In this document: positions 1 to 64,000 of the stretch, piece after piece
How positions within the stretch are numbered: the stretch's first letter is position 1
How the letters are laid out: each line of letters opens with the position of its first letter
NCBI GenBank assembly: GCA_023653785.1
Contig: JAMKCH010088216.1
Coordinates: 1 to 64,000 of the forward strand
DNA: 64,000 bases
DNA from: Ophioderma brevispina
Lineage: Eukaryota; Echinodermata; Ophiuroidea; Amphilepidida; Ophiodermatidae
Reading direction: 5' to 3'
Notes under the pieces: model-generated
Seen by the model: only the letters and a program-made list of their open reading frames with translations
The model's database searches: none
What the model was told of the DNA's origin: nothing
Program-made: the position numbers and the translations under genes

Positions 1-71
1 TAATATTACTGTTCCATTTACATCTTGCCGAACCTGCTGAACCAGCATACACGGGGACTGCGTTGCCCATG
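1..71 (-). other. Start of the 3' UTR of CILP-like gene A (cut by window edge)
   Basis: This lies immediately downstream of the TAA stop (complement of 72-74) of the terminal exon of gene A. No AATAAA on the minus strand is visible in these 71 bases, so the polyadenylation site must lie outside the window. Confidence 0.6.
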
Positions 72-2256
72 TTAAGAGCAGTTAAATTCAATTGCATGTA
101 TAAAGTCACCATTGATTTGACAATTCTCAGTCATGGTGTTTTGTGGGGAGTATCTGTCATTGACACAGACTGGTTCGAAATACAATTTCTCAATTTTGTG
201 CACACCAGTTTTCCTTCCATATGTTTCAGGATCGTCAAATCTTAAAGGATTTTGAAATTGACCGTCAACCGTAAAATCAGATGCTTCCTTCCGTACGGAA
301 CACACTTTGTCGTCCTCTTCTTTCACCTCTAAAACACCTGAGTATTATCAAAACGTAATCTCCTTTTCATTATACACATCTCCACTGCATTTGAATTCCA
401 TGCATGCATCAACTTGTTCATCATGAATTCCTTTTCTGGCCACTATTTCACGTCTACCATAAAAACGCCCTCTTGTACTGCTACTTGAAGCTACAACGCG
501 CACAGCTGATGAGTCTGTGGTGATTCGGACGCCGATGAACAATAACTTTGTTTACTGGTGACCTGCGATGTAAAAGTTTCTGGATAAAACGTCTGGTATG
601 TTCGAAAGCTTGGAGACGATGCAATAGAATGGAAGGTATTACAAACAATATCTTCACAAGTTTCACAATAAAACTGAAAATGTTTTTCATTCGTTCCTGC
701 CTGAGAACACGTCCCTTCTTCGTCTCCCGCATCTCCACCGGGATAAATTGGGCCAACAGAATCACCAAGTGGTCTTGTATATATCTCAGGGTTTCTATGG
801 TCCGATATATAATACGTTAGCCTATCTTGATCTTCCCGAGTGAGTGAATAGTACGATCCAGTTTTTGTTGGGTCTAAGGGCTTTAGGTAAATATTGTTGG
901 AGGTTGCTGAGAGGAAGGCTATAGTGGTCAAATCCTTTGTACATACCAGTGGAACACAAACTCCAACACTGCCGTGAGTAGTGACCGAAGAAGGAGAACT
1001 TAGCCGAAAAATCTTGAAAGGTTCATGCTTGATATCCTGATCCCTTCGCCGCTGTTCTTCAAGTACTGATGTTACCTGATATGTGTTTGGCAAACTTGAA
1101 GCTGGATTGAAATTTTCATCTCCATATGCGATTACTTTGGCCCAGCATCGTTCTCTTGTGCCAATATCACCAATACTGTACCATTCAAATTCTGTTAGTT
1201 CTAGACTGCCTACTATCACAGGACCATCACGTTTTCTTCGACGAAGATCTTCCAATTCCGACAATGCCAGTGAACTTGCCATTTCCCAAAGACCAGTTTT
1301 ACTATTGAGTACCCAGAGTTTAATGTTGCAAATATTGTTGTCGTTATCTTCGTCATCATCACATCCATAATCAAGTCCTTGATTGATTATACGAACCCGT
1401 GAAAGACCTGCTATGAATAGCAGTTGTCCAGAAGGATCGGTGAATCGCAAAGAGAACACGCCAAATGGATTTAAGATAACGTGGTTTCCGTGTTCGTCAA
1501 CAGTAGTGAAATCTCCCGGGACGAGATCTGCTTGGGTAAGATTTCTCATGTCAACATTGTAGACAGATACTTGTACTGTCCCATTGTAAATTTCGCCATC
1601 ACTATTGTAAACCGAATTCGCAGCAATGGTTATCTCAACAAGGGCGCCATCAGGGTGACCATCTAATATTGGCAAAATATTGTCGACCGCACTGTCGATC
1701 GTCTTGATGTTTGAACTTAGCGGCATCATCTTTATGACATCATAACGGATAGAACCACTACTTACTTGGAATATCACCGTTGTATCCAGAACACGCGAAT
1801 ATGTCTCGTCTCGGAATGTTAACGGCACCCTACTTACCGCGTCAAGAGTGGAAAATCTGAAATGTCCTGTACTGTCCGTTGATGTTACGTTTTTATTATT
1901 ATAATACACAATTACTGAATCTAGTCCTTCAGTGACATCAGCTGTTGACACCACTCGCCCATTTATCTGGCTAGCCTTTGTCGCACACTGGGTACACCCA
2001 CAAGAAGTAACCTTTAACACAGGGAGGGTATATCCTTGACAATTTAGGCTGACAGTTTCTGTCTCTTGTGCCTGACAACAGTACGATTCACTCTCGGGAT
2101 CTAGACACAAAGTTTGGTCTTTGATCTTTCCGTTACACTTGGTGCTTGCACACATTCCCACGTCGTATTCTGATTTATTGGTCTCAGGCTGAACGCAGTC
2201 TTCTGGAAGCTGCACGATACGACTAGTAGGCTCTGGACTACAATCTATTGGAGTTG
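72..2256 (-). CDS. Terminal exon of CILP-like gene A: cysteine-rich block, beta-sandwich, furin site, C-terminal domain
   Basis: The acceptor is a T-rich tract ending TTTTTATACAG, with the exon starting at 2256 in phase with exon 7607-7761. The product begins TPIDCSPEP...PEDCVQPETNKSEYDVG, then a cysteine-rich block (CC and CGCTQC), then GRVVSTADVTEG, which opens a carboxypeptidase-regulatory-like sandwich. It continues to a DFTTVDEHGN region and to RRRKRD at about 1229-1243, a furin-type site placed as in vertebrate CILP. The C-terminal region carries EKHFQFYCETCE, MEFKCSG and DPETYGR. Frame breaks occur near 545 (a T missing from a short T run, judged against gene B) and near 330-345, so the last 160 or so codons read in other frames. 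The stop is TAA at 72-74. Errors of assembly are likelier than decay, because conserved residues resume after each break. Confidence 0.88.
540..550 (-). other. Single-base frameshift in the terminal exon of gene A
   Basis: Upstream of this point the frame reads ...SKQSYC. The paralogue continues CFIGLRIYT, and here FIGVRITTD is found one frame over. Gene B has three Ts (TGTTTC) where this copy has two (TGTTCATC). A missing base in a homopolymer explains the break. A second break lies near 330-345, after GDVYNEKEITF and before EVKEEDDKVCSV. Confidence 0.8.
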
Positions 2257-2976
2257 CTGTATAAAAAGATGGGAAAATAAATGTGAATGTTTGACAATAA
2301 GAGGCTGGATTTGTCTTTTCAAGGTATGGAAGGCTTAGGCTATTAGCTTTTTGCATAGTCGTCAATGTTGCCTGTAGAGCTTTGATCTGGCAGCAGTCAA
2401 TCGAAAAGTAAACCAGTAGCATAGCATTGTATACATGTGTGTATCATTTCCCTCCGTGAATTGCTGACAGGTCGAAGCTCTAATTACCCTGCAAGTAACG
2501 AATTATCTAAGTATCATACGTTATCTTTAAACTGTTCCGTAAATAAGAGAAAAAGCTAGAGAAGCCGGCCGGCCAAAGGACCAAAATATGACTTTTGACG
2601 GCGTTGTTTGTTACAAAGGTCCAACCTAGTGGATTCATACCACCATGGGATGTACATCAACGTATGGGGTGTTGGCCTTCTTACATTCTTGATTTTAGGG
2701 CATCTTCATCATCATCATTCTGGCCTCCGTCAGTCGCAAGAGATGTACTTATGGTTAAGCGACCCACATTGAGTGGGCGCGAGAGCCAGGGCAATTTCTA
2801 TGGAGATCCATATGTTGCCCATACACATGAATCCCCCTCACGGTGAGACAAATCCAAAGGAACTTCGAGAAACGATACAGTTTGGTGCAAGCAGCGTCGC
2901 AGGAGTTGCCGATCTGGTGCTGAGTAGAGCAGCCAGTCGCCTACGGGACTCAACTCGAGACTTATTTAGCGCAAAA

Positions 2977-3475
2977 TGGCAAAAAAAAGGTCAAAATGTC
3001 CAAAAAGGTAAATCAGTCCGAATGCATCCCTTTCTTCAAATACTCTATCAACAAAACATGTCCATTTACATTAGAAGGAGTTATTAAGTGAATATAATGG
3101 AAGGCATTCCAATTATAAATTTTGGGTCAAATGGCCAAAAAGGTCAAAATTGTCCAAAAATAGGTAATTTTTTAAAATCTTTCAAACTCTAGCAAATAAT
3201 CATTCTATCAGAACATGTCCATTACCTTCAAACGGAGTCATTTTAATGAATATATGGAAGCCCTTCAATTTATAAATTTTGGGCAAAAGGCCAAAAAAAG
3301 GTCAAACTGTCCAAAAATAGGTAATTAGTCAAAATACATTAATTTCTTAAAAAGAATTGATTTAGAAACATGTCATCCCTCAAGGGAGTCATAATTAAGT
3401 GGATTAAAATGGACAGCCATTCCGATTTATCGCTTTTGGGGGTAAAAAATGGTCAAAAACGGATACCTCAGCCCA
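2977..3475. repeat. Degenerate tandem repeat, period about 150-160 bp
   Basis: The core GGTCAAAATGTCCAAAAA-GGTAA recurs near 2988, 3140 and 3299, and partly near 3450. Each copy is followed by a matching downstream stretch containing AACATGTCC and GGAGT(C/T)AT. Further diverged units with AAATGGGACCAAATTC and AAATGGGACAAGAAC lie near 3810 and 4010. Confidence 0.75.
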
Positions 3476-5087
3476 TAACTTTCGTTCACAAACTTTTTGC
3501 TGTCCAATCTCAAGGAAACGTCAATAAGTAGGCTTTTATGTTGTCATAGTTTCATATTGTCGATCACATGACCAAAATAAGGCCAAATTGTTCAAAATGG
3601 TCAAAAGCAAAACTTCCAAAGGTGTCATAATAACGAGTGAATAGAAAGCTAGTTGGCTTTCTTTCTCTAAGAAGATTGGTGTATTGAAATGGCCAATATC
3701 TATTATAATGCCCTCTGTTTCAAAGTAGGCCATAAGTGCCTTGCCTTTTCATCAGGTGAAAAGAGTGCCTAGCTCTTGAACTTTATAGATCTGACGTTCG
3801 AAATGGAAATATAAATGGGACCAAATTCATCCCAACTGATCAAATCAATTAAAATGGGTGAGACAACGAAAACGTATCACTTGTCTTACTCTACATTATG
3901 TCTTCTTTTGCACAGGTAGGTCAAAAGATATATGCGTTTAAACCACGGAATAATTAAGTAAACATGGTATATAGACTTCTAGCCAGTCATAGATTTGGAG
4001 TCGAAATGGGACAAGAACTTTTTAAATTTCCCCAAAATTTATCAAAATCAACTAAATGGGGAAACCAATTATAAAACGTGTGTGACTATGTCCATATTTT
4101 TAATCATTACCCTGTGAATTTATATAGATTTCTATTGAATATTAAAATTATTTGTTAGGCCAGGGGGTTATTTTTCTATATCTCGAATTTAAGTTTGAAT
4201 GACATTTAGGAATTTAGCTAAATTACTTTTTTAATGTTTTGAAACTAAAAATTAATATTGAAACATATATTTCTTAGGGATATACATTATAATAGCCGAC
4301 GTAGATATTGAATAAACTAAATCAATAATACATAATAAGTTCTTTGAACCTTATTCTGAATTCTGATGAACACAAAGGGACCACAACTGTTAAACTTAGT
4401 TTTTACCTTGAATTTTTGCTATGCAAATTGATATTCCACGAGAATTTCTTCTAGGCTACTCACACGGTTTTTTGTAAGTTTATTATTATGTATTATACAC
4501 AGTATCTATCAAGGGTCTGAGGGTAGCCTGCTCTTGTTTTATTGACCTTATTTGTCAATAGTAACAGCTAAAATATCCCTCAGCTGTCCGTTCTGGGTGG
4601 ATTACAGGCCCAGGGTGTGTGGTGGATTTAAGCATTAAAATAATACAAATTGCCGAACACAAAACCCTTTATTTTTTCTCAACCTTGTAGGAGAAGTGAC
4701 ATTTTGGACCATTTACAACCATACTGAATATGCCGCCAATGGAACAGTGCCTGTTTTTTTCCCATTTCGGTTCTTTGTTTTACCCAATGATCATTCTGAC
4801 GGTTGATTAAACCTAGCCAAATTAAAATAAATATTCAACTGCCGCTACAATGCAAAAACTTCATAAAACGCTTTTTTGGTAATCATTCTTCTCATCCTTC
4901 GGGTCATTTCAGCAGAAAAAATGTGACGATAGTACCTTCACAGTGGTTAGGGTTGTGCCGTCAAAGTGAAGGTAGAGGGGGTTGTCACCCGCGAAATTGA
5001 TATGCTTTTTTGAAATATTATGCACAGGTTAACTCTAAAACTCTATGTTTATAGAAAATTAGCCATTTTCAGCATTTAGAGCTGAAA

Positions 5088-5202
5088 ACCCCGTGAAATC
5101 CGATATTCCTAACTTTTTTTAAGCGCACAATTGGATGTTCGCCTAACGTGAAAATCCGATATGCCTAACTTTTTTTAGCGCAAATTGGATTTTCGCCTAT
5201 AA
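5088..5202. repeat. Two-copy direct repeat, about 57 bp unit
   Basis: CCGATATTCCTAACTTTTTT followed by AAGCGCA-AATTGGAT-TTCGCCTA appears at about 5099 and again at about 5157, with only small differences. Confidence 0.8.
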
Positions 5203-5929
5203 GATTTTCTGTGAAAATACCAATTTCGGGGACCATTTTGTCAGACTCCCGCACTTGATGACGTCATTCTGACGCCATACTAGTATTTGGTACTTATTTC
5301 GATATCAATGGAAGATGAGGACCATAGCTTTCTACTGACATCGGGTGCTTTTATAGAATGGTTTTCTTAAGTGTTTTTTTTTTTTTCATTCGTGTATCAT
5401 AGCCTATTGAGTAACCGTAGGAGGGCATTCCAAAATAACAATTATAACGTACTTTTGCTTTCTTGATTTCTTGCTCCGCTCCAATAAAGTGCCTTATAAT
5501 GGCCAACTCATTTTTCAACTTTAATGTACTCTGGTGATGTGACTATGGCCTGATTAACAATTTTTGACAAATAGGGCATACTGCTACTTTACCCGTTGTG
5601 GTAAATTTCCATCAACCTGATAATTGAAATAGCCAATACCCTAATTTTACTGAGGGATGACAAGTTAATGGATAACATGTAAGGACATTATTGCTGCATC
5701 CATTTCATTTATCCATCCATATTTAAGTTGATATATACCTGACCATAATGACCATAAATCTTGAGGATTCCTCCCTCCAATCTTGAGTTCATGTTGATCC
5801 GCATCCCATGTGGGTTCAAAAATGGGTAAATTGGATACCTAGCCTTATCCACCTATTATATCCCTTGATGTATTTTAGAAAGAGGCAATTATGACTGTTG
5901 TACCATATTTTGACTTTTTATCCCTTTTG

Positions 5930-6760
5930 GACATTTAACACAAAATCTTTCATTGAAAAGGCTAGCACATTATTTCTTATCACTGTCCTGGAAGTAAATG
6001 AATTATGTTCCTTAAGCTATTTTGAGAAAAGAGAGTGCTATGACTAATTTATTAGTTTTTGGACAAAGTTTGCACTTGTTTGTCACCTTGACCTAATTTT
6101 GGACAAATTTGAACTTGTTTTGGCCATTTTTACCCAACAACGTGTCAATGAATGACCTACTACGCTATTCAGTTAAGAAATAGTTTCTTTGGGAAGAAAA
6201 CTTTACATTTTCCCATTATGATTGTTGAGAAGGAATGCATTTTGACTCATTATGGATTTTTGGGACAGTCTATTCCATGAAGTATCATAGACTCATACTC
6301 ATTGATTGAAACCACAAAAGTCACAGACCGGTCAAACAAGGTGATTGCCGTGAGAATCACTCTCGCGCTGTTTTTCTTGTGTACACGCTATTTTCCGGCT
6401 TCTCTGCTGATTAATTCACCGCGCAGTAGTATAACATCGTTCTGTTCACCCATATGGCGCGCTGATTTTGGACTTAAAATTTCAGGTGATGGCATTAAAT
6501 AACAGCTTTATAACATGGCAAAATACCATTTTTAAAAATATTCGAGGGATCACTATTTTTCAAATGTAACAATTTTTGATGTTTTTTTTGGCCAATTGAC
6601 CCCAGAATATGGTAAATTGAAATTGCTGCCTCAATCCGCTCAATTGTTCCCTTGGGATTACACGCCCATATTCTATGAAAGGCTCTTTGAGAAAAGAAGG
6701 CACTCTGCTTGATTACCTATTTTTGGACTATTTGACCTTTTCAAACCATCTTAATCCAAT
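5930..6760. repeat. Inverted relatives of the 2977-3475 array
   Basis: TTACCTATTTTTGGAC-ATTTGACC at about 6712-6737 is the reverse complement of the array core, and weaker matches with TTTGGACAAA-TTG occur at 6058-6130. The two arrays face each other across about 2.5 kb and may be remnants of one larger inverted-repeat element. Confidence 0.5.
6268..6569. repeat. Partial copy of the 8649-9181 MITE-like element
   Basis: It runs from TCTATTCCATGAAGTATCAT through CACAGACCGGTCAAACAAGG and CATATGGCGCGCTGATTT to CACTATTTTTCAAATGTA. It shares near-identity, with many 1-3 base indels, with 8858-9165 in the same orientation. Its left half is absent or too diverged to see. Confidence 0.8.
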
Positions 6761-7606
6761 AATTTGTTCATCGATGACCGTTCTATGCTCTTTGCCCCAT
6801 ACTGTTTCCTGAAGTTCTCCAACTTTGCTTAATGATGTATTTATTTATGTATCTGTACTTCGTTTTTTACATACATGTATGAGGAGAAACGATTAACCGT
6901 CGACTATAAATTCTTAAAAAAACCCCACAATTCAGAAACCAGACTTTGGAAAGTCCCAAAGAGAGAATAAAAAAGAAATAGACTTCATCTTGATTAACAA
7001 TCAATAGTAGGTATGAATGATGTGCACACACAGGAAATAGACCTACTGGTGAAATATTCAAATCAACAGAGATCAAAAATACATGAGCAAAAGGACCACT
7101 TTTGTGTATAGTAATGTTAGGTTATGTATTCTACGAGGACCAAAGTTACCTATATTTTATACACCCATAGAATTCCGAAGTACAGCGTTGTGCTAATACA
7201 CACTTGCTAAAGGTATTCCAACATAACATGTAGGGGAAAAAGCATAATCACAAATTTATTCAACTCCGATTTTCTTCTGTAAACAAAATCCGTAGAATTC
7301 TTTAAGTGCTTCTTTTGGAGAAATTTGGCGTTCCTGTCGTCAACTTTTAATCCGCCTTGATCTAATCAAATGTTTTTTTTCGCTCTTGGATTTTGGGGAA
7401 TACCATATGTTTGAAAAAAAAAAACCAAAATATCATTAATTTTGTTATGTGTAGTCAAGAACTCCTAGTTCAATTTGAAGTCCAATTGTGATTATAAATA
7501 TTTTTTCTGCATTTAGCAATACTTTTAGACGGTGTGTAGATTAAAACGAGTTATTTCCGTATTGCAATACATTAATGAAATAACATGCAGATTAAATTAA
7601 ACGTAC

Positions 7607-7761
7607 CTGTTACAGTTAATTTTGCTGAATCAGAGAATATGGGTCCGGCTGCATTATGAACGCGACAGGCGTAGTACCCAGAATCTTCTTCAGTCAGTCT
7701 TTTAAGAGTGAGTTTGTCACCGTGTACATCTTTTTCATTTATGATGACATCATCTTTGAAC
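7607..7761 (-). CDS. Second half of the Ig-like domain, CILP-like gene A
   Basis: A 155-base exon read on the minus strand. It begins with one base that completes the Trp codon left open by 9756-9864 (YE-W) and continues FKDDVIINEKDV. It holds the Ig F-strand signature DSGYYACRV and ends ...AKLTVT before donor GTACGT in phase 1, matching the large terminal exon. The paralogous exon in gene B is 37033-37184 (DSGQYTCRV). This is the C-strand to G-strand half of an immunoglobulin-like domain split by an intron. Confidence 0.92.
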
Positions 7762-8127
7762 CTTTTTGGGGAAAAATAGAAACAAAAACAAATACGATAA
7801 CTTCCTACAGCAGTACAGAGGCAATGTAATACACGTATAGCTGTATTAGCTGCTCTCTAAAATCGTATACATGTAGTGCTGCAGTACCAACCAGTTAAGT
7901 AGAAGGAACCGGGGCCGGAAAATGACATTTGTTATCATATCTAAACGTTACCGTAGGGATGTGGAGTTCATGGAATCATGTGATGACAAAATCAAGAGTG
8001 GTGGCAATATGCATACGAAGCAATTTTCCAAAATGGTAGTTATTTTAAAGGCAAAAACACCTTGGAAGATAATTTTGGTGAATGTTTTTTCTTGGTCAAA
8101 CTTTTCCCAAAACTACTAAATTTGGCA

Positions 8128-8455
8128 TGTGGCGCCATTTTCCTAGATGGCTGACATCTTATTGACACAAACCTTACATCTCTTATCATATAGCCTAGAA
8201 AGATGATTGTGGTATCAAATTTAAGATTTTTTCTGGGTCAAGGAGTTCAATAAAACTAACCTCAGATGAATATGTCAGATGAATGTCAGATGAAAATAAA
8301 CGTAATTGAAGTTTTCACCCGCCGCTATTTTCCAAGATGGCAGACATATAAAAGGCAAAATCCTTCATATCTTATACTATACAGTACCTACGTTGACGAT
8401 TATGGTACCAAAGTGCATGTTTTCTAGGTCAAGGATTTCAACAAAACTATTATTA
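8128..8455. repeat. Two-unit tandem repeat, period about 195 bp
   Basis: Both units share CGC-ATTTTCC-AGATGGC-GACAT, a CTTATACTATA-like stretch, GATTGTGGTA-CAAA and GGTCAAGGA-TTCAA-AAAACTA. A more diverged third unit may precede at about 7930-8120. The unit ends are joined by short ATGTCAGATGAA repeats at 8271-8295. Confidence 0.7.
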
Positions 8456-8648
8456 AAACTATCAGATGAATTGTGAGTCATGTTATTCTTGGACACCAAT
8501 GTGACACCCAAAATGTGACACGTTGACTATGTATTCACCCCAAAACATATCTGGAATTGCAAGGGAATTTTGATGTATATTAATAGGCCTCTATTACTTA
8601 ATAGAAACTATTATTAGTTTGTTTAAGATGGCCGCGAATTTCAAACAC

Positions 8649-9181
8649 TTAAAGCGGCACTGGCACATTTTCAGAAAATATGAAATTTCTTCAATTTGCT
8701 CGCAAATGATAGTCTAGGCCATTGCAAGAATAGAGATATATTTTATACATAAAAATAACATACCCAAAACAGATAGGGCCATTAATAAGAGGCTAAAGAC
8801 ATCCAGGTAATTTTTATGCTAATTTTTAAGTTTGCCGTTACTTTAATCAAAATGTGTCTATTCCATGAATATCATAGACTCATACTCATTGATATTAAAA
8901 CCACAAAAGTCACAGACCGGTCAAACAAGGTGCATGCCGTGAGAATCAACACTAGCGTGTGTTTTCTTGTGTTACACGCTATTTCCGCGTCGTCTGCTGA
9001 ATTAATGTCACCGGCGACATTAATTATAACATCGTTCTGTTCACCCATATGGCGCGCTGATTTGGGCTTAATAATTTCAGGTGATGGCCAATGTATATAA
9101 CAGCTTTATAACCATGCAAAATATCAATTTTGAAAAATATAGAGGGCGCACTATTTTTCAAATGTACCAGTGTCTCTTTAA
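8649..9181. mobile_element. MITE-like element, about 533 bp, TTAA-bounded with imperfect terminal inverted repeats
   Basis: The left end TTAAAGCGGCACTGGCACAT is the approximate inverse of the right end ATGTACCAGTGTCTCTTTAA. TTAA stands at both edges (8649-8652 and 9178-9181), as expected for an element that targets TTAA. No coding capacity is visible. The right half has a second copy at 6268-6569. Confidence 0.7.
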
Positions 9182-9755
9182 ATGGCCATAATCACGTATG
9201 CCAGATGGTAATCAATGTTTTGGGTTTTCGTCATAGGAACATTAAAGCGCAGTTAGCAAGTTCTAAGGAGGGGTTACTGGGAGTTTTGTGTTGGTATTAA
9301 TTATCAAGCATTTGGGTTAAATATGTTTATATTTTTTTATCATTTTGTCACATTTAACGCTCTTAGATACTTTAAAAAATATATTTACAGTGAAATACAA
9401 AGGTTTCGTCAATGTACCTCAACATTAAAGATGGCTTATGCAAAATTAAACTTAAGCTGTTCATTGAAAATGAAACAATTCTTACCTAATAAAAATATAG
9501 AAGCTTGCAAATAATAGAGGCGTGAAAAATTAACCTACTATATATTAGATGAGAAAATATTAATTAAAGCAGAAGAAGGGGCTGCAACAAAAAAATTAAC
9601 CTCCTTTGCTACGACACGAATCTGAAAAATGGGAATCTTGAATTAAGGAGGATCATTTTTTTATAAACTAGAAAAAACAAATCCACTACTGCAGTTCTGA
9701 TGCGAAACCTTTCAGTGTTTAAGTGAAAACTTTGAATATTTACATAAATTCTTAC

Positions 9756-9864
9756 CATTCATACTTGGTTGGAGGCAGAACGCCTTCAGCGCCGCAGCAA
9801 AATGAAACACTTTGTCCTGTAAGACGTAGCTTACTGACTGGATGCTTGGTAATAAAGGGTAGTT
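9756..9864 (-). CDS. First half of the Ig-like domain, CILP-like gene A
   Basis: A 109-base exon. The acceptor tract is TTTTCTTTTGTTTTCAG. The exon reads (E)LPFITKHPVSKL..TGQSVSFCCGAEG..TKYEW and ends TG before donor GTAAGA (phase 2). The B-strand pattern SVSFCC, with two adjacent cysteines, is the pattern at this position in vertebrate CILP. The initial AA joins the G left by exon 10646-10930 to form Glu. The gene B counterpart is 37937-38045, which has exactly the same length. Confidence 0.92.
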
Positions 9865-10645
9865 CTGAAAACAAAAGAAAATAGCAGTAAATTTTAAAAA
9901 TCATTTTAGTAATTTTACACAACCTACCATAATAGGTAGGATCTCGATGTTGGGCAAAAAACTGATTGAATGCATTACAAAAAGCTCGCTCCTACGCTAA
10001 GAGTGTTTAAAACATATTAGTTTGTCATAGATTTGTTTAATTTTTTGTAGAGAAAGTAGTAGCACATGGGGAGCCAGGTGTCCCACATTCTGCATGTACA
10101 GGTAACGTGCCACTTGGTCCAATCCCCGGACCAATCCCCCACTGTGTCCAATCCCATCTGGTGATTTGATTACATTCCTATCTACATACTTCTGCATTAC
10201 ATGAAGATGGAGCTAAGAGTTCCACTTCCTACATGTAGAGATAACGTTCCACTTGGTCCAATCCTTGGACTAATTCCCCACTGGATCCAATGCCATCCTG
10301 TCCGATCCTATTTTGTCCAATTCCTATTACGCACTACAGGAGTACCCGGAGGTGTACTGTGTATCATCCCATTTGGTCCAATCCCATTTTGTCCAATTCC
10401 TAGTTACGTACTTAAGCAGTACATGAAAGTGGTGAGCTAGGAGCCCCACTTCCTACATGTATAGGTAACGCCCAACTTGGTCTAATCCTTGGACTAATTC
10501 CCCAAAGTGTGCAATCCCATCAGGTCCAATCCCATTTTGCACAATTCCTATTTTGGATTAAGTTTGATGAAATGGAATCGGACAAAATGGGAAGCACGTG
10601 TACTGTTTCTGTAAGCAAAACACCAATTTATATTGCGTTACTTAC
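9865..10645 (-). other. Intron of gene A holding a minisatellite
   Basis: Mostly occupied by the 10063-10590 tandem repeat. Nothing else was recognised. Confidence 0.6.
10063..10590. repeat. Minisatellite, three units of about 140-220 bp with TTGGTCCAATCC sub-repeats
   Basis: Units begin near 10063, 10203 and 10424 (GGAGC-A-G-GTTCCACTTCC-ACATGTA-AG-TAACG). Each carries several copies of (A/T)(T/C)TGGTCCAATCC and TTTTGTCCAATTCCTA. The proline-rich open frame on the plus strand at 10201-10440 is a by-product of this repeat. Confidence 0.85.
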
Positions 10646-10930
10646 CTAATCTCTTTATTTGAACTTCGAAATATGACGTGCAATTGTCAGCCTTACTGCA
10701 TGTAGTCTTTTGTTGTTCAATAGCAAACATTGGCTTGGTGACACTCAATGTCTGCGGCGTAGCACAAACCCCTGAGATTTGAAACTTTCCTGTTATATCC
10801 GTAGTTGCCAGTGTGGTGTTCGGTTGGTCTGCATAGGTGATAGTTGCATCGGTCATTGGTACGTTGTTCACATCTGTAACTTGTCCAATCAAAATGCTTG
10901 TCTCACATGTACAGGCTGCACATGGATGAT
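10646..10930 (-). CDS. Carboxypeptidase-regulatory-like beta-sandwich exon, CILP-like gene A
   Basis: A 285-base exon with acceptor ATCTGTTGCAG and donor GTAAGT. It reads (D)HPCAACTCETSILIGQVTD, then VPMTDATITYAD, TDITGKFQISGVC and ...QIKRL. The G-x-V-x-D/N opening, the D-x-x-G-x-F turn and the following VC are typical of transthyretin-like or carboxypeptidase-regulatory-like folds, and this fold precedes the Ig domain in vertebrate CILP. The N-terminal CAACTC would sit just after a thrombospondin-type repeat in CILP, but no such repeat was found upstream. The exon starts and ends in phase 1. Confidence 0.9.
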
Positions 10931-10992
10931 CTGCAACAGATGTAAAATAACTCTTTATCGTACAAACGACTTAACAGTCTTTTGGTTTCTAG

Positions 10993-11026
10993 CCCCTTCC
11001 CTTCCTTCAGAGAGGAAGGGAAGGGG
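10993..11026. repeat. Perfect 14 bp stem hairpin
   Basis: CCCCTTCCCTTCCT at 10993-11006 and its exact reverse complement at 11013-11026, with a 6-base loop TCAGAG. It lies next to a tRNA-like segment, so the two may belong to one retroposed or foldback element. Confidence 0.85.
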
Positions 11027-11039
11027 TAAAGGGATAGAA

Positions 11040-11160
11040 GCTAAAGAAGATTGTGACGTGACGGGATTCGCACCCGGGGCCTCCGGCGAACCATTCACAT
11101 GAGCAGGGATGGCAAGCCACGAGGTAGTTGCTGGCCCGGCCAGCGATTTCGTGTGAGTGT
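11040..11160 (-). repeat. Possible tRNA-derived SINE fragment
   Basis: On the minus strand CCCGGGTGCGAATCCCG resembles a tRNA T-arm and B box (GGTTCGANNCC). The expected A box upstream is poor. A functional tRNA gene is not supported. Confidence 0.3.
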
Positions 11161-11543
11161 TGGTATGATGATGTCATCGCATCTTTTTGGACTTTCTAGT
11201 ATTTTCTAGCCTCAGCTCTTTGAGTCCTAGTGAATTTTGGTAGTGATAGGGTTAATAACTTTTTATCATACCTGACTATACTAACAAAACAAAACATTGT
11301 TAGTCAGTAGTCCAAATTGGTTTACAAAACACCAAACACACAAATAAAACGTGTCAGTTAAAAATGCCAGTCTTACAAACCCAATTAATACCTTTTTATT
11401 GTACAATGGCAAGTTGAAATGCAAGTCTGATATCCATAGATTTTACTTGTGACTAACTAGTAAATTTGCAACTATCTTCAAGTAATTGCGTCGAATTTCC
11501 ACAGTGGTATCGATGCATTAGGGCAAATGTCAACTCCATGCAT

Positions 11544-12106
11544 TTAAAGGGCCACGATGGCCCAAAAAAATTCGGACATAATGAAATAGATCCTTACTGA
11601 AATCACTTCCACTAATGTGAAAACAATTTGGGTGTTTACATTCCGTAAAAACAGTAAAAACAGCAAGAGGTGGTGGCAGTCGGTGGCAATTCCTGTCACG
11701 GAAAATCAATGTGTTGACATCCCTGCCAGAAGTTACAATGTATCTAGCATGCTTTGTGAAACAATTCAAAAGCAATCAGACCGGGATTCAGACTTTGTTC
11801 TTCAGGCTTGTTTATATTAAGATATTGATCTGACAAGTGAAAGGTGTATTAGCCGGGATTAGCACATATAATACAATAGCAATGGTCTGTAAGATGATGC
11901 TTTTCAAGTTTAATAAAATGCTGGCAGTAATGTCATCGTCCTTGGTTGAGAAGTGAAGCTTACAAGGAAATAATGTTAGTTCTTTTTTCCTTTTTTACTA
12001 AATATAAACACCCAAAATATAAATACCCAAATTGTTTTCAATTCGTGGAAGTGATTTCAATAAGGGTCTATTTCATTATGTCATTTTGGCCATTGTGGCC
12101 CTTTAA
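11544..12106. mobile_element. Long-TIR MITE, about 563 bp (copy 1 of 3)
   Basis: The left end TTAAAGGGCCACGATGGCC and right end GGCCATTGTGGCCCTTTAA are inverted. Inward the arms match further: ACTGAAATCACTTCCAC against GTGGAAGTGATTTCAATAAG, then GTTTACATT-CGTAAAAACAG. The ends are TTAA. Related copies lie at 56519-57093 and 61022-61593. No coding capacity is visible. Confidence 0.8.
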
Positions 12107-13418
12107 GGGACCTTAGGGATTTAAAGGCAATGAATATAAGCCTGTGTAATTTTCGTATTCATTAAACATTCATTATGGTACTATAGCTGAAAACGTTTAG
12201 CAACACCATAGACGGTCCTATATCCCTAACGTGCCCTAACTGCATTTAAATGCACTTTTGAAAAACAAAAATCACGGAGCGGACGTTAGGGATATATTCT
12301 AATAAAGGGCGATATAGACACTCTGTAGTTTTTACCCTACGGCCTTAAATGTTTAGTTCACAAAGCACTGTAATTTACTAAATTATGATTATTTTGGTTA
12401 TGATACATCTACACTTAGTTCAGCAAAACCACAGAGGGCACAGTAGGTCAAAAGAGGGTGCTATATTTTAACTCCATTATCTATAATGTAAGGTTTATGG
12501 AACACTATGTGCCAAATTTTGAATAATTTGGTTCACGCCTGATGCACTGGCTTTATATTTTATAACTCAGTCAAGCAACACAATCTAGCACCTAGGCCGA
12601 AAGAGGGGGTAATATTTTGGCTTCTTGTCTTAAATGTTTAGACTAATCAACCATTATCACTATAAAGACTTTTTGATTTTAGTTCAGTTTAAAGTTGGAT
12701 AACAATCCAGTACTAATAGGGGCGCTGATATTTTGACTCCCTAGCCCAAAATGTTCAGCTGACTCTTAACACTATCACTGTGCCAAATTCGGCGCTTTTA
12801 CGGAAAAAATTGCACAATTCCACCCCATATGACCCTTAATCAGCGACCCTTATAAACCCAAAATAATATACAGAAAGCTTAGATCCCATGCGTGCTTAGA
12901 ATAACATTGAGAAAAGTTATTTCACATTATTCGTTAAAATAAATCGAATTTAATTCAACACACATTTACAAAGACTCATTACATTATTTAATTATGTACT
13001 AAAAACAAAACAACCAAACAAGCCAGCAAGGAAAACAAGGAAAACAACCAAAAAAACGGAACGAAAGAACCAGAGCAGCACCACGACCCCAATGAAGGTG
13101 ATATATTAAAACAGCTCCAAACATCCTTGATATGTCTGTTTGGGAGGAAAATAAGAAAAGCTGATGACAAGAAAAATATTTTTTTTTATTTTTAACTAAA
13201 AAATACCAAGTTATAATACGTTATTCGATCACAATTCTTGTCAAATGGAAGAAAAGATAAAAGAATGTTAATAAATCTGTTTTTTCCCATTGTGAAAACT
13301 GGTCAGTTATTTGCGCAAGTAATATCCAAAATTACTCTAGTCCTTGTGCGAAACTAGGTATATTGTTACCAGGGTATATACCAGGGTATAAGCAGGTTAC
13401 AACCAGCATTATATTGCA

Positions 13419-13642
13419 GGTGTCGGCAGGTACGATACTTGTTTTATGGGGTCATTGTTCAACAAAAAGGGTCATTTTATTTGATGAATAATTTTGATGA
13501 TAAATAACAAATGTCGCAGCAACAGCAACATGATATAACTATTTTATGAGCAAAATGCTGTTTTCAACAATAACGGTAGCAAACGAACAATCACCAAAAA
13601 TTCAAAAGAGAACCGTGTGACATATTACTCAAAAAATTTACA
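13419..13642. repeat. Direct repeat, left copy (about 224 bp)
   Basis: It starts GGTGTCGGCAGGTACGATAC and ends near CATATTACTCAAAAAA-TTTACA. It matches 14960-15191 in the same orientation with scattered single-base indels. The pair brackets about 1.3 kb that includes the palindrome array. Confidence 0.9.
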
Positions 13643-14244
13643 TATATCTATTCTATCGATACGTGAAGGATATTTAAATCATTGTTATATTACTTTCGAC
13701 CGCATTTTAGGTCATACAATTAGGTTAGCACACACCCAGGCCTTGTGTCTGGAGTGAAACAGCACATTGAATCATCAGCCTATCTTGTCTGAGAATACCC
13801 ACTTCGGGAATTATCGTTTCCTGGTAGTCCCAACAAGCCCCCCTAAAAACTAACAGAACTAGAAGGGCAAACAAACAAACCAACCAAAACAAAGAACAAA
13901 ACACAACAGCTAAAGGGACCAGATCCGGTTATTTTGGGCCACAAGCCTCATTGTTTGGAGGAGCGCCGTCTTGTGCCCGAAACGCCATAGTATTAATACT
14001 GTATATGACCTCGACAGAATATTAGAGTGTGGATTGGGCTTATTGGAAGGGGTGGGGGAGGGGCTCTCATTGAGCCTTACTTCTTTCGACAGACCATTTG
14101 TGGGCAGGTATATTTTGCCATGATAAATGAATGGTTGTCCCATTTATTGAATGGGAATTTTCACAAAATGGACGATTCAGACAAGTTTGATGGGCACAGG
14201 ACATTGCTCTTCTACACAAATTGTACGAGTCATAAAACTACAGG

Positions 14245-14930
14245 AATTTCTCCTAGGAGAAATTCAATTTCTCCTAGGAGAAATTAAATTTCACCTAGAG
14301 AAATTCCAGCCCAGACAGCGCTCCTTAAGACTCTAATTTCTAAAAGATAAATTGATTGGATTAAATTATCTCCCAGAAGAAAGAAATTTATAATTTCTCT
14401 GGAGAAATTAATTTCTCTTGGAGAATTTTGAATTTCTACTAGGTGAAATTTAATTTTCGCTAGGAGAAATTGCAATTTCTCCTAGGAGAAATTAAGTTCT
14501 GCGCCCGGTCATAAGTTGATTAGAGTTATCCATGCAGAAATTAATCAATTTCTCCTAGGAGAAATTCAGCCAAACGCGGAGCGCTCTCATGGGCTGGAAT
14601 TCACCTGAGAAATGAATTTCTGCTAGGAGAAATTACGGAATTTCACTAGGAGAATTAAGCCCCAAAAAGCAAGGTGACTCTTCTTGCTAGACTTTCTCCT
14701 AGGAGAAAGTAATTTCTCCTAGGAGGAAATCCCAGACAATAGGAATTCATAGGAGAAATTAATTTCGCCTAGGAGAAAGATAAATTTCTTCTGGGAGTTA
14801 ATTTATCAATCAGATTAATCTTTTAGAAATTGATTAGATATATAAGGGTGCGCGTCATTGGGCTGGAATTATCCTAGGGAAATTTAATTTCTCATAGGAG
14901 AAATGAATTTCTCCTAGGAGCAATTCTGGG
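14245..14930. repeat. Palindrome array built on AATTTCTCCTAGGAGAAATT
   Basis: The 20 bp perfect palindrome occurs intact at 14245-14264, 14266-14285, 14474-14493 and 14547-14566. About a dozen more degenerate full or half copies extend to about 14925 (for example TTTCGCCTAGGAGAAA). The spacers are irregular, so this is neither a simple tandem array nor a CRISPR array. The centre CCTAGG is an AvrII-type hexamer. Confidence 0.9.
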
Positions 14931-14959
14931 TAGTTATGACTCGTATGGACAATGACTTA

Positions 14960-15191
14960 GGTGTCGGCAGGAGGTACGATACTGTTTTACGGGGTATTGA
15001 TTCAACAAAAAGGGTTTCATTTTATTTGATGAATATTTGATGATAATAACAGATTGTCGCAGCAACAGCAACATTGATATAACTATTTATGAGCAAAATG
15101 CTGTTTTTCAACAATAACGGTTAGCAAACGAACGAAAAATCACCAAAATTCAGTTAGAACCGGTGACCATATATTACTCCAAAAATGTACA
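14960..15191. repeat. Direct repeat, right copy (about 232 bp)
   Basis: The same sequence as 13419-13642, including TCGCAGCAACAGCAACA and CAAAATGCTGTTTTTCAACAA. The indel differences are the kind expected from long-read errors or old divergence. Confidence 0.9.
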
Positions 15192-17404
15192 GACACAAAC
15201 CAATTCTTCATGGGAGTACTTTGAAGTGACTGTTAAGTAGCTGCGGAGTACCCACCACAAAGCTACCATATCGTCGGCCGCAAAAGTGGGGGGTAACCAT
15301 CCACCTTGGTCACACGCAGTACTTTAACCACTAGTCACACCATGCGGAGTACGCATGGGTATCCCATGCAAATGAGCTTTGAGCTTTGTTTGTGATTTAT
15401 TTAGTAATTTTATCCATTATTTAACATTTTGGTCACATAGGTTATATGTTTTACCCAAAATGTCAATATAGGGTTTTGTGTTGCTCAACTCAAAATATAG
15501 ATGTTATAAGCTTGAAAATGACAGAAATCGTAAAACAACAATGGAATGTTGGCGCCTTCTATGGTCCAATGGTGGCTGTCCATAATAACTGTGGAGTAGT
15601 GCAGAGGTACTCACTACTGTTGTGGCTTACATGGGTACCGTCAGTCACCTAGCAGGCAACTGCAGACTACACTATCGGATGGGTACTGCTAAGTAAACAT
15701 AGTTGCTATCCATCATTGGTTCGTATACTTCACAAGTACGTAGTTGTAGGTACTGCATCAGAGTGCATCAAGGGGGGTACCTTTGGAGTATGAGATAAGA
15801 GTACCATGGAGTAGCCGAAGCTCTGGGTTACACCGTGCGCAGGAATCTTGCTGTCGAAATCCTTATCAAAAGATTTCATAATATGGTGCATTTCAATCAA
15901 GATACAATTCTCATATTTCGCAGCGGTATGCCGCCAGCGGTTACACCTGCAAGTCCAATTTTTTACCGCAAGGGTAGCCATTGCCGTCCAACTCCCATTG
16001 GATTGCCACGCAAAGTAGTGTGATGAGTAGGTGAAGAACAGCTTAAAGGTTTGCACCGAGAGAGATTTTTGAAGTCGTCTTATATTGTTGTCATTTGTAG
16101 TTATTTCTATAGACTAGACCGCCAATGAATTGTTTCTTCTGGTTGCTACAGACAAATGCCTCTTGAGAGTAAAATAAAAAAACAGGTGCTGTTTAGTTCC
16201 TCATATTTCAATTATAAAACATAGGCTGAATTTAGTATTTGCCATATACAAAAAGAAAAAAAATCACACTTTCACAAGCAATATTTCTCAGCTTAGTCCT
16301 TTCAGGTGGGGGGATTTTGATGGAAAAATGTACATCAATGAAAAAAATCAGAATTTTCAATATTTTCGGGACACCTGATATGTGAATCTTCGTTTGCAAC
16401 TTCACCGAAAGAGTTTGTGTGATCGAAAAAAGGGCTTACTTATTGTGAATAGCCCGTTTTAGTGTGCATTCGCACGCAACCGACCATTATTTTGGACAAA
16501 CATAAATGATCAGTAACGTGTTCCTGTGTACTATGATTGTTTTTTTTTGTTTATTACGCGGGCTCGGGATGTCGACTTTTTAATGATACATTGGGAAAAA
16601 ACAAATCGCCCTCCGAATAGCAAACCGGTTGGCGGCGCACTGCTGCGAATTGCGAGAATTTGAGAAGCTTCGCCCCATGGCGCTTAAGTATGAATACTGT
16701 GCACATTAAGAGATGGCTTTATTGTTTGTGTTCTTATAGTCTATTTTTTATTCGTGTGACAGTTCATGCAATGGCAGGGTATGGTTCATTTGGAGGGATT
16801 GTGTTGGTACCCAAAATTCAAAAAGGCCGAAAGATTATAGCGGAGTTAGATATTACATTATTAAGAGCAACTGTCCTTTATGGCAGATATTAAAATGCTC
16901 AAAAAATTGATTTCTAATTAATTAAAGTCAAAATTATTTGAAGTCATTGATCCCGTTTTGAGTTAAATCAGTAAATGCGATGTTTGATAATCATCATGGT
17001 TGTCTGTATACGTGATAGAAGGTTGCAAGAATGCTAAATTAACTATAAAGGGGGATGGGGCCGATTTAAAGGCTCCCAGGGAAAATGCATATAGAATGAT
17101 GTGGGTGTGTCACTCTTACAATGGAGGGGCAAGAAAAGCAGTCAATATTGAGTTGGTGATGGACATTCATAGTTGGACTATTGATTTTTCAGAGAGTAAT
17201 AGAGAAAACTTCCAGGTGACTGGTGGGTGTTGAATCTATCATGGCACTGACTGGAAAAATCAATGTTTCCATAATGATGTTTTACCGACACCCCCACCCA
17301 TAACTCTGTTGTTGGTAGTGTTTCTTTTTGTGGCCTGTTTATTGGCATGGAGTGCCCCGTAACGATTTGGACTAGGTTTATCATCATTCAGAATCTGGGA
17401 CATT

Positions 17405-17772
17405 TAAGGATTGAAGTTTTATCATCTTGATTAGATTGGGCCTCACCCCGAAAACCTTCAATGTAAAAGTTTCGCGACGATATTTTCAATCCGTTTGCAT
17501 GTAAGAGCTTAAAACGTCGTGATTTTGTAAGCCCAATAGAGTACTGTGTGTAAAATTAATTATTTGGTCGTCGTACCAAAATGGGGTACATTTTCGCTCA
17601 TAACTTCCAAAACAAACATCCTTTGGCCCAAGAGATTTAAACGGGTAAAATGAGGAGAAGAAAAATAGTAGCTTTCTGTAAACACCAATGTGACCACTTC
17701 CGGTGGTAAAATTGGGGGCTTCTGGGGACCGGGGCTATTTAGCAATGGGCCATGGACCTCTTTAAATGGATT
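17405..17772. repeat. Dispersed repeat, copy 1
   Basis: The reverse complement is found at 42035-42375. Shared blocks include AAAGTTTCGCG-CGATATTTTC, TCATAACTTCCAAA-CAAACATCC and GGGCCATGGACCT. One end (GGTCCATGG..TTTAA) abuts TTAA in both copies. No coding capacity. Confidence 0.8.
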
Positions 17773-18286
17773 TTGTCATTTGGACATGATCTGGTTGTTT
17801 TTTTGCCAATACATCTATAATTCATCTAACCCAGGACATCACTTTAGCCTTAAAAGAGGATGTTACCGCGCCCATAAGTCACGCTCTCTATTTTTAAAAT
17901 ATCGCATTTACATGCCATATAAACACATGTTCGTAGTTCATCAATAGGTTAAGGGTTTCACATCAATTGAACTGGATTAAATCTTCTGAATGGCAATCGG
18001 ATCTTACAGGTGAGCATGCAAGAGTTACCTCAATCCACGCCACACAAAAGTGGCATATTGACTTCCTGGGATAAACGTTGCAACCTCGCAAACAAAGATA
18101 TAGAAATCGTCGAAAACATGTTAATGAACTAGCACGTAATAAAACAATCACACTATAACATGAACTATTGATATAAATAACAAGGATGAAGTCAATGTAA
18201 AGAATCGCTAACTAACAAAAATCAGTTCTTCTTTTTAAATTGCCATGATACGAATATATTTTCGTTTTTTGTTTAAATATACTCAC

Positions 18287-18399
18287 GTCTTGTGTGAGCG
18301 ATAAACCGAGAACCACAGCAATTACAAGAACAAGCAGGTCCCAGGATAATTGGACGCAATGAGAGCTACTTCGTAAGAGAGGTTTGTCTGCTATCTTGA
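18287..18399 (-). CDS. Putative transmembrane exon of CILP-like gene A
   Basis: On the minus strand the acceptor tract TTCTTTCTTAACCTAATACCAG precedes an open 113-base exon and a GTGAGT donor follows it. The product reads KIADKPLLRSSSHC, then the hydrophobic WDLLVLVIAVVLGLSL, then TQD. It lies 5' of the CILP exons in the same position and orientation as the better supported transmembrane exon of gene B. Caveats are that the segment is short for a membrane span and its donor phase is 0 while exon 10646-10930 needs phase 1. It could belong to a missing intermediate exon, carry an indel, or be a chance exon. Confidence 0.45.
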
Positions 18400-20281
18400 C
18401 TGGTATTAGGTTAAGAAAGAAATATAGCGTTATTAGCGTGTTATGTCGTGATTATAGTGCAAGAAAAGTTGTTCTGTGTGACCTAAAGAAATTGCACCAA
18501 AACATTTTTTTGGTTATCATACTTTCAAACAATGGGGAACAGGTAAAAAAATTGGGGAAAGCTGCTGTACAGGAGTGGAAAGTAAAACAGTCTAATTGTT
18601 TAAAACCTAACAATGAGTCATGTCTGGGGTCATCAGTTTAGGATTAAGGCTCATAATGGATCAAGGTCTCATATCCTGGGGTCATTCATTCAGATTGCTC
18701 CGATTTGACGAAAACAACGTAGTCTCAAACTTTTGTCTGGTTCATATCCTATAACAAAAAAGGCACACTATACCTTTGTAATCCTTAGGGTAGGCCAAAT
18801 GATGTACAGAGTTCCCGTACAATATTATACAAACATTCCCTCCCTGCCCAAATGCATGTTCTCCGCTACTTCTTCTTCTAGACTTTTAAAAAGTTATTCT
18901 ATCTCATCATTTCTAAGTATAGAAAACACCAAAATAGGTTTGTTGGCAATTATGTTGAGGTCAATTGCGTGAGTATAGCGATTGCATGTAGGGAAAAAGA
19001 GGGTTCATTGATTTTAACCACAAACTAGACTCAAATGGTCCACTAGAATCAAACACTGACAATATTTTTTTGTTGCACTGGTCATGGGCAAAAAGCTACG
19101 ATATGCATAAGAAACAGGTAGGGGCTACTGACTTGCAGGTACAGAACTGATTTCTTAGAGTTTCACAGAGATTTGCCCAAAAATGCCCCTGAAACTGACA
19201 ATTGCTAAACCACTGACCTCAACATTCGGAAGATTTGTTTAAATCATGGCCTGAAATGACACTTGCTGACCACATTGATCAACAAAAATATGTGACCACC
19301 CATAGGCGATGCATATGCATGGGAGACATGATCAAACGTGTGGCACTCTTTGTACTACTTTGCACCTGTCATATTAATATCTTTAGAAATCAAAAAAGGC
19401 CATGGTATGTGATTAATGGTCATATGCTTTTCAGGCTCTTTTCAAACACCTGCCTAAAAGTATGTCAGCTGCATCAATGATTAGTTGCAGTGATGTCATT
19501 GCCGCCAGCTAACAGTCAGTTAGAAATAATGTACATTAATTGTTAAATTCTTCTGGAAATTGTTCACACAAGTGTAAATGAATGTGACTGTTTAATATTT
19601 CTGCTTTGGTTGACTCATCTTTAAGACAAACGTTGGCAGTTAGGATTTTTGTGGTTGAAACTCCCCGCGAACAAAACAAAACTAATTAAGTGCAATTGTG
19701 GAGATTGACTGTGGACCTTTTAAAGACAAAACGCTATATTTTCTTTACTTTTGCCCGTGTCTCAATTTCTGTATTACCGACATGGAAATGAGCATATGTA
19801 GGTCGGGTATTGAAAATTACATTTATCTTTGACAAAGTAAGGATGGCCAGTTTCCAATCGTAAACAGAATCCCGTGTGGCAAAATAATATGTTGGTTCAG
19901 CTTAGGTATGTGTAATCGAATATGTCTAGACCCAAAAAACGCTGGTGTTACACATTGTGGGTGGCTGTGGGGGGTGGTGGCTTGCTCCTGGCGTTCTCCA
20001 TATTAGATCTTCCATAATTTACACAAACACAAGACCAAGCGTTTAAAAACAATAATTAAGATGAAATATATGCATCATATCGTCATGTGGATTAGTTCTC
20101 GGCTAAACGAAGAGGAATAGGTAATATTTATGGGCGGGCTAGGTTCCCGTAAATGCTATAAACCTGCGACGTGTAAGTCTGTACAATGTTCCATGTTAAC
20201 CATAAATTTTCTAATAAAAACAACAGTTATGTTTGTAAAGAAAGTAAAAGTTTAAGTTGAAAACAAGAAATACTAGCTTAC

Positions 20282-20325
20282 CTGTGAATTGTTAAGTTGC
20301 GTTTAGTTGTTTGCTCACTGATCAT
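20282..20325 (-). CDS. Weak candidate for a first coding exon of gene A
   Basis: On the minus strand an ATG at 20325 opens 14 codons and two bases (MISEQTTKRNLTIH) before a good donor, CACAG|GTAAGC. The phase (2) does not splice in frame to 18287-18399, where it would meet a TAG. It is listed only because gene A lacks an identified start and this is the only ATG-plus-strong-donor pair I noticed upstream. Confidence 0.12.
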
Positions 20326-22401
20326 TAAGAAGTAATATGCTACAATTATTATTAATATTTCGGATTGTCAGGTTCACTGCGCTGCCCTTTCAAAATATTT
20401 TATGTGTAGCAACACTGTAGGCTAGACTGACAATATTTGGTACTCTGGTTCAAATAAATATAGTTCGTTCCGACACGCTAGACCTACCTGTATTGTGAAT
20501 TTGGTTGTGTTTGTTAAGCAAGACTGAAATGACGAAGCACGTATTAAGTGCAAAATTTCTAGTTCACTTAACAGAATGAAAAATATTTTTCAACTTCACT
20601 GGGTCAATAATATGATGACTCAGTGGTACATTTAAAGGGGCATTTCGTGATCCACTGCCTCGTCACCCGTCTTGCATAAAAAAAGTTGAGATATTTTATA
20701 TCATCTGAGCCGTTACCCTAAGTATATAGTACAGGGGTGAGTTCATTAAAACCCTATACATTCAGGAAAGACTTTTCTTGACTGCTTAAACGTTATTTTT
20801 GCTTTGGGTGTTTACAGGGATATACAGGCTATCTGAATATTTTTTATTTGGTGTCTTTCGGACTTGGGTCAATTATGTCAATTTTGAGGAGAGACCCAAA
20901 AATCTGTTTGGCCACTTTTAGCTATGCAATGCGCAGTGACACCGCGGTACACCATAACTTATTATAGCAAATTCTAAAAATTATAGCAAAGACAATTCAC
21001 ACATGCAGTTTCATTTGGTATTGGTTTCTTGTTGTCTTAGTTCATGAACATATTGAATTTGCTCATTTATTTTTGGTTTACATCTTTATACTCAGCGTCC
21101 ATAATTTGCGAGAAGAACTAAAGCTGAAGTTTTCTGTAAATAAATTGGAATTGAAACTTAAAATTAAATTGGATTTGTTTTTCAAGCTGAATACGAAACC
21201 TCCTATGATTTCACTTTGATCCAAGTTCCTGGTCGGTAAAAACATGAAAAACTGCTGAGGCTGATACAAAAGCTAAACGCGTTTTTATACCAGCAATTTA
21301 GACTTTTTTACTGGGGACACTGAACATTTTTGTTTTCACTCGCGGATCTTTTGAATATCAGGGATATTAATTATTTTAAATCCTGCATATACTACCACCA
21401 TTCTAATGTTTGAAAAATTAATTTGGTGTTAAAATGATTTTTAACCAAACACTGATGAAACCCATGGTACTCCATGTAAACGATGCATCATTGTGTGGCT
21501 CTCCAAAAATGGCCAAACATGATTTTTGAGTCTTTCAGCAAATAGGCATAAGTTATTCCTCCCAAGGTCCAAACTACCCCAAATAAAAGCTGTATATCCC
21601 TTTCAAACCCAATATTTCTTGTTGGCAGTTAAGTTGCGGGAGGAGAAATAAAATGTACCATTGGCCAACAAGTATTTGCGCAATGTAAATAAGATTGCTA
21701 AGTACTACATAAAATCCCATGCGGAGTAAAATCCTCATAATTTGGTTTCAAATTCCAAGATGGTAAAGGTGATAGCAATACGTTAGATATACCTGCCAAT
21801 AAAATTGGTTTTATTTGTAAGATATTCAAACACATCCACTCGCAAACCTCAGGTGCTTTCACTTTAAGAAGTAGTAGCAATTCATTGGTTAGAATATTAG
21901 GTTATCAGTCTGCCGGTTGCTAAGGACCATTACTGAATGGCAAGAGAAAACATTGTGAATTAACCGCCACCTCTACATCAAAAAGCTGGAGGAAGGAATC
22001 AGCTGTTATTTTTTTTGTTAATCAATGAAGCTAAATCTCACAACATGATTTCATACATTTGATCATTATGATGTGGTTTTATACCTTTTTTAACATCATA
22101 CCAATTTTAGTTTTATTAATGATAGATATTGGCAAAAAAGTAGGCAAAACTGTTGAGAACCCACTGTCTCCTTATATATCATACATTTGGGGAACCTGCC
22201 GTCAGTTTGGAGTAGAACACCAAAAAGACACTGCAAAGTCATTGATCGTAAATATACGCGAGCAAAAAGGAAGGAATTACGTCAGAAATCCATAAATCAG
22301 CCATTACGCACCCTTTGCACAAGAAAACCATGTTATCGACTGCATGGTAGGGAGCAGAAATTTAGACAGAGACTCTAAAAGGGAGCGGTCATTATTACGC
22401 C

Positions 22402-22575
22402 GGGGGGGGGGGGGGGGGAATGCAGGATTTCAACTTTTTTCCGCAAAAATTTCAGCGTCCCCCTCGTTACGTCAAAAATTTCACGTTCCCCCCTTGATCA
22501 TGCTGATTTCCATTAAAGTTCATGTTCCCCCCTCTCCGTTGATGCAAAATTTCACGTTCCCCCTCTCTCTTACAA
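22402..22575. repeat. G17 run followed by short AAAATTTCACGTTCCCCC repeats
   Basis: After a run of 17 G (22402-22418), AAAATTTCA(C/G)GTCCCCC-type units recur at about 22445, 22475, 22515 and 22548. This is low-complexity repeat DNA, and a second G run lies at 22682-22692. Confidence 0.7.
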
Positions 22576-24327
22576 AAACTTGTTCGGGTTACCAACACTC
22601 AAATCCCCATTTCCCCCGGCGTAAATAATTGACCCCCCTAATTTTCGCACAAAAAATATAAGAAGCAATTCAATCAAAAGAGGGGGGGGGGGCTATTTGC
22701 AATCAACCGCGGACGATTCAGGGGTGGGTGGGAAGTATTTGGAATTAGTTAACGGGCTGTGAACGACCGCGGCAACCCCAACACATCCATTCTGCTATGC
22801 GCCTGCGGTTGTATGGTAATGCTGCACAGTGCAAACACCTGCGGCCCCGGACGAATGTTTTGAAAATCGTGGCAGCCCCAGGCCGTACAGGCTGTTGAAT
22901 TACACAAATGGTTATTCCAAAACAATCCAAATAAAAACGGTACTGTTGATACAATTTCGTGTTATGCCAAGTTGTTGTCAATGTCAGTAGGCCAGTGGCC
23001 CAGGTATTACAAACGTAGCCAAAACATGACTGATTTTGCATGCCCATGCCATTGCACTGTGCAACTGAGCAATGTGTGCGAAATTGAAATTTCCCACACT
23101 AAGATTTAAACGACAAATTACACTTCTATATTGCTAAAAATTCCTTGACAGTATTCTCTTACCATTTTTGTTGACATTACAGAACAAAGCCGGGAAAGCA
23201 AGCAGGCTCTCACCCAATAAATACTAATGATAATGCCCTAAATTGAAAGAAGAATAATCATCCCCCGCATTACATCACCTATACATTGGATATGAGATGT
23301 GCAATTTGTGTGGAAATTAGTAAAATTTGGTTCGAAGCAGGTTCCAGTTACTTTCCACCTGTGAGTCTTTGGTATGACAGACTCACTCAAACGTTCGTGA
23401 TGTGCGTACCAGCCGCGTTGTTTTGGTCGCTGTAACCCTACCTCCTAGTACTACAAAACGTAGCTAGATACAGGGGCTATAATAGTAGCGGAAAATGCCC
23501 CAGCGGCCACTGCCCAGCAACATGGCTAGCCACTAGCCTCAGATACTGAAGCGGTTGACTTCCACACACCTAAGTACGGAAAATCTTGCAGGTTTCAGGC
23601 TATCCCTAATGTCCAGTAATATTGTTACATGCAGTTTCTTGTATCGTAGATTTAAAACATTGCTTGGGTCGCTCGGGGTGATCCGTTGTTATCGAATCTA
23701 TTCCATCCCGTCACTTATGTAGTAAAAAACCAAAATCGCCGTATCGTCAATTGCAGGATTGTGAAATTCCAGTCTCTGATAAAGCTAAAAATCATAACGA
23801 TACTTAATGCTCGTACTTTTGTGGAATGTCGCGATGTGTTGTACCAGTCGTACCGGAGGGTAGGCAACGGCTAAATTTTAAATTGCTTTGTCCAAGTGTG
23901 AGGGATTTTTTGAAACAGCGCGAATTCAAAATATAAGGTTTTTTACTAAAAATCTAGTAGGTGCTTCACCTGGTGAGCGCCAGATAAATCCCCCTTGAAT
24001 TACTTTTTCTTCTCTCTGCTGTGCCAATTGTCAGCACTGGGCGATGTCTGGTTTAAAAGAAAATGTCACCACCCCCAAAAAACGAACTTTTATCGGATAT
24101 TGCCTATTTTTCTACAGGCACCCAGAAATAAACTCTTCCCCAACTTAAGTGCATTACTTTGATGTCCGTCCCCCTGGCGACGATAGCGCTGTTTTTTCCT
24201 TCTTCGATCACGTATACACATCACAATCACTTCTACGAAAAACGATGACGCGTCACCAGAAACGACAACAACAAGTTTCCAGGAAGTAGAAGTGAATTGT
24301 ATCACTTGTGAACAAGCATCAGCCAAG

Positions 24328-24337
24328 ATGGCGAAAG
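24328..24337 (+). CDS. Weak candidate first coding exon of an unknown plus-strand gene
   Basis: GCCAAGATGGCGAAAG|GTAAAG combines a good initiation context with a strong donor after Met-Ala-Lys. It is preceded by about 180 bases richer in CpG than the surroundings (24150-24330). No matching downstream exon was found, so chance is likely. Confidence 0.12.
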
Positions 24338-24668
24338 GTAAAGAATGTGAATGAATTTTCTTGGATTTGTCCAACAAAATGATGGCCAACTGAATTACAA
24401 TACTACAAAATGCATATATTTACTGTTATTTAAGTTGATTGTTGAATATCATTACTCTATGTTTCGCTTGCCCTTTTACGTGTACAACGTTGGTCATAGA
24501 CATTGTGGAAGTAAATTGAGTTGACATTTGATTAATTCTCTAATAATGAGCTCGTCTTTTCATATGGGGATTAGCCTTTTCCTGCTTAACATAATATTTT
24601 TAAAATGTTAGTGAATGATAAGTTATCCCCAGTCTGGTATCAACAGAAAGAGGTTAAAAAATCGCACA

Positions 24669-24903
24669 CGTATCACCAGTGGCGTAACGGGCCTACCCGC
24701 TCTGAGGCAAATTTCCAATCTTGGGAAATTTTCCCTCATCGGGGGGGTAAAAGGCCAATTTTTTTCCGCGGTCAGAGGGCTAAAAACCGGCTTGTTTAGC
24801 ATGATTTTTGCTAATTTTTATTCCCGGCCAACTCGTCAGAGAGGCCACCTGCCCCCCTGCCCCCCTTCCCTTTCCCCCTCGCCTGTACGCCACTGCGTAT
24901 CAC
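24669..24903. mobile_element. hAT-type MITE with perfect 8 bp target duplication
   Basis: The element at 24677-24895 (219 bp) begins CAGTGGCGTAACG and ends CGCCACTG. It is flanked on both sides by the identical octamer CGTATCAC (24669-24676 and 24896-24903). An 8 bp duplication and CAGTG..CACTG ends are characteristic of hAT transposons. No transposase is present, so it is non-autonomous. Confidence 0.92.
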
Positions 24904-25944
24904 GGTCTATATCTTTGTTTAAGACCCAGACATTGGGCTATTAGCCAATGGGGAAGGCATGACTCACTATTTCAGGTTGTCCTTGAATGAAAAAAATTGT
25001 AAAGTAAAGCGAATTAATTAACAATCATGTCATTTCGGGATTCCCCTCCATATCCCGACTACACGGCAAACTAAAGAAAATTTATCTATCGCGTCGAAAT
25101 ACGTATCGGATAAAACACACTAAAAGATTTTGTAAAAAGACAAAGGAGTGCTGTGAACACACATTTAGGAACCAAACTAATAACCACAATACACTAAAAC
25201 ATATATACAAATCATTTCTCTTCCATCTGAAATCTTGCCTCAAATAATGACTCAAAGAACTTGGCAGAGAAAACATGATTCTGATATGATAGTCAACAGC
25301 AAAATCTAATTTGAAATTCATATATTGATATGACTCCTTATTTATTAACCATAATTTGGCAGGGTACCTACTCACAGGCTGATTATCAGAAGGGCCCTGT
25401 GTAAGGATTACAAACACATAAGACATACTATTTGTAAAAATACATGCATCTAAAATCTGAATGATATACAGCTATCACACCATATTATCAAAATCAAAAC
25501 GAAATACATCAATTTTTAACATTGCTAAAAATACATAGAACTGAATTTTAACCAAATTAGCATATTACATGGACAATAGCTGACCAGTCCTACTGTTTCC
25601 CATTTTCCTTTGGCCTATTAACTCATATAGAAGTCACTAAGATGTTGAAAGTTATCGAAGTACTTGGTTCCATGTTATTAATAATCTTATACACCATACA
25701 GCCATTTGCGTATGTGTTATTCGATCTCTAATCCTCAATCCTAGAGCATATCTTTGTGGTTCTTAAAGGGGGAACAGAAACTAACTCTTATCGCCATGTT
25801 TTGCAATTGCCAGAACCCCCCCCGCCCCATACTCCATACAGTGATTGGATAATTCAAAGTGGTGAGCGACCACGTGTTAGAATTCTGCTCAAAGTTGTTC
25901 TAGGAATGAAGGTTTAAATCTTTTCATGATAGCATACTTCTACA

Positions 25945-25964
25945 TACAGGGTGTCCCAAAAAGT
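25945..25964. mobile_element. Possible mariner/Tc1-like terminus
   Basis: TACAGGGTGTCCCAAAAAGT resembles the CAGGGTGTCCCA ends of several mariner-type elements, with TA at its edge. No inverted partner was found within several kilobases, so this is at most a truncated end. Confidence 0.35.
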
Positions 25965-27689
25965 GGTGCAAGCAGATAAAACTGCTGAGCTGTGAATTTC
26001 ATTTCATGGACGAGGTTAATTATATATTTGTTAAATTGTGTAAATCCCGTGACAATTTGCCCATGCAAACCAGAGATATAACGATTATGATAGACTATTG
26101 CTTTCCATACATTCCAAGACCTGATTTTGGGGTTTTGGTAAACTATGCTGTCACAACAATTTCAAAATGTTCCTGAAAGTCTTGTGGAATAAAATCTGGG
26201 TGAGCCGTCTTGCCCACAAACAAACCACGTATTGAAGCATGTTTAAATGTTTAATGTTAAATCGATTCTAGTCCCGACGGACCTCAAGCATGGTAGTTAA
26301 TCCTATCGATTGCCAATAACCATCGGCTCGATCAAGCAACGGTGACGACCAAGTTAAATGAAACCGCGTTGCCAGTAGAACACACAAACGAATGCAGTAA
26401 ATCTTGTGTGTGTACATTGTACGGTTTTTTGTCATGCAAACCATGCTTGACCGCGGCCGCAAACTGGGACCATTCTGAGTCAAAACAATATAATTATGAC
26501 AGCAATCATAATCGATTGCATTTCCCAATTCCAAATTTGGTTCCACTCTCGGAAAAAGCCATGCATAGTGCAATGTAGTTTTCAAAAACACTAAAAGAAA
26601 CACCTCCTTTTGAAAGTATACAACAAACACTTGTGTGAATTGCAAGTTTCAAAAGAACCAAAATAATACTGACAATTGTCCTTGATTTATGCATAAAATA
26701 GGCAAACCTTGCCCTCACCAAAATACCCCATACCCCATTTTCTGGCCACACCAGATTGACTACAATGTCAAATATTGTCGATTACTGATTTCAGCCATTT
26801 TCACCCCCAGTAGTAATTTTTACATGGGATATTTATAGGAAAAAGATTTAATCAAGACAAAATGTATCCAGTGAATTTAGATGAATGTTGAACAAAATAG
26901 TGAATCACAAATCTTCTCTGTGAACTACAAATTTTTGCCTTATGATGTCTAGAACTTGCTGGCTGATAGAAAAGGCACGGTTTTGGTATTTCCTCCTTTT
27001 TGGCCCAGAATGGCTACTTTTTGATCATCGTTTTGTATTATTAAACATTTGATGTTGTTGGAAGATGTGAGAACTTCAATTTACTGCCAGTTGTGAATTC
27101 TCAAGTTGGCATAAATGTCATTGCATGAAAGTGTAAAATATCATAAAAAGAATAAAAAAGGTTTAAATAAGGTTTAACTTGTGGTTGCCATGGTAACTGC
27201 CCAACTTGATAATTCTACAACTACACCAAAAAATAAAGTGCTGTTTGTAAACCAATCAATATGAGTGTAATAAAAATTGTTTTCATAGAAGCATTTGATT
27301 TAAAGAGAAAATGGACATATTTACTCAAAAATTGGCAAAATCACTCAAATCGACATTTTAATGCTGGCCTGTGATGTTCAAGGGGGTAATTGTCAAAATC
27401 TGTAGGTCACGGATTTTAAGGTGCTGGGATTTCCCTTTTTAATACTAAAATCACATCTCAAGACATTAAATATTTTTAGGTCAATTAATCTTTTTGAAAA
27501 AAGAATCCCTGCAAAAATCCTTTTTTGGTAAAAATGAAAATCAGTTTTTTTTAAAAAGGTTATTTTTACATAGTAATCAAAATGGGTGTGGAGCAATTGG
27601 GGTGTGCGGTGATCTATGAATAAGGGTGAGGTTGCCCCAGCAAAATACCAGGGAGGTCTCAGATGTAAATATACTGAAAAGCAGCATGG

Positions 27690-27860
27690 CTGCTGCGCCG
27701 AAAATACCGGGCTATGCCGAAAAGCCCGGTCTTTCGGCAGATGACCTTGCCGAACGGCAGGGGATCTGCGAAAACGCCGCGTCTTTCGGCAATTATTCAA
27801 GGCCGAAAATGCGGGCGACGTCATTACCCTGCCGAACGGGAGGGTTACTTGCCGAAACAA
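27690..27860. repeat. TTCGGC/GCCGAA-rich short-motif cluster
   Basis: GCCGAA or its complement TTCGGC occurs about nine times in 170 bases, in both orientations, within an otherwise AT-rich region. An open frame on the minus strand crosses it but has no recognisable domain. Confidence 0.6.
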
Positions 27861-28783
27861 TGGTTATCCCAGTAGTTCGGCACAGAGAGATCCTTATTAC
27901 AGCGTGCGGTGTTGGATGTAACCAACGGGGGTGAAACGCATTCAAAACCAGGCGTCCGTGCTTGGCGCTGACATTGTGAATATTGCACGGAATAATAATT
28001 ATCAGTTTGGGTGCTTGTATACACAATAATGTCAATTCGATACAAATAATCCGCCAAAATATCAGTGTGGTGGATGTTGGGTGCTATTGGGTTTGGTTAA
28101 ATTTTGTCCTACCATGGCCACACAACAAATGAAATGACACATCAGTCGTCTGATTTAATAACGCCTCAATGAATACATCTTTTCACTAAGCGCGCATTGC
28201 ATTATGAGAAAAAAGATATCTGAGCAAAATGATCCAGGGTACACTATTTTTACACCCTGGACCACCTCTACACCATTACATTATTTGTATCACTACCGAT
28301 TAGTGTATATGCAACCAAGGCGGCACCCACAGTATGTGGAATAAGCGGGGAAGCCATTGCGTTCTATTGTGGTACTCTATGTTTTCTGTGTGGTCGGCAA
28401 AACATGCGAGACGTGTATTTCTAAAGATTACGTACGTTTTGCATCTCTATCTCTATAGAACTTCTTTGGATGTAACGAAGTTCTTTTGTCAATTGGAGTA
28501 ACTGACACAGGATGACACGAAATAGGTTCAGTGGGACTCAGCTCGTACGACAGGCTAAGACTAGCCTAAAACTAAACTTATGTAAGGGACCGTTTATTAT
28601 TTATAAGGGAGGGATGGAGAGAAATTGAAAGATGTGTTGGGAAAATTACATAACCACCATTGTAAAGTTACATGGACCTATGCATAGAATCCGAGTTACT
28701 CTCTCACAACCATCCACACACACAACAATAGGTACACATATATTTAGGCTACTGCTGTGCAGATAGGTGCTTGGTTACTGAAT

Positions 28784-28787
28784 AATA

Positions 28788-28818
<31 letters not shown>
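28784..28818 (+). repeat. AATAAA and A26 tract, probable retroposon tail
   Basis: AATAAA (28784-28789) stands directly before 26 consecutive A (28793-28818). This looks like the 3' end of a retroposed sequence on the plus strand. The body upstream has no recognisable origin. Confidence 0.45.
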
Positions 28819-28939
28819 CAAATCACATAAACCCCTATTTGTCAAGTAGAAAATCACATAGGTCTAATTCCAATGTTTAACTCACCCGGAACCTAATAAC
28901 CAAACCCGAACCTAATTCCTAACCCTAATTCGGCCAGGG

Positions 28940-29310
28940 AGAAGGGCGCTGGACTGGCGATGGATGGAGGAGGGATGTTGGGCTCTCCTTTGGGGAAGTA
29001 CATATCAGAGCCTGTGGGGTCCTGTCGGGGTCGGACTTCAGCGCCGGCTTGGTATGGAGCTCAACCGCTGCGCGCGAAGGGTGCACTTTCGGCTTCGGGC
29101 ACGAAACACCGATGTGGTCTTACCCGGAGTCAAACTTGTAAGTGTGGAGAGGCCGGGCGTTTGTCACGTCGGATATGCCGCTCTACTTTCTCCGCATGAT
29201 TGTCCTAGTTTCTGGCTGGATCTTATGACTCCACAGGGAGATTGGATGTTGGGGCACAGCTTTGTGAGATCCAGTCTTCCTCATTGTGCCATAGTAGCAG
29301 GTCAATGATG
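28940..29310. other. GC-rich island of unknown nature
   Basis: About 370 bases clearly richer in G+C and CpG than the flanks, with two overlapping open frames on the plus strand (28960-29199 and 28964-29308). Neither gives a domain, signal peptide or repeat that I recognise. It may be part of a diverged mobile element. Confidence 0.35.
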
Positions 29311-31979
29311 CCTAGATAACCATCAAAACATTTGGCATACTTTTATGCAAGTCAAATGGGGTCAACTGCAGGCCTTTGTCACATGTTCCGCAAGGAAAGA
29401 GGTGGGAAGTGGGATTTCCCTTTGGAAAGGGGTGGTTTTTAGGGTGATTAGTGTTGCGTAGGGTATGGTTGTCGTGAAGTCCACCCCTTACTCAGGTATT
29501 TGTTATTCGCAGTAATTCCCCAAGAGGCGAAGCCATTATTTCTTGTAGACAGCTTGTTAGATTTCCTCTGTATCTTATTTGGAAAGGTGGTATCCGATAT
29601 GCTAAAAAAATACCATGTTTCTCGCGCCACTGCAAATAAAGGGTAAGTAGCAATTGATACAACTACGTAACAGAGGAACAAACACAATCATTTTTGTAAA
29701 AAAGAAATGAGGTAAGTTATTTCTTGACATTATGTTCCGGAACTGAGTAGTATCAACTCTTAAACGGTGTAAAGACCCTGGCAGGGTAAGCCCACAGAGA
29801 GAAGCGTCCTCAGTTTTTGACATTGCGTTATCTGGGAACCTAATGTGAAGTTATTCTGATCAGCGAGACCTTGTGAACAAACAACGGGTTAACAGTTCCC
29901 TATATAGAGAAACTAATGGCACTTTTAGAGGAATTTTAGTGTAGGCTTAAATAGGAATCGATTTTTTTGTATTATCAAACCACTTACCCCCCAAGAACGG
30001 TAAAGAGACTATTATTTTTTTTTGCTGATTTGTATTGATAATATCTAACTACCCTGAAGGGGCTTCTGTCCCGTTCTTGCGGGGGGGGGGGGGTTCATTT
30101 AAATAATTTCGCCATCGAGGGTGCATAAAAATAGAAAAGAAGAGCATACACATTAATCATTTATGTTTGAATTCCCCAACACTATGAGGCATGGCATGCT
30201 AAATTCAGTTCAGTAGCCTTGGATGGAACCTGTTAACAACAGCATGCTATGCCATGTTCATAAATCAGCACTAGGAAACAGAGGGGTGTATTTGTAAATG
30301 AACCGCTGAATTAAGCTATTGAACTGGCCGTGGGAAACGAATGGTTTATTAGCTCATGGTGAATATATTCCAAAAAGAATAAATAGCTTGTGCTTACTCT
30401 ACCAGAACAAAGCTCACTTGTATTCCAGAACTCACTTGTATTGTCATTCATGAACAAAACAGAAACACGATTATATGGCTGTGTGTACACCTAGTCCAAC
30501 AGATTTCTCTGAGCTTTGAAAACCATAGCCAAATGGACCACTTCTGTTATAGTAAATCTGATATCAATGAAGGGACTGTGGCATAATAGCATGAAATATA
30601 AATCTAAAGTGAGATTTTGAAGTTGTTATGAATTATTTATTAGTTGTGGTTTTACTTATATTTCTCAACCCCCTTTGCAATTGATTTTTTCAGTTTTTAG
30701 CTTGTTAGGAAATTTAGAGGAAAGCTTGGAATATCTCATGAAAACAGTCTTATTTAACATGCAATGAGGTTGTGCCTGGTTTAATCGATTGGCTAGGATC
30801 AAAAGAATCGAACAGGTGTTCGATACCGTAATGCGGTCCATTCAATTTAATGTGCGTTTCGACATTGGGAATAATCCTGTTTTTGGTATACCAAGAACAG
30901 TTGCAATAATAGCGATTCTGATTTGATCCTATTGAATAAAGTTAGCATTACAGTTGATGACGACACAGGCCCAACCTCTATTATCGCAAAATGACAATAC
31001 ATCAGCCTAGGTACAACTATTGAGGGCGCTTCTCTTCTGCTTAACACTGCCAGTTTTTTCATGCAATCAAAGTGTGGTGCAAACAGCAGTTAGTAAAGCT
31101 TTAAGTAAACCATTTTTTATAATGGATGTATTGACACAATCCGTTAGCACAATACTTCTGTGTTATATGTGTATAACATTATGATAATTCGTAAGACATT
31201 CATAATCAATACCCCATAAAGGCAGCCAATTAAAGTAATGTTATGGGGTTGTATGACCGGGCGAGAGATTTCGAGTATTAGGTGATTGAATGAAAAATAG
31301 GATAATTCTGACCATTAACCCAGGATGACCAGCTGGTAGGAGTAAACCTATAAGGTTTAATTTTGACGATGCATAAATTGTTGGTGCAGGTTTTAACACG
31401 ACTAGAATATTTTAAATTTTGAATTTTATTATTTTGTTAAAATAATATTGTCACAAGTATCAATTTAATGTAGCAACAGCCTACTGTTAAAACCGAAAAC
31501 TACATAAAATACTCGTTTTGTGAAAGAAGCGATCAATATTCACTGAAATCATTTTATCGAAAACCCCTTAGACGAAAGCAATAAGGCCCAACAAAATTAA
31601 AATTAATCAAATTGAAAAATAACGTGGCTTTTAGGTACGCGAACTAGTCCATAACCAGTTTCTGTACGGGCCTGTTTAAAAATTCGAGTTTTGTTGCACC
31701 CATCTAGTGATTAATTTTCCCAATATATAGCCTTGAAGGGGGTGTCTCTCTGAATAGGATTAGTATGTTTCCGCCCCCGAAAAGTTTGCAAATAGCGCGT
31801 ATGCCTATTTCAAAATGGCCACCATTGTTATGGAAGAAAACTGCATTGTATTTTCATTATAGATAGGAATTTTATCCGGGACCAACGAAATTAAAGTTCA
31901 TAACTTCCTGAAGTGGGCTTAAACATTTAAGTGTCCAGATGGCGCCGTTAGGAGGCATTTTGGTATGACTTTACAATTC

Positions 31980-32700
31980 CCATAACGGCCCTGGGGGGGT
32001 CCCGGGACTAGTGTGGACTTAGCCGGGAAGTACATTTTGCTTGTCGTGACACCCCCGCATTTGTCCCCGCTTTAAAGTAGCACGAAATCACGGGTAGACG
32101 GGCTTACATTTTTTTGTACACCCCGCTATGTCAGGGACCCTACTAGCCGGGCTTCGGTACGGTGTGTGACAATCCCGTATATTCTCGGCCAATGGGGGAG
32201 GGGGGGACTGCTTTAAAAACTTGTTAAATCCCGACTCGGACCCGGCTATGCGACAAAAGGTCTAGCTATATAAAAATCACACTGCATTTTGGATCGCCGG
32301 CGTGTCAGAACCGAGCCGAAACTTTCACCACCACGTGCCGTGTGTGCTACTTGTATAACTTGCCTTTCAAGAATGGAAGAGTAGGAGACTGCAATGGTAG
32401 CTATATAAAATGGGTGATATACACAGATTTGACGGAGTACTGTCACTGATAAGCCTGGTTTTAGATGTGTGACACATGGCGTTAAAGTCCTTTTTAATCC
32501 GGAGGAGCGGGAAAATTTTTGTACCTCCCACCTTAAGTCCCAGCTATCATTAATGATTGTCCCGGCAGGGCAGGGACAACCGTAAGTACATCACGGCCAA
32601 GTCATGGTAACAATCCCGGCGTGCGGGGGCAATACTTTTTGTACATTGACCGGGATATGTCCACGGCATCTTACCCGCTATCCCGGGACCCACCCAGGCG
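31980..32700. other. GC-rich patches inside the inverted-repeat segment
   Basis: CCCGG, CCCGC and GGGAC trinucleotide-scale motifs recur (TCCCGGGAC, ACCCGGCTAT, GACCGGGATAT), separated by short TTTTTGTAC(A/C) stretches. This suggests a degenerate tandem sequence. No protein-coding pattern was recognised. Confidence 0.4.
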
Positions 32701-33670
32701 CCGGGAAACCCCCTTGAACTGACAAGTGCATAAATTGTAAAAAAATTGGCCCAAATAGATGGGGTAAGAATGCGAGTAATTTTTTAGAGCACCCAAAAGA
32801 GAGCAATTGCAAAACATTTTTTGGTATGCGGACATGATAGTATCGCATGATGCGGCGAGGACAATTGTCTCTCGTACTTCTGGATAATTGCAGACCATCA
32901 ACACTTGTTGACGCTGGGATGGAAGCTGATCTTGGAGTGGAGAGAGAGAGGAGTCTGTGGTACAAAGTCAGAAAACAAACATAGCACTTGATGTGCTCGA
33001 AAGGAATTCGGCCAACAATATTTAATTTTCCTTCTTTTTAAGATATTAAAGTACAATTTTTTGTCATTCTCATTAAGCATATTTTTTATTTCTACTGGAA
33101 CACTTATGACGTCACTGAGTAGGCCGTAATCAGTCCACACCATTCTTATGATTTTATTGTATCGGTTGATATGAGCTGTTGTCTGTCTTCCTATGAACTA
33201 TTATACTGTCAGTTTAAAACTATGTTATATGGTCCAAGTAGAACCAGCTATTAATAAGGCACTCTCAGGACAAGTCCCTACCCCACTGTTTAATATTTTA
33301 AATCTGGAGATGATTTAGGCCATATTAGAAAGTGTTGTTTTAATACACGTTTAAAAAACTGGTAAGGCTGCTTTCTCCTTGATTACGTACCCTAGAGCGC
33401 ATATAATCAACGACATCTTAAAAAAAAGCCTGTACGTAAAAAAATATAATATGGCCATTAAATCTTTTGGAGCTCAACAATATTGCACCAGGTTCTTATT
33501 TCGACAATTTCGCCATTTTTAAGTTCATTAGCAAAATATGGCCTCATTGCGGCGGTCATCTTGGACGCCAAGATGTTTAAGCCCCCTTCAGGCAGTTAAA
33601 AACTTGGTTTCGTGTAGTCGTGGATAAAATTTCTATCTGTAATGAAATTATAATGGCGGTTTTACATAAA

Positions 33671-33838
33671 ACAATGGGGGTTGTACATTTTGTGACCCCA
33701 GTTTTTCTGCTCCCAGTTGAATTCAGCAGCCTTGACGGAATGAAGTACAGTATCCCCTGCACTTTATTCCGCCAAGGCTGCTGAATTCAACTGGGAGCAG
33801 ACAAAGTGGGGTCACAAAATGTACCAACCCAAACAATG
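33671..33838. repeat. Foldback with arms of about 76 bp and a 14-base loop
   Basis: The left arm 33671-33746 and right arm 33761-33838 are nearly perfect reverse complements. Shared blocks are ACATTTTGTGACCCC, CTGCTCCCAGTTGAATTCAG and CAGCCTTG-CGGAAT-AAGT. The loop is ACAGTATCCCCTGC. It forms the inner side of the right arm of the 31693-33969 element. Confidence 0.92.
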
Positions 33839-34446
33839 GCAGCCATTTTGAAATGGGCAGGACACGCTAACGTTCAGCTTTTCGATGCGGAAACATACCT
33901 AATCCTAGTCAGGGGGACATCCCCTTTAAGGTGATATATGGGAAAATTAATCACTAATTGGGTGCAACGAATGGAAAATCTGATGATGGCAGCTTATGGA
34001 CTATACTGTCTATTTTGATCTTATGGGATTCAGGAAATACAAACGGGTTCAATGGAAACTGGTGCGAACCTGACGATGAACATATAATTATTTAATAAGG
34101 TAAATCAATGGAAATTAACATGTAATTCAATGAATAGACGGTGATTATTTTTGGCGTGCGTTTCACAATATCAAATTGATTAAAAGTACAATATCAGATA
34201 TTGTATTTAAAAGTGTCAGTTTCAGTTTCAGTTTATTTTCCATTTACACATAAGTGAAGACATGAATTACGACAATGGAGGGCTGCCAAAAATGAGCCTA
34301 AGCTCGAACAAATTTGGCCACCCAAGGTAGATGGCACAAATAGTACATTATCAGATATTGTAGTATCTCATTATATTAAACGTATATTATGAGATATTGT
34401 AACATGTCTTTTTGATATGAAACACTAGGCATAGTGTCAAATCTAC

Positions 34447-34452
34447 TTTATT
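34447..34452 (-). promoter_or_regulatory. Polyadenylation signal of CILP-like gene B
   Basis: AATAAA on the minus strand (TTTATT as written), about 86 bases past the stop codon at 34538-34540. Position and orientation fit the end of gene B. Confidence 0.65.
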
Positions 34453-34537
34453 TTAATAAATTTCAGACTTGGAAGAGGCACCTAAAGCAACGTTTTGTAC
34501 GTTAAATGATATTTACAATATTTAGGTTGACGGCTAA

Positions 34538-36733
34538 CTATTGGCAGGTAATTTCTACAGCAGGAACAAAATCTCGACTGATCATGCAGTGCCCCCTATC
34601 TGCCGTCTGTGGGGAATACTTATCATTTGTACAGATAGGAATATTGTTAAACTCACGTATCCTATGTAACCCTTGGTCACGACCATACGTTTCTGGATCA
34701 TTGAATGTAAACCGTAATGTAGGCGCATCGCTATGATCGACGTCTGATAACATAAAGTCCTCTGCTACAGGACTTACGGAACATAGATCACCTGCACCTT
34801 TGACCTCTATTGTTACTTTTGTGGTATCTTCAATAGGCCTATTGCTATCTATGGAGTTGTCAAAAATCTCTCCACTGCATTTAAATTCCATGCAGACATC
34901 GATGAAATCATTGTTCGGATTACTTTTTCTCGCAAGTACCTCTCGAGAACCATAAAAGATTCCCTGATTAATGTTTTCAGGTGGCATAAAGCTCCCAACT
35001 TCACTCTTGGCTATTATTTGTACGACAGATACACTAGTGTATATCCGTAAACCTATGAAACAATACGTTTGACCGGTTAACAAAGGTCGTGGTAAAAGTG
35101 GATAATAAGTCAAGTAAGTTCTCGCCGGTGTTGATGCGGCAACTGATTCAAAGGTGTTACATAAGACATTATCACACGTTTCACAATAAAATTGAAAGTG
35201 TTTGCTTTCAGTTGAAGCTTCATTGCAGGCGCCTCCCGGAAAACCGGAATATTTACCGAGGAATATTGGACCACCGATACTATGAACCGGTTTTATTTGA
35301 AGTTTGATTTCACCTGAATCAATAACAGTTCGATAATTTAAATTATTTATGTCAATTGGATCCAGAGAAATGTTTGAGCTATTACTTTCTGCTGGAAGAA
35401 GCGTGTTCCCATTGAAGGAAGCTGAGAGTAGTGTCGTGAATCGCGAATCTTTGGGGTTACTCATGTCGCATGCCTGTGGTACACACACTCCAATATTACC
35501 AAAGGTAGTTCTTCCTGTTACCACAGCTCTGCGTAAGAATGGTATCCCCTCTTCCTCTATAATAGATGTCACCATGAAGTTATACGGCAAAAGACCTCTG
35601 GGGCTAAATTGTTAGAGTCGTAAGGAACTACCTTTGCCCAGCAACGTTCGCTTTCATCAAAGGCATCAATATTGTACCAGCGATACTCTATCACTTCCAT
35701 ATTTCCATCAAGAGAACCCAGACCATTTTGTCGCCTTTGTCTACTACTTTGACTTAACGAACTTGCCATCTCCCATGAACCAGTCTTTTCATTCAATACC
35801 CATAGACTAGTGTCACAGTCACCATTTTCGTCAGTTTTACACTGAGGTATCATTTCTGGTTTTACTCTAACCTCTGAAGAGCCCCAATTGCTAATTTATT
35901 ACCTGTAGCGTCGGTAAAAGCAAATGCAACCATACCGAAAGACCGAAGTTGTGCAACGTTGCCCTCCACATCAACTGTTGTGAAGTCACCTGGTGCCGAT
36001 TCTGCGTCGGTAACGTTTCTCATATCAATGTTTATAACAGCGGCGTTGAATGGCCCGCTATACATTTTACCGTCTCTGGTGTACATTGAATTAGGGGCTA
36101 TCACAAGTTCAGCCACAGCGTTGGACCCGTCACCGAATAATGGTAGACAGTTCTCCACTGAAGTGCTTTCCATGGGGATTGGATCCGGAATGGTTTTCAT
36201 CTTGATGACACGGTGTGTCACCAAATCGTTGTTTATTTCAAAAACGACAGTTGTGGTCATCACTCGGCGGGGATTCCATTCATCTTTCAATGTTAATGTG
36301 ATCTTTCGTGCTTGCGTTGCAGTTTCATAGATAAATATCCCATCGTGCGTTCCTGCAACTTGTGTTGAATTATAGTAAACGCCAATATAGTCCAACTCGT
36401 CTCCCGATTCTGCCGAAATTACACGTCCGATTATCTTACGTATTTGACTTGCACACTCTCCACACCCACACGTCTTGACCCTTGACACAGGAAGTGTGTA
36501 ACTTGCACAGGTAAGACTGACCATCTCTGATTGCACTGGTTGACAACAATGATATTCTTCTTGTCTGTCACTGCATGACGTCTGATCCATCTTTGTCCCG
36601 TAACACTCGGTTTGTCCACAGCTTCCAACATCAAATTCGGCTTTGTTGGTTTCTGGTTGAACACAGTCGCTTGGTAGGCGAATCAATTTCGATCTTGGTT
36701 CAGAGTTACAGCCGGTGTTGGATCCTGTAGATG
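34538..36733 (-). CDS. Terminal exon of CILP-like gene B
   Basis: The acceptor is AACATTCTGCAG, with the exon starting at 36733 in phase 1. It reads (A)STGSNTGCNSEPRSKLIRL, PSDCVQPETNKAEFDVGSC, a cysteine-rich block with YHCCQP and CGCGEC, and GRVISAESGDELD, which opens a beta-sandwich. It continues through DFTTVDVEGN, a furin-type RQRR (35731-35742), ESKHFQFYCETCD, VCMEFKCSGE and DPETYGRDQG to the TAG stop at 34538. The reading frame changes near 35868 (after GALQRLE) and near 35585 (between VPYDSNNLAPE and LPYNFMVTS). Matching sequence resumes immediately after each change, so small indels rather than real introns are the likely cause. Most of its blocks are recognisable in gene A. Confidence 0.88.
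35580..35592 (-). other. Frameshift in the terminal exon of gene B (downstream break)
   Basis: The frame carrying CWAKVVPYDSNNLAPE runs into a TAG two codons past CRITSW, while LPYNFMVTSIIEEE opens in another frame. Gene A reads straight through the equivalent point (CWAKVIAYGD...LPNTYQVTSVLEEQ). The other break is near 35862-35870. Confidence 0.75.
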
Positions 36734-37032
36734 CTGCAGAATGTTAAGATAAAATTATAGAGAAAAAGTTCTTCTCAGTTTCTTTAGAACCTGCTTTAAA
36801 TGATTGATGTTTACGATGAAACTAGTAAATTTCGATTTGTTCTTGAAGAGGTTACGAACAAGGCCCGGGGCGGGGAGACAATATGCAAAGGGTGGAGGCA
36901 GGGGAGAGAGATGCTTAGTTTACGTTTAATTTGACCTTTTAACACTGAACCACCAAATCATTATACCCCTTCAAAAAGAACAATATTTAATGACCATAAT
37001 GAGCTCTAACATCTGATTTTTATTATACCTAC
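36734..37032 (-). other. Intron of gene B (299 bp)
   Basis: Bounded by donor GTAGGT after exon 37033-37184 and acceptor CTGCAG before 36733. The corresponding intron of gene A is about 5.35 kb and full of repeats, so most of that length was gained by insertion or lost here. Confidence 0.8.
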
Positions 37033-37184
37033 CTATTGTTAGAATGGCTGGCTCAGAGTAGACAACACCGCCTCCGTTGTGTACACGACATGTATATTGC
37101 CCCGAATCTTCGACGGTTAAGTTATGGATAAGGAGAGATTCATTATTTGCATTGGCTGACTCGATGATGTCGGAATTTCTAAAC
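37033..37184 (-). CDS. Second half of the Ig-like domain, CILP-like gene B
   Basis: A 152-base exon. The acceptor ATATCTTTTAG is followed by G, completing the Trp codon (YE-W), then FRNSDIIESANANN, LLIHNLTVEDSGQYTCRVHN and a G-strand ending ILTI, before donor GTAGGT (phase 1). DSGQYTC is the Ig F-strand signature. It aligns along its whole length with 7607-7761 of gene A and is one codon shorter. Confidence 0.92.
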
Positions 37185-37936
37185 CTAAAAGATATTTATA
37201 CATTGGAATCAAAACAAAATTACACTTGGCTTTTGTTTGAAAAAAAAAAAGGATTTTCAAAGTAGTATTTGATAGGGTTAGTTTAACCCTTTCACGCTTC
37301 GGGTTAAAAAAATCTTTGCAATCTCCAAAGTGTGTGTGTTTGTATGTGTGTGGGGAGGGGGTGTGGGTGGGTGTGTGGTTGGTCGACTGGGCAGAGCCAT
37401 TGTTATGTTGTCACGCAGTTGAAAGATTTCAGGTGCTATAACCTTCCCCATTGAGTTTATTTTTTCAAAACGTAAGCACAAAATACCTATCCTCGCTCAC
37501 AAAAAATAACTAACTCTTGAACTTCTATTGTGTTTGTACAATTAACGTTGATCGTATTTTTCATCATTTATTCGAAAAAGAAGAAAGTCGAATAAAAAGT
37601 CATCATGAAGAAAAGGTAATTCGGCAAGCTTTGACCTAACAACTTTCTGCAGAACCAAAATTCTTAACTTATTGCTTAACGCCATTTCTATCAATATACC
37701 GCATTTTCGGAAGAAAACAAAATCAATGGTATTCAACAACCTATATTATAGGTTTCCGAAGAAAGTATTCGTTATTGTATTGAGGTAAATCTGTGAAGCA
37801 GTTATTACTTTATTGGAATATAATCACTGCACATATGCATCGACTAAAAGACATACTATAAGACAAGTTACTATTCAAAGTAAATTACGTTGTATTGTTT
37901 TGGTCAAATTGAGTTAATTATGTAGTTTTAACGCAC
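37185..37936 (-). other. Intron inside the Ig domain of gene B
   Basis: Contains a GT-rich, G-rich low-complexity stretch (37329-37382). Nothing else was recognised. Confidence 0.6.
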
Positions 37937-38045
37937 CATTCGTATTTTGTAATTGGTGTGTTGCTCTCAGCAATACAGCAGAATTTTACACTCTCTCCAG
38001 TTTGTCTTATCTTGTCTTCTGGTTGACCGATTATAAAAGGAAGTT
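37937..38045 (-). CDS. First half of the Ig-like domain, CILP-like gene B
   Basis: A 109-base exon, identical in length and phase to 9756-9864 of gene A. The acceptor is CGTTATTTTCAG and the donor GTGCGT. It reads (E)LPFIIGQPEDKI, TGESVKFCCIAES and TKYEW. The adjacent FCC cysteines of the B strand are kept. Confidence 0.92.
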
Positions 38046-39326
38046 CTGAAAATAACGAAAATGCAAAGGAAATGCTAAAATAATTGACCTCTTTCCAATT
38101 AAATAATATCCCAGCAGCTTAAAGTACGTAAATATAATTTAATCGAATTTCTTATTTAATAAAATTAGACAAATAAATTGATAGTTACGTAAAAGTTTTA
38201 CAAATACCAACCATAGACCATAGTTGTTGCAATAAAATTAATTCAACTCGCGAATGAACTTTTGTATGCAAGTTGATTGACCCAATTGTCCATCAATTGC
38301 ACCTCATCAAAATTGAGAGTTTGGTATTAGGCTCATACTTTTCATATAACTATAAGCTACTATAGTGAGAAATGTTTCCTTTGAAAGGTCTCTAAACATG
38401 TAGACTACAACCGCACAGACTGTTCTATGGGCCATAGTGGATACATATTTTTGCTGCTAAATATTCAAACCTCTAAAGTAATTTAGCTCAGAATTTTGAA
38501 TCGGGTGCTTTGGTGATATTCCTTAAACGTGAAGTAGAAAAAGTGATACGAAAAAGTCGGATCAAAACTTGTTTAAATATCTGACAGTGCGTAGAGAGAC
38601 GACTGTTAGGATTGTAAGTTTTATTCGTAAATCACAATTTCTTACTAACACTGGGGTTGATGTCAATATTTCAATTTGTAATGTTTAAAATGTAACAAAA
38701 ATCTTTTCTGTTAAAAGAACAAGATATAAAAGAAAAACTATATCAATAGAGGAAGAACAAATAAAAAGATCAAGAAAGCAAGCAAGCAACAGGACGAAAT
38801 ATAGTGATCTGAATACAAAAATATTTGACCAAGGACGAAATTTATTTGCACATTGGTAGGCAATCGCTGCATTAGACAAAATTTAAGTATATAGGGACGA
38901 AATGAAATGACTATAGTTTGAATTTGAAATTCAAAATAAGAATATAATTGACCAAAGACGAAATTTCGTTTAACAATTATGGACGAATTTAAAATTAACG
39001 AGAAAATGAAATATAATGAAAAAAGTGCTAAATTAACTTGAAAACCTATACTATATGCTTGGATTTTTTATACCCTAAAAATAATTTTGCAGATTGTATA
39101 GCTTTTTTTGGGACAGTCGTATATGCGAAAACCCGATTTGTTAGAAAATTGACGTCACCACCCTTGGACAAGATCTCTGAATCAGCCTTTAAATGTAATC
39201 GAGATTTCACGTTGATTCGTTTTTTACGTGTTTTGTTTTACCTGATGATAAACACATGCAATACAAGTTTTTTGGCCCCTCAGTAATCAGGGTTGTTATA
39301 TAGAACAAATGTTTTAAAATAATCAC
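38046..39326 (-). other. Intron of gene B with recurring GGACGAAAT motif
   Basis: (G)GACGAAAT(T) recurs at about 38793, 38832, 38896, 38957 and 38983 in an A-rich stretch. No coding segment was recognised. Confidence 0.5.
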
Positions 39327-39600
39327 CTATTCTTTGTAGTCAACACTAGATATGATGAAGTCTATCAATGACCGTGGTTTTGCTTCAATTGTTGTAAACC
39401 TAGGTTTCCTGACAAGAATCGGCTTACTTGTAGCACAAACTCCCAAAAAAAAAACGGGGGGGGGGTATTTGAAACATCCTGTAGAATTTGTGATAGCGAG
39501 TGCTATGTAGGGTCGAGATGCGTAGGCTACGGTAGCGTGGCTAAGCGGTCGGTTGTTTTCATCTGTAACTAGCCCTTGCAAAATATCTTTTTAACTCGCA
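39327..39600 (-). CDS. Carboxypeptidase-regulatory-like exon of CILP-like gene B (damaged)
   Basis: Aligns with exon 10646-10930 of gene A: GLVTDENNRPLSHATVAYA, then NSTGCFKY and GVCATSKPILV-KP-F. Between FKY and GVCATS stands a homopolymer pair, A10 C G10 on the plus strand (39445-39465), which gene A lacks. The N-terminal CE is reached only by changing frame near 39585, and the 3' boundary (ATAG|GTGATT) is off frame relative to gene A. No good acceptor is visible, so the upstream edge is approximate. Either the exon is decaying or the assembly is poor here. Confidence 0.65.
39445..39465. repeat. A10-C-G10 homopolymer pair inside a coding exon
   Basis: Ten A, one C and ten G on the plus strand, inserted in an otherwise conserved beta-sandwich exon. 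Probably artefactual or a replication-slippage insertion. Confidence 0.8.
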
Positions 39601-39789
39601 GGCGTCAAAGTTTCGTTGAGATCTCCATACGGACAAATGTTAATCACGGTCTGGAAGTATTCATGGCAATAACCAACATAAAAATACCAAGAGGTAAACA
39701 TATCATGACAAGCTGTTTGTTGCATAACGATTTGCAACTGAGAGGTATCTGACAAATGACCCCCTATTTAAAACTTTTAAACGCATCTA

Positions 39790-40065
39790 AGTCTTATGGT
39801 TAGTATACGTAACAAGCAAGGCACCATTCATTTTTTCATGAAATTTCGATGCGGGTTGGGAGGCTTCCGGAGGGTGCAGGCTGGAGATGATCCGGTAGCG
39901 ATTTGTTTTTTTCGTAGTTAACTTGTATTTAAACTTGTTAACTTGTGAAATGGACACTATATCGGCTATTTCACTTTTAACAAAATTCAAACAATTGAGG
40001 GGAGTTCGAACCTGCGACAAGCATAGAATTCATTCTTAACCACTAGGCTAGCGATGGATTTGTTG
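39790..40065 (-). mobile_element. tRNA-derived SINE
   Basis: On the minus strand an A box, TAGCCTAGTGG (40040-40050), is followed after 27 bases by a B box, GGTTCGAACTC (40002-40012), the two internal RNA polymerase III promoter elements. The head does not fold as a complete tRNA with a 3' end, and AT-rich unique-looking sequence follows, so a SINE is likelier than a tRNA gene. The 3' boundary is approximate. Confidence 0.7.
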
Positions 40066-40941
40066 GCCGATGTTGGGATTTTAATTCAATATACACTTGC
40101 ATGGAATTTAAAAGGCAACTCTTGCCAATAGATAATGTACCAATAGAAACTCATCAATATCATCAATCTGTTGGTTTAAGTGAAATGTGTCTATGAAGAT
40201 ATGCTGTAATCAACTACGTGAAAGAAAATCGCGTCCCGTAGGGTCCGAAGTCGAGGGGCCAATCCAAATAATGTTTTGGAAGATTTCTTAATTTGCAGGG
40301 CAACATTTAATGTTACAAGGATAAACACAGCCTTGTGTAAGCCATTATTTAATCCACAAGCAGTCATTTTATCCAAATTCATGTCAAGTCCACGTTTTCT
40401 TTGAGGGCCCTGTATCCTGGTAACCAGTACCATCTGTCCCAGGGCCGGGTTTTCGGCAGCTAAACAGTCACCCCATCGGGCTTATACGAAATCCGATGTT
40501 TTTTAAATAAAAATTAAAAAACCCTGGTAGAACTAACGAAGATCTACCTGCAAGGGCAGTCTGCTCTGGAGAGAGACCGGCCATACAGCCATTGGAGTCA
40601 GGGGCATTTGGTCAATTATCTCTTGCCCCAATAAATCCTCACCCAGCCGTTATTGCCTGTTAATGTGAGTGAATCGGCCACCCCCGTTTAGCGGAAAAAA
40701 AACCCTGATTTAAAACTTTTAGTTTACTACTACTGCTAAAATGCTCATTTTGTCTCCTAATGGCATGTTATGTCATACAACATTTTAATCACTGTCTTTG
40801 TGAAAACAGAACACCTATATAGTTTTAGAAGCGGGCTTGGAAAGAGCCATTATGACTGTTTCTAGACCGACTCATCCTTTCCTTATAAATCAGGGGCGTG
40901 TTACTCTTAGCCACTTATACATGGGTCTTTATATGCATTTC

Positions 40942-41172
40942 CAATACACCAGTGGCGTAACCAGACCTTTTGCAAATGGGGGGGGGGGCTTAAGGGGTGC
41001 CAAGGCTTTTTTGAGGGGGCGAATTTGGGTCCTTCTCCATAGACACTGTTATACAAAGTCAGTTCATTGGGGGGGGGGGGGCTGGCGGGGGGGCAAGGGT
41101 TCTGTTTGGGGGGGGGGGCTTTGCGCCCCCCTGCCCCCCCCCCCCCCCGCTGGTTACGCCACTGAATACAAC
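40942..41172. mobile_element. hAT-type MITE, G-rich interior
   Basis: The element at 40950-41164 begins CAGTGGCGTAACCAG and ends CTGGTTACGCCACTG, an exact 15 bp inverted repeat. Flanks CAATACAC and AATACAAC fit an 8 bp target duplication with one indel. The interior is dominated by G and C runs up to about 14 bases. It is the same family as 24677-24895. Confidence 0.88.
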
Positions 41173-42034
41173 CTGAACCAAAATGGAATTTGATGAAAAT
41201 AGTGCGCGATTTGTTTACATTTTGGAAGAAATCGCTGATAGTGCTTTAGCCTTCACTTTGATTTACCCCGTCACGGTCAGATCTCGAGGGGGATGGCCAA
41301 TTTAATTTCCGGAAACTATGACTTGGTTCGAAAATGTCAGAGTGAAGGGCGGAGATCAGGGCTGATGTGCACATCCTGGAACTTCCAAACAGCACAAAAT
41401 TTTGTTGCTCGGTTCGTTTTCCCCACCGTCTTTTCATTATGTTCTGATACACAAGTGCATGTACGAGAAACGTTGTTTGTACTCCTCTGCCGCTAGGTAA
41501 AAGTCACAGTTGGACCAACTAACCAGGTGAGTCCAATCGGTTTTCCAAAAGGACCCTCTAGTTAGCCAACTTGTTTTCACATGTATTCATGAGAAAAGAG
41601 AGGATTGGAATATTTCTAATCCATTCTGGCAAGTATTGCAACAATCGAAAACTATTTACAATCTCAAATGGATAACCAGGAGTTCATTTATAGGAGTTCA
41701 CTTGTATAACAGTGGGAATACACCGATATGGTGGTACATCCAAACACAGATTCAAAATTCAATTACACATTGCAGTAATTAATTGCCAAAATTGTGTTTT
41801 GAAACAGAACGTAAAAATGGGGGTTTAAAATAAGGCGGATAGAAAGAGCTGGCGAACGATAACCTGCCGATCGTACACAGAGAGCTACAGACACCGACGA
41901 ACCGCAAAAACGCTTAATGCAATGTTAGGTTGTTAAGGTTTACTCAAATGTTTATGAAGAAAATCGAAATAAGGTAGTTGTATGAAACCGGAAATGAGGA
42001 TAACGTCAATGGAGAGTAGAGTCCTTCACCATGT

Positions 42035-42375
42035 TTTGACTACAAATTAAAGGTCCATGGCCCGATCGTAATAGCCTCGTTCCCCAGAACCCCAGCAGAT
42101 TTTACCGGAAGTGGTCAACATATGGTATCAGCGGAAGCCCCTTAATTTTCTCAATTACCCTGTGCAATCTTAGAGCCAAAGGATGTTTGGTTTGGAAGTT
42201 ATGAGCCAAAAATTGGGACCCCTTTTGGTCGACCAATATTAATTTTACACAGTACTTATGGGGCTTACAAAATCACGTTTTTAGCCTCTCACATATCAAA
42301 ACGGGTTGGAAAATATCGGCGCGAAACTTTACAGATGGGTTTTGGGAGTGAAGGCCCATATATCAAGATTGAAAA
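42035..42375. repeat. Dispersed repeat, copy 2 (inverted relative to 17405-17772)
   Basis: Begins TTAAAGGTCCATGGCCC at a TTAA (42047-42050) and matches the reverse complement of 17405-17772 through TTTGGAAGTTATGAGC and CGCGAAACTTTACA. Confidence 0.8.
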
Positions 42376-42715
42376 CTTAATATACTTAAATCGGGGCGCC
42401 ATAACCCCTTTTAACTGGCAAGAAAAAGATAAAGTGAAACTGAACACAAATGTTTTAATCACACGTTGAATTATGCTGTTTGTCTGGACATGATGAACCA
42501 ATATCCGACATTATTTACGATAACACCGTAATGATCATTTAAATTACATTGTGGATTTCGCAGAATGTTCTGATTTTTTAAGACCATTGTTTCCGTATTT
42601 TGAGTACATTTCTAGGTTCTGTGTCGATTTTTCTGGGTCTGTCGCAAGCGGCCATTTTTTTAATTACGGGCATATTTAGGGAATATGGCACTCACATCAA
42701 ACGTTTTTCGCAGTT

Positions 42716-45712
42716 TGAATTCAAAAGGGAAATTTTTAAAAAACAACGTTCAATACGTCATGTGTGGTTTTTAAAATCCATGGTACAATTTGCGTCAGAT
42801 TTTTTCTGCATGTGTTGTCTTGTAATACATTGGCCAGGTGTAGAAACTAAAAACTTGACAAAGGGGGTTCTCGAACCACAAAGTCCCCGAGCCCGTCGCT
42901 GTATTAAAGGAGGGAAAGTACAATAGCGTAAGACACAGGTAGGATTGTGATGATGAAATAAGGGATTTGAAACCACAGAGGCTCACACCATCGTAGTTCA
43001 AACTACACTGACCCCAGATGACCTTAAATCTTGGAATCAAATGTTGACTACACCCACTAAATTTCTGACAGACAACCGCTAATAGTTAGTTTGCATTTCG
43101 GTGACCGACTTGACCTTGAAATGACCTTCACAATTTGTGCTTCTGAATGTTGACCACATGAAGTTCTTGACCATTTGCAACCATTTGTAGTGATTTGACC
43201 TTGATTTGACCTGAAGACCTTGAAATGACCGTCACAAGTTCTGTTACTGAATGTTGACCACACCCACAAGTTTTTGTAAAGATTTAGATCTGGTTTGACC
43301 TTGGATTACACCCAGATGACCTTGAAAAAAAATTGGCATTAAAATGTGAATACGCCCACCAGTTCATTACCATACAACAATGTGTTAGTGATTGGACCTG
43401 GATGACCCCGCATGAACTTGAAATCGTACAGTGAGTGCAACAAAGTAGATACGACTTTGCTATCAGATTTAAAGGAGATGAGAAGCATTTGTGTTTTAAT
43501 GCTTTGTGACTTTGCAAATTTAAAATCATATTACACCGATAAAAATGTATTTTAAAATATCTTATAAATGATCTCAGTTCCCACTAAGTCGATCACCCCT
43601 AAGAAGAAGTAATTAGATAATTAAAATGGCTAACTACACACATATTTTCCCGTGTCGTGCAACAAAGTGTATCTACCAGTTACGACTTAGTTGCACGACA
43701 CGTGAAATTAATGTTGCGTAGATTAGTGACAACAACGTCGTATCCCACCTAATTAGCTAATAACTTGAAATAAATTGGCCTATATTGAAATCTATGTTAA
43801 ATTGGTATTCTTTACTGTTGTAAATTATTAAGTACTGAGGAAGTAATATTGAGTGAAAAAAGGTGTAACATTTTTGATTGTTTTTTAAGGTTTTTCGTGA
43901 CCGAAATAAGACTAAATTAGCATAAATTGAGTAAAAAAATGAAAAGTACTCTTGTAACAAAAATAGTTTTGGGAGCTTTTTTAATATCACTTTTTAAAAA
44001 CCATCGCTTAAAGAAAATAAATGTTAGTATCTACCACACATGATTTCCCGTGTCGTGGAACAGAGTCGTATCTACCAGTCGACTTTGTGCACGACACGGG
44101 GCAATTCTTTTTGAGTGAAACAAAGTCGTACATACACCAAAAGAGGTCTATTTCGCTTAATAACTCGTGCAATATAAATTGAGACTGTTCACCGAAATGT
44201 CTATAATTAGCGTAATCATCTACTTTTTTCATATTATACAAATAACTCAATTCGCCAAAAATGTCAGTTCGACTTTGTGCACTCACTGACGAAATGACCT
44301 TAACAAATTTCAGCAATGGAAAGCGTGTGACGCACCCACCAGTATACATATCCTACCACATGTTTAGTGATTTGAACTTGAAGACCCCACATACTTGAAA
44401 TACCTTCAATTTGTTTTGGACCGAATATTAAGCATATCCACCAAGTTCATCATCTTACCACAATGCACCAGCTTGACCGCACCCACCAAGTATCCGTATC
44501 TACCACATGTAGTTGATTTGAACTTGATGACCCCACATTACTTGAAATGACTTCAACTTTTTTGGCAACCGAATATTGAGCATACCACCAGTTTCAAACA
44601 TCTTACACACTGACCAGGTGTAAGCAATTTTGACACACATTGAACCTTGACCCATGCCACTGACACATCTCCGACAAAAACTATCCACAAACGCCTACTG
44701 AGCGGACATATATGATGCAGATAGACATCCATACTTGACTTATACATGTAATTAAAGATATCATGTGGCAAACAGGTTATAGCCTAATTACCCTATTGTG
44801 CACCAATTTGACCATATTTTTTTACATATTTGACTATTGAACATTAACATGTGACACCCTTGGATCCGAGCCACCGCCTAGTTGAAATACATCTAGTTGC
44901 GAAGATGGGCCACTTAATTTGCCTGTTTTTCGATCCAAAGATCGGTGGGACGCACACACACCAACACACCCACACAACACGGACGCCTAAGAAGTGCTAT
45001 AGTCCCCCTTCGCCACAAAAGGGGGCGGGGCCAAAAGGCCATTAGAATCATCTATGGTCAAACACTTCATAGGACAGGTCAGAAACTCAAAAATATTAGG
45101 TTAAACGACTTCGAAAACAAAAGCATTATGCGCTACTTGTATTATCTCTGAGGTCTTATTACGTGCATAGTTATAGCATTTATTATATTGAAGGTCAATA
45201 AGAGGGTCACCAATTGTACATTTATAAAAACAAAGGCGTCAAAAGTACCCCTAGTCATTTTTAAAGAACAGACCCTTAGGGTATAAGGGTAACGAAGAGC
45301 CCTGAGTCAATCGGTCAAACGTAATTCTTCTTGGGATTGCCTAATTTGGCACAAATACAGTCAAATGTGTGGCAAATTGTTTTGACCCACCTTGCATAGC
45401 AATGAGGAGAATCGTTATTTGAACTCTATGACCTTACAGTGACTTTGAAATCTAAGCCGTTAAACTTGGTAAACTTATCCTTGACCCGAGAACACATGCT
45501 GGTATTATATTCAGTGTTTTTTTTTTTAACTTAATTTCAAGATGTGGACCATATCTTTAAAGACAGTTACCTTCGGAAGTGTGTGGTAATGTTGACATTC
45601 TTCAGTGGCGATTGAACGTATAAAACGGGATGAAGAGGGACAAGACGAAAATGTAGATTAAAAAACAATGTTATTCTTTATAATTATTTTAATTTAGTTA
45701 ATATTGATGTGC
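42716..45712. repeat. Large tandem duplication, unit 1 (about 3.0 kb)
   Basis: Begins GAATTCAAAAGGGAAATTTTTA and CGTCATGTGTGGTTT, and ends at the start of an equivalent block at 45713. The two units lie head to tail in the same orientation and are similar throughout, with very many short indels. This unit is longer because it carries an inserted inverted-repeat element (43428-44289). Both units contain a degenerate minisatellite of about 110 bp period rich in TGACCTTGAAATGACC and CACCCACCAGTT. Confidence 0.9.
43428..44289. mobile_element. Inverted-repeat element inserted in unit 1 (about 860 bp)
   Basis: Left terminus CAGTGAGTGCAACAAAGT (from 43430), right terminus CGACTTTGTGCACTCACTG (to 44289), inverse of each other. 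Internal hairpins repeat the theme (GTGTCGTGCAACAAAGT..TTGCACGACAC near 43653-43702 and 44050-44096). Unit 2 lacks the whole insert at the matching point near 46430, where sequence runs straight through as an empty site. CAGTG..CACTG ends hint at hAT, but no clean target duplication was seen. Confidence 0.85.
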
Positions 45713-47700
45713 TTGAATTTTCCAGGGGAAATTTAAAAATACAACTTTCAATTACGTCATGTGTGGTTTAAACAACCCATCGTACATTTGCGATCATGTT
45801 TTTATTGCCTGATGGTTGTAAAAATGGGCCAGTGTGTAGAAAATAGAAAACTGACAAGGGGGTTCTCGAACCACTAAAGGTACCACCGCCCGTTCGATGT
45901 ATTAAAAGGAGGGAAACGTAACATATCGTAAAGATCACAGGTAGGATTGTGGCAATAGGGATTTGGCAAAAACCACAGAGATTCAAACCATAGTGTTGCA
46001 AATACCCTTGGATGACCCAGATGTCTTGAACTTCTGGAACAAAATGTGACACACCCACAACAGTTCATGACCATAAAACCGCTCATAGTTAGTGCGACTT
46101 TCCGTGACGACTTGACCTGAAATACCTTCACATTTTTGCTGGAATGTGACCACCAAACATGAAGTTTTGACCAATACAAGCATTTGTAGTGTTTGACCTT
46201 GATTGCCCTGGCAAGGCCCTTGAAATGACCGTCACAAGGGTCTGTACTGAACTGTTGACCACACTCACAAGTTTTTGTAGAGATTATAGATCATGGTTTG
46301 ACCTGGCTTACCCCCGATGACCTTGAAAAAAATTTGACATAAATGTTGACTACGCCCACCAGTTTCATTACCTTACCATACAACCATGTGTGTGATGACC
46401 TGGATGACCCCACATGACTGAAAGGACCTAAAAATGTCAGCATGAAAGCTGACCCGCAACAACCAAGTATCATCATCTACGCACATGTGTAGGATTTGAT
46501 GAATGCCCCACAGTACCTTGAAAGGACTTCAAATTTTTGGCACCGAATATTTAGCATACCCACCAACGTTCCTCATCCTACCACAATTGCAAAAGGTGTA
46601 ACAGCACATTTTTGACCACTATTTGACGTTGACCCATGCCACATGACACATCTCCGAACTCCATCCACAGGCATACTTGAGCGACATTATGGTGCACAGA
46701 TAGACATCCATACTTGCTTAAATAAAAGATATCGTTTGCAAGGTTATTAGCCCGATTGAACCTATTTTTGACCAACTTTGACCATATGGTTTTACAATAT
46801 TGGACCTTGACCTAACATGTGACCCATTTGATTCGAGGCACCGATAGTTGAGCGACATCTATGTTGCGAAGCTGGGCACGTCATTTGCTTCGATCCCCAA
46901 GATCATGTCGAGGGAAGCACATAAAACACACGACGCCTAGGCATTTCTGTAGTCCCCTTCGCCAACAAAGTTGGCGGGGGGGGGACCCAAATGATTAGAA
47001 TCATCTAGGGGGTCACAGTTCAAGACATAGACAGAAACTCAAAAAACTAGGTTAAAAGATTCCAAAAAGCACAATGCGCTACTTTGAATTATTTGAATTG
47101 TCTTATTACGTGCATAGTTATAGCATTTATTATATTGAAGGTCAATTGAGAGGTCCAAACAAGGAGTAACCTATTTATAAAAACAAAGGCGTCAAAAGTA
47201 CCCCTAGTCGTTTTTTTTAAAAAAGGAAGGACCTTAGGTTACAAGTTAACGAGAGCCCATGAGTCAATTCGGTCACAAAGTAATTCTTGAGCATGACCTA
47301 TTTGCACAATTAAGGTCAAAAGGGTAGGGAATTGTTTGGACACCTTGCATTAAATTCGGAAGAATCGTTATGTTGAATATTTGCATTGCTTACATTACCT
47401 TTGAATATATAATGCCCGTTAAAATTGGTAAATCATCTTGTTAGCCGAGAGAAAATTGCTGGTAGTCTATTCAGTTGTTTTTTAAAATAATTCAAGATGT
47501 GGACCAGATCTTCAAGCCATACCTTCGGAGAGTTGGTGTAATGTTGACATTCTTTCAATGGACGTATCTGATACGTATAAAACGAAGATGAAGAAAGCAA
47601 AAGAAGAAATATTTACATTTAAAAAAACATGTATAATGATTTAAACTTTTAATTTTTGTTAATATATTGATGTGTACGTAAGAATTCCACTTAATTTAAA
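45713..47700. repeat. Large tandem duplication, unit 2 (about 2.0 kb)
   Basis: Matches unit 1 from GAATTTTCCAGGGGAAATTT through GGGGGTTCTCGAACCAC, CTTATTACGTGCATAGTTATAG and GGCGTCAAAAGTACCCCTAG to the AT-rich end. It lacks the inserted element. A further partial unit start may follow at about 47690-47740. Confidence 0.9.
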
Positions 47701-47834
47701 AAAAAAATAACACAGTTCTTCGAACACGCAGTGTGTGCGTCGCATTGCGGTTTTGCGACTGGGGTCAGAGTAACTGGGATCATTATCTAAACGTTCCCTT
47801 ACCCAGCGGGGCATAGTCGTTTAGAGCGATTCGT

Positions 47835-48012
47835 CAAAACGACGTTGGCACGTCGAAAACACGGTCGGACGGTTTTTATAATTTTATAAAATTTACGTCG
47901 AAAATGCAAATTGATGAATCGACGTTTTAAGAACGACGTCAAATCGATTCGCATTTCGAAATTAATAGGGTGTAAATTTCTAAAACTTCGACGTCTTTTC
48001 GACGTTCCAGCG
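47835..48012. repeat. CGACGT/ACGTCG motif cluster
   Basis: ACGTCG or CGACGT occurs about eight times in 180 bases, often as AACGACGT or TTCGACGT, in both orientations and with irregular spacing. A smaller group lies at 58620-58650. Confidence 0.8.
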
Positions 48013-49539
48013 CGATTGGCCCATGGGTGTACTCAGGCTTCAAAAATGAAACCTCTCAACATCACTGAAGCTGAATCCTGCCTTGGGTTGGGAGAATTGG
48101 CTCCTAGATCAACAGCCAAAACGCTACCCTCACTTGGCAGTGATCGTCAGATTTTTATCTAGGGCGTTGGGGATATAGAGGTTGTTACGATACAACTTGT
48201 GAATGCCCAAGGTCAGAACTGTACCTTTAAACAAAAAATGCGGCCTGTGTACAAATGATCGGCTTGTGCCGAATACTACGGCGAGTCACGTAAATCAATG
48301 GGTAGGGAGAATTCAAGTCCGTGATCCCCGTATTGCAGAAACATAATCCATGGGATTATGCATGAACAAATGCAACCCGACCCGGGATCCTAAATAACGA
48401 GTCTAAGCATGTCAAGGTCGGGATCCCGGGTCCGGGGGAAAAGGGGATGCTATCGTCGACTCTACGAATTATGCAAAGAATTGGGCTGAGGGCCGCCTGG
48501 GATACAGGACTGCATGTACAGATTGCTGTATCATCAAAAAGGGAAGGGAGGGTAAGATTTTTTGTTCATATTTTGTAAATAGATTATGTGGTAGCATGAT
48601 ATAGGCCATTTCGAAGACAATGTTGAATAAAAGCCGCTGATGTAGCGAGGTGCATTGTCGTCCTCTTTAAACGGTAAATAATCGTCACAATTGAAAAACA
48701 CGTTAAAAAGACGTTATGAATACCAATCGATTGCTAATCGATGGCGGTAATATAATGTAGTTTCAATTGCTACGTGCTTCCGGGTCGTTTTCTCGGCTTT
48801 AAATGGTTTATGGTCTGTTAGCGGTGTGCCTTGGAAGTATTATAAATCTCCCTACATATCGTAAGGACGATTTTTTGGCGCGGAAATGTAGGGTTCTTGC
48901 ATGTAGGGCAGATTGATGGCATGCGGTAACAACTGGTTGCTATATCACACTTTGCTGACATTGATCGAAGTCTACTACCGCTGAGGTTAACTGATGCGCC
49001 CGTGCGCGCCCGCGAGTATTAGCACTAAGCCAAATAATTCTGAATTTTATATATAACATGAGTTTATTAATAGATGCACGGTAGACCTTTAGACATGTTA
49101 GAAAGCGAGCGCTTCAGACTGTCAAGTTGCAAAAGGCATGCAAGAATTCCATAAATTACCGTTGGAATCCCAAATGCCCAAATCCAAAGCAGATAGGGTC
49201 CAGGCCCCACTGAGTTACGTCGTAGTTGTTATTCTTCACTTGATTGCCCGTTTGGTCAAAAAAAAAGTTGTTTGCCGTAATCCGCTTTACGTGTTACACA
49301 ACAACAATGAACAAGCGTCTAAAATTAGGCTCTCTTGGCCGCCCTCCCTGAAGAAAATTATTGAATTCAAAATGGAAAAGTTTATACCCTTGACGACCTA
49401 AATATTAGTCATGCACTATTTTTTTTAGTAGTGCTAAAAAGTGTTTTAAATTAAAAAGAATGTTTTTTTAAAAGATTTTCGGATTCAATTTCATAATTGC
49501 AAATATTTCTACAACTTGAAAATTAGGACTTTTTAATTA

Positions 49540-49700
49540 CAAAATTCGTCAAAAGACCTATCAGCAAATGTGTACTCAAATTCGTCATTTTGTGCTTGAC
49601 AAACTAATTCTAGTCATTTGATGAGTCTAAAGTCGTCTTTACTTAGTCAATTAATTTGTCATTTGACAAATTAAAATTCATCAGTCATTAATTTGTCATT
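49540..49700. repeat. Clustered TTTGTCA/TGACAAA motifs with a 24 bp near-palindrome
   Basis: At 49651-49674 TTAATTTGTCA and TGACAAATTAA face each other around a two-base centre. Half-copies recur at about 49550, 49585, 49600 and 49690. Confidence 0.6.
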
Positions 49701-49884
49701 TTAAAGTGTATATTTAGAGGTAATGAAAATATTTTGTAATCATGAAAACTAGTTTAAAATATGGGAAGGTTATCTTCCAGCATAGCAAACATATTTCCAG
49801 CATAGAAGTACATTATTATGAATGATAAAACACCTGATTTGCATGACTAATTTTTAATTAGTCAAATAAGATACTTTTTTGACT

Positions 49885-50205
49885 AATTGTTATTCTCAGT
49901 TCGGATATGGTTCTACTAAAGAATGAGTATTTGAAACTGTCTTTCTTTGTGGAATATCTTTGATAAGCTTTGCTATGGTGGTGGCGAGTGGGGCGTAGAA
50001 CCGGCTGTAGGAACTTTTGCGCCGGTATGGCAACCTGACCGGTCCTGATCTTCTGTAGCATCGTAAGGCGAGATGCCTTTCTTCTCGTTTGCAGTGGGTC
50101 CCAGTCGAGACGTTCCAGCATGTTTGTGACGCTATTTCTTGGGTTATAATCCCTGCATGCAAAACGGGCGGTTTGACGTTGTATTTTTTCAAGTTTTGGG
50201 TATTT
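49885..50205 (-). mobile_element. Truncated non-LTR retrotransposon, C-terminal end of ORF2
   Basis: On the minus strand an open frame reads KIQRQTARFACRDYNPRN, MLERLDWDPLQTRRKASRL and KYSFFSRTISE. The pattern QR-AARF..DY..SVT-ML--L-W--L--RR, followed by a YS-FFPRTI-like stretch, is characteristic of the region after the reverse transcriptase domain in LINE ORF2 proteins. It breaks off before the usual W-N-LP motif. The fragment begins about 15 bases past the donor of exon 50221-50388. Confidence 0.85.
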
Positions 50206-50220
50206 TATTAACTTACTTAC

Positions 50221-50388
50221 CAGGTTTTGCTAACAAATATCCCACTACAGCTCCGGAAATTGCAAGCAACAAAACTATAACAATTGTTACTGTGATGATG
50301 CATAACAGACGCCTTGATGTATTCCTAGGTTTATCATTGTCATCAGGCACGTCGTAGATGTTAATCTGGTCGTAAGATTGCGGTTGTA
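50221..50388 (-). CDS. Transmembrane exon of CILP-like gene B
   Basis: A 168-base exon with acceptor CCTTTTTTGCAG and donor GTAAGT. It continues the tail as (V)QPQSYDQINIYDVPDD, NDKPRNTSRR, then the hydrophobic stretch LLCIITVTIVIVLLLAISGA, VVGYLLAKP (about 26 residues). The RR just before the span and the lack of a signal peptide predict a type II orientation, N-terminus inside. YDQI and YDVP are tyrosine motifs of YxxI and YxxP type. The exon ends in phase 1, the phase of the CILP sandwich exon in gene A. Confidence 0.82.
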
Positions 50389-50620
50389 CTGCAAAAAAGG
50401 ATATGAAAAAATCTTAGATCGAGTGGACGATTTAGAGACAAGTAACTAGCGTTTGGCATTTCCCACTTCAAGCAGAGCGATTTTCAGGTGGTTTCTATTG
50501 CTATTAACTTGCCTGTTTTTCGCATGTCTCTTTACATCAATTAATAAACTGCAAACCCATCTATACATTTTCCAATTGCTTTTCAATAGGACATTCACAT
50601 TTTATTATTATCTTGTTTAC
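50389..50620 (-). other. First coding intron of gene B (232 bp)
   Basis: Donor GTAAAC after 50621 and acceptor TTTTTTGCAG before 50388. Nothing notable inside. Confidence 0.75.
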
Positions 50621-50720
50621 CTGAAGGTTTGATAGTCGTTTGATATTCATGATCAGATTCATATGCCGGATTGACGCGGTAGCTCTGATAATCATTGTCT
50701 TTTGCAGATCTTTGTGCCAT
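50621..50720 (-). CDS. First coding exon of CILP-like gene B: tyrosine-rich cytoplasmic tail
   Basis: The ATG (complement of 50718-50720) in context CCAAAAATGG opens 33 codons and one base: MAQRSAKDNDYQSYR, VNPAYESDHEY, QTTIKPS, ending CTTCAG|GTAAAC. The tail is hydrophilic and holds four tyrosines, including NPAY at residues 17-20, an NPxY-type motif known to bind PTB domains and clathrin adaptors. There is no signal peptide, consistent with the internal signal-anchor in the next exon. An untranslated 5' exon could precede it. Confidence 0.75.
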
Positions 50721-51862
50721 TTTTGGCGGACGATTTCAGATGGAAGAAAATGAACACTCTTTTAGCGAACGAAAATTGTGTGTACACACTCCACAAGAAC
50801 TTTGCTTTTATGTGTGGATTCTGCTGCTTAGGCAGCAGATATTACACTATATTTAGTGTACTGTTATCCGTTGATCCGTTAATTGGTTTCTATAGTGTAG
50901 TAGTCGTAATACTAAGGGGGATTCCCCAAGATGTAATGGATGTCTATGAATAACAATAGTTTTATTGAAAATACTGTTTTTTACACCCACACACTTGAAT
51001 TAGGATTGTCACCGCTTCACCTGAATTTGATTTACCCATAATGATAGTAAGTCATACCTATTGCATTAACCCATATGTCACTGCCTGGGCACATAAAATT
51101 AAATATTTTAATAAAAAAGGAAATTACTAACGGTTATTACCAAGCAGGTGAATGATTCGCCCTTTGTATATGCTTGAATAGTTTTTTTTTGCATTTGCAT
51201 AAAAATACTCATTTCATTGCGGGTAATTTCCGTCATGACTACCATACATATCGCACTGTACCTTGGAAACAAACGGCTTTTGTGTAGTATGAACTTTGCG
51301 AAATCACAGGTTCAGAAATTGTATTGCTCAATCGTATAAACGTCTGTGGTAATACTTTTGTCCAAATATCTTTATTTTTCATATTTTATTGTGCACTGAG
51401 TAATAAAGGCCTTATACCGAGTAATCGAGGGCCTCCAAAAGCAAGGGCAACCAAAAATAGCAAGAAACCTCCAAAAGGAGACTTCTAGATTATTCAAAAA
51501 GATCCCATGCATACTTTTCAAGGATATAGAGAGTCGACAAAAATAGTTTGAAAACTTTACTTTCGGTCAACCCCTCCCCCGTTGTATCATGTTTAATCTT
51601 GGTAGACCTTACAATAACCGGGTTACACCCAGTCGAGATTATCATGTTTGAATGATATACATGTATGTGACATGCACATGTGGACTTGCACGTTGCTTTC
51701 TTTTGGTTATCCAGTCTATATAACATCCTTGATTAAATAACCTCCTGCTCGGGCTCTTTTGGGATTCCCAATATGGTCGACAATGGCTTCAAGCACGGAA
51801 CCCAGATCAGTGTTGTAAATGCATACAAAATCCAACATGCCAGTACCCTACATGGTACACTG

Positions 51863-51995
51863 CGAGGGTTTACTGCAAGAAGGCCCCATCTGCAATAGCT
51901 GCCATTTGTCACTTGTGTTCTTACTAAGTGTTATACCTGCCAAATCTAACACGTGGCAGCTATTGCATATGGGGCCTTTTTGCCCTAAACCCTCG
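51863..51995. repeat. Inverted repeat, arms about 42 bp, 49-base spacer
   Basis: The left arm 51863-51904 (CGAGGGTTTA..AAGGCCCCAT.TGCAATAGCTGCCA) and right arm 51954-51995 (TGGCAGCTATTGCA..GGGGCCTTTTTG..AAACCCTCG) are nearly complementary. Confidence 0.88.
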
Positions 51996-53699
51996 ATATA
52001 ACATCCTGGGTTTTAACCCTTTACCCTGACCCGTGCTAGGCAATGTTCTGGGCCTAGCACACCAAGGATTTTAAACTAAAATTTCGCAATGAACGGGATC
52101 ATGAAATTAGAATCTGACGAATAACTTTATAGGGACTACTGATCTCTATACAATACATTGGTTACACAACAATAACTGTATATTAGATAAGTGAAACAAA
52201 CCCGCGGACATCTTGGTTAGCCAAACACAATAGCTTTCTAGTTACACCTGTTTAACAGAAAAGGTTCCCGGGATGCCCGTTTTTAAAGGGACACTCCCAT
52301 TATAATAAGGATGAGCCAGAAGACGATCCCCCGGGACATCCAAAGTAGCCGTATGGAAGGGGGGGTAGCTTAATATTAAGCGAGATAGAGTGTAAAAATG
52401 ATTTACAGGGGGTCAACATTGAAGTGGTCAAATTTTTGTTTAAATGCATACCAATTGTTGGTATGAACACAGTATTTAAAAAGGATAGTTTGCTATCTCA
52501 CAGGGGAGGGCGGGGAAAGAATCCAAATTCAAGACGTCGCCATTGGGTTTAACACGTAAGAGCGAAATATTGACGAAAAAAATTATGAATGTTTTTATGT
52601 TTGTCAAGGAATATTTTCTTATTCCAAAACCGTGGAGTTGAAGAATCAAATACACTGGAAGGGATATTTCTGGATTTGTTTTGTATGAATAACGAACGAT
52701 GCCGAGGTCGTAATGGGTCAGGGAACACCCATGACCGACCCACATCAAGGCACCCAAATTGGTTTGTGGGTTTGCACTTCCAGTATTGCTTGTAATTTCT
52801 TTGTGTTGACATTTTTGGTGGATTTGCTATAATGAATGAGGCTTGTGCCGCCACCGCCGGGGCTATCTTCCGACATATACTATGGAACCATCATTCATAG
52901 TCAAAGGTTTAATTATCTACGGGGTCAGATCTTAAAACAAACCGCTTCAATTTCAGTGGGAAAATGTTCTCATATTGTTTGTGATGTTATCATAATTTAG
53001 TAAAATAATCTGTGGCCTTTGGACAAATTACCATATTCGTAAAAGTATGGGCGTATTCGTAGGTTTATCTACGATGCTTGCAACTCTTATGTACGATCTT
53101 TGGGCTTGTCCCGTATTTTTCAATGCCAACTCATTACTACACGGAGCCAATTAAATAAATCTCAAAAGGCTCCAGCGCTTGCTTTCAAAATAAAGCTGCG
53201 CGTGCGGTCATGACCAGAGTTTGTCAAACTTTTGATTCACTCTTAAAAAGGCTGGAACCTCAGAGATTGCCAATATATTTTGTGTGTTTTTGTAATAATT
53301 AAGAAATAGTCACCTAGAACTAAAGATAGTAACCTCAAATTCAAACTATCCAAAGTTGAATTCGTTGTTGATGGCAGTAAACATTTTATGTACTAGTTTG
53401 CAATGCCATAGGATACTGTGTATAACAAAAATTGCGGATCAACTGAATTTTATAACAAAATTGTGTGATTTTTTCTATACGAAGGACGGACTTTGATTTG
53501 ATTAGTTATGGACAAGCATATGTACCTGTGTTGAATAATGAGGGCGCCCTCCTCGAGAAATCTCCGAGTCAGCCTTATAAAAAACTGGTTTGAACGTATC
53601 TGAACGTTTCAATTTTCTAGAATGTGTTTGGACAGTACTTGTGCTGGCACTAGCGAAGGCCTTTTTACGGTCTTCTTTCTAATTTACCTACGTGTTATT

Positions 53700-53864
53700 C
53701 CTTCGTTCCAAGTCGTAGGTTTGGTTACAGACATTCAACATCCTGGGCCTAGGCTCTTGAATAAGCTTCCCGTTAACATTGGAGAGGTACCTTCCACTAG
53801 TGTCTTTAAGCGGCTCCCTAGAAAACAGGATAAGATTTTCCCCTGCTATAAGAGATACAGACAA
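53700..53864 (+). mobile_element. Non-LTR retrotransposon ORF2, extreme C-terminal remnant
   Basis: The plus-strand frame reads TDIQHPGPRLLNKLPVNIGE, VPSTSVFKRLPRKQDK before a stop at 53865. GPRLWN-LP-NIRE-S-S-FK is the conserved tail of many LINE reverse transcriptases. The same family reappears at 62877-63017. Confidence 0.85.
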
Positions 53865-54305
53865 TGAAGGCCAAATGCAATAATCACCACAAGTTAATTA
53901 TCAACAGTTCATCTTCGTCCCCTTGATGCCAACCTGAATTTCCATAAAGCAATCACGAGGATCCTACTGAGTCCTCAACATGTCTAACGTCGGCTGACAT
54001 GGTGTAAGGGGATTTTAAGCAATGACTGGGATAACATCTTGTTCAATTATGAAAGTCTACTAGAAACTACTTTGAAAAAAATTGTATTGTATGTCCATAA
54101 ATGGGAAGGAATTACAAAAGAGCAAAAGAACATTTGCTCATAACATGGAAACGCACCATTCGAATGAACTTAAATTTTTGAAAAAAACATTTTCTCAAGA
54201 ATATGTTGTGAACCATAAACAAAAATGAAGGTGGATTACGAAATGTATCTTTAACTACGAAACTCTAAATTGGTTAAGTTCTGTGTGTATGTGTGGTTTC
54301 CTGGA

Positions 54306-54336
54306 GTATATAACACAACTTCGTGTTGTGTTATAC
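54306..54336. repeat. Short hairpin near the PAN gene start
   Basis: GTATATAACACAAC and GTTGTGTTATAC pair around a short loop, about 320 bases upstream of the PAN gene ATG. It may be structural noise. Confidence 0.6.
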
Positions 54337-54369
54337 TTCAAACGACTTCCCTTAGTAAATCATGTCCCG

Positions 54370-54423
<54 letters not shown>

Positions 54424-54429
54424 CTCTCT
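54370..54429. repeat. CT microsatellite
   Basis: About 60 bases of nearly pure CT dinucleotides with two interruptions. Confidence 0.97.
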
Positions 54430-54652
54430 CGCTATTTCGTGATCAATAAACACGGACAGTACCACCGTGCAAATATAATTCATCTCTGTCAGTATAGTTA
54501 TGCTTTATATATGTTCTATTTCATTGATTCGTAGGTATTTGTTTCAAAAGCAATATCACCTATCCATAGTTGGCCAGACGATATCTAAACGATATAGATA
54601 CAACGTCTTTTTTGAGAATTTCATAACGGCGATATTCGAATAAGTAGATACA

Positions 54653-54990
54653 ATGTTAAAACAAATTAATGTCGCTATATATTTCATATTGATGAGCCAT
54701 GTATGTTTCTTGGCACACTCCCACCCTTCATTGACTGTAAAGAAGTTTGTTCGAAGATACTCGAATGATTATACCACACATCCGACGACAGAGACTGAAG
54801 CCAGAAGTATTCAAGAATGTGCCGCCCGGTGTCTAACCAAAGCAAACGGCTGTGTTTCATTTCAGTTTTGCAACGATTTGAAAATATGTAGTTTGTTTAA
54901 GGGCGATTCCTTAGAGGACGCTATTAACTGGCCTGTTCATGAAGAATGGTGCATATTACAAAACGTCTTACGAACATCTATGATATTTAA
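54653..54990 (+). CDS. First coding exon of a secreted PAN/Apple-domain protein
   Basis: The ATG at 54653 opens a signal peptide, MLKQINVAIYFILMSHVCFL-AHSHP. A PAN/Apple domain with six cysteines follows: SIQECAARCLTKANGCVSF, QFCNDLKICSLF and EEWC. PAN domains bind proteins or carbohydrates in secreted and surface proteins. The frame closes at a TAA (54992-54994), but TTTAA|GTAAAC at 54990 is a plausible donor and further domain exons follow, so I place the exon end there. If it is not spliced, this is a 113-residue secreted single-PAN protein. A donor phase of 2 versus the phase 1 favoured by exon 62578-62692 leaves the junction uncertain. Confidence 0.75.
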
Positions 54991-56518
54991 GTAAACGTCG
55001 TGATTTAATTTTTGTTTACTACGTTATTTTAACAAGGGTTGGTCCTTGATTGCAAAAATGCCTTCCATGTAGATTTTCAGTATTTTTCAAAAATTACAAA
55101 ACATAAAAATATTTTTTTCAATTTTTAATACAAATTTTTTATTTTTTTTATTTTTTTTCAAATAATGTTAAATTGAGCAATTGACGACTTCTTTGCAGAC
55201 AAACCTATGAATTCCAATTGTGGTTGAAATTGAAAATGGGGAAATCGTATAGGGGATGGACACACAGGAATTTGGTGATTATTTGGAAAATAATCATTGG
55301 GTTTTTAACTTTGGCATTGCTTTGGTCTTTTTACCCTTGGATTAACAACCTTTACCAATTAGGGCCTATTCCGAGTTTTTAAGACCTCAATGTGGTTAAC
55401 AGCATTTAACCAGAAAATAAGGTGCTAAAGGAAACTTGTTAGAAAGTGATAATATGGTTTTCATTTATTGTTAATGTTGATGAGCGTGGCTAGTAAGATA
55501 GAGATTTCTTGGTAGTTGAAAGTTGCAGAAGTGGCTTATAAAAATCGGGGGGGGGGGAAGGACGCCCGATGTTCGATACTAGAGTTGGGATTTTGGAGGT
55601 TGCCAGGCTCCTGTGGAGCTCTATGGAAAAAATCCCTAAATCGGCATTAATATGCCTGATTGATTCCTCCAAAACCGCTTGATGAACTCATTCAATTTTT
55701 ACCATACGGCAAGAAGACATCATTTAAAGCAATTTTGTTCTGTGAACTTTTAGTTCGTAGAAGAAATTTGGAGAAAAATGCATATGAAAATTCAATTTTC
55801 GCTCCATTTCAAAAATCCCTAGACTGCTGAAATTTAGTCTCATTCTCATGTATATGGTGCCCTACCATGCCTATTGACTCCACGAGGTCCGAGCACGAAC
55901 GTATACAAACGTACACGAGACTACGGCGCTCATGCAACACAACGTATTTGACACACGTATACCAGACGTATTGACAGGATCCGGCTCATATCGCACCACA
56001 TTTTGCTCAACTTCCTTTCCAAGACCTGATTTGTCATAGTTGATCGCGTTTTATAGTGAAGTTAACTTATAATATTCGTTTTATGGGTGTGACCTTTTGC
56101 AGTAAACCGTTTTCGCACAGTTATGACAGAAAAATGACAGTATCATGAGCCTTTAACACCACAGAATCTATATACATGTTTACTGGGCATTTATATAGAG
56201 TGCTAATTTTCAGAGGGATGCCAAATAAATCCGACCTTCCCCCTGACAAAAATCTTGTTAATGATACAGAGGAAACGTACGTATGGGTGGGTTTCCACTT
56301 AATAACGTATTGTTCCTAATTAAACTCCTCGAAAAATTCGCTGGAAATTCGCTCTTTTACATTTAGAGAGCATCAAGAAGAAAAACAAAATTTACATAAT
56401 AAAAACAAACCTCTAGCAGGAGCCGAACAGATCACCTGCTTTGGGTACTGTGGGTTTTCTAGACATCCTACACAAGAGAAGGTTCTCAAATGAACGATTT
56501 TTTTTGGGCAATTTAAAT

Positions 56519-57093
56519 CTTAAGGGACATAATGGCATGAAAAAATTGACAGAAATGAAAATTACCCTTACTGAAATCACTTCCACGATTTTGAAAAAAA
56601 ATAAAAAAAATAAAATCTGTAAAAACAGTAAAAACAGGAAGGGTGGGGGGGGGGGTGGCAGGTTGTGGCAATTTCCTGGAACAAGGTGCTGACTCCAGCT
56701 GCAGCTTTACCAAACTTGAAAAGCCATTTGTCATGAGCTCACAGACCATTGCTATGTATATGGCTACCCGCTAATCCATCTTTCACTTGCCATATCAATA
56801 TCTTACTACAAAGCCTAAAGGTCCAATGCCTGAATCCCGGTTTGAAATGCTTTTGACATTGTGTCGCAAAACTGCAGATACATACTGTAAATTCGGTCAG
56901 GGATGTGAACACCTTGCTTTTCTCTGCTCAGAAATTGCTACAAACCGCCACCTCCCCCCTGGAATCACTTCCTGTTTTTACTGTTTTTACAGAATGTCAA
57001 CATCCATGATGTTTTCAACCTTGGAAGTGATTTCAGTAAGAAGTCCCCTTTGCATTATGTCAATTTTTTTTCCATGCCATTAAGTCCCTTTAA
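56519..57093. mobile_element. Long-TIR MITE (copy 2 of 3)
   Basis: Ends TTAAGGGACATAATGGCATG and CATGCCATTAAGTCCCTTTAA. Inner arms ACTGAAATCACTTCCACG and CTTGGAAGTGATTTCAGTAA, then GTAAAAACAGTAAAAACAGG against CCTGTTTTTACTGTTTTTAC. The interior has a G9 run near 56645. It is related to 11544-12106. Confidence 0.88.
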
Positions 57094-58081
57094 GAGAACG
57101 GTCACAATTCAATTTAAATATATATAAAATCACATATTGATCTACCTAACAAACCGTTATCACCATCTTGATTTGCTTGTGGTTTTTAAGGGAAATTGCT
57201 CGGACAATAGTCCAAAGACTCCGAAAGGGTAACGTGGAATTATTTACTATGTGTCTTTTTGAAAATTTTAATTACATTACCTTACCGCTCTACATGTAGT
57301 AGAGTTAAATGCGTATGAGTAAAATATTTTTACAATCTTAAACACTATTGTTGGTGTGTTCACTTCATAAATTTAATTCTTGCACTCTTTGCCGCGGCAA
57401 AAGGGGAAAAAGTAAATTGTTTACAACCATTTTAGTGGAATTTGGGAGAATTAATCATTCGGGATTGTAATTTTACTCGTGTCTTGTCACTATTACATTT
57501 GCTTGGCATTCAATCTTCTAGAAATTTTTGCCCTTTCTTCAACCCGAAGGTCCAACCGATATCGAACACTACCATGACTTCAGGAATGATTTCGGAAAAC
57601 CCCAAATTAATGTTACGTCCCTAGTCCTAATACCCGGTCACGGCCGTTATGATTATCTGTATATCATTTTTTTCTGAGTGAAACACTAATAAAACTACAA
57701 ACCGTCACTCACATAAGAACAAAAGAAAAGTAAAAAAAACAAAACACAATTTACCACAGCGTCAAGATAAATAAGATAAACGCATTATATTACGCACGTA
57801 CAGACAATAATTAGGAAACATATAAATTCACATGCTTGATTTCGTTGTAGTCCATTCATTTGATTAAACAAATTATTCATTCTGATTCCAGACGTCTGGC
57901 ATTTAAATATGAAAAGATGTACCATGTCCATGCAACAAATTGTGCGATTCATGTCTGTAAATTTCAAATCGTCTGAAATTCTTTTGGACTAACATTTGTC
58001 ATATAAATTTAGACAATTATTTTTTATGTTATTTTATGTATTACGTAAATTATAATACTATATTTTTGTTTATTTATATAG

Positions 58082-58194
58082 ATTCAGTGTGCATAAGTTT
58101 GATTGGTTATCGAATATGGAAAATGGGGAAATTCGGATGATCCAGATGCGGATGCCACATTGGCCGTTCAATGTTACCTGCTTCATCGAGACAG
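58082..58194 (+). CDS. Contactin-associated-like module exon, duplicate 1
   Basis: The acceptor TTTATTTATATAG precedes the exon and ACAG|GTCAGT ends it. Read against its duplicate, the peptide runs EYGNGE--DDPDADA---GP-FNVTCFIET, with the parts in different frames because of indels. The whole exon is also open in one frame (FSVHKFDWLSNMENGE..NVTCFIET). IDPDG followed about 6-10 residues later by F-V-C opens fibrinogen-like and CASPR modules, which favours the frame-shifted reading. Confidence 0.6.
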
Positions 58195-58270
58195 GTCAGT
58201 TACAAAAATCCTTTTATGTGTAGAAGTCCTTCATGGACAGAGCTCCATCATATTTACCCACGCACAGGCT

Positions 58271-60269
58271 CCTCCAGAGGGTGTTTTGACAATCCCATGA
58301 TGCATTCATATGCCTATACCTTATTGTACTAAAAAATATCGTACTTAGGGATAAAAAAGTCCAAAAGTGTTAAGAACCCACGACATTTCATAATCAGCAA
58401 AAAAATCCTAAGTACTACGCTTTAATGGGCTTAAAATGAGCGTTAAAGTCATGATTTTATGTGTTAAGAAAACTGCACTTTTGTAAAATAGTGCGCCCTC
58501 AGATTTTTCAAAATCGATATTTTTGCAGTGGGTGTAAGCTTTCATATACAAAAGCCCTCACCCGGAATGATTAAGACCAAATCATCTCCTTATGGGTAAA
58601 CGAAAGATTTTATAATTTAACGTCGCCGTCGACGTTAAATTCAGCAACGACGAAAAGGGTTTTTAAACACAAGACACGCACGCCGTTTTATGTTTTTCCA
58701 CGCTATGCCCACTGTTTGATCGGTCTATAACCTTGGGTGCTTTTAATTTCATGAGTACAGTCAAAATATTCATGTAATATCCACATTTTTCGTTACATTA
58801 TGGACACTTTAAAGTTGGCCCTACAGATTACTGGATGTCTTTATGCTCTTACTTATGTCCCTATATGTTTTGGGGTATGTGCGTTTTTATGTGGCACATA
58901 ATATCTCTGTTCTTCCAATGGCGTACTAATCACTGTTGCGAATGGCAAAAATACGAAAGGAGAAAGAATGAGAATGAGAAGAGTCGAACGCGCCGATCCG
59001 AGGCAGAGTGCCTTATCGAGGAACGGGGAAAAGGGCACGCGAATGGGGGCACGTGGACGCGAAGGGGGTACAAAAATAATAAACGAGGAGGGGGAGACAG
59101 AACGCAATTGAAGACTTTTCATGTTTTTGTAAAACGTGCCGGCCCGGCTTTAAGAATAGGCTTTTTATGTGATCCTGACCTATTGAGGTGAAATTTCCAA
59201 ACAATGGTCATTGTGGATTGACGCAAACCAAAAACACCCTCTAGCTCCATCATATCCTTATAGGCTGGACCCACTGGTCAAAGCTCTTAGAAAATGTTGG
59301 AATCTGCTCACAAAGATCATACGAATTTTGACCTCAGATATGGTTAGTATATATCTTTGGATAACCCAAAAGGGCTGTTGTTCAAACTTATCTTTCCCCG
59401 GTTGACTGTGGTGGTGCGAAAACCTGAGGGTATTAAAATGCTAACTGAAAAAGTACCTAAGAAAACGGTATTAGGGTAGGCGTATCATATGACATATAAT
59501 CGGAGTTATATGTGTATCATAAGGCGATTATGAATTTGCCCTATATAGAAATATGATGATTTATCTACCTCTTGGCGATAAAATATGCAAAACAAATTTA
59601 AAAAGATAGGCGGAAAATTAGGACAAATATCGAATGATCTTACAAAATAGGGTGCTTATTCTCACAAAATTTAGAATTATTCGAGATTTATCTGTTTTTA
59701 AACGTTTTGGCCTGAGTGGATATTTCGCTTATATTGTGGACATTATGTTTTGTTTATTTATCCCTAAGACCAATCGTCCCAATAATATACGTTTTAATAG
59801 GCTATTTCACATGTTACAACACACGGTGGGGAGTCTAATTGAAATCCCAATTATATTAAACGCATTTAAGATTTTATATTGTTTCCTTTAGCGGGTGCGG
59901 TAACAAAAGGTTGATATATGCCAGATTACTTCAGATTGCAATTATGTCGAATAATTTTGAGATGAAGTGGCACGGATGGGGATATGGAGAAAATTACACG
60001 GTTCACGGATTTGTCCTATCCCCCCCATCCCCACCGAAAAATATCAACATACGGCGAATAGCTAGCGGCAGATTGTCAAATTATTAAGTGTAATGCTGCC
60101 ACACCGATCCAAATCTTCTAAGTTAATTGGCTAAGCGATCTGCATATTATTTGTTTTTAACACACATTATGAGTTGTGCATACAACCATTCAGTTGAGAA
60201 AGTAGTAACAAATGCAACAGGGAAGAAGGATGTCGTTAAAGGATGATAACACAACGATAGTGGTATAAG
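58271..60269. other. Spacer between the two duplicated blocks
   Basis: Contains a small ACGTCG group (58620-58650) and a purine-rich, Arg/Glu-coding stretch at 58940-59110 without a domain. Nothing else was recognised. Confidence 0.45.
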
Positions 60270-61021
60270 AAAATTTGGAGAAACGGCATTTGGAAAAAAA
60301 TTCTAATTTTCGCGCCATTCAAAAATCCCTAGACTGCTGAAATTTAGTCTCATTCTCATGTATATGGTGTTCTACCATGTGTATTGACTCCACGAGGTCC
60401 GAGCACGAACGTATCAAAACGCACACGAGGACTACGCGCTTCGTTGCAAAAACAACGTATACCCGACGTATTGGCAGGATCCGGCATCATATCGACACCC
60501 CATTTTGCTCAACTTCCTTTCCAAGGACAGATGTTGTCATAGTTGATCCGTTTTATAGTGAAGTTAAAAATTATTATGTTCGTTTTAGGGGTGTGACCTT
60601 TTTTCAGTAAACCGTTTTCGCACAGTTATGACGAAAAATGACCGTCTCATGAGCCTTTAAAACACCATAGAATCTATATACATGTTTTACTGGGCATTTA
60701 TATAGGAGGTGTAATTTTCAAGAGGGATGCCAATAAATCCGACCTTCCCCCGAAAAATCTGTTAATGATTTACAGAGGGCAACGGCGGGTGGGTTTCCAC
60801 TTAATAACGTATTGTTCCGAATTAAACTCCTCGAACAATTCGCGGAAATTCGTCTTTTCATTTAGAGAGCATCAAGAAGAAAAAACAAAAATTTACATTA
60901 ATAAATAACAAACCTAGAATAAGCAGGAGTTGAACAGATCACCTGCTTAGGTACTGTGGATTGTTCTAGACATCCTACACAAGAGAAAGGTGCTCAATGA
61001 ACGATTTTTTTGCAATTGAAA

Positions 61022-61593
61022 TTCAAGGACATATGGCATGAAAATTGACCATAATGAAAAGGACCCTAATGAAATCACTCCTACGAGTTTGAAAACCCAA
61101 GTGGATGTTACATCTGTAAAACAGTAAAAAAGGAAGGGTTTGGGGGGGGGGGGGGGAGGAGGTGCAGTTTGTGGCAAATGTTCTGGAACAAGGATGCTGA
61201 CCTTACTGCCAGGCCATGTACCAAAATTGATAAAAGCATGTTGTCATAGCTCACAGACCATTGTATAAAAATAGGTGCTAATCCGGCTAATCTTGCCAAG
61301 ATTCCAATACTTACTACAAAGCTAAAGTACAATGCCTGAAATCCCGGTCTGAATCTTTGATTGTGGTCGCAAAACATGCTAGTACACTGTAAAAGTCTGT
61401 CAGGGATGGAACACCTTGCTTTTCTGGACCAGTAAATGCCCACAAATCTGACCACCTCCCCCTGGAACTCTTCCGTTTTTACTGTTTGTACAGAATGTAA
61501 CCATCCCAAAATTGGTTTCAAACTCTTTGAAGTGATTTCAGTACGAGGTCCTGTTCATTATGTCAATTTTTTTTTTGCCATTATGTCCCTTAA
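61022..61593. mobile_element. Long-TIR MITE (copy 3 of 3, duplicated with its host block)
   Basis: Occupies the same place in block 2 as 56519-57093 does in block 1. Ends CAAGGACATATGGCATG and GCCATTATGTCCCTTAAA, with a G run of about 15 near 61142. Confidence 0.85.
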
Positions 61594-62577
61594 AGGAACG
61601 TATCTACAATTCAATTAAATAATTAATATAAAGATAACCATATGTATCTACCTAACCAAACCCGTTATCACAATCTCTTAATTTGCTTGTGTTTAAGGGA
61701 ATTTGCTCGGACAATAGTACAACTTTCCGAAATGGTACTGGAATTATTTATATGTTTCTTTTGAAAAATTGTAATTACATTACGTTACGCTATATCTGTA
61801 GTAGATGTTAAATGAGTATGAGTAAAATATTTACAATATTAACCACTATATGTTGGTCTGTTCACTTATTAAAATTGAATCTTGCAACTCTCGCCGAGGC
61901 AAAAGGGGAAAAAAGGAAATGTTACAAACATTTTAGTGGAATTGGGAGAATTATTCATTTGTGATTGTAATTTTACTATTTGGAATTCAATCTCTAGAAG
62001 ATTTTGCCCCTTTCTTCCACCCGAAGGTCCACACCGATATCGAAAAACACTTACCATAGACTTTCAGGAATGATTTCGAAACCCCAAATTATGTAAGTTC
62101 ATAGTCTGAATGCACTATCCACGCGCCGTTATGATATATGGTATAACCAATTTTTTTCTGAGTTTGGGAAAACAACACTTAGCACTACAAACAGTAATCC
62201 AAATTAAGAAAACAAAGAAAAGTAAAAAATAAAACAAAAAACACAATTTACCCACAACGTCAAGATAAATAAATAAACGAAATTTATTACGCACGTAACG
62301 AACATGTAAATGATGAAAGGAAAAAAATATAAATTCACATGCTTGGATTTCGTTGTTAGTCATTCATTTTTATGAAACAAATTTAAGTCTGAATTCCAGA
62401 CGTCTGACATTAAAATATAAAACGTGCTTACCATGTCCAGCAAACAAATGTGCATTCATGGTCTGTAAATTTCAAATCGTTTGAAATTTATTGACTAACA
62501 GTTGTCAATAAATTTAGACAATTTTTTTAGGTTAATATGTTACGTAAATTATAATAACTAGATTTTTTATGATATAG

Positions 62578-62692
62578 ATTCAAGCTGTGCAGATTTGATT
62601 CGTAGCGAATATGGAAATGGGGAATATTTGATTGATTCCAGATTGCGGATGGACATATTGGACCATACAAGGTTACATGCTTCATCGAGAAG
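62578..62692 (+). CDS. Contactin-associated-like module exon, duplicate 2
   Basis: The acceptor is ATGATATAG and the donor AAG|GTCAGA. After two bases the frame reads SSCADLIRSEYGNGEYLIDS, then the frame must change to give DGHIGPYKVTCFIEK. CADLI..NGEYLID.DG..GP..VTC matches the opening of CASPR/fibrinogen-like modules, where a Cys, N-G-x-Y-x-I-D-P-D-G and a second Cys recur. It aligns along its length with 58082-58194. Whether both exons are spliced into one transcript, are alternatives, or one is dead is not visible. Confidence 0.62.
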
Positions 62693-62876
62693 GTCAGATT
62701 ACAAATTTTCCTTTTTTATGTGTATAGTCTCTTCATGGACAGGCTCCAACATATTACGTCACGCTCATGGATCATCAACCTTATGATGGTCTAAATTTGA
62801 TAATGTGTTGGACAGTCACTACCGATGATACAAGACGAAGGCTATGATTCTCTTCTGATGTTACGCGCCTTGTTTA

Positions 62877-63017
62877 CCTCGTACCAAGGGTAGACTTGGA
62901 GACAGATCATACAACGTCAGGGGTCCTAGGCTGTGGAACACGCTTCCAGTTAACATTAGAGAGGCAACTTCCACCAGTGTCTTTAAGTGGATCCTGAAAA
63001 AACAACGTATTTCCTGA
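62877..63017 (+). mobile_element. Non-LTR retrotransposon ORF2 C-terminal remnant
   Basis: The plus-strand frame reads PRTKGRLGDRSYNVRGPRLW, NTLPVNIREATSTSVFKWIL, KKQRIS and a stop at 63015-63017. RGPRLWNTLPVNIRE is the conserved tail of LINE ORF2 proteins. A TTA-rich microsatellite (63021-63046) follows, as in LINE 3' tails. It is closely related to 53700-53864. Confidence 0.92.
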
Positions 63018-63629
63018 TGATTAATTATTATTATTATTATATTATTGATATAAATTACAGTAATCAAAACACAGAACAAATTAAAAAAAAAGCAAGATTT
63101 TTGTAGTCATGTTAAAGGCAATCAAATATCCTAAAACATGGAAAACGTCAAAATGTAACCGTACGTGGGAACACTGAAATATGTTTAAGTTTAAAACATG
63201 CATTAATCTTGCTTATACTTAGTCGGGAGTAGTTGCATTTAAGGTCGGAGGGATCGATTTTACTTTTTGAATTGATTCGGAATTCTTATGGTTTGACCAC
63301 ATTTATCGTGATATATTTTTCAACATAATTAGGTTAAAATTAACACATATTGGACACTAGTGTAATCTTTGTATAGATCTGAGATCTTCAGTGTTAGAGA
63401 CCCCTCTTAAGCACCATTTTCAAATATAAGGTCAAGTTCAGTGGTCCTTCTCAGGGATGTTCAGATGTAATCACCCCACACCCGTTTGTAATCAAGATGC
63501 TAAAAATGTCGGCAGCTTCCGGGTTAACCATTCGCGGCTTAAGTACTTGCAAAAAATGAAATAAAGCACAAACAAGAATACCTGGACAAGCAGGGCAAAA
63601 ATATTACAAGTATTCTTATTTTTTCGTAG

Positions 63630-63786
63630 GACAACGATTATTCACCATGAACGAAGATATATTTGGCTATGGGATCAGAACAGCCCAGGTGGTCATTTAA
63701 GAACATTACATCCAAGCTACAATAGAGCCGGTGTCGACGCTCAATTAGCATATCGTGACGCACTGCAAACAATACATCCAGATTGA
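63630..63786 (+). CDS. Downstream exon of the PAN gene, module continuation
   Basis: A strong acceptor (CTTATTTTTTCGTAG) precedes a 51-codon open frame: TTIIHHERRYIWLWDQNS, PGGHLRTLHPSYNRAGVDAQ, LAYRDALQTIHPD and a TGA at 63784-63786. TTIIHHE sits where CASPR-like modules have a V-T-x-I-x-H-D/N stretch just after the F-V-x-C cysteine, and SYNRAGVDAQLA resembles the following S-Y..D-QL-AL segment. A fresh frame with CYISKFYAYDDDVNRLIAAI opens directly after the stop, so the TGA may be an indel artefact and the exon may be longer. Confidence 0.55.
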
Positions 63787-64000
63787 TTGTTATATAAGTA
63801 AATTCTATGCTTATGACGACGATGTGAATCGCTTAATTGCGGCGATTCAAGGGGTTGTAAAGCATATTAAGTATTTATATATATAAGTGTAAAAATAATT
63901 TTTTTAGAATTTATATGTACTGCAGCTGGAAATTCGATATTCTACTTTTAAATATGATAACTAATATGTATACTTTAAAATGGTACAAATACAGTATCGC
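63787..64000. other. Window end, possible continuation of the last exon or intron
   Basis: An open frame (CYISKFYAYDD...) continues to about 63888, followed by AT-rich sequence. No AATAAA was seen. Confidence 0.3.

Follow-up and report, generated by a model that had tools for sequence, protein, structure and literature searches.

A CILP-family gene of the brittle star Ophioderma brevispina with a predicted type II membrane anchor

Two CILP genes in tandem

The window, which is the whole 64,000-nucleotide stretch of Ophioderma brevispina DNA that was analysed, carries two CILP genes in tandem on the minus strand, designated gene A and gene B. Their features are listed below.

Gene A
50621..50720, minus strand: exon 1, with the ATG and a predicted cytoplasmic tail with an NPAY motif; ends in phase 1
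50221..50388, minus strand: exon 2, with the end of the tail (SRR), one hydrophobic membrane segment and the start of the predicted ectodomain; phase 1 in and out
41371..41552, minus strand: remnant of the TSP1 exon, found by a frameshift-aware search and missed in the preliminary description of this DNA
39327..39650, minus strand: sandwich exon (CarboxypepD_reg-like), frame-broken; exon limits set by eye
37937..38045, minus strand: Ig exon 1, entered in phase 1 and left in phase 2
37033..37184, minus strand: Ig exon 2, from a profile match and boundaries
34538..36733, minus strand: CILP body exon, to the stop codon (CILP_5th, 8.8e-18; CILP_C, 2.4e-11)
35731..35742, minus strand: furin-like motif RQRR; cleavage predicted only
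34447..34457, minus strand: overlapping ATTAAA and AATAAA (the latter at 34452-34447, found by eye), a possible poly(A) signal

Gene B
10646..10930, minus strand: intact sandwich exon, phase 1 in and out, from a frameshift alignment and Pfam
9756..9864, minus strand: Ig exon 1, boundaries derived
7607..7761, minus strand: Ig exon 2, boundaries derived
72..2256, minus strand: CILP body exon, with a frameshift at about 537 and two stops at about 345-350
1240-1229, minus strand: furin-like motif RRKR in the body

The body of gene A matched CILP_5th (PF23708) at 64.6 bits and CILP_C (PF23599) at 43.8 bits, both with a cut-off of 27. CILP (PF23591) and CILP_8th (PF23730) scored 18.6 and 24.8 bits in gene A, under the cut-off of 27, and 29.7 and 34.9 bits in gene B, above it. 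An Ig domain was present before the body of gene A, where the second Ig exon gave 28.9 bits (PF00047, cut-off 21.8), while the first alone gave only 17.2 bits (Ig_3, cut-off 30). Of the TSP1 module expected of the CILP family, gene A has a degraded remnant only; this was taken as no bar to membership, as P0014, an Amphiura filiformis protein annotated by NCBI as CILP 2-like, also gave no TSP1 match. Rfam returned no matches at gathering scores, and the body of gene B had no match among PDB sequences.

The start and membrane exons

The start and transmembrane exons (50720 to 50221), reported in the preliminary description to lie upstream of the Ig and CILP body exons on the same strand, were confirmed in that position and in their boundaries, as was the phase 1 end of the transmembrane exon (donor CTG/gtaagt at 50221). 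Exon 1 has an in-frame stop just 5' of the ATG and the donor CAG/gtaaac, exon 2 has the acceptor ttttttgcag, and the two join in frame to give 89 codons of tail and membrane segment ending in phase 1. The membrane segment has a hydropathy of 2.96 over 21 residues and is flanked on its N-terminal side by basic residues. By the same kind of hydropathy check, rather than SignalP, the tail had no hydrophobic window beginning in residues 1-15.

The closest relative was P0001, a 1090-residue Amphiura filiformis protein annotated by NCBI as CILP 1-like, with 52% identity over 90% of a query in which the sandwich of gene B stood in for that of gene A. P0001, whose gene model is an annotation, has the same N-terminal tail and membrane helix, followed by TSP1 (123-169), sandwich, Ig and CILP domains. 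It shares with gene A a type II N-terminus with NPA[F/Y] and TTIKP, the Ig, CILP_5th, CILP and CILP_C domains and a furin-type site. Over the tail and membrane segment 32 of 74 residues were identical; exon 2 scored 83 against P0001 (maximum of 53 in 25 shuffles) and exon 1 scored 68 (maximum of 44 in 40 shuffles). In the AlphaFold model of P0001 residues 60-84 form the only long helix, at low confidence (mean pLDDT 61.5). A PDB fold search with this model was uninformative: among the 50 of 1992 matches listed, most were Ig-domain proteins with low TM-scores.

On these comparisons the start and membrane exons are genuine parts of the CILP gene. The opposing explanation, in which they belong to an unrelated gene and the CILP exons have a secretion signal of their own, is highly improbable. 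In its favour, a Pfam scan of 40-50 kb in three minus-strand frames gave no hit; that scan missed the TSP1 remnant lying there because the remnant is frame-broken. Against it, the N-terminus is common to P0001 and the order of parts agrees. Moreover, exon 2 was the sole spliceable membrane-exon candidate on the minus strand within 39700-52000, and none was found on that strand in 10980-34400, with approximate splice cut-offs, so that exons with weak sites would be missed. A looser hydrophobic scan that ignored splice sites gave weaker minus-strand segments upstream of gene A (2.03 at 63614 and 1.93 at 62338; exon 2 scored 2.94), and one plus-strand segment at 25660.

The two genes could also be served by one anchor, with the anchor exons spliced to either of the two CILP cassettes or to gene B instead of gene A. 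The anchor exons and those of gene B read in frame for 860 codons. In addition, the 10.9-34.4 kb region upstream of gene B yielded no anchor exon: a search with the P0014 N-terminus, with and without frameshifts, and two hydrophobic-segment scans gave nothing above shuffles (one round, eight shuffles per setting). P0014 resembles gene B, with 55% identity across the compared part, clusters with it in the body tree and has an anchor immediately before its sandwich. But a tail belonging to gene B itself may have diverged too far or be absent from the assembly, and splicing to gene B would require an intron of about 39 kb that skips the whole of gene A. None of 500 shuffles reached the score of gene A's tail for P0001, but 101 of 500 did so for P0014, whose tail thus has no measurable relation to exon 1, and the body of gene A clusters with P0001, P0016, P0002 and P0015. 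A common anchor is therefore very unlikely. P0001 and P0014 lie on contigs of equal listed size.

Damage to the outer modules of gene A

Unlike P0001, in which TSP1 and sandwich are intact, gene A has lost or damaged both. The TSP1 remnant scored 78 in the frameshift-aware search (maximum of 51 in 30 shuffles), but about half of the TSP1 cysteines are gone, the frame is shifted and, by eye, there is no donor at the expected place. Sequencing error as the sole cause was rejected for this exon because conserved cysteines were substituted; it was kept as an explanation for the body. The exon at 41552-41371 is a fossil.

The sandwich exon had been described as clearly encoded. The match is real (50 of 91 residues identical to P0001 over the aligned stretch 39638-39338), yet it is obtained at the cost of five frameshifts, and the Pfam score of 21.7 bits is under the cut-off of 32.3, which the sandwich exon of gene B passes at 34.2. 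The latter also matched the teneurin-type Pfam family TTR_TEN1-4 weakly (19.2 bits, cut-off 27). The sandwich exon of gene A contains a C10-G-T10 tract. From its likely acceptor (exon from 39650) the phase 1 reading, followed by eye, meets a stop after three codons, and the clean phase 1 sandwich is that of gene B (10930-10646). The earlier argument that gene A's sandwich starts in the phase in which the membrane exon ends is weak and was not confirmed. A direct join of the two exons is doubtful, given the broken state of the sandwich exon and the TSP1 exon that used to stand between them. In this copy the TSP1 exon is no longer usable, and the sandwich exon is probably lost as well.

The intact Ig exons lie about 12 kb beyond the anchor, across the broken TSP1 and sandwich exons. 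If gene A is expressed, it most likely yields a protein of anchor, Ig and CILP body, because the anchor exon ends and the first Ig exon begins in phase 1. This arrangement can be read for 466 codons before the first stop. Single-base frameshifts break the body at two places, about 35884 and 35603, so the full product is not readable from the sequence as given.

The same damage could mean that gene A died recently, with genuine anchor exons and no protein made: the TSP1 remnant lacks the expected donor and about half of its cysteines, the sandwich exon has five frameshifts and the body two. However, the anchor and Ig exons are clean, and the body retains 23 of 23 invariant cysteines and 95 of the 101 residues that are invariant in the other relatives. 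The branch of the gene A body (0.53) is longer than that of P0001 (0.24) but similar to that of P0016 (0.57). Both body frameshifts are beside four-base G or C runs and gene B has breaks near T runs, which suggests assembly errors. A recently dead copy is consequently unlikely, although it is the strongest of the three alternatives.

Topology and origin of the family

Gene A is in our estimation a CILP-family gene for a type II membrane protein, with a probability of about 0.85. Its splicing in O. brevispina, and the orientation, cleavage and function of the protein, are as we infer them. The tail that exons 50720-50621 and 50388-50221 would place in the cytoplasm has about 60 residues and an NPxY-like motif. 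It would lead into a signal anchor that stays uncleaved and has basic residues on its N-terminal side, and the Ig and CILP body modules would face the exterior. Vertebrate CILP serves as the model for processing: the ectodomain may be cut at the furin-type site in the body, leaving the N-terminal part on the cell and the C-terminal part either released or still attached. A furin-type motif was present mid-body in all seven sequences checked (genes A and B, P0001, P0014, P0011, P0012 and P0019).

The ectodomain of teneurins is cut by furin. Teneurins, described as type 2 transmembrane proteins in a passage of PMC5898268, are alike in outline but are not members of the family. An excerpt of PMC12839030 describes TSP1 and Ig C2 modules in vertebrate CILP1 and CILP2, division of the CILP2 precursor at a furin site, a putative 21-residue CILP2 signal peptide and reported binding of TGF-beta1 by CILP1. 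Gene A shares the Ig module with both proteins, a furin-type motif with CILP2 and TSP1 as a degraded remnant, but in place of the putative signal peptide of CILP2 it has a predicted membrane anchor. Vertebrate CILP also has a Mucin2_WxxW domain (PF13330). This was absent from the domain lists of P0001 (E up to 0.1) and of P0011, P0012, P0014 and P0019 (E up to 0.01), nor was it found in the three minus-strand frames of 40-50 kb, in a scan also blind to the broken TSP1 exon.

The core of the preliminary reading, a type II membrane-anchored CILP, is well supported by sequence: P0001 has the same order of parts and four more full-length relatives have the same apparent topology. The further proposal, that the change from matrix to surface protein happened here, is not supported, as all five full-length relatives found, from two phyla, look anchored. 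In these relatives (three from Amphiura, two from bivalves) an N-terminal membrane segment lies within residues 42-163, and a hydrophobic start (a window beginning in residues 1-15; hydropathy check, not SignalP) is absent from all five. Judged by sequence, the anchored N-terminus is no oddity of gene A.

The N-termini of the four full-length relatives other than P0001 scored 38-48 against the window, inside the shuffle range seen for P0001; the score of gene A's tail was reached by 6 of 500 shuffles for P0011, 16 of 500 for the Mercenaria protein and 96 of 500 for that of Mizuhopecten. When the five relatives were compared with one another, in ten pairs, 54 of 300 shuffles equalled the best score. 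Homology of the tail between phyla, tested in this way with gene A and the five relatives, was not shown, and the common topology is therefore no proof of a common anchor.

Since all five full-length relatives found, from these two phyla, look anchored, it may be the secreted form of vertebrates that changed, and the surface form may be older. A tentative history, to which we give slightly less than even odds, is that CILP began as a type II surface protein in early bilaterians, that the secreted CILPs of vertebrates arose by exchange of the anchor exons for a signal peptide, and that the tandem cassettes of brittle stars are now losing TSP1 and sandwich but retain anchor, Ig and body. CILP has been studied as a secreted matrix protein of vertebrates. 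Should the CILPs of invertebrates prove to be surface proteins, the first role of the family may have been capture or signalling at the cell surface, with the matrix role coming later.

The anchor exons of gene A

Two CILP-like genes lie in tandem on the minus strand of the window, and their bodies (the large CILP body exons) are 36-43% identical, segment by segment.

50720 to 34538, minus strand: gene A, CILP-like
50720-50621, minus strand: gene A exon 1, with its ATG just 3' of an in-frame stop
50388-50221, minus strand: gene A exon 2, with acceptor and donor both strong
10930 to 72, minus strand: gene B, CILP-like

Among the matches listed in protein searches, the closest relatives were brittle-star proteins from Amphiura filiformis, which makes a brittle star the probable source of the window. 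In the tree, the gene A body grouped with P0001 (annotated as CILP 1-like), P0016, P0002 and P0015, and the gene B body with P0014 (CILP 2-like).

The spliced product of exons 1 and 2 is 89 residues long; its polar tail, some 60 residues, is followed by SRR and a 21-residue segment with a mean hydropathy of 2.96. Exon 1 matched P0001 with a score of 68 (shuffle maximum 44, n=40; plus-strand control 34) and exon 2 with a score of 83 (shuffle maximum 53, n=25; plus-strand control 48). The two tails align as NPAFQSDPYYETTIKP against NPAYESDHEYQTTIKP. Since P0001 unites in a single protein the same tail and membrane segment with TSP1, sandwich (CarboxypepD_reg-like), Ig and CILP domains, the anchor exons belong with the CILP gene. 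The preliminary description, which had placed a start and a membrane exon upstream of the CILP exons, was largely right, and its type II reading of the topology is well supported by the sequence. Its argument from a phase-1 junction adds little; all the borders checked in genes A and B are phase 1 except the intron within the Ig domain, so that the anchor is equally compatible with the Ig exon and with the gene B sandwich.

The minus strand was scanned for exons flanked by splice sites, ending in phase 1 and encoding a membrane segment, with rough splice cut-offs that weak-site exons would escape; exon 2 was the single candidate in 39700-52000, and 10980-34400 gave none. No anchor exon for gene B was found across 10900-34400 (minus strand), though its relative P0014 carries one, and the N-terminus of gene B was not found.

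Several other features were observed. An open frame at 50229-49861 (minus strand), in the intron 3' of the anchor exon, had no Pfam match at E up to 0.01; it resembles the final part of a LINE-type reverse transcriptase protein. A 119-base repeat is present in three copies at 10071-10552, in the intron 3' of the gene B sandwich exon. At 54644-54991 (plus strand), an open frame begins like a signal peptide and contains a PAN/apple domain (PAN_1, E 4.5e-7). Direct repeats occur in two pairs, 55787-57432 and 60297-61934, each about 4.5 kb apart, which suggests that a segment was duplicated or that a mobile element is repeated.

Membrane segments in related proteins

The protein searches returned at least ten CILP-domain proteins. 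P0002, P0015, P0016, P0017 and P0018 are fragments without an N-terminus and are uninformative on the anchor. The five with an N-terminus, all annotations and from three species, are P0001, P0011 and P0014 (Amphiura), P0012 (Mercenaria, isoform X2) and P0019 (Mizuhopecten). None of the five has a hydrophobic start, and each has an N-terminal membrane segment whose first residue falls within 42-143. The segment of P0019 is weaker (2.3) and contains an aspartate. In P0011, another, weaker segment (1.73) lies in a cysteine-rich region of the body. It is consequently doubtful that a matrix protein was converted to a surface protein in gene A, as had been proposed. Tail similarity across phyla was not significant, which counts against a common origin. 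The searches rely on shared short words and gave no vertebrate CILP among the matches listed, so they were far from exhaustive. P0011 (1666 aa), the third CILP-like protein of A. filiformis in this set, combines its N-terminal membrane segment with HYR, EGF and three TSP1 domains ahead of the sandwich.

Damage in gene A and breaks in gene B

The gene A copy is itself damaged. In a frameshift-tolerant search, its TSP1 exon at 41552-41371 (minus strand) scored 78 against a shuffle maximum of 51 (n=30), and harsher frameshift costs gave 58 vs 45 and then 49 vs 41. The frameshifts fell from 8 to 2 to 1 as the cost rose, the last alignment covering the first part alone. By eye, other residues stand in place of about half of its six cysteines, and there is no donor at the expected end; the exon reads as dead. 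The sandwich exon, whose match needs five frameshifts and which contains a C10-G-T10 tract (39465-39445), is probably dead. The two frameshifts in the body lie beside G and C runs and are probably assembly errors. In gene B, one frameshift and two stop codons fall close to T runs.

The gene A body retains 95 of the 101 residues (0.94) invariant in the other relatives; the leave-one-out figure for the other nine rows is 0.85 to 0.98. The count omits the two bivalve proteins and skips any position missing through a gap or break. All 23 invariant cysteines are also kept. This retention indicates that constraint acted on the body until recently.

Predicted topology and processing

The protein would probably insert as a type II membrane protein, with the tail inside and the modules outside the cell. 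The tail has an NPxY/F-like motif, NPAY in gene A, NPAF in P0001, QPAY in P0014 and NAAF in P0011, that is absent from the two bivalve proteins (P0012, P0019). Motifs of this kind can serve as binding sites for PTB or clathrin adaptors. All seven proteins checked have a furin-type site mid-body, and P0001 has two extra matches elsewhere, at 59 and 539.

Vertebrate CILP2 is described as having a putative 21-residue signal peptide and as being cut at a furin consensus site (PMC12839030). By analogy, the N-terminal part would remain on the cell if the cut is conserved here. The same source cites TGF-beta1 binding by the W(S/G)XW motif of CILP1 (PMC12839030), which gene A would lack because its TSP1 is lost. 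CILP-1 is also reported to bind CD47 (PMC11930641), and a CILP1 orthologue appears among the down-regulated genes in a table of the Notch section of PMC7217437 (log2 fold change -2.65). A text search of the main text of PMC11310086 found no mention of CILP or cartilage.

Among the matches listed in a literature search at title and abstract level, none described a membrane-anchored CILP. As far as the searched literature, mostly non-subscription papers, shows, the membrane-anchored CILP is a new form within a known family.
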